A stretch of 64,000 nucleotides of DNA from Chiua virens (taxonomy: Eukaryota; Basidiomycota; Agaricomycetes; Boletales; Boletaceae). Below the pieces are notes generated by a model that was not told the origin of the DNA, did not search any database, and was given only the letters and a program-made list of their open reading frames with translations. Each line of letters starts with the position of its first letter. Position 1 is the first letter of the stretch. The translations under genes were made by a program, and so were the position numbers. Of the stretch, positions 1 to 64,000 are shown piece after piece. Location: assembly GCA_019787685.1 (NCBI GenBank), contig JAHNUO010000002.1, positions 310,001 to 374,000 of the forward strand, given 5' to 3'.

Positions 1-427
1 GATCACAGAAGTGGAGCAGCATATTGTTTTGGTAAAGGTGGATAAATGCTGGGCAGACATGACCAAAATCAATGGCCAGAGCCTGTGGTTGCAGTTGGGC
101 CTTGAAGGAGTGGAAGAGGGAGACAATCCAGCGAAGAGCATGTCCTGCCTTGGAGGGGCAGGAGATGATGATGGTGGGGATGGCAAAGGCCTTGCCTTTG
201 TTGGAGCTGTTCTTAATGGTCCAGGACCATTGGAATAGGTGGGCAGCATAATGTTTCAAAACGTAGGATGGAAGGGCAGGTTTCAGAAAGGTGTGGAAGG
301 CTCTGCCAACCTCTGAGAGGCGAACCTCACAGGGAAAGGGTGAAGAGCAGGTGTGCTTAGTAGGCTTGGGAGGAGGGGAAATAGCATTCCCATGGGGGGA
401 TGGTGGTGGTACTGGATCAAGAAGCAT
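1..427 (-). CDS. Unidentified open frame, runs off left edge
   Basis: A minus-strand frame starts at an ATG at 425-427 and stays open for about 142 codons to the window edge. The predicted protein begins Pro-rich, then has a plausible globular stretch with many aromatic and aliphatic residues. I do not recognise a family and see no catalytic motif. Sequence just to the right (about 433-540) matches the 5' leader of GyA elements, so the first codons may lie on a repeat junction and the true start may differ. It could be a fragment of another transposon protein or of a host gene. Confidence 0.3.
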   Translation of the reverse strand, partial: MLLDPVPPPSPHGNAISPPPKPTKHTCSSPFPCEVRLSEVGRAFHTFLKPALPSYVLKHYAAHLFQWSWTIKNSSNKGKAFAIPTIIISCPSKAGHALRWIVSLFHSFKAQLQPQALAIDFGHVCPAFIHLYQNNMLLHFCD

Positions 428-432
428 TCCTA

Positions 433-818
433 TACTCAAGACTGAAGGTCCAAACAGTATAGCAGCTGACAGTGCACCCTTGGAATGCAGGTTGTACTCT
501 TTACTGAGACCACAATACTAGTGTCCCCATTACAAAAATATATGTCTAATTTTGGAAACATTGTTTATACCATCATTGCAACGATCATATTAGCTACTTT
601 CTTCTCACTTTATATAATTCTTTACACAATCAAACAAGTCCAGGAAACCCAAACTCCCTTCACTTTAAAATCCAAACAAACAACTTTGAAATTCTTTTCA
701 GATTGTTCTCTCCTTATGAAGACTCATATGGCAACCAAGACAACAACAGTTGGGGAGCACCAGCACCAGACAACTGGAACTCAACAATGATGGATTACAT
801 AGGAGCAATTGTTACAAT
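433..818 (+). pseudogene. GyA-like element fragment: leader plus ORF1/ORF2 fusion
   Basis: The leader around 433-535 resembles the leaders of GyA-3 and GyA-4. An ORF from 485 starts with the ORF1 N-terminus (LFTETT-like) and, after about 19 codons, runs in frame into an ORF2 start at about 542. ORF2 shows its hydrophobic segment (residues about 8-28 of ORF2). After one frameshift near 700 the conserved tail LFSPYED...WGAPAPDNW follows. Most of ORF1 is missing, so this is a deletion derivative. The fragment ends where an LTR-K copy begins at 819. There is no gag beyond the first possible codons. Confidence 0.6.
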
Positions 819-1471
819 TGTAACAACCTAGAACAAATGTAGACTATGAGGGACTTGCAAGTGGTTGTAGTGCAGTGTAAAGGATGAAGAATACAAGGAG
901 TCTGACGAGTGAGGCGAGAACTACAGAGGAGATCTGTCTATGAGAGACAATGGGGAATATCCAAAGGTGAACTTTGTTAGAGTTCCCTGGAGCTGCATTC
1001 ACATCTTATATACTAAAGTACAAGCGGAGTTCTAATCTGAGTATGAACTACATAGATAAGGTACAGAGTCCTGATTGGAGGATAAGGAGTGAAACCATGA
1101 GGAAACCATGATGTTATACAGGTATCTGGTGGTGATGGTGAGTCATAGATAAAGACATGAGGAACATGTGTGTATGCATAGCATACCACTGCAATATGTG
1201 TCATAATGAATAGGTATGAGTCATATGGAATCATAGATAAGAGATAATGTGTGAATACATGTGTGTTGTGCATGGGTTATGACAGCGTGTGAGAACACAT
1301 GTCTAATAATGAATAGATATGACTCATAATGTGGCGACCAATAGGATGCAATCCTGAGTATAGCCTTGGCATGAGGCAATAGATGCTATAATAGACATTG
1401 AGTATCTTGATAATGGAGTAGAGTGTTGAGTAGGAAGGCAAAAAGGTTAATGGTAAAATGTGATCGTAACA
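819..1471 (-). repeat. Solo LTR, family LTR-K
   Basis: The stretch begins TGTAACAACC and ends GTAACA. Read on the minus strand it matches the LTR at 62764-63310 along most of its length, including a TATA-like stretch and a CTAACAAAGTTC-like box similar to the GyA LTR. No internal element sequence follows. I see no clean 5-bp duplication (ACAAT left, ATGAT right), so one flank has changed or the copy is rearranged. Confidence 0.75.
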
Positions 1472-1711
1472 ATGATCATGATTCCCATGCACCTAACTTT
1501 CCTGCCTTGTGGTTAACACATCAATCAACATGTGCTTCTCACATGGCTAGGGTTACAACACAACCCTTGTGCATGTTCTTAATCTCTGTGTGCTTCCATT
1601 TCATTACACTACCTTAACAATGTGTACTTGCATGCTAGATCCTTCTGTTGATGCATCATGCCTTCATGACTCATCATGACTCACATTGTGACTCCAACCT
1701 GACTTATACAG

Positions 1712-2416
1712 TGTAGAAAACAAATAATAGGTGATATGAAGAAAGGTGGGGCAATAGGTTCGTCCCAAGGGGGGTTATATTTGAAGGAATGAAGGGTTCA
1801 GGTTTGTCTAAGAGTCCTAGAGGCTGCTGAATGATCTGGAATGAAAAGTGGTTGACGTAAAAGTATCCGGGGGGAGGCGAGGCAATGAGAGTATTGATTC
1901 GAGTAGATGAGATGCAGAGGAACAATAGAACAAGGTAAAAGAGAAACTATCCAGCTCACTCACACACAGGAGAGTAAACAGGAGATCTCCTGAATGCAGA
2001 AAGATAATATGTTTGTGTTAGAAACATGGTTTTATAGTCCTGGGCATAACCCAGGACTTTTAAAGGTAATCCAACCCTAAGTAAGTGTACAGGATAGACG
2101 TAGGATGAGTATGCTAAGAAGGAGTGTCAAACCTTGTAGATGACAAAGAAAGAAAAGGTGTTAGGATAGTAATGACCTTAATAAGGCCAAATCGAGTAGA
2201 ACAAGTCAAATCGGATGAAGCGGAATATGTACAATGGAACCGGATTGGATCACGTTGACTTGGATTGGACTTGGATTGGATTCAGATGATCTGTAAATGC
2301 TAGGAATGAAACCGGGCTGGCACGAAGTCGATGGCGGATGAGACGGGAGGTGATATGACATGATGAAGAGTGAGGAAAATGTATCCTACAACCGTAGGGA
2401 GTATCTAACTCCTACA
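1712..2416 (-). repeat. Solo LTR, family LTR-D
   Basis: This is an inverted copy of the 706-bp LTR at 36044-36749. The termini are TGTAG...CCTACA in either direction. The element-sense TATA box is on the minus strand (TATAAAAC near 2033). The flanks are ACAG and ACGG, a possible 4-bp duplication with one mismatch. There is no internal region. The sequence to the right (2417 on) resembles a piece of a GyA/LTR-K type LTR, so it landed in older repeat sequence. Confidence 0.8.
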
Positions 2417-4280
2417 ACGGATCATATCCTATTGGTCAATGCCATGACTCTCATGCATACTCTACATTGCCAATACCTCATGTAGCCGATACCTCGGACC
2501 TGTTCAGTGACAGCACTATCAATCTCCTTCATCATCTTTGCAATGAAACACACTTCTGAGTGATGAAATAGGATGAAGGTCATCTTGTGTAGAGATGCAC
2601 TGGCAGCTTGTTTTGTCAAATTGTTTACCATGGTATAGTCCAAACTGAAGCTTGCTGAGAATCACCTTGAGTGTGTTTATAAGTAGCTCAAAGGGCCTCT
2701 CATCAATAGATCCTGACTGGATAGGTTGCTTGAAGGCCCTCCATATGACATCCAAATCATGCTATGCAGCAAATTGAAACTGTTAGCTCTTGCAAGTTCT
2801 TACCCAGGGTACCTAGGCCATGTTACAAAGATATTGTGGGGAATTATGCTCAATAGAGATAAGGATTGGCATCTCAGCAGCAATGAAACCAAAGTGTAAT
2901 TCACCAAACACATCTTGTCTGTGGGTATAAAAGTGGTATATGTCCAAAACTGCATTCGAGAGTGTAGATGATATCTAGGGCTTGGGCCTCAGAATCAGGG
3001 AGTCAAATAGTGCATTTGCAGATTGGATATAGGTTGCAAGAGATTGTACCTGTTCAGAAACAATGTTTGCTAACTGCATCCATGTGGGTAGACAAGGCCT
3101 CAAAGAATAGTTATAGATGGAAGTGCACTGTGGGCACAGAGAAAGAGAAGTATGACAGTGAACACATCCTACAGATCAACAGTAAGTGCCAAAATTTTGT
3201 TCTTGCCAGTGCTAAGGAACCAGCAAAGCACCTGCTCCAATACCCACAGGGGGGTGCTGGTTTATGTGCAATAGGAACTGTGTGTATTGTAATGCAATCA
3301 CATGCCATTTGAGGGTCATGAGTGGCACCTGACACAAGGACACAATAGTGTTGTCATAAACCTTCCAACTCCAATCTGGTGATGTTCAGTACTTGTACCA
3401 CAGGCTATTTGCAAGCATAGAAGGTGCATCTGGCTTGAGATCTTCTGTAGATAGTGGTATCTCTGGCAAAAAAGAGACCATGTCATGCATAGCTGTTTCT
3501 GGGATTAATTAGGGTTATTGTGTGACTTATGTGGGCAAAGGATAATATGTCTGCTGCTACAAGACTCCTTACAGATCCAATAGATAGTGGCCTCCATCCA
3601 TGTCAATGAGAAGAGCTTGGAGTGACCTTACATGCATCCCCTGGTTGTTCAAGATCCTATGAGCAGTGTGAAGGACATTTGTGATATTACTGGTTGTGTT
3701 CATAGAGGTCCAGACAGTGGAAAACAATAGAATATTTTACCCTCTGTCATGACTATGCCAGCATATGAGGTCTGGGACAATACTGAGAAGCTTAGCTAAA
3801 GAAAAGAAGATTATGTATATTGGAAATTTTCAGCCTGCATGACCAGTCATGTGTAAGCATTATAAGGTGCTCCATTCCCATTTACCATGGTAAGACATGT
3901 TAATGGAGGAATCATTCCATTGACATGGCATTACAATCTGGATCACATCATTGTTATATAGCTGGACTGTAATCTTATCAAAGCTGTACCTGGTAATAAG
4001 AAGCACATGATATTATTGTCCCTTATAATGCATGATAATAGATGAGTCACATTACACTGGCAAGCTATAACTATGGACATGAGACTACAAGAATTCATGC
4101 CAATGTGTCTCAAGATGCTTGTAATTCATTTTGGTTGTTATTTATCCACTGTATCCTGCCCATAGATTTAGAACAAACTATAGCTCAAATTTCTACATGA
4201 AAGTAATATCACAGGCATCATGACCAGTGCTTGAAAATTAGTACTATTTCTGACTACTGCTGCATTTGAATCCCTTCACC
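2417..4280. other. Unassigned stretch, degenerate coding-like segments
   Basis: About 2417-2500 resembles a GyA/LTR-K LTR scrap. The rest has only short frames (60-114 codons) with many stops. The minus frames at 2519-2755 and 3540-3780 look protein-like (for example a MDGGHYLL segment), as expected of an old transposase or host gene remnant. No family can be named. I see no RNA gene, promoter or terminal repeat here. Confidence 0.4.
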
Positions 4281-4930
4281 ACACCTGCACTCGTTATCAC
4301 TGTTGTTGTGTGGTTGCACACATTGCTACTGCCACTGCCGTTGTTGTTGTTGTTGTTGTGTGGTTGAACACATCATCACCACTACCACCACTGTCATTGT
4401 CATTGTCATGCAGTTGAACACATCACCACCACCACTCCTGCCATCATCGCCATCATGCAGTTGCACATATCACCACTGCTGCTGCTGCTGCCATCATTGT
4501 TGTTATTGTCATCATGTAGTTGAACACATCCCCACCACTGCCATTACCATTATTGTTGTTGTGTCCTCAAGGTGATGGTGATGGTGTGGGTGAGGCATCA
4601 TCATCATCGTTGTTGGGTCCTCAAGACAGCAGTGGCAACATGGGTGCATTGCTGTGTTGTGATTGTGTGGTTGCATACATGTCATGGTGATGTTATTGAT
4701 AGCACTGGGTTATCAACAATGCTGCTCCATTATCATTATTGTTGTGCCCTCCAGATGGCGATGGTGATGTAGGTGAGGCCATGTATGTGGTTATTGTTGC
4801 TGTCATGTCATTGATGGCACTGGGCCAGTGGTGGTGGTGGGTGGTGATTGTGATCATGAGTGCAAATTGTGGGTGATGGTGATGTGTATGCATAGTACAC
4901 AGTCAGTGGTGTGCAGTGGTGGTGTACCTG
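4281..4930. repeat. Trinucleotide-rich minisatellite
   Basis: The DNA is built from CAC, CAT, TCA, GTT and GGT triplets. A box close to GTTGAACACATC recurs at about 4309, 4361, 4410, 4457 and 4517, giving a unit of roughly 47-60 bp. The right half (about 4570-4880) switches to the complementary GATGGTGATG-type triplets, with a GTGAGG box at 4594 and 4772. The short His- and Cys-rich frames it creates are composition artefacts. Confidence 0.75.
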
Positions 4931-5049
4931 TGCTGTTGCCTAGTGGTGACAGGGGGTAAGATAGACAAACCACTGAGGAGAATATCATTCCACTCATGGC
5001 AGTGAAACTGCAAGGCAACAATGTTGGTTCACATTCTTATTGGTTAATA

Positions 5050-5406
5050 TGTTACAATCTCAATGTTTCATCCCTCTACGGATATTACCTTCAATCTTTT
5101 CTGACAAATGTCTCATGCCTCATGTGAAGGCTGTCCACAGGATCATATCCTATTGGCTGCCACATAAAACACAGCATCCTCCCATAGCCATGCTTCTTAT
5201 GACTCACTTCTTATCATCCAATAGCATCATGCATAGTTCATACTCAGCTTAGAACTTCAACATCCATGTAGTTATAAACTCCATGAATTGATGCCAGAGG
5301 ACTCTAACAAAGTTCTCTTGGAGTTTTCGCCTCTTTGATTGAACATCAACACCTTCTCACTTTCCTCACTACACAACTAGTTCAGTCTTTATTCTAGGTT
5401 GTTTTA
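5050..5406 (+). repeat. GyA-1 5' LTR with self-primer box
   Basis: The LTR starts TGTTACAATC. Its end is decayed to TA (GTTGTTTTA instead of GTTGTTTCA). The 11-mer AACAAAGTTCT at 5306-5316 is the reverse complement of AGAACTTTGTT at 5409-5419, two bases past the LTR. The TATA box seen in younger copies is degraded here (TTATAAAC near 5270). It is shorter than the 433-bp LTRs of GyA-4. Confidence 0.85.
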
Positions 5407-5605
5407 TTAGAACTTTGTTGTCTTTCTTCACCATTGACACTACTGCCAAGTTCCTCGACCTCGTCATAGCCACGTCCTGCAAATAAACAAGCATGTTCTC
5501 AGTAAGTTGTCACTTTGAAAACAGAAGGGAAAGTCTGCTTTCAATAAGCTGCTAAATAGATTAAAGGTTTCAATAATGCAATAGCAAACAGCGCACCCCA
5601 CAGGG

Positions 5606-6250
5606 CAGCTGATTGTTCTCTTAACTGAGCCCACTCTCCCAGTATCATCCTCCTACTTCCTTCTACCCTTTGAGGTCACTGGAGAGGAGATTCTTTTCAA
5701 TCAAGAGACAGATCTTGCCTGCATTGATGCCACTTTTATGGCTCAAGCAGTTGCTGCAGAGAATCTCAACCCAGATTACCACTCGCAGGAAGAGACTTTT
5801 CATGTCCTCCTTGAACAATTTCTTGGGAGCTTTTCCCCCTTACCGGATTATGAGTCCAAAACCAATAGTCAGTGCAGCAGCCTGAACTTATGCTATTCAA
5901 CAGAGGAACCAGAGGTTAAGCAGGAGATTGCCAAACCCTCTCTTATCAAACAGGAAGCATCACCCATTTCCATATCCCTATTCACAAGGGAAGTCTCATC
6001 CCCACTCCCAGAACTCATGCCAAGCAGAGCATCATCAGTAGAGTTGTTAGGAGACCCCAATAACTATATCCTACCGGCAGAATTAGCCAGGAGGTTAGCA
6101 GGTCCCATAAGGACAAATAGACAGAGAATAGCTGCAGCGAGAAGATAAGAAGTATCCTCTCGTATATGTCCATACTCATAGTATGACACCTTCAAGTTCC
6201 CATGTCTTAGACCTAGGAACACTCTCTGCATCCCTCCTGAATACCTTTAA
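5606..6250 (+). pseudogene. GyA-1 ORF1, acidic protein of unknown function
   Basis: The frame is open from about 5606 (V-L-L-T-E-P) to a stop at 6146-6148. The same frame then continues to the normal ORF1 end (RPRNTL...EYL, stop 6248-6250). A second stop interrupts the PYS.YD motif. Conserved blocks shared with the other copies are a D/E-rich N-terminal part with (E)DLNPD and EEFH-like motifs, SPEL.YPTEEPEVK, GDPN, and a basic C-terminal part ending RPRNTL. No known domain is recognised. No ATG is preserved at the expected start. The next ORF begins 8 nt after the stop. Confidence 0.65.
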
Positions 6251-6258
6251 GAATTTTC

Positions 6259-6452
6259 ATGTTCATTTACACAATTCCTGTCTCAATTCTTATCTGCACC
6301 TGCACTTTCCTATACATGATATACTAACTTGCTAAGAACCTCATTGACTACCAAAGGAGCCTGAGCTTCTGAATCCAGCTCAGCAAGTACACTGTCATAG
6401 TTGCACTCTATTCACCTTACAAGCAACAAGTACTGGAATATCAACCAGCTCC
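6259..6452 (+). pseudogene. GyA-1 ORF2, small membrane protein (first part)
   Basis: ATG at 6259 opens a short protein with one hydrophobic segment (residues about 3-21). The block NLIDYQRSLSF and an ALYSPYKQQ motif follow, nearly matching GyA-2 (SLIDYQRSLNF, ALYIPYEQQ). Two in-frame stops interrupt it. GyA-2 is inserted at 6453 with the duplication GCTCC, and the frame resumes at 20664. Its function is unknown; conservation between otherwise diverged copies argues for a real protein. Confidence 0.65.
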
Positions 6453-6882
6453 TGAAACAACCTAGAACGATACTAGACTGTAAAGTGTAGTGGTTAAGTG
6501 AAGAGGTGGTTCAGTCCAGCAAAGAGGCGAAAACTCCAAGAGAACTTTGTTAGAGCTCTCTGGCTTAGATTCATGGGGTTTATATACTACATGGATATCG
6601 GAGTTCTAATCTGAGTATGAACTACATAGATAAGTATGATGTATCCTATTGGATGATAAGGTGTGAATAGATATGAGTCATAGATAAGAGCATAGCCTTG
6701 CACTGCCGGTGATGAGTCAGTGATAAGGGAAATGAATAGATAAGGGCATGAGGTGATGGATGCTGTGTTATTGTGGCAGCCAATTGGATATGATCCTTTG
6801 GACAGCCTTGACATGAGGCATGTGTCTTTAGAATAGATTGAAGGTTAAATCCATTAAGGAAGAAAAAGTTGGTATCATAACA
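6453..6882 (-). repeat. GyA-2 3' LTR (430 bp)
   Basis: Read on the minus strand it runs TGTTATGATACC ... GGTTGTTTCA. A polypurine tract (ACGGGGGGTAG, minus strand, 6883-6893) abuts it. It differs from the 5' LTR by seven A/G transitions, a 1-bp indel and an extra 39 bp around 6680-6720 that lies between direct repeats of GAGTCA. Confidence 0.93.
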
Positions 6883-8979
6883 CTACCCCCCGTCTGTTGA
6901 TCAGACTCCGGATGATCTATTTCATAATTGAGATGATGGAGACTATCCTCATCTTCAGATTTGGTTTTATCATTGTAAGTATGAAACATGGAGTTAAATT
7001 CTGTTTGTGTGACTTTTAGTTTATGTGGGGCATCTGGATGTGCTTCGTGGAAATCAGATATGAGATCCAGTGCATTCTTCAGATTCTTTAGGGGTTCCCA
7101 TGTTCTTTCGTCATCATCATAGCCTTTCCAGTGTATGAGATATTCTAGGCAGTGTCCCTTCATTCAGGAATCGACTATACAGTCTGCTTCAAATTCTTCT
7201 TCTTGGTCATCTCTGATTATTATAGGTCGTGGTTTATAAACCAGCTGATCGGGTAGATGTTCTTTATAAGGTTTGACCTGAGAGATATTTACAACTGGAT
7301 GTATTCACATAGTATGTGGGAGTTGAAGTTTTAAAGCATTCGGGCCATGCATGGATATTATGTCATAGGGTCCAATCCACTTGTCTATGAATTTGGGGTG
7401 TTGTTTTATTTTTTAATTTGCTGTAGAGAGCCAGACCTTATCTCCAATGGAGTAAGAGGGTGGTTCTGATCTCGATTTATCAGCAATGTTTTTCATGTGT
7501 TCCGCGGCTTTATCTATATTAGATTTGGTTTGTTCTAGAACTTGGAAAAATCCATAATGTAGTTCTGAGCAGCCGGGTTTTTCATGGATTGTGGCATAAT
7601 TCCCATCCTAGGGACATAGGAACATGTGATTTTGAATGGTGAGAATTTAGTGGCAGTGTGTTTCTTGCTGTTATATGAGAATTGTGCGAGAGGAAGCCAA
7701 TCGGCCCATGTGTTATCTTTCTTGGCACAGAACATGCGACGATATTGTTGCACTTCTTGGTTCATTCGTTCCGATTGTCCGTCTGTTTGTGAATGATGTG
7801 CGGTACTTAATTTGGGTGTTATTTTTAACCCTGAGCATATATCTTTCATAAGTTGGGAAGCGAATTGTGGTCCTCTATCCAATATGATGGTTTTGGGGAG
7901 GCCATGTTGTTTCCATATATGTGAGAGATATAGTTTAGCGAGATCCATAGATGTACACATTTTGTGGCATGAGATAAATTCAACTTCTTTAGAGAAGCGA
8001 TCCACAACCGTGAGAATGGAATCATAGGAGTGTGAAAGTGGGAGATCTGTGATGAAATCTGCTGAGATATCTTCCCATGGTAATGACGGTGTTTCTAAGG
8101 GTTGTAGGAGTCCTGCTGTTTTCTGGTTTGAACCCTTGAATCGAGCGCATCTTTCACAATGTGAGACATAATTTTTGACTTCTTTGTTCATACGAGGCCA
8201 AATGTAGGTTCGTGAGAGAAGTTCTAAAGTTTTGTCATGACCAAGATGTCCGGCTTCAGGTGTGTCATGGAACATAGTTATGGATTTGGTGTGTAAAGCA
8301 TCCGGAATGAAGATTCTACCCCCCTTTCTAAGGAAGGCGTCCTTGACTGTATATCCAATAGATAGGAGATGTTTCATGGCATTAGGTGATAATTGCATAG
8401 TTTCATGTTGTATATCTGATAGAAATTGATCGCCATTATAGAGGAGAGTGACGGCTGATCTGATCTTGGATGGATCCATGAGAAGGATTCCTTTGTTATC
8501 ATCTTCAATTCCAATCATGTGGTCCTCCCTCCTGCTTAAAGCATCTGCTTTTCCCATAGTGACTCCAGCCTTGTGGTGCCAAGTGAAGTTAAAGTGTGAG
8601 AGATATTGTGCCCATCTTGCTTGTCTTCGGTTAAGATCTTGGCGTGTCATAAACCATGTAAGGTTCTGGTGGTCATTCCATATTTCAAATTCATGTTTTG
8701 CACCCTCAAGACAGTGGCGCCATAGTTCCAGTGATCGGATAACAGAGAGCATTTCTTTGTCAGCAATTGGGTAGTTCCGTTCTTCCGGTGTCATAGAGTG
8801 GCTATTATAAGCAACTGGGTGCCAAAGTCCTTCTTTTTCTAAAGAGAGAACTGCTCCTGTTGCAAAATCCGATGAATCACATTCTAAGCGATATTTGGCA
8901 TTCTGATCCGGATAAGCAAGGATAGGGGCTGTCATAAATGCCTTTTTAAGCATAGTGAATGCTTCGTCACAAGTGAAGG
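6828..8979 (-). pseudogene. GyA-2 pol, distal half: RNase H, integrase, chromodomain
   Basis: The frame from 9001 (first seven codons contributed by the GyI LTR) down to 7535 gives RNase H (DSSDFATGAVLS, DKEMLSVIRSLELW, NDHQNL). Next comes the integrase HHCC region (H..H, CERCARF) and the catalytic core with DFITDLP, DRGPQFAS and the glutamate of GQSERMN. Stops interrupt the linker at about 7140-7535. The chromodomain ORF (6828-7163) shows EYLIHWKGYDDDERTWEP. The pol stop lies 55 bp inside the 3' LTR. It is homologous to GyA-4 pol throughout. Its role would be cDNA synthesis and chromatin-targeted integration; this copy is broken by stops and by GyI. Confidence 0.9.
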
Positions 8980-9548
8980 TGTCATATCCCGTATATCTCA
9001 TCGATCCAACTCCGAGATCTCCGGGTTTACTCCTTCATAACTCCGGTGCGATCTCTCTCCGGACACAACTCCTGATCTCCGGACTTCACTTAGAACCTTC
9101 TTGATTTCCTCTTGTCTCTTTTCGTACTAGTGTTACATTAGTAATAACCTGTGTCTCGCTTAACAGCACAGCTCCAGCCTCTGTACATACCCAGCTCCAC
9201 TCCGGTTATATACTTTCCCAATTTCCGTCTTACTCAGTTTCTTACCAACCCCGTTACTAATCTCCATTCTACTCCGAGTATATAAACTGTAGTACTCCGA
9301 CTTTGTACCCTCAGTCTGAATATTAGTTTTACCTTCTATTCCCTCCAAACTCCATAAGGCCTCGACGGTCTTACCTCTGCTCGACTTCACTTCGGTGTTA
9401 AGTTTCACCTCCGACCTCCGTTCTCCGTTCTCCGAAATAAAGGACAGACTCGTGACAAGGGCGCACCACACACGGTGAAGTCAAGTCCCTTCGCAAGAAT
9501 AACTCCAGAGTTCCAGAGTTCATACCCCGAGTAGACCCGGTCTTAACA
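8980..9548 (+). repeat. GyI 5' LTR
   Basis: It starts TGTCATATCC and ends CGGTCTTAACA. TATATAAA at 9279-9286 is the promoter TATA box. The presumed RNA start is at 9313, where the self-primer AGTCTGAATAT begins. About half of its differences from the 3' copy are CpG to TpG or CpA. Confidence 0.95.
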
Positions 9549-9561
9549 GTATATTCAGACT
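9313..9561 (+). other. GyI self-priming pair (R start and primer site)
   Basis: AGTCTGAATAT at 9313-9323, 34 nt after the TATA box, is the exact reverse complement of ATATTCAGACT at 9551-9561, which starts 2 nt after the LTR. The match is exactly 11 nt, with mismatches on both sides. In the fungal Tf1 element the first 11 nt of the mRNA prime reverse transcription in this way. No tRNA-type TGG start is seen at the primer site. Confidence 0.8.
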
Positions 9562-9585
9562 TCCACTTGTCACTAGTCACTGAAC

Positions 9586-10969
9586 ATGGCTACACACGCA
9601 ACCAGATCCAGAAGCCATGCTGAAGGCGCATGACCAATATCTCCACAATTCAACCCTCTCATACAATACGGAAGTACTCATCGAGGTGCAGAACTCGTCG
9701 AACAATTCCGAACCTTTTCCTCCAGACACGCCCTTTCCGCCTCCATGGCAGGTCGCGTACCACAAACTCCCACTCCAGGAGCACGCATCGCAGAGTGCAC
9801 ACTCAGAGGACGACTAGATTCTAGTCCGTCCGAACTCTCTGAAGAACCCATCACCGCACCACAGAATGCGTTAGGTGATGATGACCTGGACGATCCGGAC
9901 TACCCCGGAGATGATCCTGGTTCCGACCACGACTCCAACCCCAATTCATATCGCTCAGAGAACGACCTCACCAAGGCTGAAAATGTTCTCGGACAGCTCG
10001 CCAATGCTATTCGTGACCTTGCCCGTTCTTCCCGTCGCCCTCCCTCCAACTCCTCTCCCTGCACTAAGGTCCGGGAACCAGACCAGTTTGACGGGACTGA
10101 TCCCCGCAAACTCCGAGTTTTCCTGGTCCAATGCGAGTTAAACTTCCAAGACCGCCCTAACACTTTCCGCACAGACCGCGCCAAAGTAACCTTCGCGCAG
10201 TCTTACCTCAAGGGTATGGCTCTGGAATGGTTCGAACCGGACTTGCTCCAGATGGAAGATTCAACACTCCATCCTGACTGGATGGATAACTACACCGAGT
10301 TTGTCTTGGAACTCCAGATGAACTTCGGACCTCACGACCCTGTCGGAGATGCCGAGCATCAGCTCGATCATCTCTCTATGAAGGATGGACAGCGTATCAA
10401 CAAGTACATTGTCGAATTTAACAGGATTGCTTCGCAAGTCCGAGGTTATGGAGAAGGTGCCCTCCGGCACCATTTCTACAATGGGTTGCCTGACTGCATC
10501 AAGGATGAGATCTCCCGCGTTGGCAAACCCTCTGACCTCGTCCAACTCCACTACCTCACACAAGGTATCGACGCGCACTACTGGGAGCGCAAGTCCGAGA
10601 TAAACCGCCAAACAAAACAACCCTCCAACAACTCCGCACCCAAGACCTCCGAGAAACTCCGCATCCAACTCCGGTAATCATTCCGGCAACCAGAAGTTGA
10701 AAGACTCCTCAGAGTCCAAAGGCAAAGTTGCCACTACCCCCGCTGTCCCAAAGCCTGACTATTCTTCTAAGTTAGGCAAGGACGGTAAACTCACTGCAGA
10801 AGAACGCAAATGTCGTTTCGACAATAACCTCTGCATGTTCTGCGGGAAATCTGGGCACATGACTAAGGATTGCTCCAAGTCTTCTTCCAGGGCATCCAAG
10901 GCTCGTGCAACGAAGACCACAACTCCGGAAACAAAACCGGATACCTCCAGCATGGAGGCAAAAAAATAG
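9586..10969 (+). pseudogene. GyI gag
   Basis: The frame from ATG 9586 reads MATHATRSR, hits a TGA at about 9628 (a likely CGA to TGA change), then stays open from 9745 to 10677. The middle holds an acidic segment (GDDDLDDPDYPGDDPGSD) and the gag helical domain (FDGTDPRKLRVFL, FAQSYLKGMALEWFEP, YWERKSEI). A 1-nt frameshift near 10675 moves to the frame with the CCHC knuckle CMFCGKSGHMTKDC. It ends at TAG 10967-10969, directly behind seven A residues. The product would form the particle and bind RNA. Confidence 0.88.
10960..10966 (+). promoter_or_regulatory. GyI -1 frameshift heptamer A AAA AAA
   Basis: Gag codons GCA AAA AAA TAG contain the X XXY YYZ heptamer A AAA AAA immediately before the stop. 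Slipping back one base reads AAA AAA ATA GTC into the pol frame, which is open from there. This is the sequence expected for programmed -1 frameshifting; a stimulatory RNA structure was not assessed. Confidence 0.7.
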
Positions 10970-13900
10970 TCCACAACCTCTGCAACTCCGCACAGATGGA
11001 AGGTTGTGTTGACACCTCCCATGCACCTAAGGAGCTACGTCTCAACGCATCCGCTCTTTCAGATCCCAAATCCCTTATGCCCTCCGTCTCTATAGTCTCC
11101 TATGACATTCCTTCCTTCTCTGCGCTTGTAGACTCTGGCTCCTCTGATTGTTTCATAGATACAACCTTTGTCAATGACCATGAAATTTCCTCCTACTCCG
11201 TACCCCCGCTTCAACTCCGTCTCTTCAATGGAACATCCAATTCAACCATTACTCAGGCGATCGACCTCTCTATACGTTTTGAAACTGGTGATATCACTCC
11301 GACGACATTCTACGTCACCCCGTTAGATGGATCGTGTTCCCTTGTTCTAGGACATAACTGGCTGACCTGCCACAATCCGTTGATTGATTGGGTTTCTAGC
11401 AGTATCTCGTTCCGCACACCTGAACACACCAGTCCAACACCTCCGAGCTCATCTCCGCAGCCCCCGGACTTACCTCCTCTGGCTGACACCACCACCTCAG
11501 ATGCACCATGTTTCTCCGAGCGAAAGGCTCCTCCCATTGCGCTTATCAATGCAGCTGCTTTTGCGTTGGCATGCCGCCTTGAAGGCTCCATACAATTTAG
11601 CCTGCAACTCTGTCCCCAGGAAACTGAGCTCCGCTCGGTCTTCGCCTTCCCCAAAACCCCTGTCAATCTCTCCTCCGTTCCTCTGGAATACCACGACTTT
11701 GCCGATGTGTTCAGTAAGAGCAAAGCGTCCACGCTTGCTCCACATTGCGAGCATGACCTCAAGATCGACTTAGAGGAAGGTGCTTCCCCTCCAGTAGGAA
11801 CCACCTATTCCCTTTCTCCATCCGAACTTGGGTCCTTCTGTACATTCCTCGATGAGCATCTCACTATGGGCTTCATCTGCCCTTCCTCCTCCGCTCATGC
11901 CGCTCTGGTTCTCTTTGTCTGCAAGAAGGACAGTTCACTCCACCTTTGCGTTGACTTCCGAGGACTCAATAAGATCACGAAGAAAGACCACTACCCGCTT
12001 CCCCGCATCTCCGACCTCCTTGACGCTCTGAGCAACGCGAAGATCTACACCAAAATCGACCTCCGGCACGCTTACCACTTAGTCCGCATCGCCGAGGGAG
12101 ATGAATGGAAGACTTCATTCCGCACACGCTACGGATCTTACGAATGGCTTGTCATGCCTTTCGGCTTGACCAACGCCCCTGCGGCTTTCCAGCGGTTCGT
12201 CAATACCATCTTCGCTGATCTATTAGATGTTTGCGTGATAGTCTACTTGGACGACATTTTAATCTACTCGACGGATAAAGCTTCCCACCGGGAGCATGTC
12301 CGAGAGGTTCTCCGAAGACTCCGCAAAAACAATCTTTACGCCAAACCCGAAAAATGCGAATGGTCCACAGACTCTACCGAGTACCTCGGGTACCAGCTCT
12401 CTCCCTCCGGTCTCTCCATGTCCCCGGAGAAAGTCAAATCTATTCAAGACTGGCCCGAACCCCGCAAGGTGAAGGACATTCAGTCCTTCCTCGGTTTCGC
12501 AAATTTCTACCGACGTTTCATCTCCAATTACTCCGATATCGTCGTTCCTTTGACTCGCCTGACTCGCAAAGGCACTCCGTGGAACTTTGGCGATGACTGC
12601 CGCTCCGCCTTCCAGAAACTTAAAGATGCTTTCACCTCCGCACCTGTTCTAACGCATTGGGTCCCTGACGCTCCCCTCATTATGGAAACAGATGCCTCCG
12701 ACTACGCTATCGCCGGTATTCTCTCCATCCGGTGCTCGGACAATGAAGTCCGGCCTGTCGCGTATTATTCTCGGACGTTGTCTCCTCCGGAGCTCAACTA
12801 CGACACCCATGACAAAGAACTCCTTGCTATACATGAAGCATTCCGAACCTGGAGACATTACCTCGAAGGCTCCGGCACTCCGGTTGACGTCGTCACTGAC
12901 CACAAAAATCTCGAATATTTCTCTACTACGAAACTCTTGACTCGGCGACAAGCTCGCTGGTCGGAGTTCCTTAGTCAATTCAATATGATCGTTCGTTTCC
13001 GACCCGGACGCCTCGGAGCTAAGCCCGATGCCCTCACTCGACGATGGGACGTCTATCCCAAAGAGGGGGATAGGGACTACGCTCGCGTCAATCCTCACAA
13101 CTTCAAACCTGTGTTTACCCAAGAACAGCTCGCGTCTTCCCTTAGAGCAACATGTCTCGCTGCTCCGGTACTCCGAGCAAGCACCCTCTTCGACCTCGAA
13201 ACCCTTCATAACGATATCCTCTCTGCCCTTCCCTCTGATCCTCTGGCCACAGTACACATGTCCAAGTCCGAACCCTCGGAGTCACATTGGAATGTCGATT
13301 CAGACGGTTTCTTATGCCTAGACAATCGCATCTACATACATCCCCGACTCCAATGATCTCTGACTCCGAGTACTCCGATACAAACATGACCATCCACTCT
13401 CCGGACACTTCGGACAAAACCGCACTTTGGAACTTATTCGCCACGAATACACTTGGCCTGGCATCAGGACATTCGTCAAAGAGTATATCTCATCCTGTAC
13501 CTCCTGTGCTCGCGCAAAGGTTCCAAGACATAAGCCTTACGGATTACTGAAACAACTCCCCATCCCCGAACGTCCCTGGAACTCCATATCAATGGACTTC
13601 ATCGAACAGCTTCCTCCGTCCTCCGGTTACACCGCCATCCTAGTCATAGTAGACCGCCTGTCAAAACAGTGCATCTTCATCCCCACCTACGACACGATAA
13701 CATCCCCGGACTTGGCTAAGTTGTTCCTTCTCCATGTGTTCTCGAAACACGGAGTTCCTTCCCACATTACATCTGATCGCGGATCAGAATTCGTGTCGCA
13801 CTTCTTTAGGTCCCTTGGAAAGGCCTTAGACATCCGGCTCCATTTCACCTCCGGTTATCACCCCGAAGGAGATGGCCAGACAGAGCGTATGAACCAGACC

Positions 13901-14672
13901 CTAGAACAATATCTCCGAGTCTACTGTAACTACCAACAGGACGACTGGTCCGAACTCCTGCCCCTCGCGGAGTTCTCATACAACAATGCTCCGAACGCCA
14001 CCACCGGTGTCTCTCCGTTCTTCGCCAACAAGGGCTACCACCCAAACATCTCCGTGTACCCCGAACGGGACATGACCTCCGCACGCGCACGCGAATACTC
14101 CGTTGATCTCGACTCACTCCACCAATTCCTCCGAGAGGAAATGGCCCACGCTCAAGAGCGATACCAAGGACCTGCTGACGCCAGGCGAACTCCGGCTCCG
14201 GACTTCAAAGTCGGAGACCAGGTATTCGTCAAGGCTAAGTACTTCAGAACTACCCGGCCCTCTAAGAAACTCTCCGACAAGAATTTAGGGCCATACGACA
14301 TCATCGCTCAAGCTGGGACCCACTCCTTCACACTCCGTCTTCCCGACTCCATGAAGTCCGTACACCCGGTGTTCCACGTCTCTCAATTAGAACCTTGTGT
14401 TCCAAACACCATACTGAACCATGTTCAACCCCCACCACCTCCGATTGAAGTAGACAGCGAACCGGAGTACGAGATCTCCGAAATCCTTGATTCCAAAATA
14501 GATCGACGAAGGAAGAATTGCAAACTATTGTACTTGGTACGATGGGCTGGCTACGAAGGTACTGATGAAGAAACTTCTTGGTTGTTGGCTACCGAACTCG
14601 GGCATGCCTTCTGAAATCGTTACGGAGTTTCATCTCCGGTACCCGGACAAACCCGGACCTCACTCCGCATAA
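10967..14672 (+). pseudogene. GyI pol: protease, RT, RNase H, integrase, chromodomain
   Basis: Protease (ALVDSGSSDCFI, about 11125-11165) is followed by a Pro-rich linker, RT (VDFRGLNKIT, MPFGLTNAPAAFQ, VYLDDILIY with intact active site), and RNase H (METDASDYAIAGIL, DKELLAIHEAF, TDHKNL). One frameshift near 13350 precedes the integrase HHCC (HDHPLSGHFG, CTSCARAK) and its core (MDFIEQLP, SDRGSEFVS, GDGQTERMN). The SH3-like FKVGDQVFV part and a chromodomain (LLYLVRWAGYEG...SW) follow. A 1-nt insertion near 14610 shifts the tail; the intended stop is 14670-14672. Nearly intact, with only two frameshifts in pol. Confidence 0.92.
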
Positions 14673-14706
14673 CGATGAACAAATCTTATTAACAACATTT
14701 CTCTAT

Positions 14707-15628
14707 CTACTTGCCCTTAGCCAGATCCTCCCTAAGTCTATCTACGTCCTCTTCGTCGTGTAACTCCTGCTGCTCTTGCCCCAACTCCGCTACCTCCGAT
14801 TCCACTCCGACCATCGCGTCGGTATCCTCTTCCTCCGACTCCGGCTCCGGCGACCACTCCCCATGCAACTCCTCTCCCTTCAGATGGGCCAGCTCCTCCG
14901 TCCAGTCCGCCATCCTCTCCACCTGCGCCGTCAAGCGGTCCAGCCGCTTGATGTGCAACTTGAAGGCGGTAGCGATCTCCTTCCAGACCGCTACCATCTC
15001 CGAGTTCCCGGCGCACTCTCCGCAGCTCCGGTCCCTGCTCGGCCCCGCCTCCACCACCTCCACTGACGCCGACCTCGTCTTCTTCTTCCTCGGCCCCTCC
15101 TCGTCATCCGCGCGTTTCCTCCGTCTCTTCTCCGGTCGCTCCTCTCCTGGGAGCTCGCACTTCAGCTTGCCCTTCTGGCAAGCCTCGCAAGACCGTCCCT
15201 TTTTCCCTTCTCCGGGAACGCACTCGATTCCCGCCGTTACGCATCTTGCGCACGGCTCCCTCTCTCTCTCCTTCCCCTTGCCCTTATCCTTCGGAGCGCT
15301 TTGCTCCGCTCGGATCTCCTCGGCCTGTCAACTCCGTCAGCTCCGCGCTACTCGGACTTAACTCACTACTCACCCTCTTCTTGGCCGCCTCCTCGGCCTC
15401 CTTGAGGCGCTTCTCCTCCGCGACCTTCTGCGCCTCCTCCGCCTTCCGCTTTGCCTCCTCCGCCTTCCGTCTCGCCTCCTCCGCTTTCCTCCGTTGCTCC
15501 TCCTCCTTCCGCGCTTTTGCGCGTCGACGCCGCTCGGACGCCTTCGCCTCGAACAGCTCGTCGCTGTCGTCGTCGGCCTCCTTGAGACGCTCGTCGCTCC
15601 ATTGTTTGACGTTGTCGATATCGGACAT
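14707..15628 (-). CDS. GyI antisense accessory gene, Zn2Cys6 plus coiled coils
   Basis: It lies opposite to pol, 34 bp past the pol stop and before the 3' LTR. ATG 15626-15628 opens an Lys/Glu/Ala-rich heptad-like helix (about residues 25-85). A likely 49-nt intron (15325-15373; GTGAGT donor, GCTGAC branch-like site, TTGACAG acceptor) joins to AEEIRAEQSAP. A further 1-nt shift in a GA run near 15260 is needed to reach the frame of the cluster at 15157-15252: CARC, C, SCEAC, KLKC. The C-terminal part (14707-15063) has another helical stretch and an acidic tail. The spacing C-X2-C-X6-C-X10-C-X2-C-X6-C is that of fungal Zn2Cys6 DNA-binding clusters. Function unknown; a regulator or nucleic-acid binding partner of the element is inference. 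The shift suggests this copy is mutated. Confidence 0.72.
15325..15373 (-). other. Candidate 49-nt intron in the GyI antisense gene
   Basis: On the minus strand the segment starts GTGAGT, has CTGAC about 15 nt before the end, and ends TTGACAG, the usual signals of short basidiomycete introns. Without splicing the frame stops at 15284. With splicing the frame continues as a charged stretch up to the cysteine cluster region. Confidence 0.55.
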
Positions 15629-15667
15629 GGTAAAGGTTGGAAGTTAAGGAGCGAAGGCACGCCCGAA

Positions 15668-15673
15668 TTTATA
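15668..15673 (-). promoter_or_regulatory. TATA box of the GyI antisense gene
   Basis: TATAAA (in CATATAAATT) stands on the minus strand 45 nt before the antisense ATG, between the polypurine tract and the gene. It would give the accessory gene its own promoter, independent of the LTR. Confidence 0.5.
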
Positions 15674-15795
15674 TGAGGGACTCCGCATCTGAGTCCGAAA
15701 TTGAAGTCCGCAAATCCGCTTTGACCTTGCTTTGCTTTGACAGCTATTGTTTCTCGCTTATGGCCTTCAGGGGTTCAGGCCTAAAGGGGGGATAC

Positions 15796-16364
15796 TGTCA
15801 TATCCCGTATATCTCATCGATCCAACTCCGAGATCTCCGGGCTTACTCCTTCATAACTCCGGTACGATCTCTCTCCGGACACAACTCCTGATCTCCGGAC
15901 TTCACTTAGAACCTTCTCGATTTCCTCTTGTCTCTTTTCGTACTAGTGTTACATTAGTAATAACCTGTGTCTCGCTTAACAGCACAGCTCCGGCCTCTGT
16001 ACATACCCGGCTCCACTCCGGTTACATACTTTCCCGATTTCCGTCTTACTCAGTTTCTTACCAACCCCGTTACTAATCTCCATTCTACTCCGAGTATATA
16101 AACTGTAGTACTCCGACTTTGTACCCTCAGTCTGAATATTAGTTTTACCTTCTATTCCCTCCGAACTCCATAAGACCTCGACGGTCTTAACTCTGCTCGA
16201 CTTCACTTCGGTGTTAAGTCTCACCTCCGACCTCCGTTCTCCGTTCCCCGAAATAAAGGACAGACTCGTGACAAGGGCGCACCACACACGGTGAAGCCAA
16301 GTCCCTCCGCAAGAATAACTCCGGAGTTCCGGAGTTCATACCCCGAGTAGACCCGGTCTTAACA
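15796..16364 (+). repeat. GyI 3' LTR
   Basis: This is the 569-bp partner of 8980-9548. TATATAAA is at 16095-16102. It keeps most CpG sites that the 5' copy has lost. The polypurine tract AAAGGGGGGATAC directly precedes it. Confidence 0.95.
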
Positions 16365-16369
16365 GAAGG

Positions 16370-18040
16370 TCCATTCAAATTTCTGATCCTTTTTAGTAAG
16401 GTCATGTAAAGGTCATGCTATTTTTCCATAATCTTTAATGAATCTTCAATAGAAGTTGGCAAGTCCAAGGAAACTTCTGATGTGTTTGACTGATGTGGGA
16501 GTTGGCCATTCGGCTACTGCTTTGGTCTTTTCGTTATCCATTTTAATCCCATCAGTTCCCATGATCATTCTGAGGAAGTCCACTTCTTTTATGCGAAAGA
16601 AGCATTTTTTTGGTTTTACATAAAGGTCGTTTTCTTGAAGGCGTTTAAGCACTTCAAGTACAATCTTGTCATGAGTTTCATAATTGTCAGTGTTTGTGAA
16701 TATCATAAGGTCATCGATGTAGACGACAACGACGCCATTCATATCGGCAAAGATTTCGTTCATCATGGTTTGAAACATGGCCAGTGAGTTACATAATCCG
16801 AAGTACATGACAATGGGTTCGAATGACCCGCAGTGACAGACAAATGCTGCTTTCCATTTGTCGCCTTCTTTGATGCGTACATTATTGTATCCCCAGCGGA
16901 GATCCATTTGTGTAAATAGCTTAGCGTTTTTTAGTTTATCCACAAGTTGCGATATAAGCGGTAATGGATAGTTATTTTTACTTGTGTGTTCGTTTAGGTA
17001 ACGGTAATCTTGGACCATACGTTTCTTTCCATCTTTCTTTGGAACAAAGAAGACCGGAGATGTCTGTGCCGATTTAGAGGGTCTGATGTAACCTTTCTTT
17101 AGTTGGTCATTGATGAAAGCGGAAACCTCCTCTTGTTCAGTGACAGAGAGGGGTATTAAGCGACCCTTTTTAGGACCAAAGGATTCTTTCAGGTCAATGC
17201 TGTGATCCCATGGTTTGCATAATGGAATTCTTTCAGACTCCGTTTTTCCGAACACTTTCGCATATTTCATATATTCTCGTGGGACCATCTCTTCAAGAGT
17301 GCATTCCTTAGGAGGAGGAGATAGAGTTTGCATATTTAAGTTCTTCTGTTATAATGGAATCCAAGAAGTTGTCTTCGTCTTGCAAATGACATGATTCCAG
17401 GCATCTCCACATTACAACTGATCCTGTTTTCCAGTCTATATGGGGATTGTGGTGCTTTAACCAAGTATATCCAAGGATAAGGTCGTTCTTTCTGAGGTTG
17501 GTAATTTCGGCATCTACTATCTCTCTGTGACCTTTGTAATCAATTAGGATTTGTGTGGTGTGAGTAATAGAACCTGCTTGATTTTTGGTTCCATCAACAT
17601 TGAAGACTTGTATGGCATATGGCAGTGCATGTGTGGGAAGTTTGTGCTTTGCAACGTAATCTTCATGTATGAAGATCGCATTAGCTCCACCATCTAAAAG
17701 CGCTTTTGCTCCAACATAACCAATTTGGTTTACTAGGGATACCAAAATCGGTAATACTATTTCTTTTTCTACCGATGTAGATCTAATGAAAGACCCATCA
17801 GGTATTTGTTTTGGGACAGAATTAAGCACAGAACTATCGTGTCCACCGCACTCCACAAAGACATTGTCAATGCTTTTGTTTTCTGTTGTTTTTGGTGATT
17901 TAGGTAGTTTATCCTCTTGCCGGGGAGGTTTTTCGGAGTATTTGAAATCAAACTTTAAAGAGACAGAGTTTTTGTATTCCTTAGGAGTGGAAGTGCAAAC
18001 GTGAGATCCCAGTTTACTCAGTTCGCCTTGCCTTTTCCCT
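16370..18040 (-). pseudogene. GyA-2 pol, proximal half: protease and RT
   Basis: On the minus strand the pol frame starts after the slippery site at 18033-18039. A linker (EDKLPKSPKTTEN) leads to the protease (ALLDGGANAIFIHEDY; D-G-G where other copies have D-S-G), a zone ending LGYTWLKHHNP, and RT (16446-17333). RT shows [18 protein letters not shown] and VVVYIDDLMIF with both catalytic aspartates. A stop after LGLANFY (near 16446) and frame changes at 17308-17333 break it. The frame is cut at 16369 by GyI and resumes at 8979. Confidence 0.9.
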
Positions 18041-19193
18041 TTCCGTTCTTGTTTTCATACATGTCAAAATAATAGGCTTGAACTTCCTCGGGGTTCATCC
18101 CTCAGATAGTGGCAAAGGGGTCTGTAGCTGGTACAGATAGGGAAGTGGTGGAAGTAGAAGATATTGTTTTCTTCTCTTCCTTCTTGGTGGTTGAATGGAC
18201 ATTGCGTTTGCATTGTGTTTTGTGAGATCCACCGTACCATTTACAGTTGCTGCACTGGTTTTTTGGTTTGGTGCATTCATTGGTTCTGTGACCTGCACCG
18301 CTGCAGTTGTAGCATTTGTTGGAATTCTTATTTCCAATTGCTTTGATTTCTTTTCCTGTGAACCAGCCATCTTCATCTTTTTCTGCATAAGTGGCTGTGC
18401 CTATGTCCATGGTGTTGGGGTCTTTGTGTCTTTTCCAATGATCTGGTTGCACGAAATTAAGTGCTTCCATGGCATTTCCGGCTGTTCAGATCCAGGAAAG
18501 GTATGTGATTACTGTGTGGTTGTGGTCTGCTTCATAATCTGGATGTGCGGCGTCCATGTATATTGGGTGGAATGAATCAACTTTGTGTCCATCGCGGAAG
18601 ATTTGGTAAATGATGGAGTGGGCAGTGTTTGCCTTGAGGAGTCTTATCACATGGGTAGGGTCTATTGTGGCTTGTAGCCAAAGAGCCTCCCATTGGACAA
18701 TATAGTCTTCTACTCTCATCGTTCCTTGTTTGAGATTTTCTAATTGGGATCTAGCCCAATTGACCTTGTTGTTTTGTCTGAACATCCCTTCGATGTCCTG
18801 TACTAGAGTCGCCCATGTGAGGGTCGAACCCTTAGCTAGGTGAGTTTCTGCGAATTGTGCAGCCTTTTTTCCTTTTAGGTGTGAGAGTACTGCTTGTACC
18901 GCCCTGTGTTAGCCTTTTGGTATGGCGATGCTGTTGATTTTGAGCCATCCCTTCATTTTAGCCCACCATTCTTCGAATTTGGCCATTTCTCCGTCATATG
19001 ACCCTGGGTCTGCGAATATTTCGACTTTTGAGGATGAGGTGGCAGGGGGAATTACGGGTAAGGCATTTAGTTGTCCTTCTAATGCCGTGATCAAGTTTGC
19101 TTGCTCCACGACTAGGATGAACGCCGCTTGTAGACGATCTCCATTTGTCAGGGAGGTGTTGTTAACGATACCTAATGCGGTGTGGTAATCCAT
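18018..19193 (-). pseudogene. GyA-2 ORF3 (gag)
   Basis: ATG 19191-19193 opens MDYHTALGIV. Then come the gag core block VEIFADPGSYDGEMAKFEEWW, the helical part NNKVNWARSQLE, and two knuckles: CYNCSGAGHRTNEC (CCHC) and a CSNCKWYGGSHKTQC variant. Stops fall at about 18909, 18486 and 18102; at the last two, other copies have Arg codons (CGA to TGA type). The final stop is TGA at 18018-18020, 13 nt past the slippery heptamer at 18033-18039. Confidence 0.88.
18033..18039 (-). promoter_or_regulatory. GyA-2 -1 frameshift heptamer G GGA AAA
   Basis: Gag codons AAG GGA AAA GGC contain G GGA AAA; pol is in the -1 frame. The same heptamer in the same frame is at 45178-45184 (GyA-4) and 40023-40029 (GyA-3). 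It precedes the gag stop by five codons. Confidence 0.6.
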
Positions 19194-19199
19194 ACTTGT

Positions 19200-19469
19200 T
19201 TAGTTGTTGGATTCGTTATGCCAGTCTCCTGCATTTACTGGAGCATTCCAAGGACCGGCGGTATTGTTGATAATGGGTGGTGCCTGGTACTGGTAGTCCT
19301 GTTGTTCGTAGGGAATGTAAAGGGCAAAGATGATGGTGTTTTCGTTAAGTTGGATCCTGAAGTTCAGAGATCTCTGATAGTCGATGAGTGATTTGGAGAT
19401 GTGGTAGAGTATGAATAGAACGGTGAGGATGATTACAAAGATTGTTGCTAAGACAAGGTAAGCAAGCAT
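19200..19469 (-). CDS. GyA-2 ORF2, small single-pass membrane protein
   Basis: An intact 89-residue frame. Residues about 2-24 (LAYLVLATIFVIILTVLFILY) form one hydrophobic segment, followed by KSLIDYQRSLNF, ALYIPYEQQ, an Asn/Pro-rich stretch with IINN, and GDW near the end. Its ATG directly follows the ORF1 stop (TAG-ATG, gap 0). Its own stop is 6 nt before the gag ATG. The same ORF sits in the same place in GyA-1, GyA-3 and GyA-4. No homologue is recognised; likely a membrane-anchored accessory factor of the element, role unknown. Confidence 0.8.
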   Translation of the reverse strand: MLAYLVLATIFVIILTVLFILYHISKSLIDYQRSLNFRIQLNENTIIFALYIPYEQQDYQYQAPPIINNTAGPWNAPVNAGDWHNESNN

Positions 19470-20080
19470 CTATTGGATGTATCTCCTAGGGGTTCTAAGG
19501 GTGTTTTGAGGCCTTAGGTAAGGGAACTCGAAATTATTGTACTGTGAGTAAGGTCGGATGTGTATAGGTACTAAGTTTGCCTTGTAGCGTCTCAAAATCC
19601 TTCTCTGCTGTACAGCCGTTCTATTAGCTATTCTTTCAATCTCTCTGGGTGGGAGCCAATCATTTGGGTCTCCTAAACTTTCCTCTGATGGTTCTCTCAA
19701 AGGAGCTGGTGGGAAAGGTGATGGTTCTCATTTGGGAATGGGAGCGGGGAAATATTCTCACTTGACCTCTGGTTCCTCAGTTGGATACCGTAATTCCGGG
19801 CTGTCGGACCGGGTTGACTCTCTCTGACTGGAGTAGTCTGATAAGGCGCTAGCGTCACCTATGAAGTGGCCTAATAGGGCATGGAAGATTTCGGTGTCGG
19901 TGTGATCTTCGGGATCAAGGTCCTCAAGAGCGACGACTTTAGCAAGGTATGCTGTGTCAAGGATGTAGGGTTCTTCTTTGAGGCCGGGGAAAGCTTCTTG
20001 AGTTGCTACAACAATAGAGAGTGGGATAGACACTGATTGGGCAGGTCAGTTAAGGGCTCCTTTCTGGTCAAGGGTGCGCT
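19470..20080 (-). pseudogene. GyA-2 ORF1, acidic protein
   Basis: Read from about 20080 to the stop at 19470-19472. Legible blocks: DTAYLAKVVALEDLDPED, EIFHALLGHFIGD, SPELRYPTEEPEVK, a Pro-rich hinge, EESLGDPNDWLPPREIER, and the basic tail RRYKANLVP..IRPYSQY..F.LRPQNTLR. A stop near 19757 and a likely 1-nt deletion near 20055 (compared with GyA-3) break it. No known domain. No ATG is seen at the proposed start in this copy. Confidence 0.68.
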
Positions 20081-20253
20081 ATCTGTTTCTGCATATGCTA
20101 GACCTTGAGTCTTTTGCCAATCGGCTTATTGGGAACAGATGTTTCAACTACTTTTCAAGCTTGCGACTTACTAGGGTGCGGCTGTGTTATTTTGTAGTAG
20201 AGGCTACAACAAGGTCGGAAACTTGACAGTAGTTTGTCGACAGCAAAGATAAC

Positions 20254-20365
20254 AACAAAGTTCTAATGAAACAACCTAGAACGATACTAGACTGTAAAGT
20301 GTAGTGGTTGAGTGAAGAGGTGGTTCAGTCCAGCAAAGAGGCGAAAACTCCAAGAGAACTTTGTT
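20254..20365 (-). other. GyA-2 self-priming pair
   Basis: On the minus strand the LTR box AACAAAGTTCT (20355-20365) is exactly complementary to the primer site AGAACTTTGTT (20254-20264), which starts 2 nt after the 5' LTR end. The 11-nt match ends in mismatches on both sides. TATATAAA lies about 35 nt upstream of the box. Confidence 0.8.
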
Positions 20366-20658
20366 AGAGCTCTCTGGCTTGGATTCATGGGGTTTATATA
20401 CTACATGGATATCAGAGTTCTAATCTGAGTATGAACTACGTAGATAAGTATGATGTATCCTATTGGATGATAAGGTGTGAATAGATATGAGTCAGTGATA
20501 AGGGAAATGAATAGATAAGGGCATGAGGATGATGGATGCTGTGTTATTGTGGCAGCCAATTGGATATGATCCTTTGGACAGCCTTGACATGAGGCATGTG
20601 TCTTTAGAATAGATTGAAGGTTGAATCCATTAAGGGAGGAAAAGTTGGTATCATAACA
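20267..20658 (-). repeat. GyA-2 5' LTR (392 bp)
   Basis: It runs TGTTATGATACC ... GTTGTTTCA on the minus strand. It lacks 39 bp present in the 3' LTR; the gap lies between GAGTCA repeats, as expected for slippage or template jumping. Adjacent duplication: GCTCC at 20659-20663. Confidence 0.93.
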
Positions 20659-20663
20659 GCTCC

Positions 20664-20730
20664 CACCATCATCAACAACGCTTGGCAACCAGTTATAGTT
20701 GCATCTGACTGGGAAGATAACAATAACTAA
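20664..20730 (+). pseudogene. GyA-1 ORF2, C-terminal part
   Basis: This is the continuation of 6259-6452 after GyA-2: TIINNAW...DWEDNNN and stop TAA at 20728-20730, matching the tail of GyA-2 ORF2. Only two bases (AA) separate the stop from the gag ATG at 20733. Confidence 0.7.
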
Positions 20731-20732
20731 AA

Positions 20733-21223
20733 ATGTCATTCAACTTTACCATGGCCCAAGTGGCCATGAATAATCATTCTATAGATGCCAATGACAGGTT
20801 GGATGCTGCAGTGTGGCTGGTCACCACATTGCAAAATGCATTACATAAAGTGGAAAACACACTAGCAGTGTTACAAACCCAAGCTGCAGCAGGACCAGGA
20901 CCTGCCTTTTCTTCTTCCATGGCAATGACTACAGTTGTTGCATCTCCCTCCAAAGTAGAGATCTTTGCAGATCCAGGAGTCTACGATGGAGATATGGCCA
21001 AATTCGAAGAATGGTGGGCCAAGATCAAAGGATAGGCTTGAAATCAATAAAGTGGTCATTCCCCCTGACTCATACACTGTGGTAGTTGCTGTACTCTCAC
21101 ACTTAAAATATCTCAATTTGCGGAAACATGTTTAGCTCAGGGAACAAAACTCTCATGGGCTCAATTAGTCATGGACATAGAAGGAATGTTCTGACAGAAC
21201 AATAAGGTGGATTGGGCAAGAAC
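20733..21223 (+). pseudogene. GyA-1 gag, N-terminal part
   Basis: MSFNFTMAQVA... leads to VEIFADPGVYDGDMAKFEEWWAKIKG (stop and frameshift at about 21035), then the block with IEGMF and NNKVDWAR. The hAT transposon enters at 21224 in codons for W-A-R-T; the frame resumes at 62427. It is homologous to GyA-3 gag at 38183. The retrotransposon gag core, broken. Confidence 0.82.
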
Positions 21224-21336
21224 TAGTGTTTGCAGGTCTGGTCATAGGACCACTCAAAGACCAGTAGACCAAACCAGACCAAGACCAAGTTGGACCAGGT
21301 TAGTGAATCCTGGTTGCAACCGGTCTTAGACTGGTC

Positions 21337-22231
21337 TCAGTTGCAGTCCTGACAATTCTGACATTTCAATGGATCCGACAGAAGACCATTTGCAACCAGT
21401 CTTCTGTTGGGGACCATCCAAGCTTGAACTACTACAAGTACACAACATAAATAGAGCCAGACATTGGAAACATGAAGAACACTAAATAATCTCACCAACC
21501 CCACTACCATCACAGCTAGGGCAGACTCAGCAAGTTCTTGATCATACTCATAGAGCTTGTCGAACTCCCAAAGAGTCAATTCCAAACTTGACACATCTTG
21601 TGAGTGCCTTGCCACATGATCTATAATTGACAGACACCAAGTGTGCTTCAATACTTGAAGTTCTTCAAAGCATACCATACCTAATCAGGACCAGCAACTG
21701 GTTGCAATCTCAGCACCTGCTGAAAATAATCATTCACAAGGGACCAATGATGCTGGGATCACAAGAATGTCATGAGCAGTCTGAGCCAGTGTTGGAAATA
21801 GCTGTGAATGTCTCTGAATATAATTTGAGATGTGCTGGATAAGCAACAGATGCAATAAAACCACTCACTGACCACCAGGCAAGGATGTCGGCACAATTCG
21901 GTGGCCCAAGCAAAATTGCTTGAGTTGTAATTGACCTGTTGGATCAGCATACAGCAGTATTGATTGAATTCTGACTTGAGTGTGTCAGCTAATGGCTGGT
22001 GGGTTGAGATTGGGGGCCATGTTAGGGGTCAATGCACTGCTGCAGACTCAGCTTCAAGGTCTTCCCAGTAGTGCTGCATGGTGGCCTCAACAACCTTCAG
22101 AGCCTCATCATGCCAGTTCTTGGCATGCTTGTTACCTGCAGCAATTTCTTTGGCTTGCTCAGCAGCACCACCCCAAGCCATCTTAATGTAGTCTAGTTTG
22201 TAGTACAGATGTAATACTACAAGTGTTGTTA
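21337..22231 (-). pseudogene. hAT transposase, C-terminal part
   Basis: Minus-strand blocks in order: YYKLDYIKMAWGG, NKHAKNWHDEALKVVE, then PTLAQTAHDILVIPASLVPCE with a stop before LFSAGAEIAT, then FEELQVLKHTWCLSIIDH. The ASLVPCE.LFSAG stretch is the signature of the hAT C-terminal dimerisation region. Several stops are present, so it is inactive. The N-terminal part lies on the other side of GyA-3 at 59855-62032. Confidence 0.82.
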
Positions 22232-22236
22232 GTTCT

Positions 22237-22630
22237 TGTTATGATCTCAATGTTTCACCCTCATATGGATTACACTTTCAATCTTTTCTAACTATGACAG
22301 CATACCTTGCCTCATGTCAAGGCTGTCCAAAGAATCATATCTGATTGGCTGCCACAATATCATAGCATCCATCACCTCATGCAGTGCAAGGCTATGTTCT
22401 CTTATCTATGACTCATTCCGTTCACACCTTATCATCCAATAGGATCCCTTATGCTTATCTACATAGTTCATACTCAGATTAGAACTCTGACATCCATGTA
22501 GTATATAAACCCTATGAATTGAGACAAAGGAACTCTAACAAAGTTCTCTTGAAGTTTTCACCTCTTTGATTGAATACCTCTCTCATCCACTTCACAACCA
22601 CTAGTTCAGTCTTTGTTCTAGATTGTTTCA
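22237..22630 (+). repeat. GyA-3 5' LTR
   Basis: It starts TGTTATGATCTC and ends GATTGTTTCA. TATATAAA is followed by the AACAAAGTTCT box near 22537. The primer site after the LTR reads ACAACTTTGTT, one base off the exact complement found in the other copies. Confidence 0.9.
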
Positions 22631-22784
22631 TTACAACTTTGTTATCTTCTTTGCCATTGACACTACTGCCAAGTTTCTCAACCCCATTGTACCCCTTCTA
22701 CCAAACAAGTTAAGTCACTACTGTTGTAGAAGAGCCGTTAAGCTTCAAGCTGCAAAAGACTCAAGGTCTATAGTGCAGTAACTG

Positions 22785-23260
22785 ATGAAGAGGATTCTTT
22801 TGACCAGAAAGGAGCTCTTCACTGATGCTTCCCAATCAGTGTCTCACTCTACTCTATCCTTTGTTGTCGAAGGAGAGGAAGTTCTTTTTGATCACAAAGC
22901 AGACCCAGTCTTTTTAGATGCTGCTTTCCTTTCTGAAGCAGTTGTTGCTGAGGATCTCAACCCAGATTGCCATTTTCAGGAAGAGGTATTCCATACCCTC
23001 CTTGCATCTTACCTTGGAGCACAGTCTCCCTTATCAGATTTCGAGTCTGAAACCAATAGTCGGAGTGGCAGCCTGAACTTACACTATCCATCAGAGGAAC
23101 TGGAGATTAAGTTTGAGACTCTCCCGGCACTTATCCCTAAAGAGGAAGCACAACCCATCTTTATCCCTCTCACCTTACCTAAGAGAGAAGCATCGGAAGA
23201 ATCTTTAGGAGAATTAGCTAGGAGATTAGCAGGTCCAATTAGGACAAACAGATATAAGAA
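22785..23260 (+). pseudogene. GyA-3 ORF1 (interrupted)
   Basis: ATG 22785 opens MKRILLTRKELFTDASQSVS, then FLDAAFLSEAVVAEDLNPD, EEVFHTLLASYLGA, SLNLHYPSEELEIK and a LARRLAGPIRTNR block. CopB sequence begins at 23261. The remainder of ORF1 (PYSRYDNFEF.RLRPRNTL) resumes at about 37825 and stops at 37924-37926. Unknown function. Confidence 0.7.
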
Positions 23261-23449
23261 TGTACTACAGAGTGTAAGTATGATATACACAGCATGAACA
23301 GGATGATCTCACCTCAGTACAGGATGGAGTCCGTGACTGAGGTAGAGACGCGTTGGAATCCACTTTATCTACCCAACAATTATGTAATCCGGAAGAGTCC
23401 ATGTCCATGTCCATTTGACTACACGAAGAATAATAACAATAATTCAACA
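23261..23449 (-). repeat. CopB 3' LTR candidate
   Basis: Minus strand TGTTGAATTATTG ... CTGTAGTACA, preceded by a purine tract GAGGAGGGAG typical of copia elements. Only one copy is present, so the boundary toward 23261 is inferred from TG...CA ends and from where GyA-3 homology stops. Confidence 0.6.
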
Positions 23450-24275
23450 CTCCCTCCTCAAACGGACAGGTGTAAACCTAGTTTGAATGCGAAATGTTTA
23501 GCTTTAATACTTGGTAATGCTTTAGTAAGAGTGTCTGCAATCATATCTGTCGAGGGGCAATAAAGAAAAGAAATAGACCTGTTCTCGACACTGAAACAAA
23601 TAAAGTGATAATGAATATTGATATGTTTCGTACGTGCATGATAGCTACCATTGCAAGTTAACACAATAGCCGATTGGTTGTCGCCATAGAGCATTGTCAA
23701 GCAGTGAAAGAGGGTGAAACATCTCGCCAATGAGTTGTCGAAGCCAAATTGCTTCTTTTGCAGCATGAGTAGCAGTGACGTACTCCGAAGAGCATGACAA
23801 GCTCTTGTTTCTTCAAACCCAAAAGGATCGCTCCCCTGTCAATGAGAAAAGTGAAACCTGTGATAGTGTGCCTGTGCTCCTGTGTAGCACCATCAGCATT
23901 GACATAACTGACCAAACCTTTTGTCTGAGTTCCGAAGGTGAGCGCTAGTGACTTAGTACCGCTAAGATACTTATAAATCCACTCGACAGCCTCCCAGTGT
24001 TCCCATCTGGGATTGTTATTGAATTGACCAATGAAGGATGTTGCGAATGCGATGTCCGGTTGAGTTCCAGTGGCTAAATGGATCAAAGATCCAACGGCTT
24101 GACGATAAGGGATATTGTGCATTCATGCTATCTCGCTCATGGTTTTTGGTGATTGCAAGTCCGTGAGTTGGACATGAGGGTCAATAGGGATAGAAACCGG
24201 TTTGATGTCTGTGAAATTATACTTTGCGAGGATAGCATTGATGTACGGGTCTTGAGAGAGTGAAATAATATGATT
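23450..24275 (-). pseudogene. CopB pol: RT C-terminus and RNase H
   Basis: SLSQDPYINAILAKYNF, then PYRQAVGSLIHLATGTQPDIAFA, then the RNase H motifs DNQSAI, ARTKHI and ADTLTKAL. Frameshifts separate the three pieces. The RT active-site region (YVDD box) that should precede them is absent: the sequence jumps from here across GyF to LKWYKRLY at about 34200. Confidence 0.85.
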
Positions 24276-25077
24276 TGTCCTATCTGTCTGTCGCGGTCCC
24301 ATGTCCATCTGAGTGGATCTAACCCATATTCATATGTTTTGTTTTTTGTTCCTACATGTTTCCGTGTGAGGTGACCAAATCGGGTTGCTCAATCGGGATC
24401 GCATGACACACACTAATCAAGTCTCTTTTGTCCAATTTCCATTTTATTTCGTACCTTCTTAGATTCTTTTCAGATGGTTCCGTGTTATCGACACATATCT
24501 GATTGCTTATAAGGTATGGATAGTTGGGTTGTACAACGTTTTAAAGGTAGTCCATTGATTCATGGATTAAACCTTATCCCACCTTGACAGAACATTGTTT
24601 TCCTTTTCACGGGTCGATCTCCATGAGAGATGGCTCCGTATATGTACACTTTCCTTATTTATTTGATACTTCATCCACTGTAAAAGTCCCGGGAATACCT
24701 GAGACTATAAAATTTGTGTTCATAAATAAAATTTTCATCTTTCAATCCCGTTTCTCTCGCGTTCTAAGTCACCTCGTCTGTTTAACTATCTTTTCTATCC
24801 GCCCTTACTCCTACTTGATCACCATTGTGCTCAAGTCTCTGCCTTGTCACCAAACTATCCAACTGTCTGTGTTTCGGCCAGTTTTGTCAATCCTCATACA
24901 TTTTCACCTGGGAACATATCCGGATTGCTTTCAAAGTGCTTGTCAACACCTTGACACTTCATCTCCAACCTCAGAACCCCTTGGGACAAGTCATACTCGC
25001 ACCCATCCCTTTTCTTTCTATCTGACCTGTTCCACTAATCCTGGTCCTATCACACTGACCTGTTTTAAAGTTCTTCA
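24276..25077 (+). repeat. GyF 5' LTR
   Basis: TGTCCTATCTG ... AAAGTTCTTCA. The internal sequence that follows (AC, then TGGAGCCCACCG) starts with TGG two bases after the LTR, as tRNA-type primer sites do; the tRNA was not identified. The roughly 190-codon frame inside it has no counterpart function. Confidence 0.88.
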
Positions 25078-25267
25078 ACTGGAGCCCACCGCAAGGGGTT
25101 CTTTTTTAGGTTGTCAGGACGAGATCACTCAGGCCTACACCAGAGCGACTAGAGGTAGATGAGCTACTCTCAAGTCTTAGAAATCCAGATATCTCTGCCA
25201 ACACCGAGCTTTTTACTTTGGTTACCCCAGATAGAGTGTGGCATCACCGCATTGACTCCTTCACACT

Positions 25268-27179
25268 ATGTTCACCCTGATTTACCCAGTTGTCCCAGGC
25301 GGTTTTACTAATTTCCCTTCTGAACCAGAAGCCTCTTTTACTCAATACCATTCACCCAACCCTGATCTATCTCCTCTAACAACTCTTCCTTCGTTACCAT
25401 CCTCACATTCCTTACCCCTTCTAAACCATCTTCTAAATCCTCTTCGTCCATTTCTTTATCTTCTCTACTTAATCTGTCCCCTACATCCCCTTCTCGAACC
25501 ATATCATCACCTTCACAACCGTCTTGTCCTACCCCACCTCCACAGAACCAGATGGTGCAACAACCCTTCCAAATGCCTTTATGAGGCACACCCAATGCCC
25601 CTAAATTTGACGGAAAAACGCTGTCTGAGTTACCACATTACCTGGAGGACATAGAATTTCTTGGTGATGCGGCTGGTCTCACCCTGACAAACAAGGTAAA
25701 ACCTGCATTACACTATGCAGCCCTAGATGAAGCCAAGGTCTGGAAAACCCTGCTGGAAACAACGGCCAACCTGATGGATTGGGACACATTCGTGTCAGCG
25801 GTTAAAAAACTATACCCGGATGTGAGGGTATGAACTGATATGGTTGTGCAGACCTTGAGTACTTGGCTTAGAAGTGTCATGGTGGGCAGATGCGTAACCA
25901 GGATGAGCTCAGGGAATATACTTGAGCATTTCATAAGGTCTCTTCTGTACTAATTGCTAACCAAAAAATCTCAGACATCGACCATAATGGCCTATACCTG
26001 AACGGGTTCCCACCTGAGCTACAGCGGGAGATCTGTGACTGGTTATGCATCATACTACTGGATCACCACCCTAATGACCCGTATTCCATGGATAATTCCA
26101 TGAAGGTGGCCACTTTCCTCCTAATGGGTTCTACATTCCACCCGACATTCACCCCCACGCTCAGTCCCCCCCCATTCACCTCTACATATTAACCGCCATG
26201 TCAACCGACTCAAATACCTGCACCACCCACATCAACGTATCGACCAACCACACCTATTCCTTCATACTTGCCGGCTCCTACAGTAAAGGTAAAGACAAAC
26301 CAAACCTCACATACCTCGTCCACTTGCAAGTTCTGCAGTGAACCCAGCCATTATATGCGCTCTTGCCCCATCTGCATCGAATACCTCAATATGGTGAAGG
26401 TGGTCAGAGGGTCAGATAACAAGCTCTACATGCCAGACGGCTCTAACATCTCTCGAGTGCCAGGCGGACAATGTTTCAAGGACAGTGTTGACTACACATG
26501 GGCCAATAACCAACCAGTTCACCCCCCTGTCACATCCATGTCATCCAGCAGTACTACCAGGGACTTACCCCTACATATCATGGCAGGCATTCTATCATCC
26601 ACACATCCAGGAACACCAGTGGTCCTAGACATTGAACCAGCCACCTTTGCACTCACAGAAACGGACGAGGAAAGTGAACCTCTATCCATAGTAGCCAACC
26701 CGGATTTCCAGCCGTACATTGCACAGGCTTGGGCTACATTCCAGGCAGATAAGGCGACCAAGGACAAGGGTAAACATGTTTGGTTTGATGGCATATATAT
26801 GCCACCTCAGAAACTAAACAATCAGTCAGCCACAGTGTCTGAGGAGATCATCTCGCCAGAGTTACAGACTGCCGAAGAAGCTAACCCCCAATCATCATCA
26901 TCATCTACACCATCATGCTCCCCACCGGCCTCATCACCCGCACCTGCATCCACAATAGCCAGCCTGTCCAGTTCTTCCTCTTCTAGTCGTGCCAATGACA
27001 AAAGTAATCCTCCTTTCCGCGCAGCACAAACTAACCCTTCGTTTAACCCTATGACACAATATAGGTACTCGTTTCTGCTCGAGGATGACTCAGCTCCACA
27101 ACAAGTGTTGGACCGAGTCCTGGATACGAGTATACCTGTGCCCGTTAAAGATTTATTCATGGTTGCACCAGAGTTCTGA
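25268..27179 (+). pseudogene. GyF gag
   Basis: A Ser/Pro/Leu-rich N-terminal part is followed by a gag core (PKFDGKTLSELPHYLEDIEFLG, AALDEAKVW) at 25575-25800 with stops. The last 303 codons (26268-27179) are open and contain the knuckle CKFCSEPSHYMRSC and a long Ser-rich segment. It ends at a TGA; the same frame continues into pol, so this family appears to use one frame rather than a -1 shift. Confidence 0.75.
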
Positions 27180-30100
27180 AAACAATTTTGGGACCTTACT
27201 ACCACTAAACAAGTGACAACTAACCTATCCACTCATGCTGTGCAGGTAAACGAGCTCGCGGGTCTCGACCCGTTTGCAATCAAACGTGAATATGGTGACT
27301 GGATAAACAGAAACAATGATGAACTCATAGTGGTGCATCACAGTCTTCCCCTTTGGTCAATCAAGGCCAAGATAGGAGAATCTGGATGACCCATCCGATG
27401 TGTCTTGGACTCTGGATCCGAGATTGTCACAATGCCCAAACGTATCTGGGAGACACTCGGTATCCCAATTCGGTCAGATCACACGATAAATATGTCATCC
27501 GCCAACACAAGCATTGACAAAACAGTGGGGTACTGGAGAACCTATCCATAGACTTTGGTATGGGCAACGTGATGCTTCAGGTCCAGACCTGGATGGAGCA
27601 CAGATGATTATGCTGCGCAACCCTAACATGGGGAAGCAATTCTCTTTGTCTACTCAGGCATGGACGGAAGGATGCCCCCATTGCTGAGAAAAGAAACAGT
27701 GTAACAGCCATCAGACTGTCCTCAAAATGGACTTGGGTTTTTAGCTATCGATGATCCAGTATACCAATCGGGGAGATTTCAATCTTCTATTCGCATCGCA
27801 TCTGGTTTCATTTTTTTTAAACCGTTATTCATTTCATCTCTCTATTTCTCAACTTCTTACACACGGCTTCCGCCTCTTTCGATTGGACCAGTCCCTGCCT
27901 TCGACCGATTACTCATTTTTATCATCCACGCATAGACCCTAATCCAGATGTTCTTTCTGCTATCACTTCTGTTTATTCGTATGATACCACTTCACATGTG
28001 CTGGTTTATAAACTGGTAGCACATAAAGTTTGGTCAGTAGTTGTTCCTACCAGTGAGGAGTTTCGTATCACGCGATCTCTGCCAGGACAATCCTATCGCC
28101 AGACTGAAACCTTTACCTACTCATCCACCCAACTTTATCCCTCAACAATGTTTCACACAGGAACATGCTGATGCTTTAGATCTTGACCCGGCTAACTTGC
28201 TATGGCCAGAAGAAGTCAAATTAATCTGATGGATCGTCCGCGAACATGAAATGGCCTTTGCTTGGATACCAACTGAGCAGGGCCGTCTCCTCGAACAATA
28301 TTTCCCCCCTGTCAAAATTCCTACCATACCTCATATGTCTTGGATACTGCGAAACATCCCAGTCCCCCCTGCAATGTGGGCTGACACGATTCAGATTATC
28401 AAGGAGCAAATTGCATCTGGTGTGTATGAACCCTCGACATCTGCCTATCGATCACGGTGGTTTTGCATTCTAAAACAGGATGGTAAATTGCTATGACTCA
28501 TCCACGACTTGCAGCCACTGAACACAGTCACAATCCACAACTCTTCTACCCCACCCCTCATTGAACACTTCACAGAATCTTTTGCCGAATATGCAGTATA
28601 CGGGATGATGGACTTGTTTGCCAGATACAACCAATGTCCATTACCCCCAGATTCACGTGACCTCACCACTTTCAACAGTCCAATGGGTCCACACCGGCTC
28701 ACTATGGTACCCATGGGGTACACAAATGCGGTACAAATCTATCAGGCCGACATGTCGTTTATTTTGCAGAACAAGATACCTCATTATACCTATCCATTCA
28801 TAGATGATCTGCCGGTCAAAACAGTCTCAACCCACTACCAAAATCTGGATGGCTCTTATGAAACCATCGCAGAAAACCCGGGTATTCATTGCTTCATCTG
28901 GGAGCACCTCCTTGTAGTCCATTGCATCCTACAACAACTACAAAATGTTGGAGTAATGGTATCCGCTAAGAAATTTGTACTCACAGCACCAGACGCGACC
29001 ATAGTTGGACACAAGTGTATGGCTGATGGCCGTATCCCTCACGAAAAGAAGGTACAAAAAATCCACGACTGGCCCAAGTGTCAAAACCTTACACAAGTAC
29101 ACGGATTCTTAGGTGTGTGTGGTGTTCTTTGAATTTTCATCAAAATTTTTGCTATGATTGCTTGACCGTTGGTTAACTTGACCTGAAAGAGTGTCTCATT
29201 TGAATGGGGAGAACCCCAACAAATTGCTATGCTGCATCTCAAGGATGTGATCTGTCACTCCCCTGCTCTTCATCGCCTGGATTATGAATCTGGGAATGAG
29301 GTTATCCTTGCAGTGGATAGGTTGTACATCACGGTTGGCTATATCTTATCGCAGGAAGGAGATGACGGCAAGAGGTACCCAAACCACTTCGGTTCAATTA
29401 GTCTCACAGAGGTTGAGAGCCGCTACTCTCAGGCCAAACTGGAGCTGTATGGATTGTTCCATGCTTTGCGAGCAGTCTGGATATTTGTGGTCAGTGTTGC
29501 CAATTTCACAGTGGAAGTCGATGCAAAATATGTTAAGGGTATGATCAATAACCCAGACCTCCAGCCCAATGCAACCATTAACAGGTGGATTGCAGGCATT
29601 TTGTTATTCAATTTTCGCCTCATTCATGTCCCTGCTACCCGACATACTGGTACAGACAGACTCTCTCGTCATCCACCATCTGAGAATGACCCTCCCGAAG
29701 AGGATGATTTTGAGGATTGGTTGGACCAAGCATATTCCTTCTCTATGGCATTGTTAAATGACCAGTTGTCACCACCAGGTCAGTTTGCTCACATTAACAG
29801 ACATTCCATCACACATTCCTTCCAATCCATATCCATATTCGTTTCTCCTATGGCAGAACCGGCTGAACCAGAACTGGTTATCCCCTGTTCCCCCAAAGCT
29901 CTGGCAAAAGAAGCACACATTGATCAGATTCACCTATTCCTCGACGACCGTGTCTGTCCTCCGGATTTGATAGATCACAACTTCACCTCCTTCGTTAATT
30001 CCGCGACCTGGTTCTTTCTTCTAAATGGATCTCTCTATTGTTGAGAACCACACGGCTGACACCAGTTAGTTGTGCCAAGAGAACACCATTACAGACTCAT

Positions 30101-31282
30101 TAAGGAGGTGCATGATGACCTTGGACACAAAGGCGTCTTCTTGGTTCGGACACAGTTACTGCTATGTTTCTGGTGGCCCCTGCTCATCAATGATGTCAAA
30201 TGGTATGCCCATACCTGCCACGAGTGTCAAATTCGACAGATGCAGAAGTTTTATATCCCTCCTACCATACCAGTTATGGGCAGGCTATTTCACAAAGTCC
30301 ACATCAACACAATGGTAATGCCTTGATCAGGCGGATACTGGTATATTATTCAGGCCCAATGCGCTCTTACTGTGTATCCTGAATGGCACATGTTGTGATC
30401 CGAGAATGCTGTCCTCCATTGCATCTTTTATTTTCAAAGATATCCTATGCCATTGGGGAGCCGTCTCTGAGCTCATTATGGACAATGGTCTGGCATTTGT
30501 ACAGGCACTTGACAACTTGGCTACCCAATATGGTATCCACCATATCTGGATTTCCCTTACAACTCTCAGGTGAACAGGCATTGTCAAATGGCATCATCTT
30601 GATGTCCGGGAGGCCATTGTCAAAAGTACCCTGGAGGGGAAGTTTGCTGGCCGACGATCCCTCACTCCGTTTTCTGGGCCGAACGCATCACTATACTCAA
30701 AGGAAGTGGTCTTTCACTGTACTTTATGGTACATGGTGTCAAGCTGCTTTTTCTGTTCGATTTATCAGAGGCAACATTTCTCATTCCTGTTCCTAATGCT
30801 GACCTGGTTTCTAGCAAAAGCTTGATAGCTTGGAGAGCTTGTCAGCTCCAAAAGCATCAAACAGATATTGATTCTATCTGAGAATGCATCTTGGCATCAC
30901 AGTTTGTGTCCCTTAAAGATTTTGAGGTGTGATTCAAGAACCGGATACGGACAAAAGAGTTTAGTCCAGGTAACCTTGTCTTGGTTCAAAATAAGTGGAT
31001 TGAGAAGGAGCTGAACTGGAAAATGAAGCCATGCTACCTTGGTCCAATGGTGGTCCTTCACAGGACTACTGGAGGATCGTATTTGCTAGCCTGAGTTGGA
31101 CAGTGCCATTTCGAAACTGAGGTATGTGGCATTCTGCTTGCTACCTTACTTTCCATGGACAAAAATCACTATTCCAGTTACTGAACTGACCAGGAATAGG
31201 TGATAAGGAATATGACCACTCTGATGCTGAGGAAGATGTCGAGTATGAAGATGAAGATGAGGGCAATGTCTCGCAAGACTAG
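27180..31282 (+). pseudogene. GyF pol: protease, RT, RNase H, integrase
   Basis: Protease CVLDSGSEIVTMPKR (about 27400). RT 28142-29132 with DLFARYNQ, GPHRLTMVPMG and the active-site FIDD. RNase H 29229-29660 (AVDRLYITVGYIL, AKLELYGL, VDAKYVKGM). Integrase zinc region HDDLGHKG...CHEC at 30110-30230 and core remnants (MDNGLAF). A C-terminal PGNLVLVQN domain near 30970 is followed by an acidic tail ending at TAG 31280-31282. Stops and shifts are frequent; inactive. Confidence 0.82.
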
Positions 31283-31679
31283 CCTTTCGTCATTACTGCC
31301 TCCCTTATACTGCCCGATACATATTTATTCTATCCTGGGTTTAGTCCAGTGCTCTCTATTTCACCCCAGGTTTCATCCGGTGTACTTGATTTCAAAGAAA
31401 AACAATATCCAAGCAAATGAAAAGTCTTACGATACCCCATAGAACTGCACTCACTCACATCCTCCACTTTCTCACTCATTCAGACCAAAAAGATCTAAAA
31501 AAAACTGTAAACAAACAAAAACCAGAAAAACAGAAAAATAGACATCTATCCATTTCCCCTCTTGCCCCAACTGAACTAATACCTAGATTTTCGTCTTCGA
31601 ACATGTAATGGGGCACACACACATTTTGACCAGGTGATAGTTTTACCAATCCACTTTTGACCGATATAGACAATAAAGG
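31283..31679. other. GyF spacer between pol and antisense gene
   Basis: AT-rich, with no conserved frame. It probably holds the 3' ends of both convergent transcription units. No other signal seen. Confidence 0.4.
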
Positions 31680-33203
31680 CTACAAAAGTAGGCAAAGACG
31701 CGATAGATGACTGAAGAAAACAAGACGGGTGGAACCCCTGCACTCAGGTGCCATGCATTCAGATCTCTTTTCATTCGTATTGTTTTCATACTTAGGGATC
31801 TCACTCGGACATGAACACGGACACAGATTTGGATACAGAAATTGACTATATGCTATCATACAAGTAGGGATGGGCTGGAAACGACTCAAGACATTCCAAA
31901 TGCCTAGCTTTACCCTATCCAGTTCTCCCTGCTGCAAAGTGACATACGATTCCATGGCTGAAGCATGGGCCTGGAGCTCCTTGAAGAAGGACCTGGTCGA
32001 CAAGGAACTTCACCTCCAGAGAGAGAATAGCGCTTCGGATATTGTCCACCCCATCATAAGGCTCAGATGGCAAGCCAGTCTTAGACTTCTTCTTGGGCGA
32101 CTCTACTTCTTCCCCCCCATCTTGAAAAGGGAGTGGAGACATGGGCTTGGACTCATAGAAGAGCGGCTTGGGCGCATCTGGTGTTGGAGGAGATGCGGGA
32201 GAAGGATTGACCACAGCCTTGCAAGCCGGGATGGTAACCTTAATAACGGGTAACTGCTATGAAAAAGATCAGCCAAGTTAATGTGACCTGAGGAGAGAGG
32301 TCCTACCCACAGCCTTGGCCTTCGGATCCACTAGTTTCCACTTCTCAACCGATGGCCCACTCTTAGCGCCCCAACCACTTGACTTGTTGCACTGGGCCTT
32401 GGCTTTGAAGCAAGGATCACAAGTGCAACCTGGAATCCCCGCACACAACTTACTAGTCTGAGCGCACATCTTGCACGCCAGGGTCATGAACCATACAATC
32501 TGGAATTTTAAGCGGACCCACGACTACCACCTCCTCCTCCTCGTCACACAGGCTCTCAGTCCATAGCAGCCTTATGAGCAGATCGCTGAAAAGAACCGTT
32601 AACAGAACAAAATATCTGAGGTAACAGCAGTCCCACCTTGCGCTTCCTGCCAGCCTCGACCTCGACGGTCTTGCCTGTCCCCAGTGACCAAATCACCCAG
32701 AAGCAAAGCAGATCCAAACAACACGGACCCTGTTGCCTTGCCTGAGGTGGCTTGTTGTCTCTGAGCATCCACGCATTGAGCTACTTCCCCCTGCCATCTA
32801 TGAAAAAACGTGGTTGCTTCGCGCATTGTCTTCACTGTCTCGTTGCTGAGGCGGCAGGAAACACCATGCGATTTAGCCTGGCTAAGGGCTGGTATTCAGA
32901 TGCTCCTACAAATTCGGTTAATACCTGATCAACCCTAAGAAATTCGTGAAGTACCAAAGCCTGTTGCCACTCCTGGCACCATCCCTCCTGTTCTTCTTGC
33001 AGCTCCTCCTTATCATCCAGCACCACCAGCACCACAGCTGCAATCTGATCCTTTCCTTGTGCAAGGTCCTTCTCGACCTTGACAGTCACCTCATTGATGG
33101 GAGAGTCTGCGAATGCAAGGATGGAGTCGAGGGACATAAGAGACATGGTGATGAGTAGCGAATTGAGACAGAGAGTAAACTTGTCGAAAGAACGGACGGC
33201 CAA
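31680..33203 (-). pseudogene. GyF antisense accessory gene with Zn2Cys6 cluster
   Basis: It occupies the same place as the GyI antisense gene: between pol and 3' LTR, opposite strand. Minus-strand pieces in order: MSLMSLDSILAFADSP with a charged helical part (33146-32832), a middle piece (32835-32599), the cluster at 32389-32475 (C-X2-C-X6-C-X7-C-X2-C-X6-C; CKMC...CDPC...AKAQC), a Pro-rich acidic piece (32214-31915), and a C-terminal helix with ELQAHASAMESYVTLQQ. Frames change between pieces, by introns or decay; I could not settle which. Zn2Cys6 spacing fits fungal DNA-binding clusters. Function unknown. Confidence 0.62.
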
Positions 33204-33391
33204 TGTGAGGCTTTAATGCGTGGCCAATCCAAGTCACTGATTCAAGGATCAGCGTTCATGGGTGTCATGTGACTGACTGAGGACAGTCAGGATTCAAGTC
33301 CTTGTCAGGTGTAGGAGTCAATGACCCCTTGAGGTGATAAACCCGTATTCCCGCTTTTGTTTACAGGATACCCTGGACTGCCCATATTGAT

Positions 33392-34194
33392 TGTCCTATC
33401 TGTCCGTCGCAGTCCTGTGTCCATCTGAGTGGATCCAACCCATATTCATATGTTTTGTTTTTTGTTCCTACATGTTTCTGCGCGAGATGACCAAATCGGG
33501 TTGCTCGATCAGGATCACACAACTGCACACTAATCAAGTCTCTTTTGTCCAATTTCCATTTTATTTCGTACCTTCTTAGATTCTTTTCAGATGGTTCCGT
33601 GTTATCGACACATATCCAATTGCTTATAAGGTACGGATAGTCAGGTCGTACGATGTTTTAAAGGTAGTCCATTGATTCACGGATCAAACCTTATCCCACC
33701 TTGACAGAACATTGTTTTCCTTTTCATGGGTCAATCTCCATGAGAGACAGCTCCATATATGTACACTTTCCTTCTTTATTTGATACTTCATCTGCTGTAA
33801 AAGTCCCAGGAATACCTGAGACTATAAAATTTGTGTTCATAAATAAAATTTTCATCTTTCAATCCCTGTTTCTCTCGCATTCTAAGTCGCCTTGTCTGTT
33901 TAACTATCTTTTCTATCCGCCCTTACTCCTACTCGATCACTATTGTGCTCAAGTCTCTGCCTTGTCACCAAACTATCCAACTGTCCGTGTTTCGGCCGGT
34001 TTTGTCAATCCTCGTACATTTTCACCTGGGAACGTATCCAGATTGCTTTCAAAGCTCTTGTCAACAGCTTGACACTTCATCTCCAACCTCAGAACCCCTT
34101 GGGATGAGTCATACTCACACCCATCCCTTTTCTTTCTATCTGACCATTCTACTAATCCTGGTCCTGTCACACCAGCCCGTTTTAAAGTTCTTCA
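33392..34194 (+). repeat. GyF 3' LTR
   Basis: TGTCCTATCTG ... AAAGTTCTTCA, clearly related to 24276-25077 with scattered substitutions, mostly transitions. No purine tract is recognisable just upstream, which is odd for a gypsy element. Confidence 0.88.
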
Positions 34195-36043
34195 GTGTAC
34201 AGTCGTTTGTACCATTTCAGCACACCTTGCTTCGATCCATAGATAGTGATGCAGAGTCAAGCAATGAGATTGAGACCCTTTTTATTGAAACCCAGCAGAA
34301 GTTCCATGTAGATGACTTATTGTCATGAAGTTTTCCAGTTGAGGAATGCACTGTGGAAATCGAATACATCAATGTCCCAGTCATGATGTGCCTCAATTGC
34401 AAGGATGAGATGGAGTGAGGTGAGCCATGCAACCGGAGCATAGGTTTCGAGGTAATTGATGCCGTATTGTTGGGTGAAACCACAAGCTACTAAACGAGCC
34501 TTGTACTTGTCGATCTTGCCTGCAGCATTCTTCTTAATCTTGAGGACCCACTTGCAGCTCATGACATTGGTGTCTTTAGGACGTTCGACCACATTCCAGG
34601 TATGTGTGTTATCAAGGCTTTTCAGCTCTGCATTAATTGCTTCCTACCATTTTGGCCAGTCTGGTCGCATCTTAGCTTCCTCAATCATCATGGGTTCAAG
34701 ACCTTCTGCTTTCACATTTCTGGTAAGCAGTGCAAACACTGTGTCTTTGTCGTCTAATTCCCACGCCATCAAAGCAGCTCCACCCTCACTTCCACCACTG
34801 CTGTCTGAATTCCGCTGGAAATGGTCGACTTACCGCCCTTTCCATCAGTGAGTACCATCTCCACAACGTAACATTTGGATATAGGTCGATTCCATTCGCT
34901 GACAAGTAGATCGCTGCAGCATTGGTTTGTTTGGAGGGCTAACAATGGTGACATTTGTGGCATTTAGATTTCCTTGGGTACGACCGCAGGTTGCATGTTG
35001 GCTACTGGTCCATTGGGTTTTACATCCGTTCCAGTAACTGTATTGAGCTGCACTGACACTGGATCGTTCTGCTGGAAAGTAATGTTGCATTCCATGATCA
35101 CAGTGTGTCGATCAGGCAGATAAATCCAGTGAGCTGTTGATTCAGCATCACAACCAACCCAGTGACCTGCTTTAGCTTGGTCATCAAGCTTCAAACCCGA
35201 ACGATCCAAGATCCAGCATTTCACTCCCCAGGGCAGTAAACTGCTAAGGTCGGGTTTCTTTCCATACAACATCTCATAGGGTGTTTTTCTGTCTAATGCT
35301 CTAGTTGCTGACTGGTGTTTAACCCAGACAACATGCAGTAATGTTTCTCCCCACAGGTTTTTAGGCAATCTGCTGGCATGCAAGACGGTGCGCACATGTT
35401 CAACAAGAGTTCAATTTAAGCATTCTGCAACTCCGTTGTGTTCTGACATATTGTGAGTGGTGAGTTTCCGCTCTGTTCCAGCATTCTTTAAGTGACGTGT
35501 GAACTCATTGGACAGATACTCCCCCCCATGATCAGAATGAAGTCATTTCACCACTGTCCCATGTTGGGTCTTCAACCAGGACTTGAGTTCCAGGTAAGAA
35601 TTGAACAGTGTCGGACTTCGTGTGCATGAGGCTGACTTGTGTATAGCGTGTATGATTGTCAGTAAACGAGCAATAATAGCTTTGTGTTCCGGGAGTCAGA
35701 ACTGGTGAAGGCCCCCAAATGTCAGTATGGATCTCGTCTCCAAGTTTGTCTGTCCACTCAGGATCATGAACCTTCCCAATAGGTGCACATGTTGCCTGTC
35801 CATACTTGCAAGCATTGCACTGGCCCATGGTGCTGTGCTCTGGGTCCAACATAACGCCAGTGATCATCCCTTTTGCCATCATCTCACGGATCATCCCAAC
35901 TCCGATATGGGACAAGCAAGCATGTAATTCCTCCATGGTAAGCTGTGTATCTCCTTTCACAGTGGCCACAGTCACAGAGTAATCGCTCTGCATTTTGTAG
36001 AGACCATTGGTTGTCTTACCTGACCAAGAAGACGCCGATCCGC
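34195..36043 (-). pseudogene. CopB integrase and RT N-terminus
   Basis: From the right: NGLYKMQSDYSV, the pre-integrase zinc part (H-A-C-L-S-H ... CNACKYG), integrase core (DIWGPSPV, FTDNHTRY), MVRTVLHASRLPKNLWGE, KTPYEMLYGKKPDL, then RT (SCKWVLKIKKNAAGKIDKYKARLVACGFTQ, DVFDFHSAFLN) ending near LKWYKRLY at 34200. Stops separate the pieces. The two cuts, at 36043 (LTR-D) and 34195 (GyF), disrupt it further. Confidence 0.85.
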
Positions 36044-36749
36044 TGTAGGAGTTAGATATTCCCTACAGGTTGTAGGATACATTTTCCTCACTCTTCATCA
36101 TGTCATATCATCTCCTGTCTCATCCGCCATCGACTTCGTGCCAGCCTTGGTTTCATTCCTAGCGTTTACAGATCATCCAAATCCAATCCAAGTTCAATCT
36201 GAGTCAATGCGATCCAATCCAGTTCCATCATATGTATTCCGCTTCATCCGATTTGACTTGTTCTACTTGATTTGGCCTTATTAAGGTCATTACTATCCTA
36301 ACACCTTTTCTTTCTTGTCATCTACAAGGTTTGACACTCCTTCTTAGCATACTCACCCTACGTCAATCCTGTATACTTACTTAGGGTTGGATTACCTTTA
36401 ACAGTCCTGGGTTATTCCCAGGACTATAAAACCATGTTTCTAACACAAAAATATCATCTTTCTGCATTCAGGAGATCTCCTGTTTACTCTCCCATATGTG
36501 AGTGAGCTGGATAGTTTCTCTTTTACCTTGTCCTATTGTTCCTCTATGTCTCATCTAGTTGAATCAATACTCTCATTGCCTTGCCTCCACCCGGATACTT
36601 TTACATCGACCACTTTTCATTCTGGATCGATCAGCAGCCTCTAGGACTCTTAGACAAACCTGAATCCTTCATTCCTTCAAATATAACCCCCCTTGGGACG
36701 AACCTATCGCCCCACCTTTCTTCATATCACCTATTATTTGTTTTCTACA
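36044..36749 (+). repeat. Solo LTR, family LTR-D, inside CopB
   Basis: TGTAGGAGTTAG ... TTTTCTACA, 706 bp, with TATAAAAC near 36427. It is flanked by CCGC on both sides (36040-36043, 36750-36753), a 4-bp duplication. It separates CopB protease from integrase. An inverted second copy is at 1712-2416. Confidence 0.85.
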
Positions 36750-36754
36750 CCGCA

Positions 36755-37812
36755 TTGAAGATCTGGCACAAACCATCACTGAAGATTGCTCAGCATCCAG
36801 CCTCAGCAAGACGACTGATTGAGACAAGTGTAACATGCATACTTGGCGCATACAAAACATCTTTCAAGAGGATATGAGACCGAGTGTCTCCATTGGGCAG
36901 ATAAATAGGCAGGTCACCTTGCCCAATTGCATCAAATGTGCCATTGTCAGCACCTCTTATTGGCTTAGCAGGAATACTGACAAAGTTTAAGAACTGTTCA
37001 CAACACAGGGAAAGGTGCTGTGAGGTGCCACTGTCATAGAGCTCTGGAACATTATCGCTCCGAGCCACAAAGACATCGACATTGGCCACAGCAGACAGGT
37101 TAGGCATGGCAAGCCAGGTGCTATCAGGTTGAGACATATCTTTGTCACTCATGGTAGCATTCGCAGAAACTGACGATTTTCCTTTGTTCTTATCGTCCTT
37201 GGCTTTCTTTCCACGGGATTTCCATCCTTTAGGTGCCTGACTGGCTTTCCTGCCGCCTTCCTCCCAGCAGTCTTGGTCCTTATGGCCGGGCCAACCACAA
37301 TTATAGCAGTCGCCACTGAATTTCTTTCCTTTTCCTCTTCCTTTTCTGGATGAAGTATCAGCTCTGAACGTGGCGTCCTCACTCAAAGGAGCTTTCCCCT
37401 TTCCACCCCCTGCAGAGTAAGTCATTCATATTCTTCCAACACAATATCCATCAAAGTGTCTGATGTGATGGAAGTACCCTGTAGGTGCATCGTGGAGGAT
37501 AATGCAGCAAGACCTGGGTTATACGAGCGTGGGAACGACAGATATACAATGTTGAAGAGATCTTCGTCCAAGACTGGCCGTCCAACAGAAGCGAGATCCT
37601 CATGAAGTGCAATGATTTTGTCTATATGCACACGCACATCTCTGCCTTCTTTCAGCTTCAGTTCTCCTAGCTGATACCACATCTCTGCACCGACCACTAG
37701 AGATCGCTTCTCAAAGAGGGTGCAAAGAGTGGCAAAGTACTCATGCACAGAGGTTTTATTTATGAGTCGAATGAAAATGGAATTGGGGAGAGTATTTGCA
37801 AGAATCCACACA
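36755..37812 (-). pseudogene. CopB gag and protease
   Basis: The frame from 37811 begins inside gag (WILANTLPNSIFIRLI, FEKRSLVVGAEM, typical copia gag helices), stops at 37422, and continues in an overlapping frame with the knuckle CYNCGWPGHKDQDC, Lys-rich flanks, protease LYDSGTSQHLS, and LYAPSMHVTLVSISRLAEAGC. The gag start and the 5' LTR are missing, replaced by GyA-3 sequence. Confidence 0.85.
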
Positions 37813-37933
37813 GATAGAAGATGAGAAGTCCCATCTCACATTCATCCTTACTCACGGTATGATAACTTCGAATTTCCAAGGCTTAGACCGAGGAACACTC
37901 TCCATACTCCTTCCAAATTCCTCTAGTCACTTT

Positions 37934-38179
37934 ATGTCCTGGGAACTCATAGCAATCTCAATTGTTATTGCCTGCACTCTTACCACTTATCTCTTCGCAT
38001 ATATCACTTTCTACCTTACCAATAAGGTACAAGAAACCAAATGCCCCCTTTACTTCACTATCAAAAGGAGGGACTACCCTTTTGCAATTACCTTCAGTCT
38101 CTTCTCACCTTATAAAGAGTATGGTCAACCCACAAACAACAACTGGGAAGCACCAGAATCCACTGTAGAAGGCTGGTGA
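37934..38179 (+). CDS. GyA-3 ORF2, small single-pass membrane protein
   Basis: An intact 81-residue frame in an otherwise ruined element. Residues about 5-28 (LIAISIVIACTLTTYLFAYI) are hydrophobic. Then NKVQET, a KRRDYPF basic-aromatic motif, TFSLFSPYKEYG, NNNWEAPE and a terminal Trp. The ATG lies 7 nt after the ORF1 stop (37924-37926), and its TGA is 3 nt before the gag ATG at 38183. It corresponds to 19200-19469 in GyA-2 and 43799-44043 in GyA-4. Confidence 0.8.
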   Translation: MSWELIAISIVIACTLTTYLFAYITFYLTNKVQETKCPLYFTIKRRDYPFAITFSLFSPYKEYGQPTNNNWEAPESTVEGW

Positions 38180-38182
38180 ATC

Positions 38183-40045
38183 ATGTCGTTCAACTATACC
38201 ACTGTGGCTAGTGCTATGAATGACCACTCAAAGGATGCAGATGATAGGCTAGACGCTGCCACATGGCTAGTCGCCATACTGGTAAACAACTTACATAAAC
38301 TAGAAAATCAAGTAACTGCTTTGCAGAATACAGCTGCAATTGTCCCAGGACCTTCTTCTTCCTCCTCTTTGGGACCAACCGGCACAACCACTGTTATCCA
38401 CACTCCAAAAGTAGAGATCTTCGCAGATCCAGGAATCTACGATGGAGACATGGCCAAGTTCAAAGAATGGTGGGCCAAAATCAAGGGATGGATAGACATA
38501 AACAAGCTAGCCATCAATACTGACTACAAGAAAGTCCCATCAGTGCTCTCATGCCTAAAAGGGATGAAATCTTCACAATTTGCTGAAACATGCTGAAGGT
38601 AATAAATCCCAGCTGAAGTGCAATACTCAGGGGGATTGAAAGAATTAGAAAGAGGGTGAAGGAATGCGATTCCATTCGACCCAGGGACAACACTGAGTTC
38701 ATGAACAACAAATAATGGTTTTTGAGTAGTCCGAGATAAATCCAGGGCGAATCTGGATTTAAATGGATAGAAAAGCAGACACGGCAGTCCGATCCGGATC
38801 GAGAAAATACAAGGAGAGCGAGAGAAAAATGAACGTCGACTGAAAACAATGTGAGACAGATGCACACGGGCAAAAGCTACTGTATTTTGTCAATACAGTG
38901 AATTTATAGTCCTTGGGAATACCCTCAGACTCATCCTAAGTAAGGATAATAATAAAAAGAAGGTTTTCATACGGTATAAAGTTTGAGAGGCACCTGAACG
39001 TCCCTGTAAGGGCTGCGTGACGTGGTCTAGCCAATGCTAAGTATGAATAAGGAGCATCAAAAATAAAATAAAAGAGTCCGAGGCAAAATGGGTGCAGGAT
39101 ACAGCAATCCAGATGAGTTCGCACAAGCAGACAGATCAGGATCAGGATCAGGTGATGACGGGGTGTGGAAACGTGCTATGTGAGCACAGGGAATACCTAT
39201 TCCCTACAATGCCTTGCACAAGGAACCAAACTTGGCTTTGCACAATTGACCATGGACATAGAAGGAATGTTCTGGCAGAATAATAAAGTTGACTGGGCTC
39301 GAACCAAATTGGAAGAGCTCACCCAAGGAACAATGCAAGTCAAAAACTACATCATAAAGTGGGAAAATTTATGGCAGCAAGTATCATAGATCCCACACAC
39401 ACTATCTGCCTCCTCAAAACCAATATGGCTAGAGGGATTATCACACAAATATTCAGGGATGGACAATGGCAAGATCTGAATGACAGCATGTACACAGACA
39501 TCAGCCACCCATCCTATGAACCTGATAGGAACTAGGCAGTAATTAAATACCTAGCCTATATCCAAGCAGCAGGAAACTCCATGGAAGCAATCAACCTTGT
39601 CCATGGAGAACACACATGGACCAAGAAGGATCCCAATGCAATGGACATATCGTCTGCCTACTACAAGGATGATGACAGATGATTCCATACATCTGAAATC
39701 AAGGCATTAGGCCGCCAAAAGCAATCTCACTCATTGCTCAAGTGCTACAACTGCAGCACACAAGGGCATTATCCCAAAGACTGCCCAAAGCCAAAGAAGC
39801 AATGTGGAGAATGCAACTTCTATGGCAGCAGACATAAGAAGGACTGCTCAAACACAAAAACAGTTTGAAGCACCTACCAAAAAGGAAGAGAAGAAACTAA
39901 ACACCTTCTACTTCCACCCCTTCTCCTTTAGTATCTAAAACTGACCCTTTTGCCGCAATTCGTGGAATGGACCATGAACAAGTCCAGGCATATTATTACG
40001 ACAAGTATGAGTCAGAAAAGAAGGGAAAAGGCAAAGCAAACTGAG
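38183..40045 (+). pseudogene. GyA-3 gag
   Basis: MSFNYTTVASAMNDHSKDADDRLDAA opens at 38183; VEIFADPGIYDGDMAKFKEWW follows. LTR-L interrupts at 38591-39208. Then LGFAQLTMDIEGMF, NNKVDWARTKLEEL (39165-39389), and after frameshifts two knuckles CYNCSTQGHYPKDC and CGECNFYGSRHKKDC near 39750-39850. The heptamer G GGA AAA is at 40023-40029. Gag is not expressible as one product here. Confidence 0.85.
38591..39208 (-). repeat. Solo LTR, family LTR-L, inside GyA-3 gag
   Basis: An insert of about 618 bp splits the gag codons for AETC...LAQG. Minus strand: TGTAGGGAATAGG ... CTTCAGCA, with TATAAATTC near 38905. Its first bases resemble LTR-D. No clear duplication at the ends, so boundaries may be off by a few bases. 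Confidence 0.65.
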
Positions 40046-42547
40046 TAAAATGGGATCTCACATTCTCCAACCCCTTCCAAAGTATTATGAAAACTCTATT
40101 TCTTTAGATTTCAATTTCTCTTACTCATCTGATAAACCTCCCAAGCACAAGGATAAACTGCCAAAATCAAAAACAATAGACAATGAGAGTGTTGACAGTG
40201 CCTCTGTGGAGCGTGGTGAACACAATAGTTCTGTGCTTAATTCTGTCACAAAACCTATACCCGATGGGTCTTTCATTAGATCAACATCAATAGAATGAGA
40301 AATATCCTTACTGATATTGATATCCCCAGTAAACCACATTGGTTATGTTGGAGCAAAGGCACTCTTAGACAGTGGAGCAAATGCAATCTTCATACACAAG
40401 GATTACATCACTAAACACAAGCTCCCACGTCACACGCTACCATACCCTATACAAGTCTTTAATGTGGACAGAACCATGAATCAAGTGGGTTCTATTACTC
40501 ACACCACCCAAATCCTGATCAATTACAAAGGTCACAGGGAAATAGTGCATGCTGAATTACCAACCTTGGAAAGAATAATCTTATTCTCAGATTCACATGG
40601 TTAAAGCACCACAATCCCCATATAGACTGGAACACAGGATCAGTCATAATGTGGACATTCCCAGAATCATGTCACTCGCAAGACGAAGACAATTTCTTGG
40701 ATTCCATTATCACAGAAGAATCAAAATATGCAAACTCTATTGTGGAATCATGAATTTTTACTGCAAACATGGAAACTCCACCTTCTCCTCCTAAGGAACA
40801 CACTCTTGAAGAGATGGTCCCATGAGAATATATGAAATATGCTAAGGTCTTCAGAAAAGCCGAATCAGAAAGAATTCCAGTGTGCAAACTGTGGGATCAT
40901 GCAATAGATCTCAAAGACACATTCAAACCTAAGAAGGTTGCCTCATTCCTCTCTCTGTTACCGAACAAGAGGAAGTATCAGTGTTTATCGATGACCAATT
41001 AAAGAAAGATTATATCCGACCCTCTAAGTCCAAACAAACATCCCTGGTATTCTTCATCCCTAAAAAGGATGGAAAGAAGCACATGGTTCAGGACTACCAT
41101 TACCCAAATGAACACACAAGCAAAAATAATTATCCACTCTCCCTTATCTCCCAACTTGTGGATAAGCTGAAATCAGCTAAACTCTTTATGAAAATAGACT
41201 TACAGTGGGGACACAATAATGTACACATCAAAGAAGGTGACTGAATAGAAGGCAGCTTTTGTCTGTCACCACAGGTCTTTCAAACCCATCGTCATGTACT
41301 TTGGTCTATGCAATTCCCCTGCCACTTTCCAAACTATGATGAACAAAATCTTTGCCAATATGAATGGAGTTGTGGTTGTCTACATCGATGATCTCATGAT
41401 ATTCATAGATACCTGACAATTATGAAACACATGACAAGATCGTTCTGGAGGTTCTCAAATGCCTTGAAGAAAATGATCTATTCGTAAAACCTGAAAATGT
41501 CATTTCTGTATCAAAGAAGTTGATTTCCTCGGAATGATCGTGGGAACTGAAGGAATTAAAATGGATGACGAAAAGACCACAGCAGTAGCCAAATGGCCTG
41601 TCCTCTCTTCAGTCAAGCACGTTTGAAGCTTCCTCGGTCTTGTCAACTTCTACCAAAGATTCATTGAAGATTATGGTAAAATTGCATGCCCTTTACATGA
41701 TTTAACTAAAAAGGATCAATAATTCAAATGGACCTTCGCTTGTGACGAAGCATTCCACATGCTTAAAATGGCATTTATGACAGCCCCTATCCTTGCTTAT
41801 CCAGATCAGAACACAAAGTATCAGCTTAGAATACAATTCGTCTGATTTTGCCACAGGAGCAGTCTTATCCCTTGAGAAAGATGATGCATGGCACCCTGTC
41901 ACTTACAACAGCCACTCTATGACCCCAGAAGAACAGAACTACCCAATTGCTGACAAAGAAATGTTATCAGTCATCCATTCATTGGAATTATGGCGCCACT
42001 ATCTTGAAGGCTAAGCATGAATTTGAAATATGGAACATGTTATCACCAAAACCTTACATGGTTTATGACCTGCCAAGATCTTAACCAAAGGCAAGCGAGA
42101 TGGGTGCAATACCTGACGTTTCAACTTCACTTGGCACTACAAGGCAGGTGCAACTATGGGAAAAGCAGATGCTTTGAGCAGGAGAGAGGATCACATGATC
42201 GGTATTGAAGATGATAACAAGGGAATACTCCTTATGAATCCTGAGAAAATTAGATTAGCTATTACTCTCCTATACAATGGGGATGAAGTCCTTTCATCCA
42301 TTCAACATGAAACTATGAAACTATCCCCAAATGCCATGAAAATACCTCCTATCTATTGATTACTCAGTCAAGGATGCCTTCCTTAGAAAGGGGGATAAGA
42401 TCTTCATTCCAGATGAATTAAGAACCAAAGCTATCATGACATTTCATGACACACCTGAAGCCAGACATCCTGGTTATGACAAAACTCTCAAACTTTTATC
42501 TTAAAACTACATATGGCCTCAAATGGAGGAAAACATAAAAACATATG
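40031..42547 (+). pseudogene. GyA-3 pol, proximal part
   Basis: Protease ALLDSGANAIFIHKDY (near 40370), RT pieces (PKKDGKKHMVQDYHYPNEHT, VVVYIDDLMIF near 41390), RNase H (NSSDFATGAVLSLEKD, QNLTWFMTCQDL), then the integrase start up to KTYV at 42547, where GyA-4 is inserted (ATATG). Many stops and frameshifts. Confidence 0.85.
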
Positions 42548-42980
42548 TGTTACGATACCAACTTTTCCTCACTTCACAACTCCAACATTCGATCTATTCT
42601 AAAGATACATGCCTCATGTCAAGGCTGTCCAAAGGATCATATCCAATTGGCTGCCACAACAATACAGCATCCATCACCTCATGCCCTTATCTATTCATTT
42701 CCCTTATCACTGACTCATCATCAGGCAGTGCAAGGCTATGCTCTTATCTATGACTCATATCTATTCACACCTTATCATCCAATAGGATACATTATACTTA
42801 TCTACATAGTTCATACTCAGTTTAGAACTCTGATATCCATGTAGTATATAAACCCCATGAATGACAGCCAGAGAGCTCTAACAAAGTTCTCTTGGAGTTT
42901 TCGCCTCTTCACTGGACTGAACCCCCTCTTCACTCAATCACTACACTTTAAACAGTCTAGTCTTGTTCTAAGTTGTTTCA
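42548..42980 (+). repeat. GyA-4 5' LTR
   Basis: TGTTACGATACC ... GTTGTTTCA. TATATAAA at 42845-42852. About nine differences from the 3' LTR. Confidence 0.95.
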
Positions 42981-42993
42981 TTAGAACTTTGTT
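42880..42993 (+). other. GyA-4 self-priming pair
   Basis: AACAAAGTTCT at 42880-42890, 35 nt past the TATA box start, is exactly complementary to AGAACTTTGTT at 42983-42993, two bases after the LTR. Same 11-nt arrangement as in GyA-1 and GyA-2. Confidence 0.82.
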
Positions 42994-43208
42994 GCCTTTC
43001 TTCACCGTCGTTGACACTACTGTCAAGTCCCTCGACCTCGTCGTAGCCGTCTTACCACTAAACAAGGAACAAGCACCAACAGTAAGTCGCAACCTTTGAA
43101 TGGAAGACCTTTGTTAGCTTCAGATAAGCTGCTCGAGACTCAAGGTCCAAATAGTGCATCAGCTAACAAGCGCACCTGTCAGCTGACATTGTCCTCTTTA
43201 CTGAGACC

Positions 43209-43786
43209 ACAAAAAAATAGTGACTTCCCTCCCTCTCTCCATTGTCGCCGCCAGCCCAAGAAGCGTTCCCAGGTCTAGAAGACCAACCATACATACTTGA
43301 CGCCGCCTATCTCACTGAGGTAGTTGCCCTAGAGGATCTTGATCCCGAGGACAGGACAGACGTAGAGATATTCCATGCCTTGCTAGGCCATTTCATAGGA
43401 GACACAGCGTCCCTATTCCGACTACTCATCAGAAAGAGAGTCAACGCGGTCCTGACAGCCCGGAGCTTAGGTATCCAACCGAGGAAGTTGAGGTGAAGCG
43501 TGAATACTTTCCCGCACCCCTTCCCGAAAGAGAACCATCACCAAACCCACCTGCTCCATTACGAGAGCCCTCTGAGGAAAGTTTCGGAGACCCTAACGAT
43601 TGGCTCCCACCTCGAGAGATTGAAAGGAGAAACGCTAGGACAGACCTAGAAAGGAAAAGAGTACTTAGGCGCTACAAAGCTAACCTAGTCCCTTCCCGAA
43701 TCCGTCCATACTCACAGTATGATAACCCGAACTTCCCTTCCCTACGTCCTAGAAATACTCTCAGGATCCCTTCTCATTACCTCTAA
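43209..43786 (+). pseudogene. GyA-4 ORF1, acidic protein
   Basis: QEAFPGLEDQPYILDAAYL, TEVVALEDLDPEDRTD, EIFHALLGHFIGD, then a frameshift near 43415, then YFPAPLPEREPSP, EESFGDPNDWLPPREIE, RRYKANLVPSRIRPYSQYD and RPRNTLRIPSHYL with TAA at 43784-43786. About 180 residues when complete; acidic N-terminal half, Pro-rich middle, basic C-terminal half. No recognised domain. ORF2 starts 12 nt later. Confidence 0.72.
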
Positions 43787-43798
43787 ATAGAAACATTT

Positions 43799-44043
43799 AT
43801 GTCTTGGGAACTCGTTGCAATTGCACTTATCATCTCCTGCACTCTCACAACCTATTTTTTCGGCTACATTGCATTCTACCTTACAAACAAGGTACAAGAA
43901 TCTCAGCACCCCATCTACATTCTATCAAACAACGAGACTACCCTTTCGCAGTCACCTTCGGTCTTTTCTCACCCTACGAAGAATACGGAACAGCCACCGC
44001 TAATGCTTGGGGAGCACCAGAACCAACCGCTGACACTTGGTAA
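43799..44043 (+). pseudogene. GyA-4 ORF2, small membrane protein (one frameshift)
   Basis: MSWELVAIALIISCTLTTYF starts the hydrophobic segment (residues about 5-28). NKVQES follows, then a 1-nt shift near 43920 leads to QRDYPFAVTFGLFSPYEEYG, WGAPEPTADTW and TAA 44041-44043. The gag ATG at 44046 follows after two bases. Apart from the shift it matches GyA-3 ORF2 almost residue for residue at both ends. Confidence 0.75.
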
Positions 44044-44045
44044 AC

Positions 44046-45199
44046 ATGTCACAACAAGATATCACCGATGCCACAAGGGCAATGAACAATCAAAATGAAA
44101 AAGACTTAGATCGGCTGCAAGCAGCCATATTTATTATTTCACACATGTCAGGAGCCATTGCGGCCCTACAAAATAAAACCCTATCCACGGGAAAGGTTGA
44201 AATCTTCGCCTGACCCTGGATCCTATGACGGAGAACCAGCCTGATTCGAAGAGTGGTGGGCTAAAATCAAAGGATGGATAGATGTAAACCAAAGTACTAT
44301 CACACCTGGCTCGTACACCTACCGTACTTGCCGTCTTATCTTGCCTAAAAGGAAAACGTGCTTCGCAGTTTGCCGAAACTCGCTTAGCACAAGGGACCAA
44401 CCTCACATGGGGATAACTGGTCATTGATGTAGAAGAGATGTTCTGCCAGAACAACAAGGTTGACTGGGCTCGCACAGAGCTAGAACATCTCGAACAAGGA
44501 AACATGTGGGTCGAAGACTTCCTAATTCAATGGGAAGCACTATGGCACCAAGCCAAAATAGACCCTTCACATGCCATAAGGCTCCTCGAGGCAAACACAG
44601 CACGAGGATTAATACACCAAATCTTCAGGGATAGAACAAGAATCACCCTGCAAGAACCCATGTGGAATGATCCACTCGCACCCAAATACGAGTCGGATCG
44701 CAACAAGGCCGTAACGGCATACCTTGCCTTGATAAGACAGGCAGGAAATTCTTTGGAGCAACTCCAATATGTCTGCAGAGAAAGGACCAAAAGGAAGGAC
44801 CCTAACGCGATGGACATTGGCTCCACATCACGATATGAAGTTGATGAAGATGGCTGGTTTACCGGCAAAGAAGTCAGGGCAGTTGGTCAAAAGAAGGTCA
44901 ACCCCAATAACAAGTGCTACAACTGTGGGAACACAGGGCACGTTCCAAAGGAGTGCCCAAAACCCAAAGTGCAGTGCCCTGACTGCAAGTACTACTGCCG
45001 GCAACCACAAAGCCACATGTGGGAAATCTCGAAAAGCGAGATCCACTTCACAACAAAAAGAAGCCCCTAAAGCTTCGACTTCTTCAGTCCCGGATAAGGA
45101 CCCCTTTGCGGCATCCGAGGAATGAACCCTGAAGAAGTACAAGCATATTATTATGACAAATATGAAACCGAAAAGAAGGGAAAAGGCAAGGCAAACTGA
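44046..45199 (+). pseudogene. GyA-4 gag
   Basis: MSQQDITDATRAMNNQNEKD, then KVEIFA with a 1-nt insertion, SYDGE..FEEWWAKIKGWID, then an open stretch 44438-45070: NNKVDWARTELEHLEQG, EANTARGLIHQIFRD and the knuckle CYNCGNTGHVPKEC, with CPDCKYYC after it. One more shift near 45040 leads to the C-terminal QAYYYDKYE and the stop TGA 45197-45199. Confidence 0.87.
45178..45184 (+). promoter_or_regulatory. GyA-4 -1 frameshift heptamer G GGA AAA
   Basis: Codons AAG GGA AAA GGC hold G GGA AAA. Pol, in the -1 frame, is open from here through LSKLGSHV. The gag stop follows at 45197-45199. Confidence 0.62.
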
Positions 45200-45444
45200 G
45201 TAAACTGGGATCTCACGTTCGCACTACCCTTCCAAAGTACTATGAAAACTCTGTTTCTCTAAAGTTTGATTTCCAATACTTGGAAAAACCTCCTAAGCAA
45301 GAGGATAAACTACCTAAATCACCAAAAACAACAGAAAATGAAAGCGTTGACAGCGTCTCTGCGGAGTGCAGCAGACACGATAGTTCCATGCTTAATTCTG
45401 TCCCAAAACAAATACCCGATGGGTCTTTCATTAGATCTACATTG

Positions 45445-46178
45445 TGTTACAATTTCTTTCTTTCATCGTTCTTGTACTTCTTCACTACACTCGATACCTA
45501 GGTATCTTCGTACGTTCATCCGTACGCTTCCCTTTTCACACTTGTATCTCCGCACCGGCATTACCCGAGTGCTTACGTTCTTCTATTCTCGTCATCATCC
45601 GATGGCATTGCACTTACTCATTCGATTCTCGTCATCATCCGATGGCTTCGCATTTGTCATTTCATCTTCGTCATCGTCCGTTGCCTTCGCATCGTACGAT
45701 TCCCCTTTTTGATTACTACGCACTGCTTTTGGCCTTTCGCCCTTCCGCTCTTCTGGCCTTCCCCTTTTAGTTACTTGGTCCGTGCGTAGTTCTCGTAGTA
45801 TAAATACCCCGCAGCGATACTCCTGTAGCCTCAGTCTTGATCTCCGCAATACTAGCTGAGTATCACTGCTCCACTCGGAACCTTCCTTGTGACCACTCGA
45901 CCAGGGACTTCTCTCGTCGTCCCTTGACCCAACACTCGGACTCATCGCAGTCAACACTCGACACTTGACCGTCCCGCGGGTATAGATTCCCAACCGGACA
46001 ACTCTCAGCAACGCCTGAGTTTTCACTCGTCTCTCTGGTAGCAATCCGCTGACCAGAACTCCTTGTTCGACTCTTCAGCGCACCACGTATCAAGTGGTGG
46101 TTGTTCGAGTTATCACAGCCACTTGATTACTTGGCGCTTTTGCGGCTACGTTAGGTCCTACCCGGAACTATCGTAACA
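45445..46178 (+). repeat. Solo LTR of GyC
   Basis: 734 bp, TGTTACAATTTC ... ACTATCGTAACA, flanked by CATTG on both sides (45440-45444, 46179-46183). It matches the GyC LTRs in reverse. TATAAATA at 45799-45806, R-start box AGTCTTGATCT at 45833-45843. Intact duplication with one LTR indicates LTR-LTR recombination that removed a full GyC. Confidence 0.95.
45585..45703. repeat. Three imperfect 40-bp tandem repeats in the GyC LTR
   Basis: Units starting ATTCTCGTCATCATCCGATG recur at 45585, 45625 and (diverged, ATCTTCGTCATCGTCCGTTG) 45664. The same repeats are in both LTRs of the full GyC, in the U3 side upstream of the TATA box, where enhancer-like repeats are common. Confidence 0.7.
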
Positions 46179-49100
46179 CATTGGTAGAAAAAGAAATAGT
46201 ATTACCAATTTTGGTATCCCCAGTAACCCAAATTGGTTATGTTGGAGCAAAAGCGCTTTTAGATAGTGGAGCTAATGCGATCTTCATACACGAGGATTAC
46301 ATCGCAAAACATAAACTTCCCACACATGCACTGCCTCATGCCATTCAAGTCTTCAACGTTGACAGAACCAAAAATCAAGCGGGTTCTATTACTCACGCCA
46401 CACAGATCCTGATCGATTACAAAGGTCACAGGGAAATAGTGGATGCCGAAATTACCAACCTTGGAAAGAACGACCTTATCCTCAGATATACATGGTTAAA
46501 GCACCACAATCCCCATATAGACTGGAGCACAGGATCAGTTGTAATGCGGAGATGCCCGGAATCATGTCACTCTCAAGAAGAAGAAGATTTCTTGGACTCC
46601 ATAATTGCAGAAGAACTTAAATATGCAAACTCTATTGCAGAATCTCGTATTTTTACCGCAAACATGGAAACTCCACCTTCTCCTCCTAAGGAACGCACTC
46701 TTGAAGAGATGGTCCCACGAGAATATATGAAATATGCCAAAGTGTTTGGAAAACAATGGAGTCCGAAAGAATACCATTACGTAAACCATGGGATCACAGC
46801 ATTGACCTAAAAGAGTCTTTCATCCCTAAAAAGGGTCGCTTAATACCCCTCTCTGTCACAGAACAAGAGGAGGTTTCCGCATTCATTGATGACCAACTAA
46901 AGAAAGGATACATCAGACCCTCTAAGTCCGAACAGACATCTCCGGTCTTCTTCATTCCCAAGAAAGATGGAAAGAAACAGTATGGTCCAGGACTACCGAT
47001 ACCTAAACGAACACACAAGTAAAAATAACTATCCCTTGCCGCTCATTTCGCAGCTTGTGGACAAATTAAAAGACGCTAAATTATTTACAAAAATGGATCT
47101 CCGATGGGGATACAATAACGTATGCATCAAAGAAGGCGACGAATGGAAAGCAGCATTTGTCTGCCACCAAGGGTCTTTCGAACCCATCGTCATGTACTTC
47201 GGATTATGCAATTCCCCAGCAACGTTTCAAACTATGATGAACGAAATCTTTGCCGATATGAATGGCATCGTCGTCGTCTACATCAATGACCTTATGATAT
47301 TCACTAACACCGATGATTATGAAACTCATGACAAAATCGTACTTGAAGTGCTTAAGCACCTCCAAGAAAACGATCTTTACGTAAAACCAGAAAAATGCTT
47401 CTTTTGCATAAAAGAAGTGGACTTCCTTGGAATGATCGTGGGAACTGATGGAATAAAAATGGATAATGAGAAAACCAAAGCAGTCGCTGAATGGCCTACT
47501 CCCACATCAGTCAAACACATCAGAAGTTTCCTCTGACTTGCCAACTTCTATTGCAGATTCATTAAAGATTATGGAAAAATAGCACGACCTTTACATGACC
47601 TTACTAAAAAGGATCAAAAATTTGAATAGACCTTCGCTTGTGACGAAGCATTCACTATGCTTAAAAAGGCTTTTACGACAGCCCCTATCCTTGCTTATCT
47701 GGATCAGAATTCCAAATATCGCTTAGAATGCGATTCATCGGATTTCGCAATGGGAGCAGTCTTATCTTTAGAAAAGGAAGGACTTTGGCACCCTGTCGCT
47801 TATAATAGCCATTCTATGACACCAGAAGAACGGAATTACCCGATTGCTGACAAAGAAATGCTCTCAGTTATCCGCTCTTTAGAACTATGGCGCCACTACC
47901 TAGAAGGTGCAAAATATGAATTTGAAATATGGAATGACCACCAGAACCTTATGTGGTTTATGACACGCCAAGATCTTAACCGAAGACAAGCAAGATGGGC
48001 ACAATATCTCTCACACTTTAACTTCACTTGGCACCACAAGGCTGGAGTCACTATGGGAAAAGCAGATGCTTTAAGCAGGAGGGAGGACCACATGATTGGA
48101 ATTGAAGATGATAACAAAGGAATCCTTCTCATGGATCCATCCAAGATCAGATCAGCCGTCACTCTCCTCTATAATGGCGATCAATTTCTATCAGATATAC
48201 AACATGAAACTATGCAATTATCACCTAATGCCATGAAACATCTCCTATCTATTGGATATACAGTCAAGGACGCCTTCCTTAGAAAGGGGGGTAGAATCTT
48301 CATTCCGGATGCTTTACACACCAAATCCATAACTATGTTCCATGACACACCTGAAGCCGGACATCTTGGTCATGACAAAACTTTAGAACTTCTCTCACGA
48401 ACCTACATTTGGCCTCGTATGAACAAAGAAGTCAAAAATTATGTCTCACATTGTGAAAGATGCGCTCGATTCAAGGGTTCAAACCAGAAAACAGCAGGAC
48501 TCCTACAACCCTTAGAAACACCGTCATTACCATGGGAAGATATCTCAGCAGATTTCATCACAGATCTCCCACTTTCACACTCCTATGATTCCATTCTCAC
48601 GGTTGTGGATCACTTCTCTAAAGAAGTTGAATTTATCTCATGCCACAAAATGTGTACATCTATGGATCTCGCTAAACTATATCTCTCACATATATGGAAA
48701 CAACATGGCCTCCCCAAAACCATCATATTGGATAGAGGACCACAATTCGCTTCCCAACTTATGAAAGATATATGCTCAGGGTTAAAAATAACACCCAAAT
48801 TAAGTACCACACATCATTCACAAACAGACGGACAATCAGAACGAATGAACCGAGAAGTGCAACAGTATCTTCGCATGTTCTGTGCTGAGAAGGATAATAC
48901 ATGGGCCAATTGGCTCCCTCTCGCACAATTCTCATACAACAGCAAGAAACACACTGCCACTAAATTCTCACCATTCGAAATCACACATTCCTATGTCCCT
49001 AGGATGGGAATTATGCCACAATCCATGAAAAACCCGGCTGCTCAGAACTACATCACGGACTTTTCCGAAGTTCTAGAACAAACCAAATCTAATATAGATA

Positions 49101-49395
49101 AAGCCGCGGAACATATGAAAAACGTTGCAGATAAATTGAGATCAGAACCTCCCACTTACTCTGTCGGAGATAAGGTCTGGCTCTCTACCACAAACCTAAA
49201 AATAAAGCAACACCCCAAATTCACAGACAAGTGGATTGGACCCTATGACATAATATCCATGCATGGTCCGAATGCTATTAAGCTTCGACTCCCACACTCT
49301 ATGCAAATACATCCAGTCATAAACATTTCTCAAGTCAAACCTTATAAGGAACATCTCCCAGAACAGCTGGTTTACAAACCGCGACCTATCGTAAT

Positions 49396-50128
49396 TGTTA
49401 CGATAGTTCCGGGTTGGACCTAACGTAGCCGCAAAAGCGCCAAGTAGTCAAGTGGCTGCGATAACTCGAACAACCACCACTTGATACGTGGTGCGCTGAA
49501 GAGTCGAACAAGGAGTTCTGGTCAGCGGATTGCTACCAGAGAGACGAGTGAAGACTCAGGCGTTGCTGAGAGTTGTCCGGTTGGGAATCTATACCCGAGG
49601 GACGGTCAAGTGTCGAGTGTTGACTACGATGAGTCCGAGTGTTGGGTCAAGGGACAACGAGAGAAGTCCCTGGTCGAGTGGTCACAAGGAAGGTTCCGAG
49701 TGGAGCAGTGATACTCAGCTAGTATTGCGGAGATCAAGACTAAGGCTACAGGAGTATCGCTGCGGGGTATTTATACTACGAGAACTACGCACGGACCAAG
49801 TAACTAAAAGGGGAAGGCCAGAAGAGTGGAAGGGCGAAAGGCCAAAAGGAGTGCATAGTAATCAAAAAGGGAATCGTACGATGCGAAGGCAACGGACGAT
49901 GACGAAGATGAAATGACAAATGCGAAGCCATCGGATGATGATGAGAATCGAATGAGTAAGTGCGATGCCATCGGATGATGACGAGAATAGAAGAACGTAA
50001 GCACTCGGGTAATGCCGGTGCGGAGATACAAGTGTGAAAAGGGAAGCGTACGGATGAACGTACGAAGATACCTAGGTATCGAGTGTAGTGAAGAAGTACA
50101 AGAACGATGAAAGAAAGAAATTGTAACA
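49396..50128 (-). repeat. GyC 3' LTR
   Basis: Minus strand TGTTACAATTTC ... CGTAACA. Preceded (minus strand) by the polypurine tract CCGGGGGTAA at 50129-50138. Differs from the 5' LTR at three sites near 49827, 49962 and 50006. Confidence 0.96.
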
Positions 50129-50260
50129 TTACCCCCGGAGTACGATCAAAGCACCAAGCGAAGATCATCTCTAGAAATCGAACGCATCACGGACAGGACT
50201 GCCGGTGATATTGGCGTACCCCTCGTCGTCGATGGGGTCATCACATGGGGAGACCGAGCG

Positions 50261-53200
50261 TCAATCAGGAGACGCGGAACGTTGTCGCGCATGGCGGCGG
50301 GCTCGTTGAGGTGGGGGTACAGGGAGTACGGAGCGGCGGTTGTGGCGCGACGAAGAAGACGAGTTCGTCGAAGAGGACGACGTGGAGGGGATGGCAGGGG
50401 GAGGCGAGCGTCGGGTCCAAGTGTTTCCGGCGGCCACGGGAGTAAGCCGGTTGGCAAGGGGGATGCGAGCGCGTACCCGAGGAGGTCGTCCAGGGCAGCG
50501 GGATTGGATATGTCCAGGGGCCCAGGTAAGACAGATGGGGCACTGGTACATGGGGCATTCAACCCGGATGTGGCCGAGTTTCCTGCATTCGAAGCAGGCC
50601 TCGTGGAAGCGAGGGTGATCGTCGGGGAGGGATATCTGACCGGTCCGAAACATCAGTTCGGCCTCGGCGCGGTTGCAGGCGAGCATCTCCTCTTCTGTGA
50701 AGGGAGCGGAGGACGCAGACGGGGTAGAAGAGGGGCGAGATGGGGGAGCCATATGGCGGGCGAGATCCGCTTGGTAGCGGTGGAGATCTTCCAAAAATTC
50801 ACCCATCTGCATTTGATGGAGGGTATGCTCGATGTAGGCGCGAATCCGGTCGTGGATCTGCCCGGTAACCGCAGAGAGGAGGTGGGAATGACGATCTCGA
50901 CCAAGTAGGTCGGACTGGACGAAGGTGAGGCGCTCGCACTGGAGGTAGGCGAGGTAGAGGGCATTGAGGGGCGAGTTCAAGTCAAGGTGATGCTCGATGG
51001 GGAAGGCCATCGCGGGGTCTAGGATAAGTTCGCGCATGCGACGAAAGTACTCTGGGGAGGAGGAGGAGGAACGGATAGTATGTGAATGGTAAGGCAGGTC
51101 TACTGCCTGGAGAGGAGAACGAACGCGACTAGGGCGCTCAGAAGGAACAGGCCATTGAGAAGGAGCTCCCCATCCTGCGGAGGCAACTGCTGAAATAGCA
51201 GGAGAAGGGGGTCGGGTGGACTCTGTGAGGGAGGATTCGGTGGAGAGGGTGGTTGCATCGGAGGCGGGGGTCGCCGGTGGGGGAAGAGGTAGGTGAGGGA
51301 TAGACGCGGTGGGGGTGAAGACAGGGACCGAGTGGATAATTTCGTTTTCGAAGTCGGGGGTCGAGCAGGAGCGGTAGGTCATTATCGCTTTAACGGAGAC
51401 TGGTGGAGGTGGTCGAAGTGGGGAGCGAGGTGGTCGTGGTGGTGGACTGGAGGGGAAGTCCTTCGGATGGGTCCGCTTATAAGCGTCGACCGTTTCCTTG
51501 GCGTTCCCTAAGTTGGACTTGGGTTCCCAAGAGTCATCGGCGGCGGAATATCCTTTCCATCGGATCAGGAACTTGCGGTTGAGCGGGTTCCGCGTGTGGC
51601 GTAAGATCCGTTCAATTTCATATTCCTCTTCTCCAGCGATAAGGTCAGGTGGTGGTTTCGGGAAGTTCGCGCCATAGGTTTCTGTTTCGCGATAGGGCGA
51701 TAACAGAGAAGCGTGGAAGACTGGATGGATCTTCCAGGTCTTAGGGAGGCGGAGTCGGTAGGTGAGCGGAGAAAGGACCTCCGTGATGGAGAAGGGTCCT
51801 TCTCGGCGAGATGCGAGTTTTGGGGAGATGAGCTCCCGTTTCAGGTTTCGGGCTTCGAGCCAAACTTGGTCTCCTTTAGCAAACGGTTTGAATTTGCGGA
51901 AGGATCGGGCTTTCATGGCTTGGCGGGCGAGTTCGTGTGCCGTGAGGGCTTCGTCTCGGGCTGCAGATAAGACGTCAAGGCGTTCCTTGACGGCGGGGAG
52001 ATTGGTATCGGCGATGATCGTGGGTAGGGGATGGGGTTCGTATCCCATCATCAAGAAGAACGGCGACTTGCCGGTGATGGAGTGAGGGCGGTGGTTGTGC
52101 GCGAATTCGGCCATAGGGAGTAGATCGGCCCATTTCTCCGGGTTGTTTTGGCAATACATGTGGAGATAGGTTTCTACTTCTTGGTTGACTCGCTCTGTCT
52201 CACCATCGGATTGGGGATGGTACGCGGTGGACAGGGAAAGGCGGTATCCGATAAGCCGGGAGAGTTCTTTTGCGAAAGCAGAAGCAAACTGCGGGCCACG
52301 GTCGGAGATGATCTTGTCATAGAGGCCGAATCGGGTGTAGACTTTGTGGAAAAAGAGGCAGGCAATACCTGCGGAGTCGGCGGTTTTCACTGTGGGGCAA
52401 AGAATCACCCCCTTTGTAAGGCCGTGGTCGACCACGACCATGACAGAATCGTAGCCCTCCGCCGATGTGGGTAAATCCGTGATGAGATCCACGGACACGT
52501 TCTGGAAGGGGCAGGAGCACGCGGAGGGAATTGGGGACAAAGGAGGGGTGGTCGGGTGGGTGTTGACCTTGTGTTGCTGGCAAGCAGCGCAACCGGAGAC
52601 GTAAGAGCGGACGAAGGATGCAAGACCCGGCCACCAGAATTCTGCAGCGACGAGTTGGCGAGTTTTTAAGTAGCCGGGGTGTCCGGCGGAGTGAGAATCA
52701 TGGTGTCGGGCGACAATTTGTTGTCGGAGTTCGAGGTTCGGAGGAACATAGACGCGACCCTGGTAAGTCAGGACGCCGGCGTCGTATTTCCAATCTGAGA
52801 GGCGGGCACGGAAGGATGAGGGGAGACCACCGTCGAGGGCGTTGAGGGTGTCCAAGACCAACGGGTCGTTGGCGGACGACTTGGCAATCAAAGACTGCAG
52901 GTCCAAGGTTACAAGGTTGACGAATACGTCATCCGGGAGGAGTGTGACGTTTTCGTTGTCGCAGTCGGAGGTGATATGATCCGGTCGGCGTGAGAGTGCG
53001 TCCGGACCGTCGAGGAGTCTCCCGGGGACATGGGAAAAGGTAAGGTCGAAGTCGGCGAGGTCAAGGAGCCAACGAGCTTGTCGGCGGTTCAAGTTTTGGG
53101 GTTGACGGAAGTATGTCAAGTTCTTGTGGTCGGAGAAGACCGTGACAGGGTGTGCGCTTCCACGGAGGTGGTGGCGCCAAGCCTTGAGGGATCGGATGAC

Positions 53201-55083
53201 CGCGAGGAGCTCACGATCATAGATGTCGTAGTTTCTCTCCGCCGCGTTGAACGACTGAGAGAGGTAAGAACAAGGTTTCCAGTCGCCGTTTGTGTCGGTC
53301 TGGAGGAGGACACCGCCGGTTGCGTACTTTGAAGCGTCTGTGGCGATGGCGAAGGGTCGAGACGTGTCAGGAAACCGGAGTACCGGATCCGTAGTAAAGG
53401 CCTTTTTAAGGCGTTCGAAGGCATCGACCTGGGGGGGTCCCCAAGTCCAAGGAGCATCTTTCTTGGTGAGATCGACGAGGGGGCGAGCGATGGTCGAGTA
53501 GTTGGGGATGAACCGACGGTAGAAGTTGGCGAAGCCCATGAACGATCGGACGTCCTTGAGCTTGGTGGGGGTAGGCCAGTCGGCAATACCGGCTACCTTG
53601 ACTGGGTCCATGGCAAGTTCACCTGGTCGGGCGATCATGCCAAGATATTCTACTTCGGTGGTGGCGAAGTGGCATTTTTCGAGTTTCAAGTGAAGGTCGA
53701 GTTCCTTCATGCGGGCGAGAACGCGTTTGGTGCGCTCCGTGTGGGTGGCCTCGTCTTCCGAGAAGATGAGGAGATCGTCCATGTAAATGACGAGCCATCC
53801 TTCGGCGATCATGTCGTGGAAAGAGTCGTTCATGAAACGTTGGAACGTCACTGGAGAGTTGGTCAGTCCAAAGAACATGACCGTGGGTTCGAAGAGGCCG
53901 CGGTGGGTGATAAAGGCGGCTTTCCATTGATGTCCGTCCTTGATACGAACGTTGTTGTAACCCCATCGGACGTCGAACTTGGTGAACAGTTTGGCGTCTT
54001 TCAGCTTGTCGACAAGGTCGGAGATAAGAGGAAGGGGGTAGGCGTCGCGAACGGTGTGTTCGTTGACATAGCGGTAGTCTTGGCAAGGATGGAGTTTGCC
54101 ATCCTTCTTTTTGACGAAGAAGAAGGGGGACGCTTGGGGGGAGTTGGAAGGGCGGATCTTGCCATTGGCAAGGTGTTCGTCGATGAAGTCGTCGGTGGCC
54201 TTGCGCTCGTCTGGGGACAAGGGGTAGACCTTTCCGACCTTGGGTACGAAGGTGTCTTTCAGATGGATTTCGTGGTCACAGGATCTCGAGGGAGGCATCT
54301 GATTGAAGGGTTCCTTCGCGAATACGGATTCGAATTCCGAGTATTCCGAAGGGAGGGTGATCTTGGGTTTCTTCGCTGCGGCTGCAAGGGCGGTAGCGTT
54401 GGTGAGCTTCTCGGGTTGAGTGGTTCGAACGAAGCGCTGTCCAGCACGCATTACGCAGTTGACAGAGTGTTGCACGGATTGGGTCGTGAAACGATGCCCA
54501 GTTTCGGTGCCGAGGTAGTCGTAGAGTTTGCCGTCCCAGATGGGATCGACATCGAGGTGGCGAACGGGACGGATAGGTGGTGGGTGAGCGAGTCTGGCGG
54601 AGTGTTTGGGTTCGTCTGTGGTGATGGGGGGTAGGTCGGGTTCTGGGGTGGATACGGTGATGGTCTTAGCTACCCAATCGATGATCGGATTGGTTGCTTT
54701 AAGCCAGGGGAGGCCGAGGATGACGTTTTCAGAACCACAGTGGATGACGTGGAATTTGATGCGTTGGAGCACTCCGCCAAGAGCGATCCGGAGGGTGGTG
54801 GTGAATTTTATGTCGCCGTTCTTGTTCATGGTGGAATCTACGTTCCTAACCGGGATTGGTTTCGGAAGGCGATCCTTCGGGAATTTGTGTTTCTGGATGA
54901 AGTTCCAGTCGATGCAATTGATCCCGGCCCCAGAGTCAATGAGGGCGCGGGTGTCGACGTCTTGAGAAGTAGCCGTAACGTTCAATCTAACAGGGATTTG
55001 CATAGATTGGGACGAAAGCTCAGCTACAAGTACATGGGTACGTGAATGGGAAGATACCGGCGTCGAATCGGTCTTCCTCCTTA
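50261..55083 (-). CDS. GyC Pol with zinc-knuckle C-terminal extension
   Basis: The pol frame is open from the gag stop region (55083) to TGA near 50261; the first Met is 55003. Order: protease (ALIDSGAGINCIDW, about residue 20), RT (CQDYRYVNEHT, FFGLTNSPVTFQ, VIYMDDLLIF), RNase H (ATDASKYATGGVL, DRELLAVIRSLKAW, SDHKNL), integrase (HHCC with CAACQQHK; VDLITDLP, SDRGPQFAS, GETERVNQ), KGDQVWLEARNL, and chromodomain (FLIRWKGYSAADDSWEP, near residue 1150). About 400 more residues follow: Pro-rich linker, helical block, CFECRKLGHIRVEC (CCHC), a CPIC...GHIQSRC variant and an Arg/Ser-rich basic tail. Catalytic residues are all present. Confidence 0.95.
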
Positions 55084-55986
55084 AAAACCCGTGACCGGAG
55101 TGGTCACCTTGTTGACGCTCATGGCGTCCTCGTCGTCTTCTTCTACTTCAACTAGGGCAGGGATAGGTTCAGGTTTTGGGGCAGTTTTCCTGACCTTCTT
55201 GGAAGAGGACGACGGCGGGTTTTTGTTCGAGAATGCCGTGCAGGCGGACGTCTGGTGTCCGGGTTTGCGACAGCGGAAGCAAAGTTTTTGTTCGAAGCAT
55301 CGCTTTCGCTCAGCTTCGGTCATCTTTGGGACATAGATGGCGTCTACGTCCATAGCATCGGGGTCTCGCTCCTTCTTGCGAGGGGTCTGGTCGTGGTAGA
55401 CGACAGCAGCGGCGGGTTTCTTGTTTCGACGGGCAATTTCGTCGGCGCGTTCCCATTGGGTTTTGAAATGGATGGCTTGGGTATACCACTTATCGATCGT
55501 GGTAGGGACCGTATCCATCCCTTGGATGCGCCTCATGAGGGAAGGTGGGAGCCCGGCGGCGAAGAAGTTGATAAGGACGGAGTCAGAGCCGGCGAGCCCT
55601 GCGGTGACGACCTTGTTGCGGAAGGAGGAGATATACGAGGGGACGTCCTCGTTCTTGGTGGAGCGGGTAGTGGATAACCAGGCGATGGCGTCGCCTTTGG
55701 TGTCGTGGTGTTCGAAGTCCTTTCGGAACTCCGTCTGCCAGTCGGTCCAGGTCCCAAAAGATCTAGCGGTGATGGACTTGGCGCGGAACGTGTCGGCCCA
55801 AGTCAGAGCAGATCCTTCGGTCATGAAGGAGAGGGCGAAAGCCACTCGTTTGTTTTCGGTGTTGTACACATCCTCGTTGACGAAGAGGTAGGTGGCGACG
55901 TCGTTGAGCCAGGGTATGGCGCGGTCGTAGGAGCCATTGAAGGCGGCGGGTTTTCCGAGACGAAGTTCAACAGCCTTGTTGGACAT
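55081..55986 (-). CDS. GyC Gag
   Basis: 301 residues from ATG 55984-55986. The helical gag core (FNGSYDRAIPWLNDVATYL, GSALTWADTFRAKS, FRKDFEHHDTKGDA) is followed by KTQWERADEIARR, a Lys-rich hinge, the CCHC knuckle CFRCRKPGHQTSAC and an acidic tail ending TGF-stop. The same frame is open upstream for about 100 codons to a TGA near 56288 but has no ATG; that part is acidic and Pro-rich like the start of GyI gag, so initiation at a near-cognate codon is possible. Pol follows in the -1 frame. Confidence 0.93.
   Translation of the reverse strand: MSNKAVELRLGKPAAFNGSYDRAIPWLNDVATYLFVNEDVYNTENKRVAFALSFMTEGSALTWADTFRAKSITARSFGTWTDWQTEFRKDFEHHDTKGDAIAWLSTTRSTKNEDVPSYISSFRNKVVTAGLAGSDSVLINFFAAGLPPSLMRRIQGMDTVPTTIDKWYTQAIHFKTQWERADEIARRNKKPAAAVVYHDQTPRKKERDPDAMDVDAIYVPKMTEAERKRCFEQKLCFRCRKPGHQTSACTAFSNKNPPSSSSKKVRKTAPKPEPIPALVEVEEDDEDAMSVNKVTTPVTGF
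55084..55090 (-). promoter_or_regulatory. GyC -1 frameshift heptamer G GGU UUU
   Basis: Gag codons ACG GGT TTT TAA give G GGT TTT directly before the stop; slipping back reads GGG TTT TTA AGG into the open pol frame. Canonical X XXY YYZ form. Confidence 0.78.
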
Positions 55987-56381
55987 GTTGGTCGAGGAGG
56001 TGGGTACGGGGTTGGTCAGGGGTTGTCCTAGCGTTGGGACGACAGAGGGTCTAGGATTCCGGATAGATGGTGGTCCGGGGTTCGGCCTTCGTGGGGTCGT
56101 TGGGGACGCGAAGGTGGCAAGTGCAGGGAGGTCAAGTGTTTGGTGAAGGCGGTCAGCTAGTTGCTGGGTTTCGTCTTCCGAGTCAAGGTGTTCGACGTTG
56201 ATGTCGAAGTCTGCTTCCTGGGGTTCAGAAAGTGGGGTCGAGGGTTCAGGGTTTTCGTCAGATAGATCCGACGACGGAGTGTGGGAGGCTCAGAGGTTCC
56301 AAGCGAGGTTCAAGGGTGGACAGGTGGGAGGTCGTCCGGCAATGGTGGGCAGCTAGCTGCACGGTGGCAGGCTGTATAGCT

Positions 56382-56740
56382 AGTCTTGATCTTATGTTAC
56401 GATAGTTCCGGGTTGGACCTAACGTAGCCGCAAAAGCGCCAAGTAGTCAAGTGGCTGCGATAACTCGAACAACCACCACTTGATACGTGGTGCGCTGAAG
56501 AGTCGAACAAGGAGTTCTGGTCAGCGGATTGCTACCAGAGAGACGAGTGAAGACTCAGGCGTTGCTGAGAGTTGTCCGGTTGGGAATCTATACCCGAGGG
56601 ACGGTCAAGTGTCGAGTGTTGACTACGATGAGTCCGAGTGTTGGGTCAAGGGACAACGAGAGAAGTCCCTGGTCGAGTGGTCACAAGGAAGGTTCCGAGT
56701 GGAGCAGTGATACTCAGCTAGTATTGCGGAGATCAAGACT
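56382..56740 (-). other. GyC self-priming pair
   Basis: On the minus strand the LTR box AGTCTTGATCT (56730-56740), about 34 nt after TATAAATA (56767-56774), is exactly complementary to AGATCAAGACT (56382-56392) that starts 2 nt after the 5' LTR. Match length 11 nt. Confidence 0.82.
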
Positions 56741-57127
56741 AAGGCTACAGGAGTATCGCTGCGGGGTATTTATACTACGAGAACTACGCACGGACCAAGT
56801 AACTAAAAGGGGAAGGCCAGAAGAGCGGAAGGGCGAAAGGCCAAAAGGAGTGCATAGTAATCAAAAAGGGAATCGTACGATGCGAAGGCAACGGACGATG
56901 ACGAAGATGAAATGACAAATGCGAAGCCATCGGATGATGATGAGAATCGAATGAGTAAGTGCAATGCCATCGGATGATGACGAGAATAGAAGAACGTAAG
57001 CACTTGGGTAATGCCGGTGCGGAGATACAAGTGTGAAAAGGGAAGCGTACGGATGAACGTACGAAGATACCTAGGTATCGAGTGTAGTGAAGAAGTACAA
57101 GAACGATGAAAGAAAGAAATTGTAACA
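56395..57127 (-). repeat. GyC 5' LTR
   Basis: 733 bp, partner of 49396-50128; TATA box, R start and three imperfect 40-bp U3 repeats are present. Confidence 0.96.
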
Positions 57128-57132
57128 GTAAT

Positions 57133-57520
57133 CGGAGAAGACCAAGAAGAAGAATTCGAAGCAGACTATATCGTTGATTCCCGAATGAAGGGACGTCGCT
57201 TAGAATACCTCATACACTGGAAAGGCTATGTTGATGATGAAAGAACTTGGGAACCACTAAAGAATCTGAAGAACGCTCCAGATCTCATATCCAATTTCCA
57301 TGAAGCACATCCAGATGCCCCAAGAAAACTAAAAGTCACACAAACTGAATTTAATTCCATGTTCCGAACATATGACGATAAAACTAAAAACGAAGATGAG
57401 GATGGTTTCCATTGTCTCAATTATGAAACAGATCATCCGGAGTTTGATCAACAGAAGGGGGATAGTGTTACGATACCAACTTTTCCTCACTTCACAACTC
57501 CAACATTCGATCTATTCTAA
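57133..57520 (+). CDS. GyA-4 pol, chromodomain end
   Basis: Continuation of pol after GyC: an acidic E-D-Q-E-E-E-F stretch, then the chromodomain LEYLIHWKGYVDDERTWEP and a helix, then a tail DHPEFDQQKGDSVTIPTF. The polypurine tract is part of the reading frame, and the stop (57518-57520) lies 55 bp inside the 3' LTR. GyA-2 and GyA-3 stop at the same LTR position. The chromodomain would target integration to modified histones. Confidence 0.9.
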
Positions 57521-57898
57521 AGATACATGCCTCATGTCAAGGCTGTCCAAAGGATCATATTCGATTGGCTGCCACAATAATACAGCATCCATCACCTCAT
57601 GCCCTTATCTATTCATTTCCCTTATCACTGACTCATCATCGGCAGTGCAAGGCTATGCTCTTATCTATGACTCATATCTATTCACACCTTATCATCCAAT
57701 AGGATACATTATACTTATCTACGTAGTTCATACTCAGTTTAGAACTCCGATATCCATGTAGTATATAAACCCCATGAATGACAGCCAGAGAGCTCTAACA
57801 AAGTTCTCTTGGAGTTTTCAGCCTCTTCACTGGACTGAACCCCCTCTTCACTCAACCACTACACTTTAAACAGTCTAGTCTTGTTCTAGGTTGTTTCA
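57466..57898 (+). repeat. GyA-4 3' LTR
   Basis: 433 bp, preceded by the tract AGAAGGGGGATAG. TATATAAA and the self-primer box are conserved. Confidence 0.95.
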
Positions 57899-57903
57899 AT
57901 ATG

Positions 57904-58992
57904 TGTCTCACTGTGAAAGATGCGCTCAGTTCAAGGGATCTAACCAGAAAACCACAGGCCTTCTGCAACCCTTAGAAACCCTTAACACACCTTGGGATGA
58001 TATCTCAGCAGATTTCATCACCGATCTTCCACTTTCACACTCTTATGATTCTATTCTCACAGTTGTGGACCACTTCTCCAAAGAAGTCAAATTCATTCCC
58101 TGCCACAAAACATATACATCTATGGATCTCACTAAACTATACCTTTCACACATCTAGGAAGCATTACAGCCTCCCTACTTCCATTGTATCAGCTAGAGCA
58201 CCACAATTCACTTCACAACTTATGAAAGACATATGCTCAGGGTTGAAAATTACACCCAAATTAAGCACCACTCATCACCCACAAACTAATGGACAATCAG
58301 AGCAAATGAATCAGGAAGTTCAACAATACCTTTGCATGTTCTGTGCAGAGAAGGACACTACTTGGTCCAACTGGCTACCCCTATCCCAGTTCTTGTACAA
58401 CAGCAAGAAAAACATCACTACTAAGCACTTCCCTTTGAAATCACATGCTCCTATGTCCCTAGGATGGGAATTACAGTATGCCTCATGATATGACAACCTG
58501 GCAGCTCAGAACTTCATTATGGATTTCTCCAACATTCTAGAGCAAACCAAGCCTAATATAGACAAAGCCATGGAACACATGAAAGATCAAGCAGATAAAT
58601 CAAGATCAGAACCCCCTTCTTATGAAGTTGGCAATAAGGTCTGGCTCTCAATCACTAATCTAAAATAAAAGAACACCCAAAGTCCATGGACAAGTAGATT
58701 GGCCCCTATGACATAATCTCCATGCACAGTCTGAATGCTTTAAAGCTTCGACTCCCACACACTATGCAAATCCACCCAGTTGTAAACATCTCTCAGGTCA
58801 AACCTTATAAGGAACACCTACCCGATCATGTTCTAAAATTTTGAGAATCAAACCCAATTGGTAGATGAGGATAGCCTCCATTGTCTCAATTATGAAATAA
58901 CAGATCATCCAGAGTTTGATCATCAGATGGGGGGTAGTGTTACGATCTCAATGTTTCACTCTCATATGGATTACACTTTCAATCTTTTCTAA
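57904..58992 (+). pseudogene. GyA-3 pol, distal part, chromodomain deleted
   Basis: SHCERCAQFKGSNQKT continues the integrase zinc region; the core (DFITDLP, VVDHFSKEV) decays with stops. The SH3-like part (YEVGNKVWL) and HPVVNISQVKPYKEH follow. Then the frame jumps from the EHLPDH region to VDEDSLHCLNYEI, so the chromodomain is deleted. The end FDHQMGGSVTIS crosses the tract at 58928-58937 and stops 55 bp into the LTR (58990-58992). Confidence 0.82.
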
Positions 58993-59849
58993 CTATAACA
59001 GCATACCCTGCCTCATGTCAAGGCTGTCCAAAGGATCATATCCGATTGGCTGCCACAATATCATAGCACCTCATGCCCCTTATTATTTTATTTCCCTTAT
59101 CACTGACTCATCAATGCAGTGCAAGGCTATGTTCTCTTATCTATTGTTGTGAAACTAAACCAAAAGACGAGATCAATGAAACATGGTGCAAGACGATGAA
59201 CCAAGAGATAATGAGTAGAGTAAAGAGTAAGACTTCCTCAATTCAGGCTGTTTAGAGACTCTGAATGAATGATAAGACTGAGGTAAGTCAGTCACAATCC
59301 TACAGTGTATATAGTGTCTGGCTATGTGTTTAGGGCAAGTAAAGAAGCATAAAAGTATTAGTGAGATGAAAGTGGTACAATAGTTATCGTCCAATCATAA
59401 AAAAGAAAGAGAATCATACAATGATAAGAGATAACAAAGATAGTAGCCAATCGGCAATTGCCATATGAAGTGTCACATGCATTGGATCATGTGACTGAAA
59501 GGAAGATGGACCAATGTAAAAGCATGAAAAGGGAGACAATGATGAAGTACATGTGGACACTTGCCTTCTGGGGCTTAGTGTAGTAAAAATTAGGTTAAAG
59601 ATGTACAAAATCATAACATCTATGACTCATTCCGTTCATACCTTATCATCCAATAGGATCCCTTATGCTTATCTATGTAGTTTATACTCAGATTGGAACT
59701 CCAACATCCATGTAGTACTGTATATAAACCCCATGAATTGAGACCAAGGAACTCTAACAAAGTTCTCTTGGAGTTTTCGCCTCTTCAATTGAACACCTCT
59801 CTCATCCACTTCACAACCACTAGTTCAGTCTTTGTTCTAGGTTGTTTCA
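58938..59849 (+). repeat. GyA-3 3' LTR, split by a solo LTR
   Basis: TGTTACGATCTC ... GGTTGTTTCA. LTR-G is inserted at 59145-59618; without it and one TSD copy the LTR is 433 bp. TATATAAA and AACAAAGTTCT are present near 59724-59765. Confidence 0.92.
59145..59618 (-). repeat. Solo LTR, family LTR-G
   Basis: 474 bp, plus strand TGTTGTGAAAC ... AATCATAACA, flanked by TCTAT (59140-59144, 59619-59623). No internal genes. Orientation is inferred from the minus-strand start TGTTATGATTTTG, which resembles GyA LTR starts, and a TATATAC motif near 59310. Confidence 0.85.
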
Positions 59850-59854
59850 GTTCT

Positions 59855-62032
59855 AGTCTGAATAAATGAAATCATGACTCACCAAGTAGCCAGGATATAA
59901 ACTGGCTTGTCATTGAGGCTGGTTGTAGTACTTGTTAATCTTGTTGAGGCTGTCTTGGATTGCAGCATGAAAAAGAAAGAATTTCCTGCTCTTCTGTTTT
60001 TTTCCCATGCTGTCTGGAGCTCCTCGAGGACAGGGATGGCTTGCCACAATGTTGAGCATTGTTCATCTGAGAAACATTGTTGTATTTTGTTCACAGTCCT
60101 AGATGTGATGTTAGATAGATAGTGAAGTAGATCAGTGTACTCACAGCGACAATCCGCCTTGCGTCATTGACATGGTCCCAGTCCAATGGCTTGAGTGAGA
60201 ACACTTTCCAGGGAATTCATTCACAGACATGACCATCCTGGTGGATGTTGTGATGGGTCCATATAATTCACCAGCTGAGTTGACAAAGAGATTGATGGCC
60301 TTGAGAATTTGCATGAGCAAGAGCACAGGTTTCCAAGTCCACAGTAATAATGTACCTGGCATAATGCGTATGATTGACCCAGCATTCCATCAGCCGTCTC
60401 CCATCTAATGTTGCTGTGCAGGGAATAGAGAGTATGGAATTGATGTCACATTTCTTTTGAAGGGTTTCAAAGTACTCAATGCACTGGCCAGAGCACTGAA
60501 TCTATGAACAGAGATGTTGTAAGTGACAAATGAAATGAGCAGACACAACATACCTTGATTGCAAGAGTGTGAATCATAGCGACTATGTTGAGGGAGTTGT
60601 CCAAGACACAATTGCTATCAAGACTGGGGTTGAACTCCCAAATTGTGATGGTCATCTCAACTGCTAAGATCTTCATAATGTAGGACATGAATGCTGTGTA
60701 GGCAGTGTTGAAAAGAGTTGAAGGAGAAAACTTGACTGAGCTTGCAGAAGGTGTTCCACGGTATCACAGGTGGTGTCATTATTGCTAGTGTTGTCAGCAG
60801 TGATGCAGAAGAGCTAGTAAATGTAATTAGTGTGATCAATGACAGACAAACTGTGTCAGATGTACCTTGGAATGTGATGACTTGAGACTTGAGAATCTAG
60901 CTCTTGGATGGCTCTTTGACTTGGATCCAATGAGCAGTTATCCAAAAGAAAGCAGCCTTGGTGTGGTCAGTGGACCACAGATCCATAGTAGTTGAGACTT
61001 TCCCTGCATAGGGAGACTAACAACTAGGTAAGAACATTGAAAACAGCAAAAAAAAATAGTAAAACATACCTGAATATTTGTTGTGAGTTGCTCAAGGAAG
61101 TTGACAAATGCATTGTGAATGGATATGCGGATATCCTGGGGGCTTGGCAAATCAGATTTTGTGGCTGTGGGACGCATGGCCACTAAACATACAGTAAGTG
61201 AGTTTTTGCCAACCACTGTTGTTTTTGCTTCCACTCACTTGGTTATTGCAAATGACAAACTCCACAACAGCCTTCAATATGTCAGTCTCATGAGAATGGC
61301 CTCAGTCCAGGGCCCTTTTCAACCATCCTGTCCAAGTTTGTCTGCACTGGCATCATCATCTTCCTCTGAGCCAGCACTGCTCTTGGCACAGCATGGTAAT
61401 TCTCTGTGATCCCTGAGACCACACAATGCTCTTGGTAAAGTTCATAGTGCCTTCAAACGTGCTGACGACATGATGAATTTCCACTGCGGTGGAATGCCTT
61501 GTGTTCACCATGTTTGCAGATGAACACTTGATCAGCTCTTTTTTATGGTGAGTCTCTGATCCCTAACATGTTGAAATTGGCATTAGGATTACTTGCAGAC
61601 AAGACACCATCTTCCTTGGATGACAGATGTCCCCTTCAAGCTCGTTACCTTGATGTTTACGTGGGGACTCTGAGAAGATGGTGAGTAAATCTTTTGTACT
61701 CCACTTCTTTGACACTGCTGCTGGCTCTATTTCTCCTTGATGCTCACTGTTGAGATCTTCTAATTCAGACTACACACTAACATTAAATCAGACCACAGGT
61801 ACAACAAACATTGATGCACCACTGAATGCACACCGGCCTTTCCCTTCTGCTTGTAGTCAGTTTTTTTAGTTGTCTTGTCCCCATTATCTTCATTGGACCT
61901 GTCACTGGTGGTATCATCCAGCACAACAACCTTCTCAATTCTCTTTAAAGGTATGTCAATCTCCTCAATGGAACTCAAGCTCTCCCAATGCTGCCGTTTC
62001 CTCTTTTGGCCATATTTCTGGTGTTGTGTCAC
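59855..62032 (-). pseudogene. hAT transposase, N-terminal and catalytic part
   Basis: Minus-strand pieces: an N-terminal charged region (62032-61760), KKWSTKDLLTIFSESPRK, a BED-like zinc finger with C..H and SGNSSCRQH (about 61440-61520), AFVNFLEQLTTNIQ then GKVSTTMDLWS..HTKAAFF.ITAHWI (catalytic region, near 60930-61110), DNASNNDT near 60780, INLFVNSAGELYGPITT near 60270, and LWQAIPVLEELQTAWEKNRR near 60020. Introns (one GTATGTTTT...AG near 61030-61070) and decay break the frame. It joins to 22231. Confidence 0.78.
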
Positions 62033-62426
62033 AGTTGAGGTGTGTGGTCCCTTGGTTTGTTCTGTTTCATTCTCTGACTCACTGCCATGGTGATAGGATT
62101 TGGTCTGTCACTGTTTTCTGGGACTGAGCAAACTTGGCCTTGGCAGATTGGACTTGTTGGCTTTTGTATTTGCACTCTTTGTTTGTTGCTATTCAAGGAC
62201 AAGAAGATTTTCAAGTAGTTGACATGCTTTGTAGTAAGAAAAAAAATAAGAGAAATGAGGAATTTATTCCATTCAAAATGAGGTTTCTGCATGCTAGAGT
62301 ACCTAAGACTAGTCTAAACTGATTGCAACTGACCTGTGCAACTGAGGCTGACTGGTCCTGGTCCTGGTCTTTCCAAAAAAGGGGAAAAAACTGCACCAGA
62401 CTGGACCTGTAAACACTAGTGAGAAC

Positions 62427-62763
62427 CAAGCTCGAACACCTCACACAAGGCACAATGCAAGTTAAAGACTCCAATGTTAAGTTAAGTAGGAAAATCTCTG
62501 GCAACAAGCTGCAATAGATCCCACACACGTCATCCACTTACTAGAAACCAACACCTCTAGAAGCATCATTTACCAAATCTTCAAGGATGGTCAACAGCAA
62601 GATCCAAATGACCAAATGTACACAAACATAGCACATCAACAGAAATGAGGCAGTACGGAAATCCCTAGCCACAATTCATATGGCAGGCAATTCCATGGAA
62701 GCCATAAACCTTGTCCAAGGCAAATGTATGTACATGGGCCAAGAAAGACCCTAACGCCATGGA
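62427..62763 (+). pseudogene. GyA-1 gag, middle part
   Basis: Resumes after the hAT with KLEHLTQGTMQVKD, WQQAAIDPTHVIHLL and RSIIYQIFKDGQ, with shifts. Cut at DPNAMD by LTR-K (duplication ATGGA). Confidence 0.78.
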
Positions 62764-63310
62764 TGTTACAATCATGTTTCACTCATAATTCATTTCGCCT
62801 TCCTACTCATTCTTTACTCTATTATACAAGATACACAATATCTATTACGGCATACATTGCCTCATGCCAAGGCTATACTCAGGATCATATCCTATTGGCC
62901 AATCCTTTATGACTCACTATGATTCATTATTAAACATGTCAGTGCTTATCTTATAACATGCTTATACCGCATTGTTACAGCATTGTTTCCTCATGTCTTT
63001 ATCTATGACTTACATACAGGCAGATACCTCATGTTATCTCACCTTATCTACCAATCAGGACACTCATACTTATCTATGTATTCATACTCCGATTGTAGCT
63101 CCGCTTGTACTTTTAGTATATAAGACGTGAATGCAGCACCAAGAGAACTCTAACAAAGTTCACCTTTGGATATTCCCATTGTCTCTCATAGACGGATTTC
63201 CTCTGTAGTTCTCGTCTCACTCGTCAGACTCACTTGCACTTCAACCTTATACTGACCACTACAACCACTCGCAAGTAACTCATAGTCTATGTTTGTTCTA
63301 GGTTGTTACA
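62764..63310 (+). repeat. Solo LTR, family LTR-K, inside GyA-1 gag
   Basis: 547 bp, TGTTACAATCATG ... GGTTGTTACA, flanked by ATGGA (62759-62763, 63311-63315). TATATAAG near 63117 and a CTAACAAAGTTCACC box near 63150. Second copy inverted at 819-1471. Confidence 0.93.
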
Positions 63311-63706
63311 ATGGACATATTGTCCACATACCACAAGGACAAAGATGGATGGTTCCATATGTCTGAAGTAAATACATTGGGTCAAAAGAAGACTCATACC
63401 CCCAAGTGCTTCAATTGTGAGGCACAAGGACATTATCCCAAGGACTGTCCTAAGCCCAAGAATCAATGCAGAGAATGCCGCTTCTATGGTGGTGGACATA
63501 AGAAGGACTGTTCCAAATCTAGGACAGTCCAATCAACTAACAAAGAAGAGAAGAAGCAAGCATCTTCTACTTCCATCTCTTCACCATCAGTACTGGCTAA
63601 AGATCCCTTCACCGCCATTCATGGGATGGACCCCAAACAAGTGCAGGCATATTATTATGACAAGTACGAAACAGAAAAGAAGGGAAAGGCAAAGCGAACT
63701 GAGTAA
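63311..63706 (+). pseudogene. GyA-1 gag, C-terminal part with knuckles
   Basis: CFNCEAQGHYPKDC (CCHC) and CRECRFYGGGHKKDC, then a Ser/Lys region and QAYYYDKYE. The slippery site is altered to GGGAAAG (63682-63688), one A shorter than in other copies, so gag ends in a different frame at TAA 63704-63706. Confidence 0.85.
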
Positions 63707-64000
63707 ACTGGGATCTCACGTTCACCAACCCCTTCCAAAATATTATGAAAACTCTATCTTTTAGGTTTCAACTTCTCATACTTCACCAATAAATGTCCCA
63801 AGCAAGACAAAAAAAGGCCAAACTCACCAAAAACAGCAGATAACGAAAGTGTTGACAGCATCTCTGCAGAGCACAGCAGATACAATAGTTCTGTGCTTAA
63901 TTCTGTCACAAAACAAATACCCAATGGGTCTTTCATTAGATCTACATCTATGACAAAAGAAATTTCTTTGCCAATATTGGTATCCCCAGTAAACCAAATC
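63697..64000 (+). pseudogene. GyA-1 pol, first part, runs off right edge
   Basis: LSKLGSHVHQPLPKYYENS with a stop at about 63764, then in the next frame KCPKQDKKRPNSPKT, VLNSVTKQIPNGSFIRST and LPILVSPVNQ, the stretch just before the protease. Homologous to 45200-46230 without the solo LTR. Confidence 0.82.

Follow-up and report, generated by a model that had tools for sequence, protein, structure and literature searches.

GyA is a large, recently active chromovirus-type Gypsy family that carries two short genes, ORF1 and ORF2, between its leader and gag, and both are shown here to be selected protein genes under a constraint about equal to that of gag. The first-pass annotation of the window (the whole stretch of 64,000 nt that was analysed, C2:310001-374000) had described two extra frames before gag, the second coding for a conserved single-pass membrane protein; this interpretation is supported, and the evidence from the genome searched (48.3 Mb in 136 contigs) is far stronger than that of the window. 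Hydrophobin domains (18 places) and DUF6533 domains (28 places) occur in this genome and in none of 14 control genomes, which marks it as fungal, probably that of a basidiomycete. The best explanation, to which we give a probability of roughly 0.6, is a self-priming chromovirus with a 5′ accessory module in the order LTR-intron-ORF1-ORF2-gag-pol, in which the ORF1 start codon would be made by splicing, ORF2 and gag would be reached by leaky scanning, and ORF1 and ORF2 would act as regulator and Gag anchor, respectively.

A chromovirus family with two selected genes before gag

ORF2 occurs in two main types, A (as in GyA-4) and B (as in GyA-2). Type B was found at 59 places in the genome, 32 of them with an open frame of exactly 89 codons and no stop, and type A and ORF1 gave at least 150 matches each (150 of 176 and 150 of 177 candidates scored, respectively); here and below, the copies are mutually related and the counts are not independent. 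A full-length LTR pair of 399-435 nt with 98.5-100% identity was present in 13 of the 20 type B loci fetched, indicating that these insertions are recent. Five type B copies show the order LTR, leader, ORF1, ORF2, gag (~390-395 aa) and, in the -1 frame, pol, which comprises ~1290-1300 codons in four of them and contains one stop in L010. The gag and pol of copy L027 contain Retrotrans_gag, zf-CCHC, RVP_2, RVT_1, RT_RNaseH, rve and Chromo (3.9e-15) domains, and thus the zinc-knuckle Gag, the PR-RT-RH-INT order and the C-terminal chromodomain of a chromovirus (Ty3/Gypsy, Metaviridae).

The primer-binding site (PBS), AGAACTTTGTT, begins 2 nt past the LTR end and is the complement of an 11-nt self-primer within the LTR, AACAAAGTTCT. 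The complement was found in 26 of 28 main copies and in all five third-subgroup copies scored, and in the three outgroup copies the pair is AGGACAAGACT with AGTCTTGTCCT, a compensating change. GyA therefore has a PBS complementary to its own predicted RNA 5′ end, as in Tf1/sushi-like self-priming, and it is this complementarity (the Tf1/Tj1 arrangement) that places the predicted RNA 5′ end. None of L025, L027 and L052 had an Rfam match at gathering score.

The two genes accompany the rest of the element. An ORF2 match lies 0.8-4.5 kb upstream on the same strand for 96 of 103 typed protease-region matches, drawn from 133 rows with shorter or partial pieces excluded. The first-pass annotation had named the absence of ORF2 from intact members as an outcome that would speak against it; where pol is open over 1200 aa or more, 33 of 34 copies have ORF2, at a distance of 1617-1862 nt upstream from the query start. 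One of these 33 is an outgroup element, its ORF2′ having come from a separate search. In the lone exception, C52:38837 (L053), the fetched piece has no ORF1 or ORF2 match and the protease region contains a stop.

The comparison of substitution rates proposed in the same annotation was made on open copies only. The dN/dS ratios (mean dN / mean dS) were 0.09 for ORF1 (n = 36, at least 165 codons), 0.13 for ORF2 A (n = 26), 0.06 for ORF2 B (n = 19), 0.11 for gag (n = 14) and 0.03 for pol RT (n = 10), those of ORF1 and ORF2 lying far below 1. Variable sites fall mainly at third positions (33/8/70 in ORF2 B). Since the copies presumably decay neutrally after insertion, these ratios are, if anything, too high.

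In the window, ORF2-like sequence is present at each of the five places for which it had been claimed. The frame is open, as described, in GyA-2 (19200..19469, minus strand, 89 codons) and GyA-3 (37934..38179, plus strand, 81 codons) despite the decay of gag and pol, which for such short frames is weak evidence on its own. The other three copies are not intact: in GyA-1 the N-terminal two thirds (6259..6453, plus) contain 2 stops, and the fragment at 433..818 (plus; by eye), made of a leader end and an ORF2 relative with its ATG at 542, has the tail in another frame. In GyA-4 (ORF2 at 43799..44043, plus; a putative single-pass membrane protein in open copies) the start and the hydrophobic half belong to the frame of 43799 and the conserved tail, ending ..LFSPYEEYGTATANAWGAPEPTADTW with the stop at 44041-44043, to that of 43804; ORF2 is therefore frameshifted here and the mechanical 99-codon ORF at 43799-44098 is not the family protein. 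The GyA-4 gag (44046..45199, plus) begins 2 nt past the ORF2 stop and is, by reading, decayed, with a zinc knuckle present.

ORF1 is interrupted by 2 stops in both GyA-1 (5720..6247, plus) and GyA-2 (19473..20030, minus). In GyA-4 the region from codon 2 to the stop (43223..43786, plus), which in open copies codes for an acidic and then Arg-rich protein, is broken and was matched in two pieces, 43248-43424 and 43430-43783. GyA-3 has no ORF1 match listed, and an additional ORF1 piece at 22851..23213 (plus, 45% identity) was absent from the first list of copies.

Not counting the first codon, the ORF1 protein has ~187 residues. The L027 protein is acidic on balance up to residue 140 and basic beyond, most strongly at 141-160, in agreement with its first description as acidic, then basic. 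For ORF2, 50 proteins from open copies (26 A, 19 B, four third-subgroup and one outgroup) were scored by simple hydropathy, a membrane check that had been suggested for it. All 50 have one hydrophobic 19-residue segment beginning at residue 1-8, the single N-terminal segment first noticed in the window, and a second segment never exceeds a mean of 0.83. The N-side of the segment is neutral or acidic and the C-side basic (net +1 to +3 in 25 residues) in 50 of 50, which by the positive-inside rule would put the C-terminus in the cytosol; the charge difference thus favours C-in, and ORF2 would be an N-out/C-in single-pass protein.

Types A and B of ORF2 are strongly divergent (26-34% identity to L027) and have in common a tail with F-x-L-[FY]-x-P-Y, W-x-A-P and a late Trp; the tail motifs quoted from the window are conserved across 17 aligned sequences. 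The N-terminal residues are MSWE, MLAY or MIYI, and the myristoylation motif MGxxxS/T was not found among the ORF2 proteins seen. Pfam contained nothing better than E 0.058 for ORF2 and no family better than E 0.012 for either protein, consistent with the first impression that neither resembled known domains. An identification of ORF2 as retroviral Env was rejected, since ORF2 is 81-141 aa long and lies upstream of gag, the place of Env being downstream of pol. In the copies of GyA-2 type that were inspected, the ATG of ORF2 comes directly after the ORF1 stop, in the same frame; a read-through fusion as a conserved feature was rejected because the GyA-4 type has a gap of variable length between the two.

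A predicted leader intron and a leader poor in ATG

ORF1 contains no Met in 36 open copies, where the rate of 2.5% in gag predicts ~4.6 in each; ATGs in ORF1 phase occur in three broken rows outside the open set (L006, L012 and L017). The lack of an ATG in ORF1, and its likely gain by splicing, do not figure in the first-pass annotation. A GTAAGT donor and an AG/TG acceptor (the slash marks the splice site), 131-141 nt apart, are found at the expected distance in 48 of 50 distinct main copies. The 49th, L004, has both farther upstream, its ORF1 and ORF2 being farther apart, and the 50th, GyA-3, shows neither the donor nor the acceptor of the leader intron at that distance; the acceptor search pattern demanded AGTG, which left only GyA-3 without it among the main copies. 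An ACTGA branch-like site is present in the leader intron rows displayed. In GyA-4 the predicted intron spans 43082..43220 (plus; A/GTAAGT donor, TTTACTGAG branch-like site, TAG/TG acceptor), downstream of the self-primer (42880..42890, plus; 11-nt complement) and of the PBS (42983..42993, plus; 2 nt past the LTR end at 42980), and its removal would create the ORF1 AUG; in GyA-2 it spans 20033..20171 (minus; A/GTAAGT ... CAG/TG).

Immediately before GTAAGT, the last exon base is A in 52 of the 53 copies counted (48 main and five third-subgroup copies, L060 excluded), the preceding five bases being variable. The exception is L012, whose exon does not align; in L060 the ORF1 start is replaced by other sequence and an unrelated-looking GTAAGT is preceded by G. 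Among eight pieces of the third subgroup, read by eye, the acceptor is present in seven and the donor correctly placed in five. Removal of the intron would yield A/TG in frame with ORF1, that is, a start codon. The splicing of the leader is predicted from these motifs, and an ORF1 start codon assembled by splicing is strongly indicated. Since AG/TG leaves an in-frame GTG in the unspliced RNA, a GUG start is also possible.

Intron-less junctions, as expected of retrocopied spliced RNA, were not found genome-wide with two 18-nt patterns and up to 2 mismatches. Two hits with 2 mismatches were rejected as element copies, one being without any 5′-part match and the other having a 28-nt match only. 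The absence of intron-less copies fits the exclusion of spliced RNA from particles and, equally, no splicing.

ATGs are rare along the whole leader. From the predicted RNA 5′ end to the donor (exon 1) there is none in any of the 27 main copies that cover it completely, and of 21 rows with exon 1 partly covered, 19 have none in the covered part (L042 has three and L012 two). The ~900 nt between the predicted 5′ end and the ORF2 AUG contain 1.4 ATGs on average, against 11.4 expected by base composition; nine of the 27 main copies lack any ATG before the ORF2 AUG and 18 have at least one. Compared with dinucleotide shuffles of 49 rows (GyA-4 counted twice, as L001 and from the window), the counts are 0.14 vs. 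1.44 for the intron, which is ATG-free in 42 of 49 rows, 1.20 vs. 3.22 for ORF1 and 0.76 vs. 2.13 for ORF2-to-gag, with gag above expectation. The depletion is thus smaller against shuffles than by composition, yet it persists. That the intron is also poor in ATG suggests that intron-containing RNA is translated.

The two genes share this property. No Met follows the start in 45 ORF2s, and with amino acids fixed, out-of-frame ATGs number 0.75 in ORF1 against 2.8 expected from gag codon usage, and 0.50 vs. 2.8 and 0.53 vs. 2.2 in the two ORF2 types; with the codon usage of each set itself, the expectations are 2.07 (ORF1), 2.09 (ORF2 A) and 0.92 (ORF2 B). Position -3 of the AUG context is C in 42 of 48 ORF1s (as spliced), T in 50 of 50 ORF2s and A in 42 of 45 gag genes, and the gag AUG lies 2-17 nt past the ORF2 stop in copies with an 81- or 89-codon ORF2. 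By established scanning rules, a weak ORF2 AUG before a strong gag AUG is a leaky-scanning layout, and such a leader is indicated here, with ORF2 probably translated first, weakly, and gag next, strongly.

The outgroup elements, with 62% identity to the main family in the protease-to-RT segment, repeat the same plan with unrecognisable ORFs. L051 and L052 have an ORF1′ of 209 codons without Met, an ORF2′ of 141 codons (N-terminus MIYILTFLVVFF, tail containing GWGPAEDIAAW) and then gag, with no ATG in the 987 nt from the self-primer to the ORF2′ AUG in either, and none between the ORF2′ and gag AUGs. In the decayed copy L062, where the ORF2′ start is gone, the first ATG past the self-primer, 938 nt on, is that of gag. 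A candidate intron of 61-62 nt, from ATTGATCA/GTGGGT (GTGAGG in L062) to ATTGCTAG/TG, would give A/TG from a weak donor. A better-looking GTATGT donor was rejected, as it lies upstream of a TATA-like box and of the self-primer, and thus of the predicted RNA 5′ end. Profile comparison of outgroup and main family gave a probability of 21% for ORF2 and 0.9% for ORF1, which does not support homology. A W-G-x-A/P tail is common to the outgroup and main ORF2s, by eye only.

The third subgroup has 3-8 ATGs before the ORF2 AUG in four of four copies scored, in two of the four within exon 1. These count against a strict ATG-free rule but fit decay, since several such copies also contain stops.

In all 48 copies compared, the leader type is linked to the gag type: leader i with MDYH (25), leader ii with MSGY (16) or MSQQ (7). 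ORF2 type, though located between the two, occurs with both leader types, and the leader must have changed at least twice on the ORF2 A tree and once on the ORF2 B tree. Such linkage would be expected if Gag packaged RNA by recognising the leader of its own element, and a handful of historical exchanges would produce it too.

A model for the module and its alternatives

According to our best explanation, ribosomes would scan the ATG-poor 0.9 kb of the intron-retaining RNA to the weak ORF2 AUG and leak past it to gag, whose strong AUG lies a few nt beyond the ORF2 stop. Splicing would create the ORF1 AUG, and ORF1 would be made from spliced RNA only. ORF1, with its acidic N-terminal and Arg-rich C-terminal parts, may be a nuclear protein that regulates how unspliced genomic RNA is exported, stabilised or packaged, and ORF2 an N-out/C-in anchor with a conserved tail in the cytosol (F-x-L-[FY]-x-P-Y ... 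W-x-A-P ... W) that would hold Gag or particles at the membrane. Composition and analogy suggest these roles, the regulator resembling CERV of Cer1 and retroviral Rev. Taken further, the element could follow the logic of complex retroviruses, a splice-made regulator licensing the export, packaging and translation of intron-containing RNA and the membrane protein carrying particles for transfer between mycelial cells or nuclei; we regard this fuller version as possible, with a low probability.

It is rather unlikely, in our estimate, that the intron is removed constitutively, with all proteins made from spliced RNA by ribosomes that leak past a weak ORF1 AUG, the unspliced RNA serving as genome only. 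The ORF1 AUG context is indeed also weak (C at -3 in 42 of 48), and ORF1 is poor in ATG, so that scanning through it on spliced RNA could occur. The depletion of ATG in the intron (none in 42 of 49 rows) argues against this, as it is needed only if intron-containing RNA is translated.

The module might also work as proposed for the insect MDG1 group, with ORF2 a FAST-like protein, particles passing from cell to cell (hyphae, nuclei, spores) and ORF1 a nuclear early protein. The common gene order with two short ORFs before gag points that way, as do the length of ORF2 (81-89 aa vs. 63-107 aa in insects; PMC11952523), its predicted N-out/C-in orientation by charge and the basic, then aromatic stretch past the membrane segment. 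However, only 0-7 residues precede the hydrophobic segment, which leaves no space for an ectodomain amphipathic motif, MGxxxS/T is absent from the ORF2 proteins seen, and the basic patch is modest (net +1 to +3 in 25 residues). Without ectodomain and myristoylation motifs, ORF2 is not classed with the FAST-like proteins, though it may work alike. Moreover, fungi have cell walls, and their hyphae fuse unaided. Altogether we consider this reading unlikely.

We find it improbable as well that ORF1 is translated unspliced from a conserved in-frame GUG or near-cognate codon, the intron-like motifs being packaging or RNA-structure signals. The in-frame GTG is always left by AG/TG, no intron-less copies were found, and the constant association of leader and gag types (48 of 48 copies) is what a packaging signal should show; but this leaves unexplained the A before GTAAGT in 52 of 53 copies, and also why two very different leaders should both have GTAAGT, an ACTGA branch-like site and YAG spaced as in an intron. 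Finally, that ORF1 and ORF2 are chance open frames or functionless relics, as the several broken copies of the window might suggest, is contradicted by the dN/dS of 0.06-0.13 with its third-position bias, by ORF2 in 33 of 34 long-pol copies and by the plan conserved in the outgroup, and can practically be dismissed.

Comparison with known systems

No homologue of ORF1 or ORF2 was found at E 0.01 in a collection of 5.8 billion proteins, whatever its fungal share, where gag as a control gave 44 matches with up to 43% identity (41 ena, 2 jgi, 1 nr). IMG/VR had no match for ORF1, ORF2, gag or RT, and literature searches covering open-licence papers, judged by titles and abstract beginnings, listed neither a fungal element with an ORF1-ORF2 module nor an LTR element with a split start codon.

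To our knowledge, Tf1 encodes Gag, PR, RT and IN only. Self-priming elements of the Tf1/Tj1 type resemble GyA in the PBS complementary to the RNA 5′ end and in the fungal host, and Tj1 is described, in the available text, with Gag, PR, RT and IN only (PMC4600332). A survey of fungal chromoviruses, which includes basidiomycetes and deals, like our study, with chromodomain Gypsy elements of fungi, describes most full-length elements with one ORF or with gag and pol, and one of its figure legends refers to an additional ORF of unknown function (PMC2864245).

The first-pass annotation had regarded a membrane-anchored accessory protein in an LTR retrotransposon as new. The membrane-protein reading itself is supported, but the arrangement has a precedent in the Drosophila MDG1 group (412, Stalker2, mdg1), which has a selectively constrained sORF1 and transmembrane sORF2 upstream of gag (PMC11952523). 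The sORF1 protein is subnuclear and sORF2 is found at the membrane and with capsids; sORF2 has an ectodomain and, in four of six (Drosophila), a myristoylation motif; a short transcript ends past sORF1, and the available text reports no evidence of splicing (PMC11952523). As in MDG1, two short constrained ORFs precede gag in GyA, the second small and predicted to be single-pass with a basic patch, and the Arg-rich stretch of ORF1 may be set beside the nuclear sORF1. Unlike MDG1, GyA is a fungal chromovirus with a predicted intron and split start codon and almost no ORF2 ectodomain, the two systems being compared by description and not by sequence. Two small ORFs upstream of the capsid gene, the second N-out/C-in, are likewise cited for nackednaviruses (smORF1/smORF2; PMC11952523), which are hepadnavirus-like fish viruses unlike GyA, so that the likeness is by description only.

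A further parallel is Cer1 of C. elegans, whose CERV is made from spliced RNA and is required for the export of unspliced genomic RNA (PMC10309623). Both elements are LTR retrotransposons with an extra protein, in GyA predicted to come from spliced RNA. CERV has 517 aa and is encoded by an mRNA of 5 exons, the first of which share the reading frame of gag (PMC10309623), whereas GyA ORF1 has ~188 aa, lies upstream of gag and would have its start codon split.

Accessory ORFs before gag were thus already known from MDG1, and what is new in GyA is the fungal host, the chromovirus setting and the predicted split start codon. In insects, accessory genes before gag, one of them coding for a membrane protein, have been linked to transmission between cells (PMC11952523). 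The occurrence of an analogous pair, apparently unrelated, in a fungal chromovirus suggests either that the arrangement has several origins or that it is old and has been overlooked, the latter perhaps in part because a gene without ATG and a gene of 81 codons easily escape annotation. With a split start codon and an ATG-poor leader, the regulation of spliced and unspliced RNA in simple LTR elements becomes directly testable by RNA sequencing.

Self-primer covariation and leader-gag linkage

The self-primer of the GyA family, an 11-nt LTR stretch at the predicted RNA 5′ end that is complementary to the PBS, shows together with the PBS a compensating change between two lineages, as seen when the outgroup element L052 (positions 781-791, with its PBS) is set against the LTR/PBS pairs of the main family. 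Inside the main family, a paired one-base change in self-primer and PBS is carried by copy L008.

The leader type was tied to the gag type in 48 of 48 copies (L001-L048), and ORF2, which lies between leader and gag, is nonetheless exchanged. This linkage hints at Gag-specific packaging signals within the leader or its predicted intron.

The GyA-4 copy and its insertions

The likely LTR pair of GyA-4 (window 42543-42980 and 57462-57898) is 97.7% identical over 439 nt, and despite this identity ORF1, ORF2 and gag of this copy are broken. The 3′ portion of GyA-4 seems to have received an insertion, a very young Gypsy element on the minus strand (49396-56915) whose LTR stretches show 100% identity in a 300-nt comparison. 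The pol ORF of this young element (50261-55003) extends about 400 residues beyond the chromodomain, and this extension gave a weak zinc-knuckle match (E 0.011). A further interruption of roughly 740 nt at the gag/pol boundary (about 45280-46178) is inferred because the repeat spacing shifts from 5155 to about 5895; by eye, this insert looks like the solo LTR of another element.

Other elements and a gag relative

Another Gypsy element occupies window 8980-16095 on the plus strand, with gag at 9745-10677 and pol starting at 10870; across 300 nt, its LTR stretches share 98% identity. Fewer than 470 nt separate its LTR stretch from gag, leaving little space for additional ORFs. At the right end of the window, a further protease-region copy of the GyA family starts at 63959 (contig position 373959).

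One gag relative (P0005, 43% identity) has an nr entry that assigns it to a bacterium, Oceanobacillus profundus, and perhaps represents eukaryotic contamination in that assembly.
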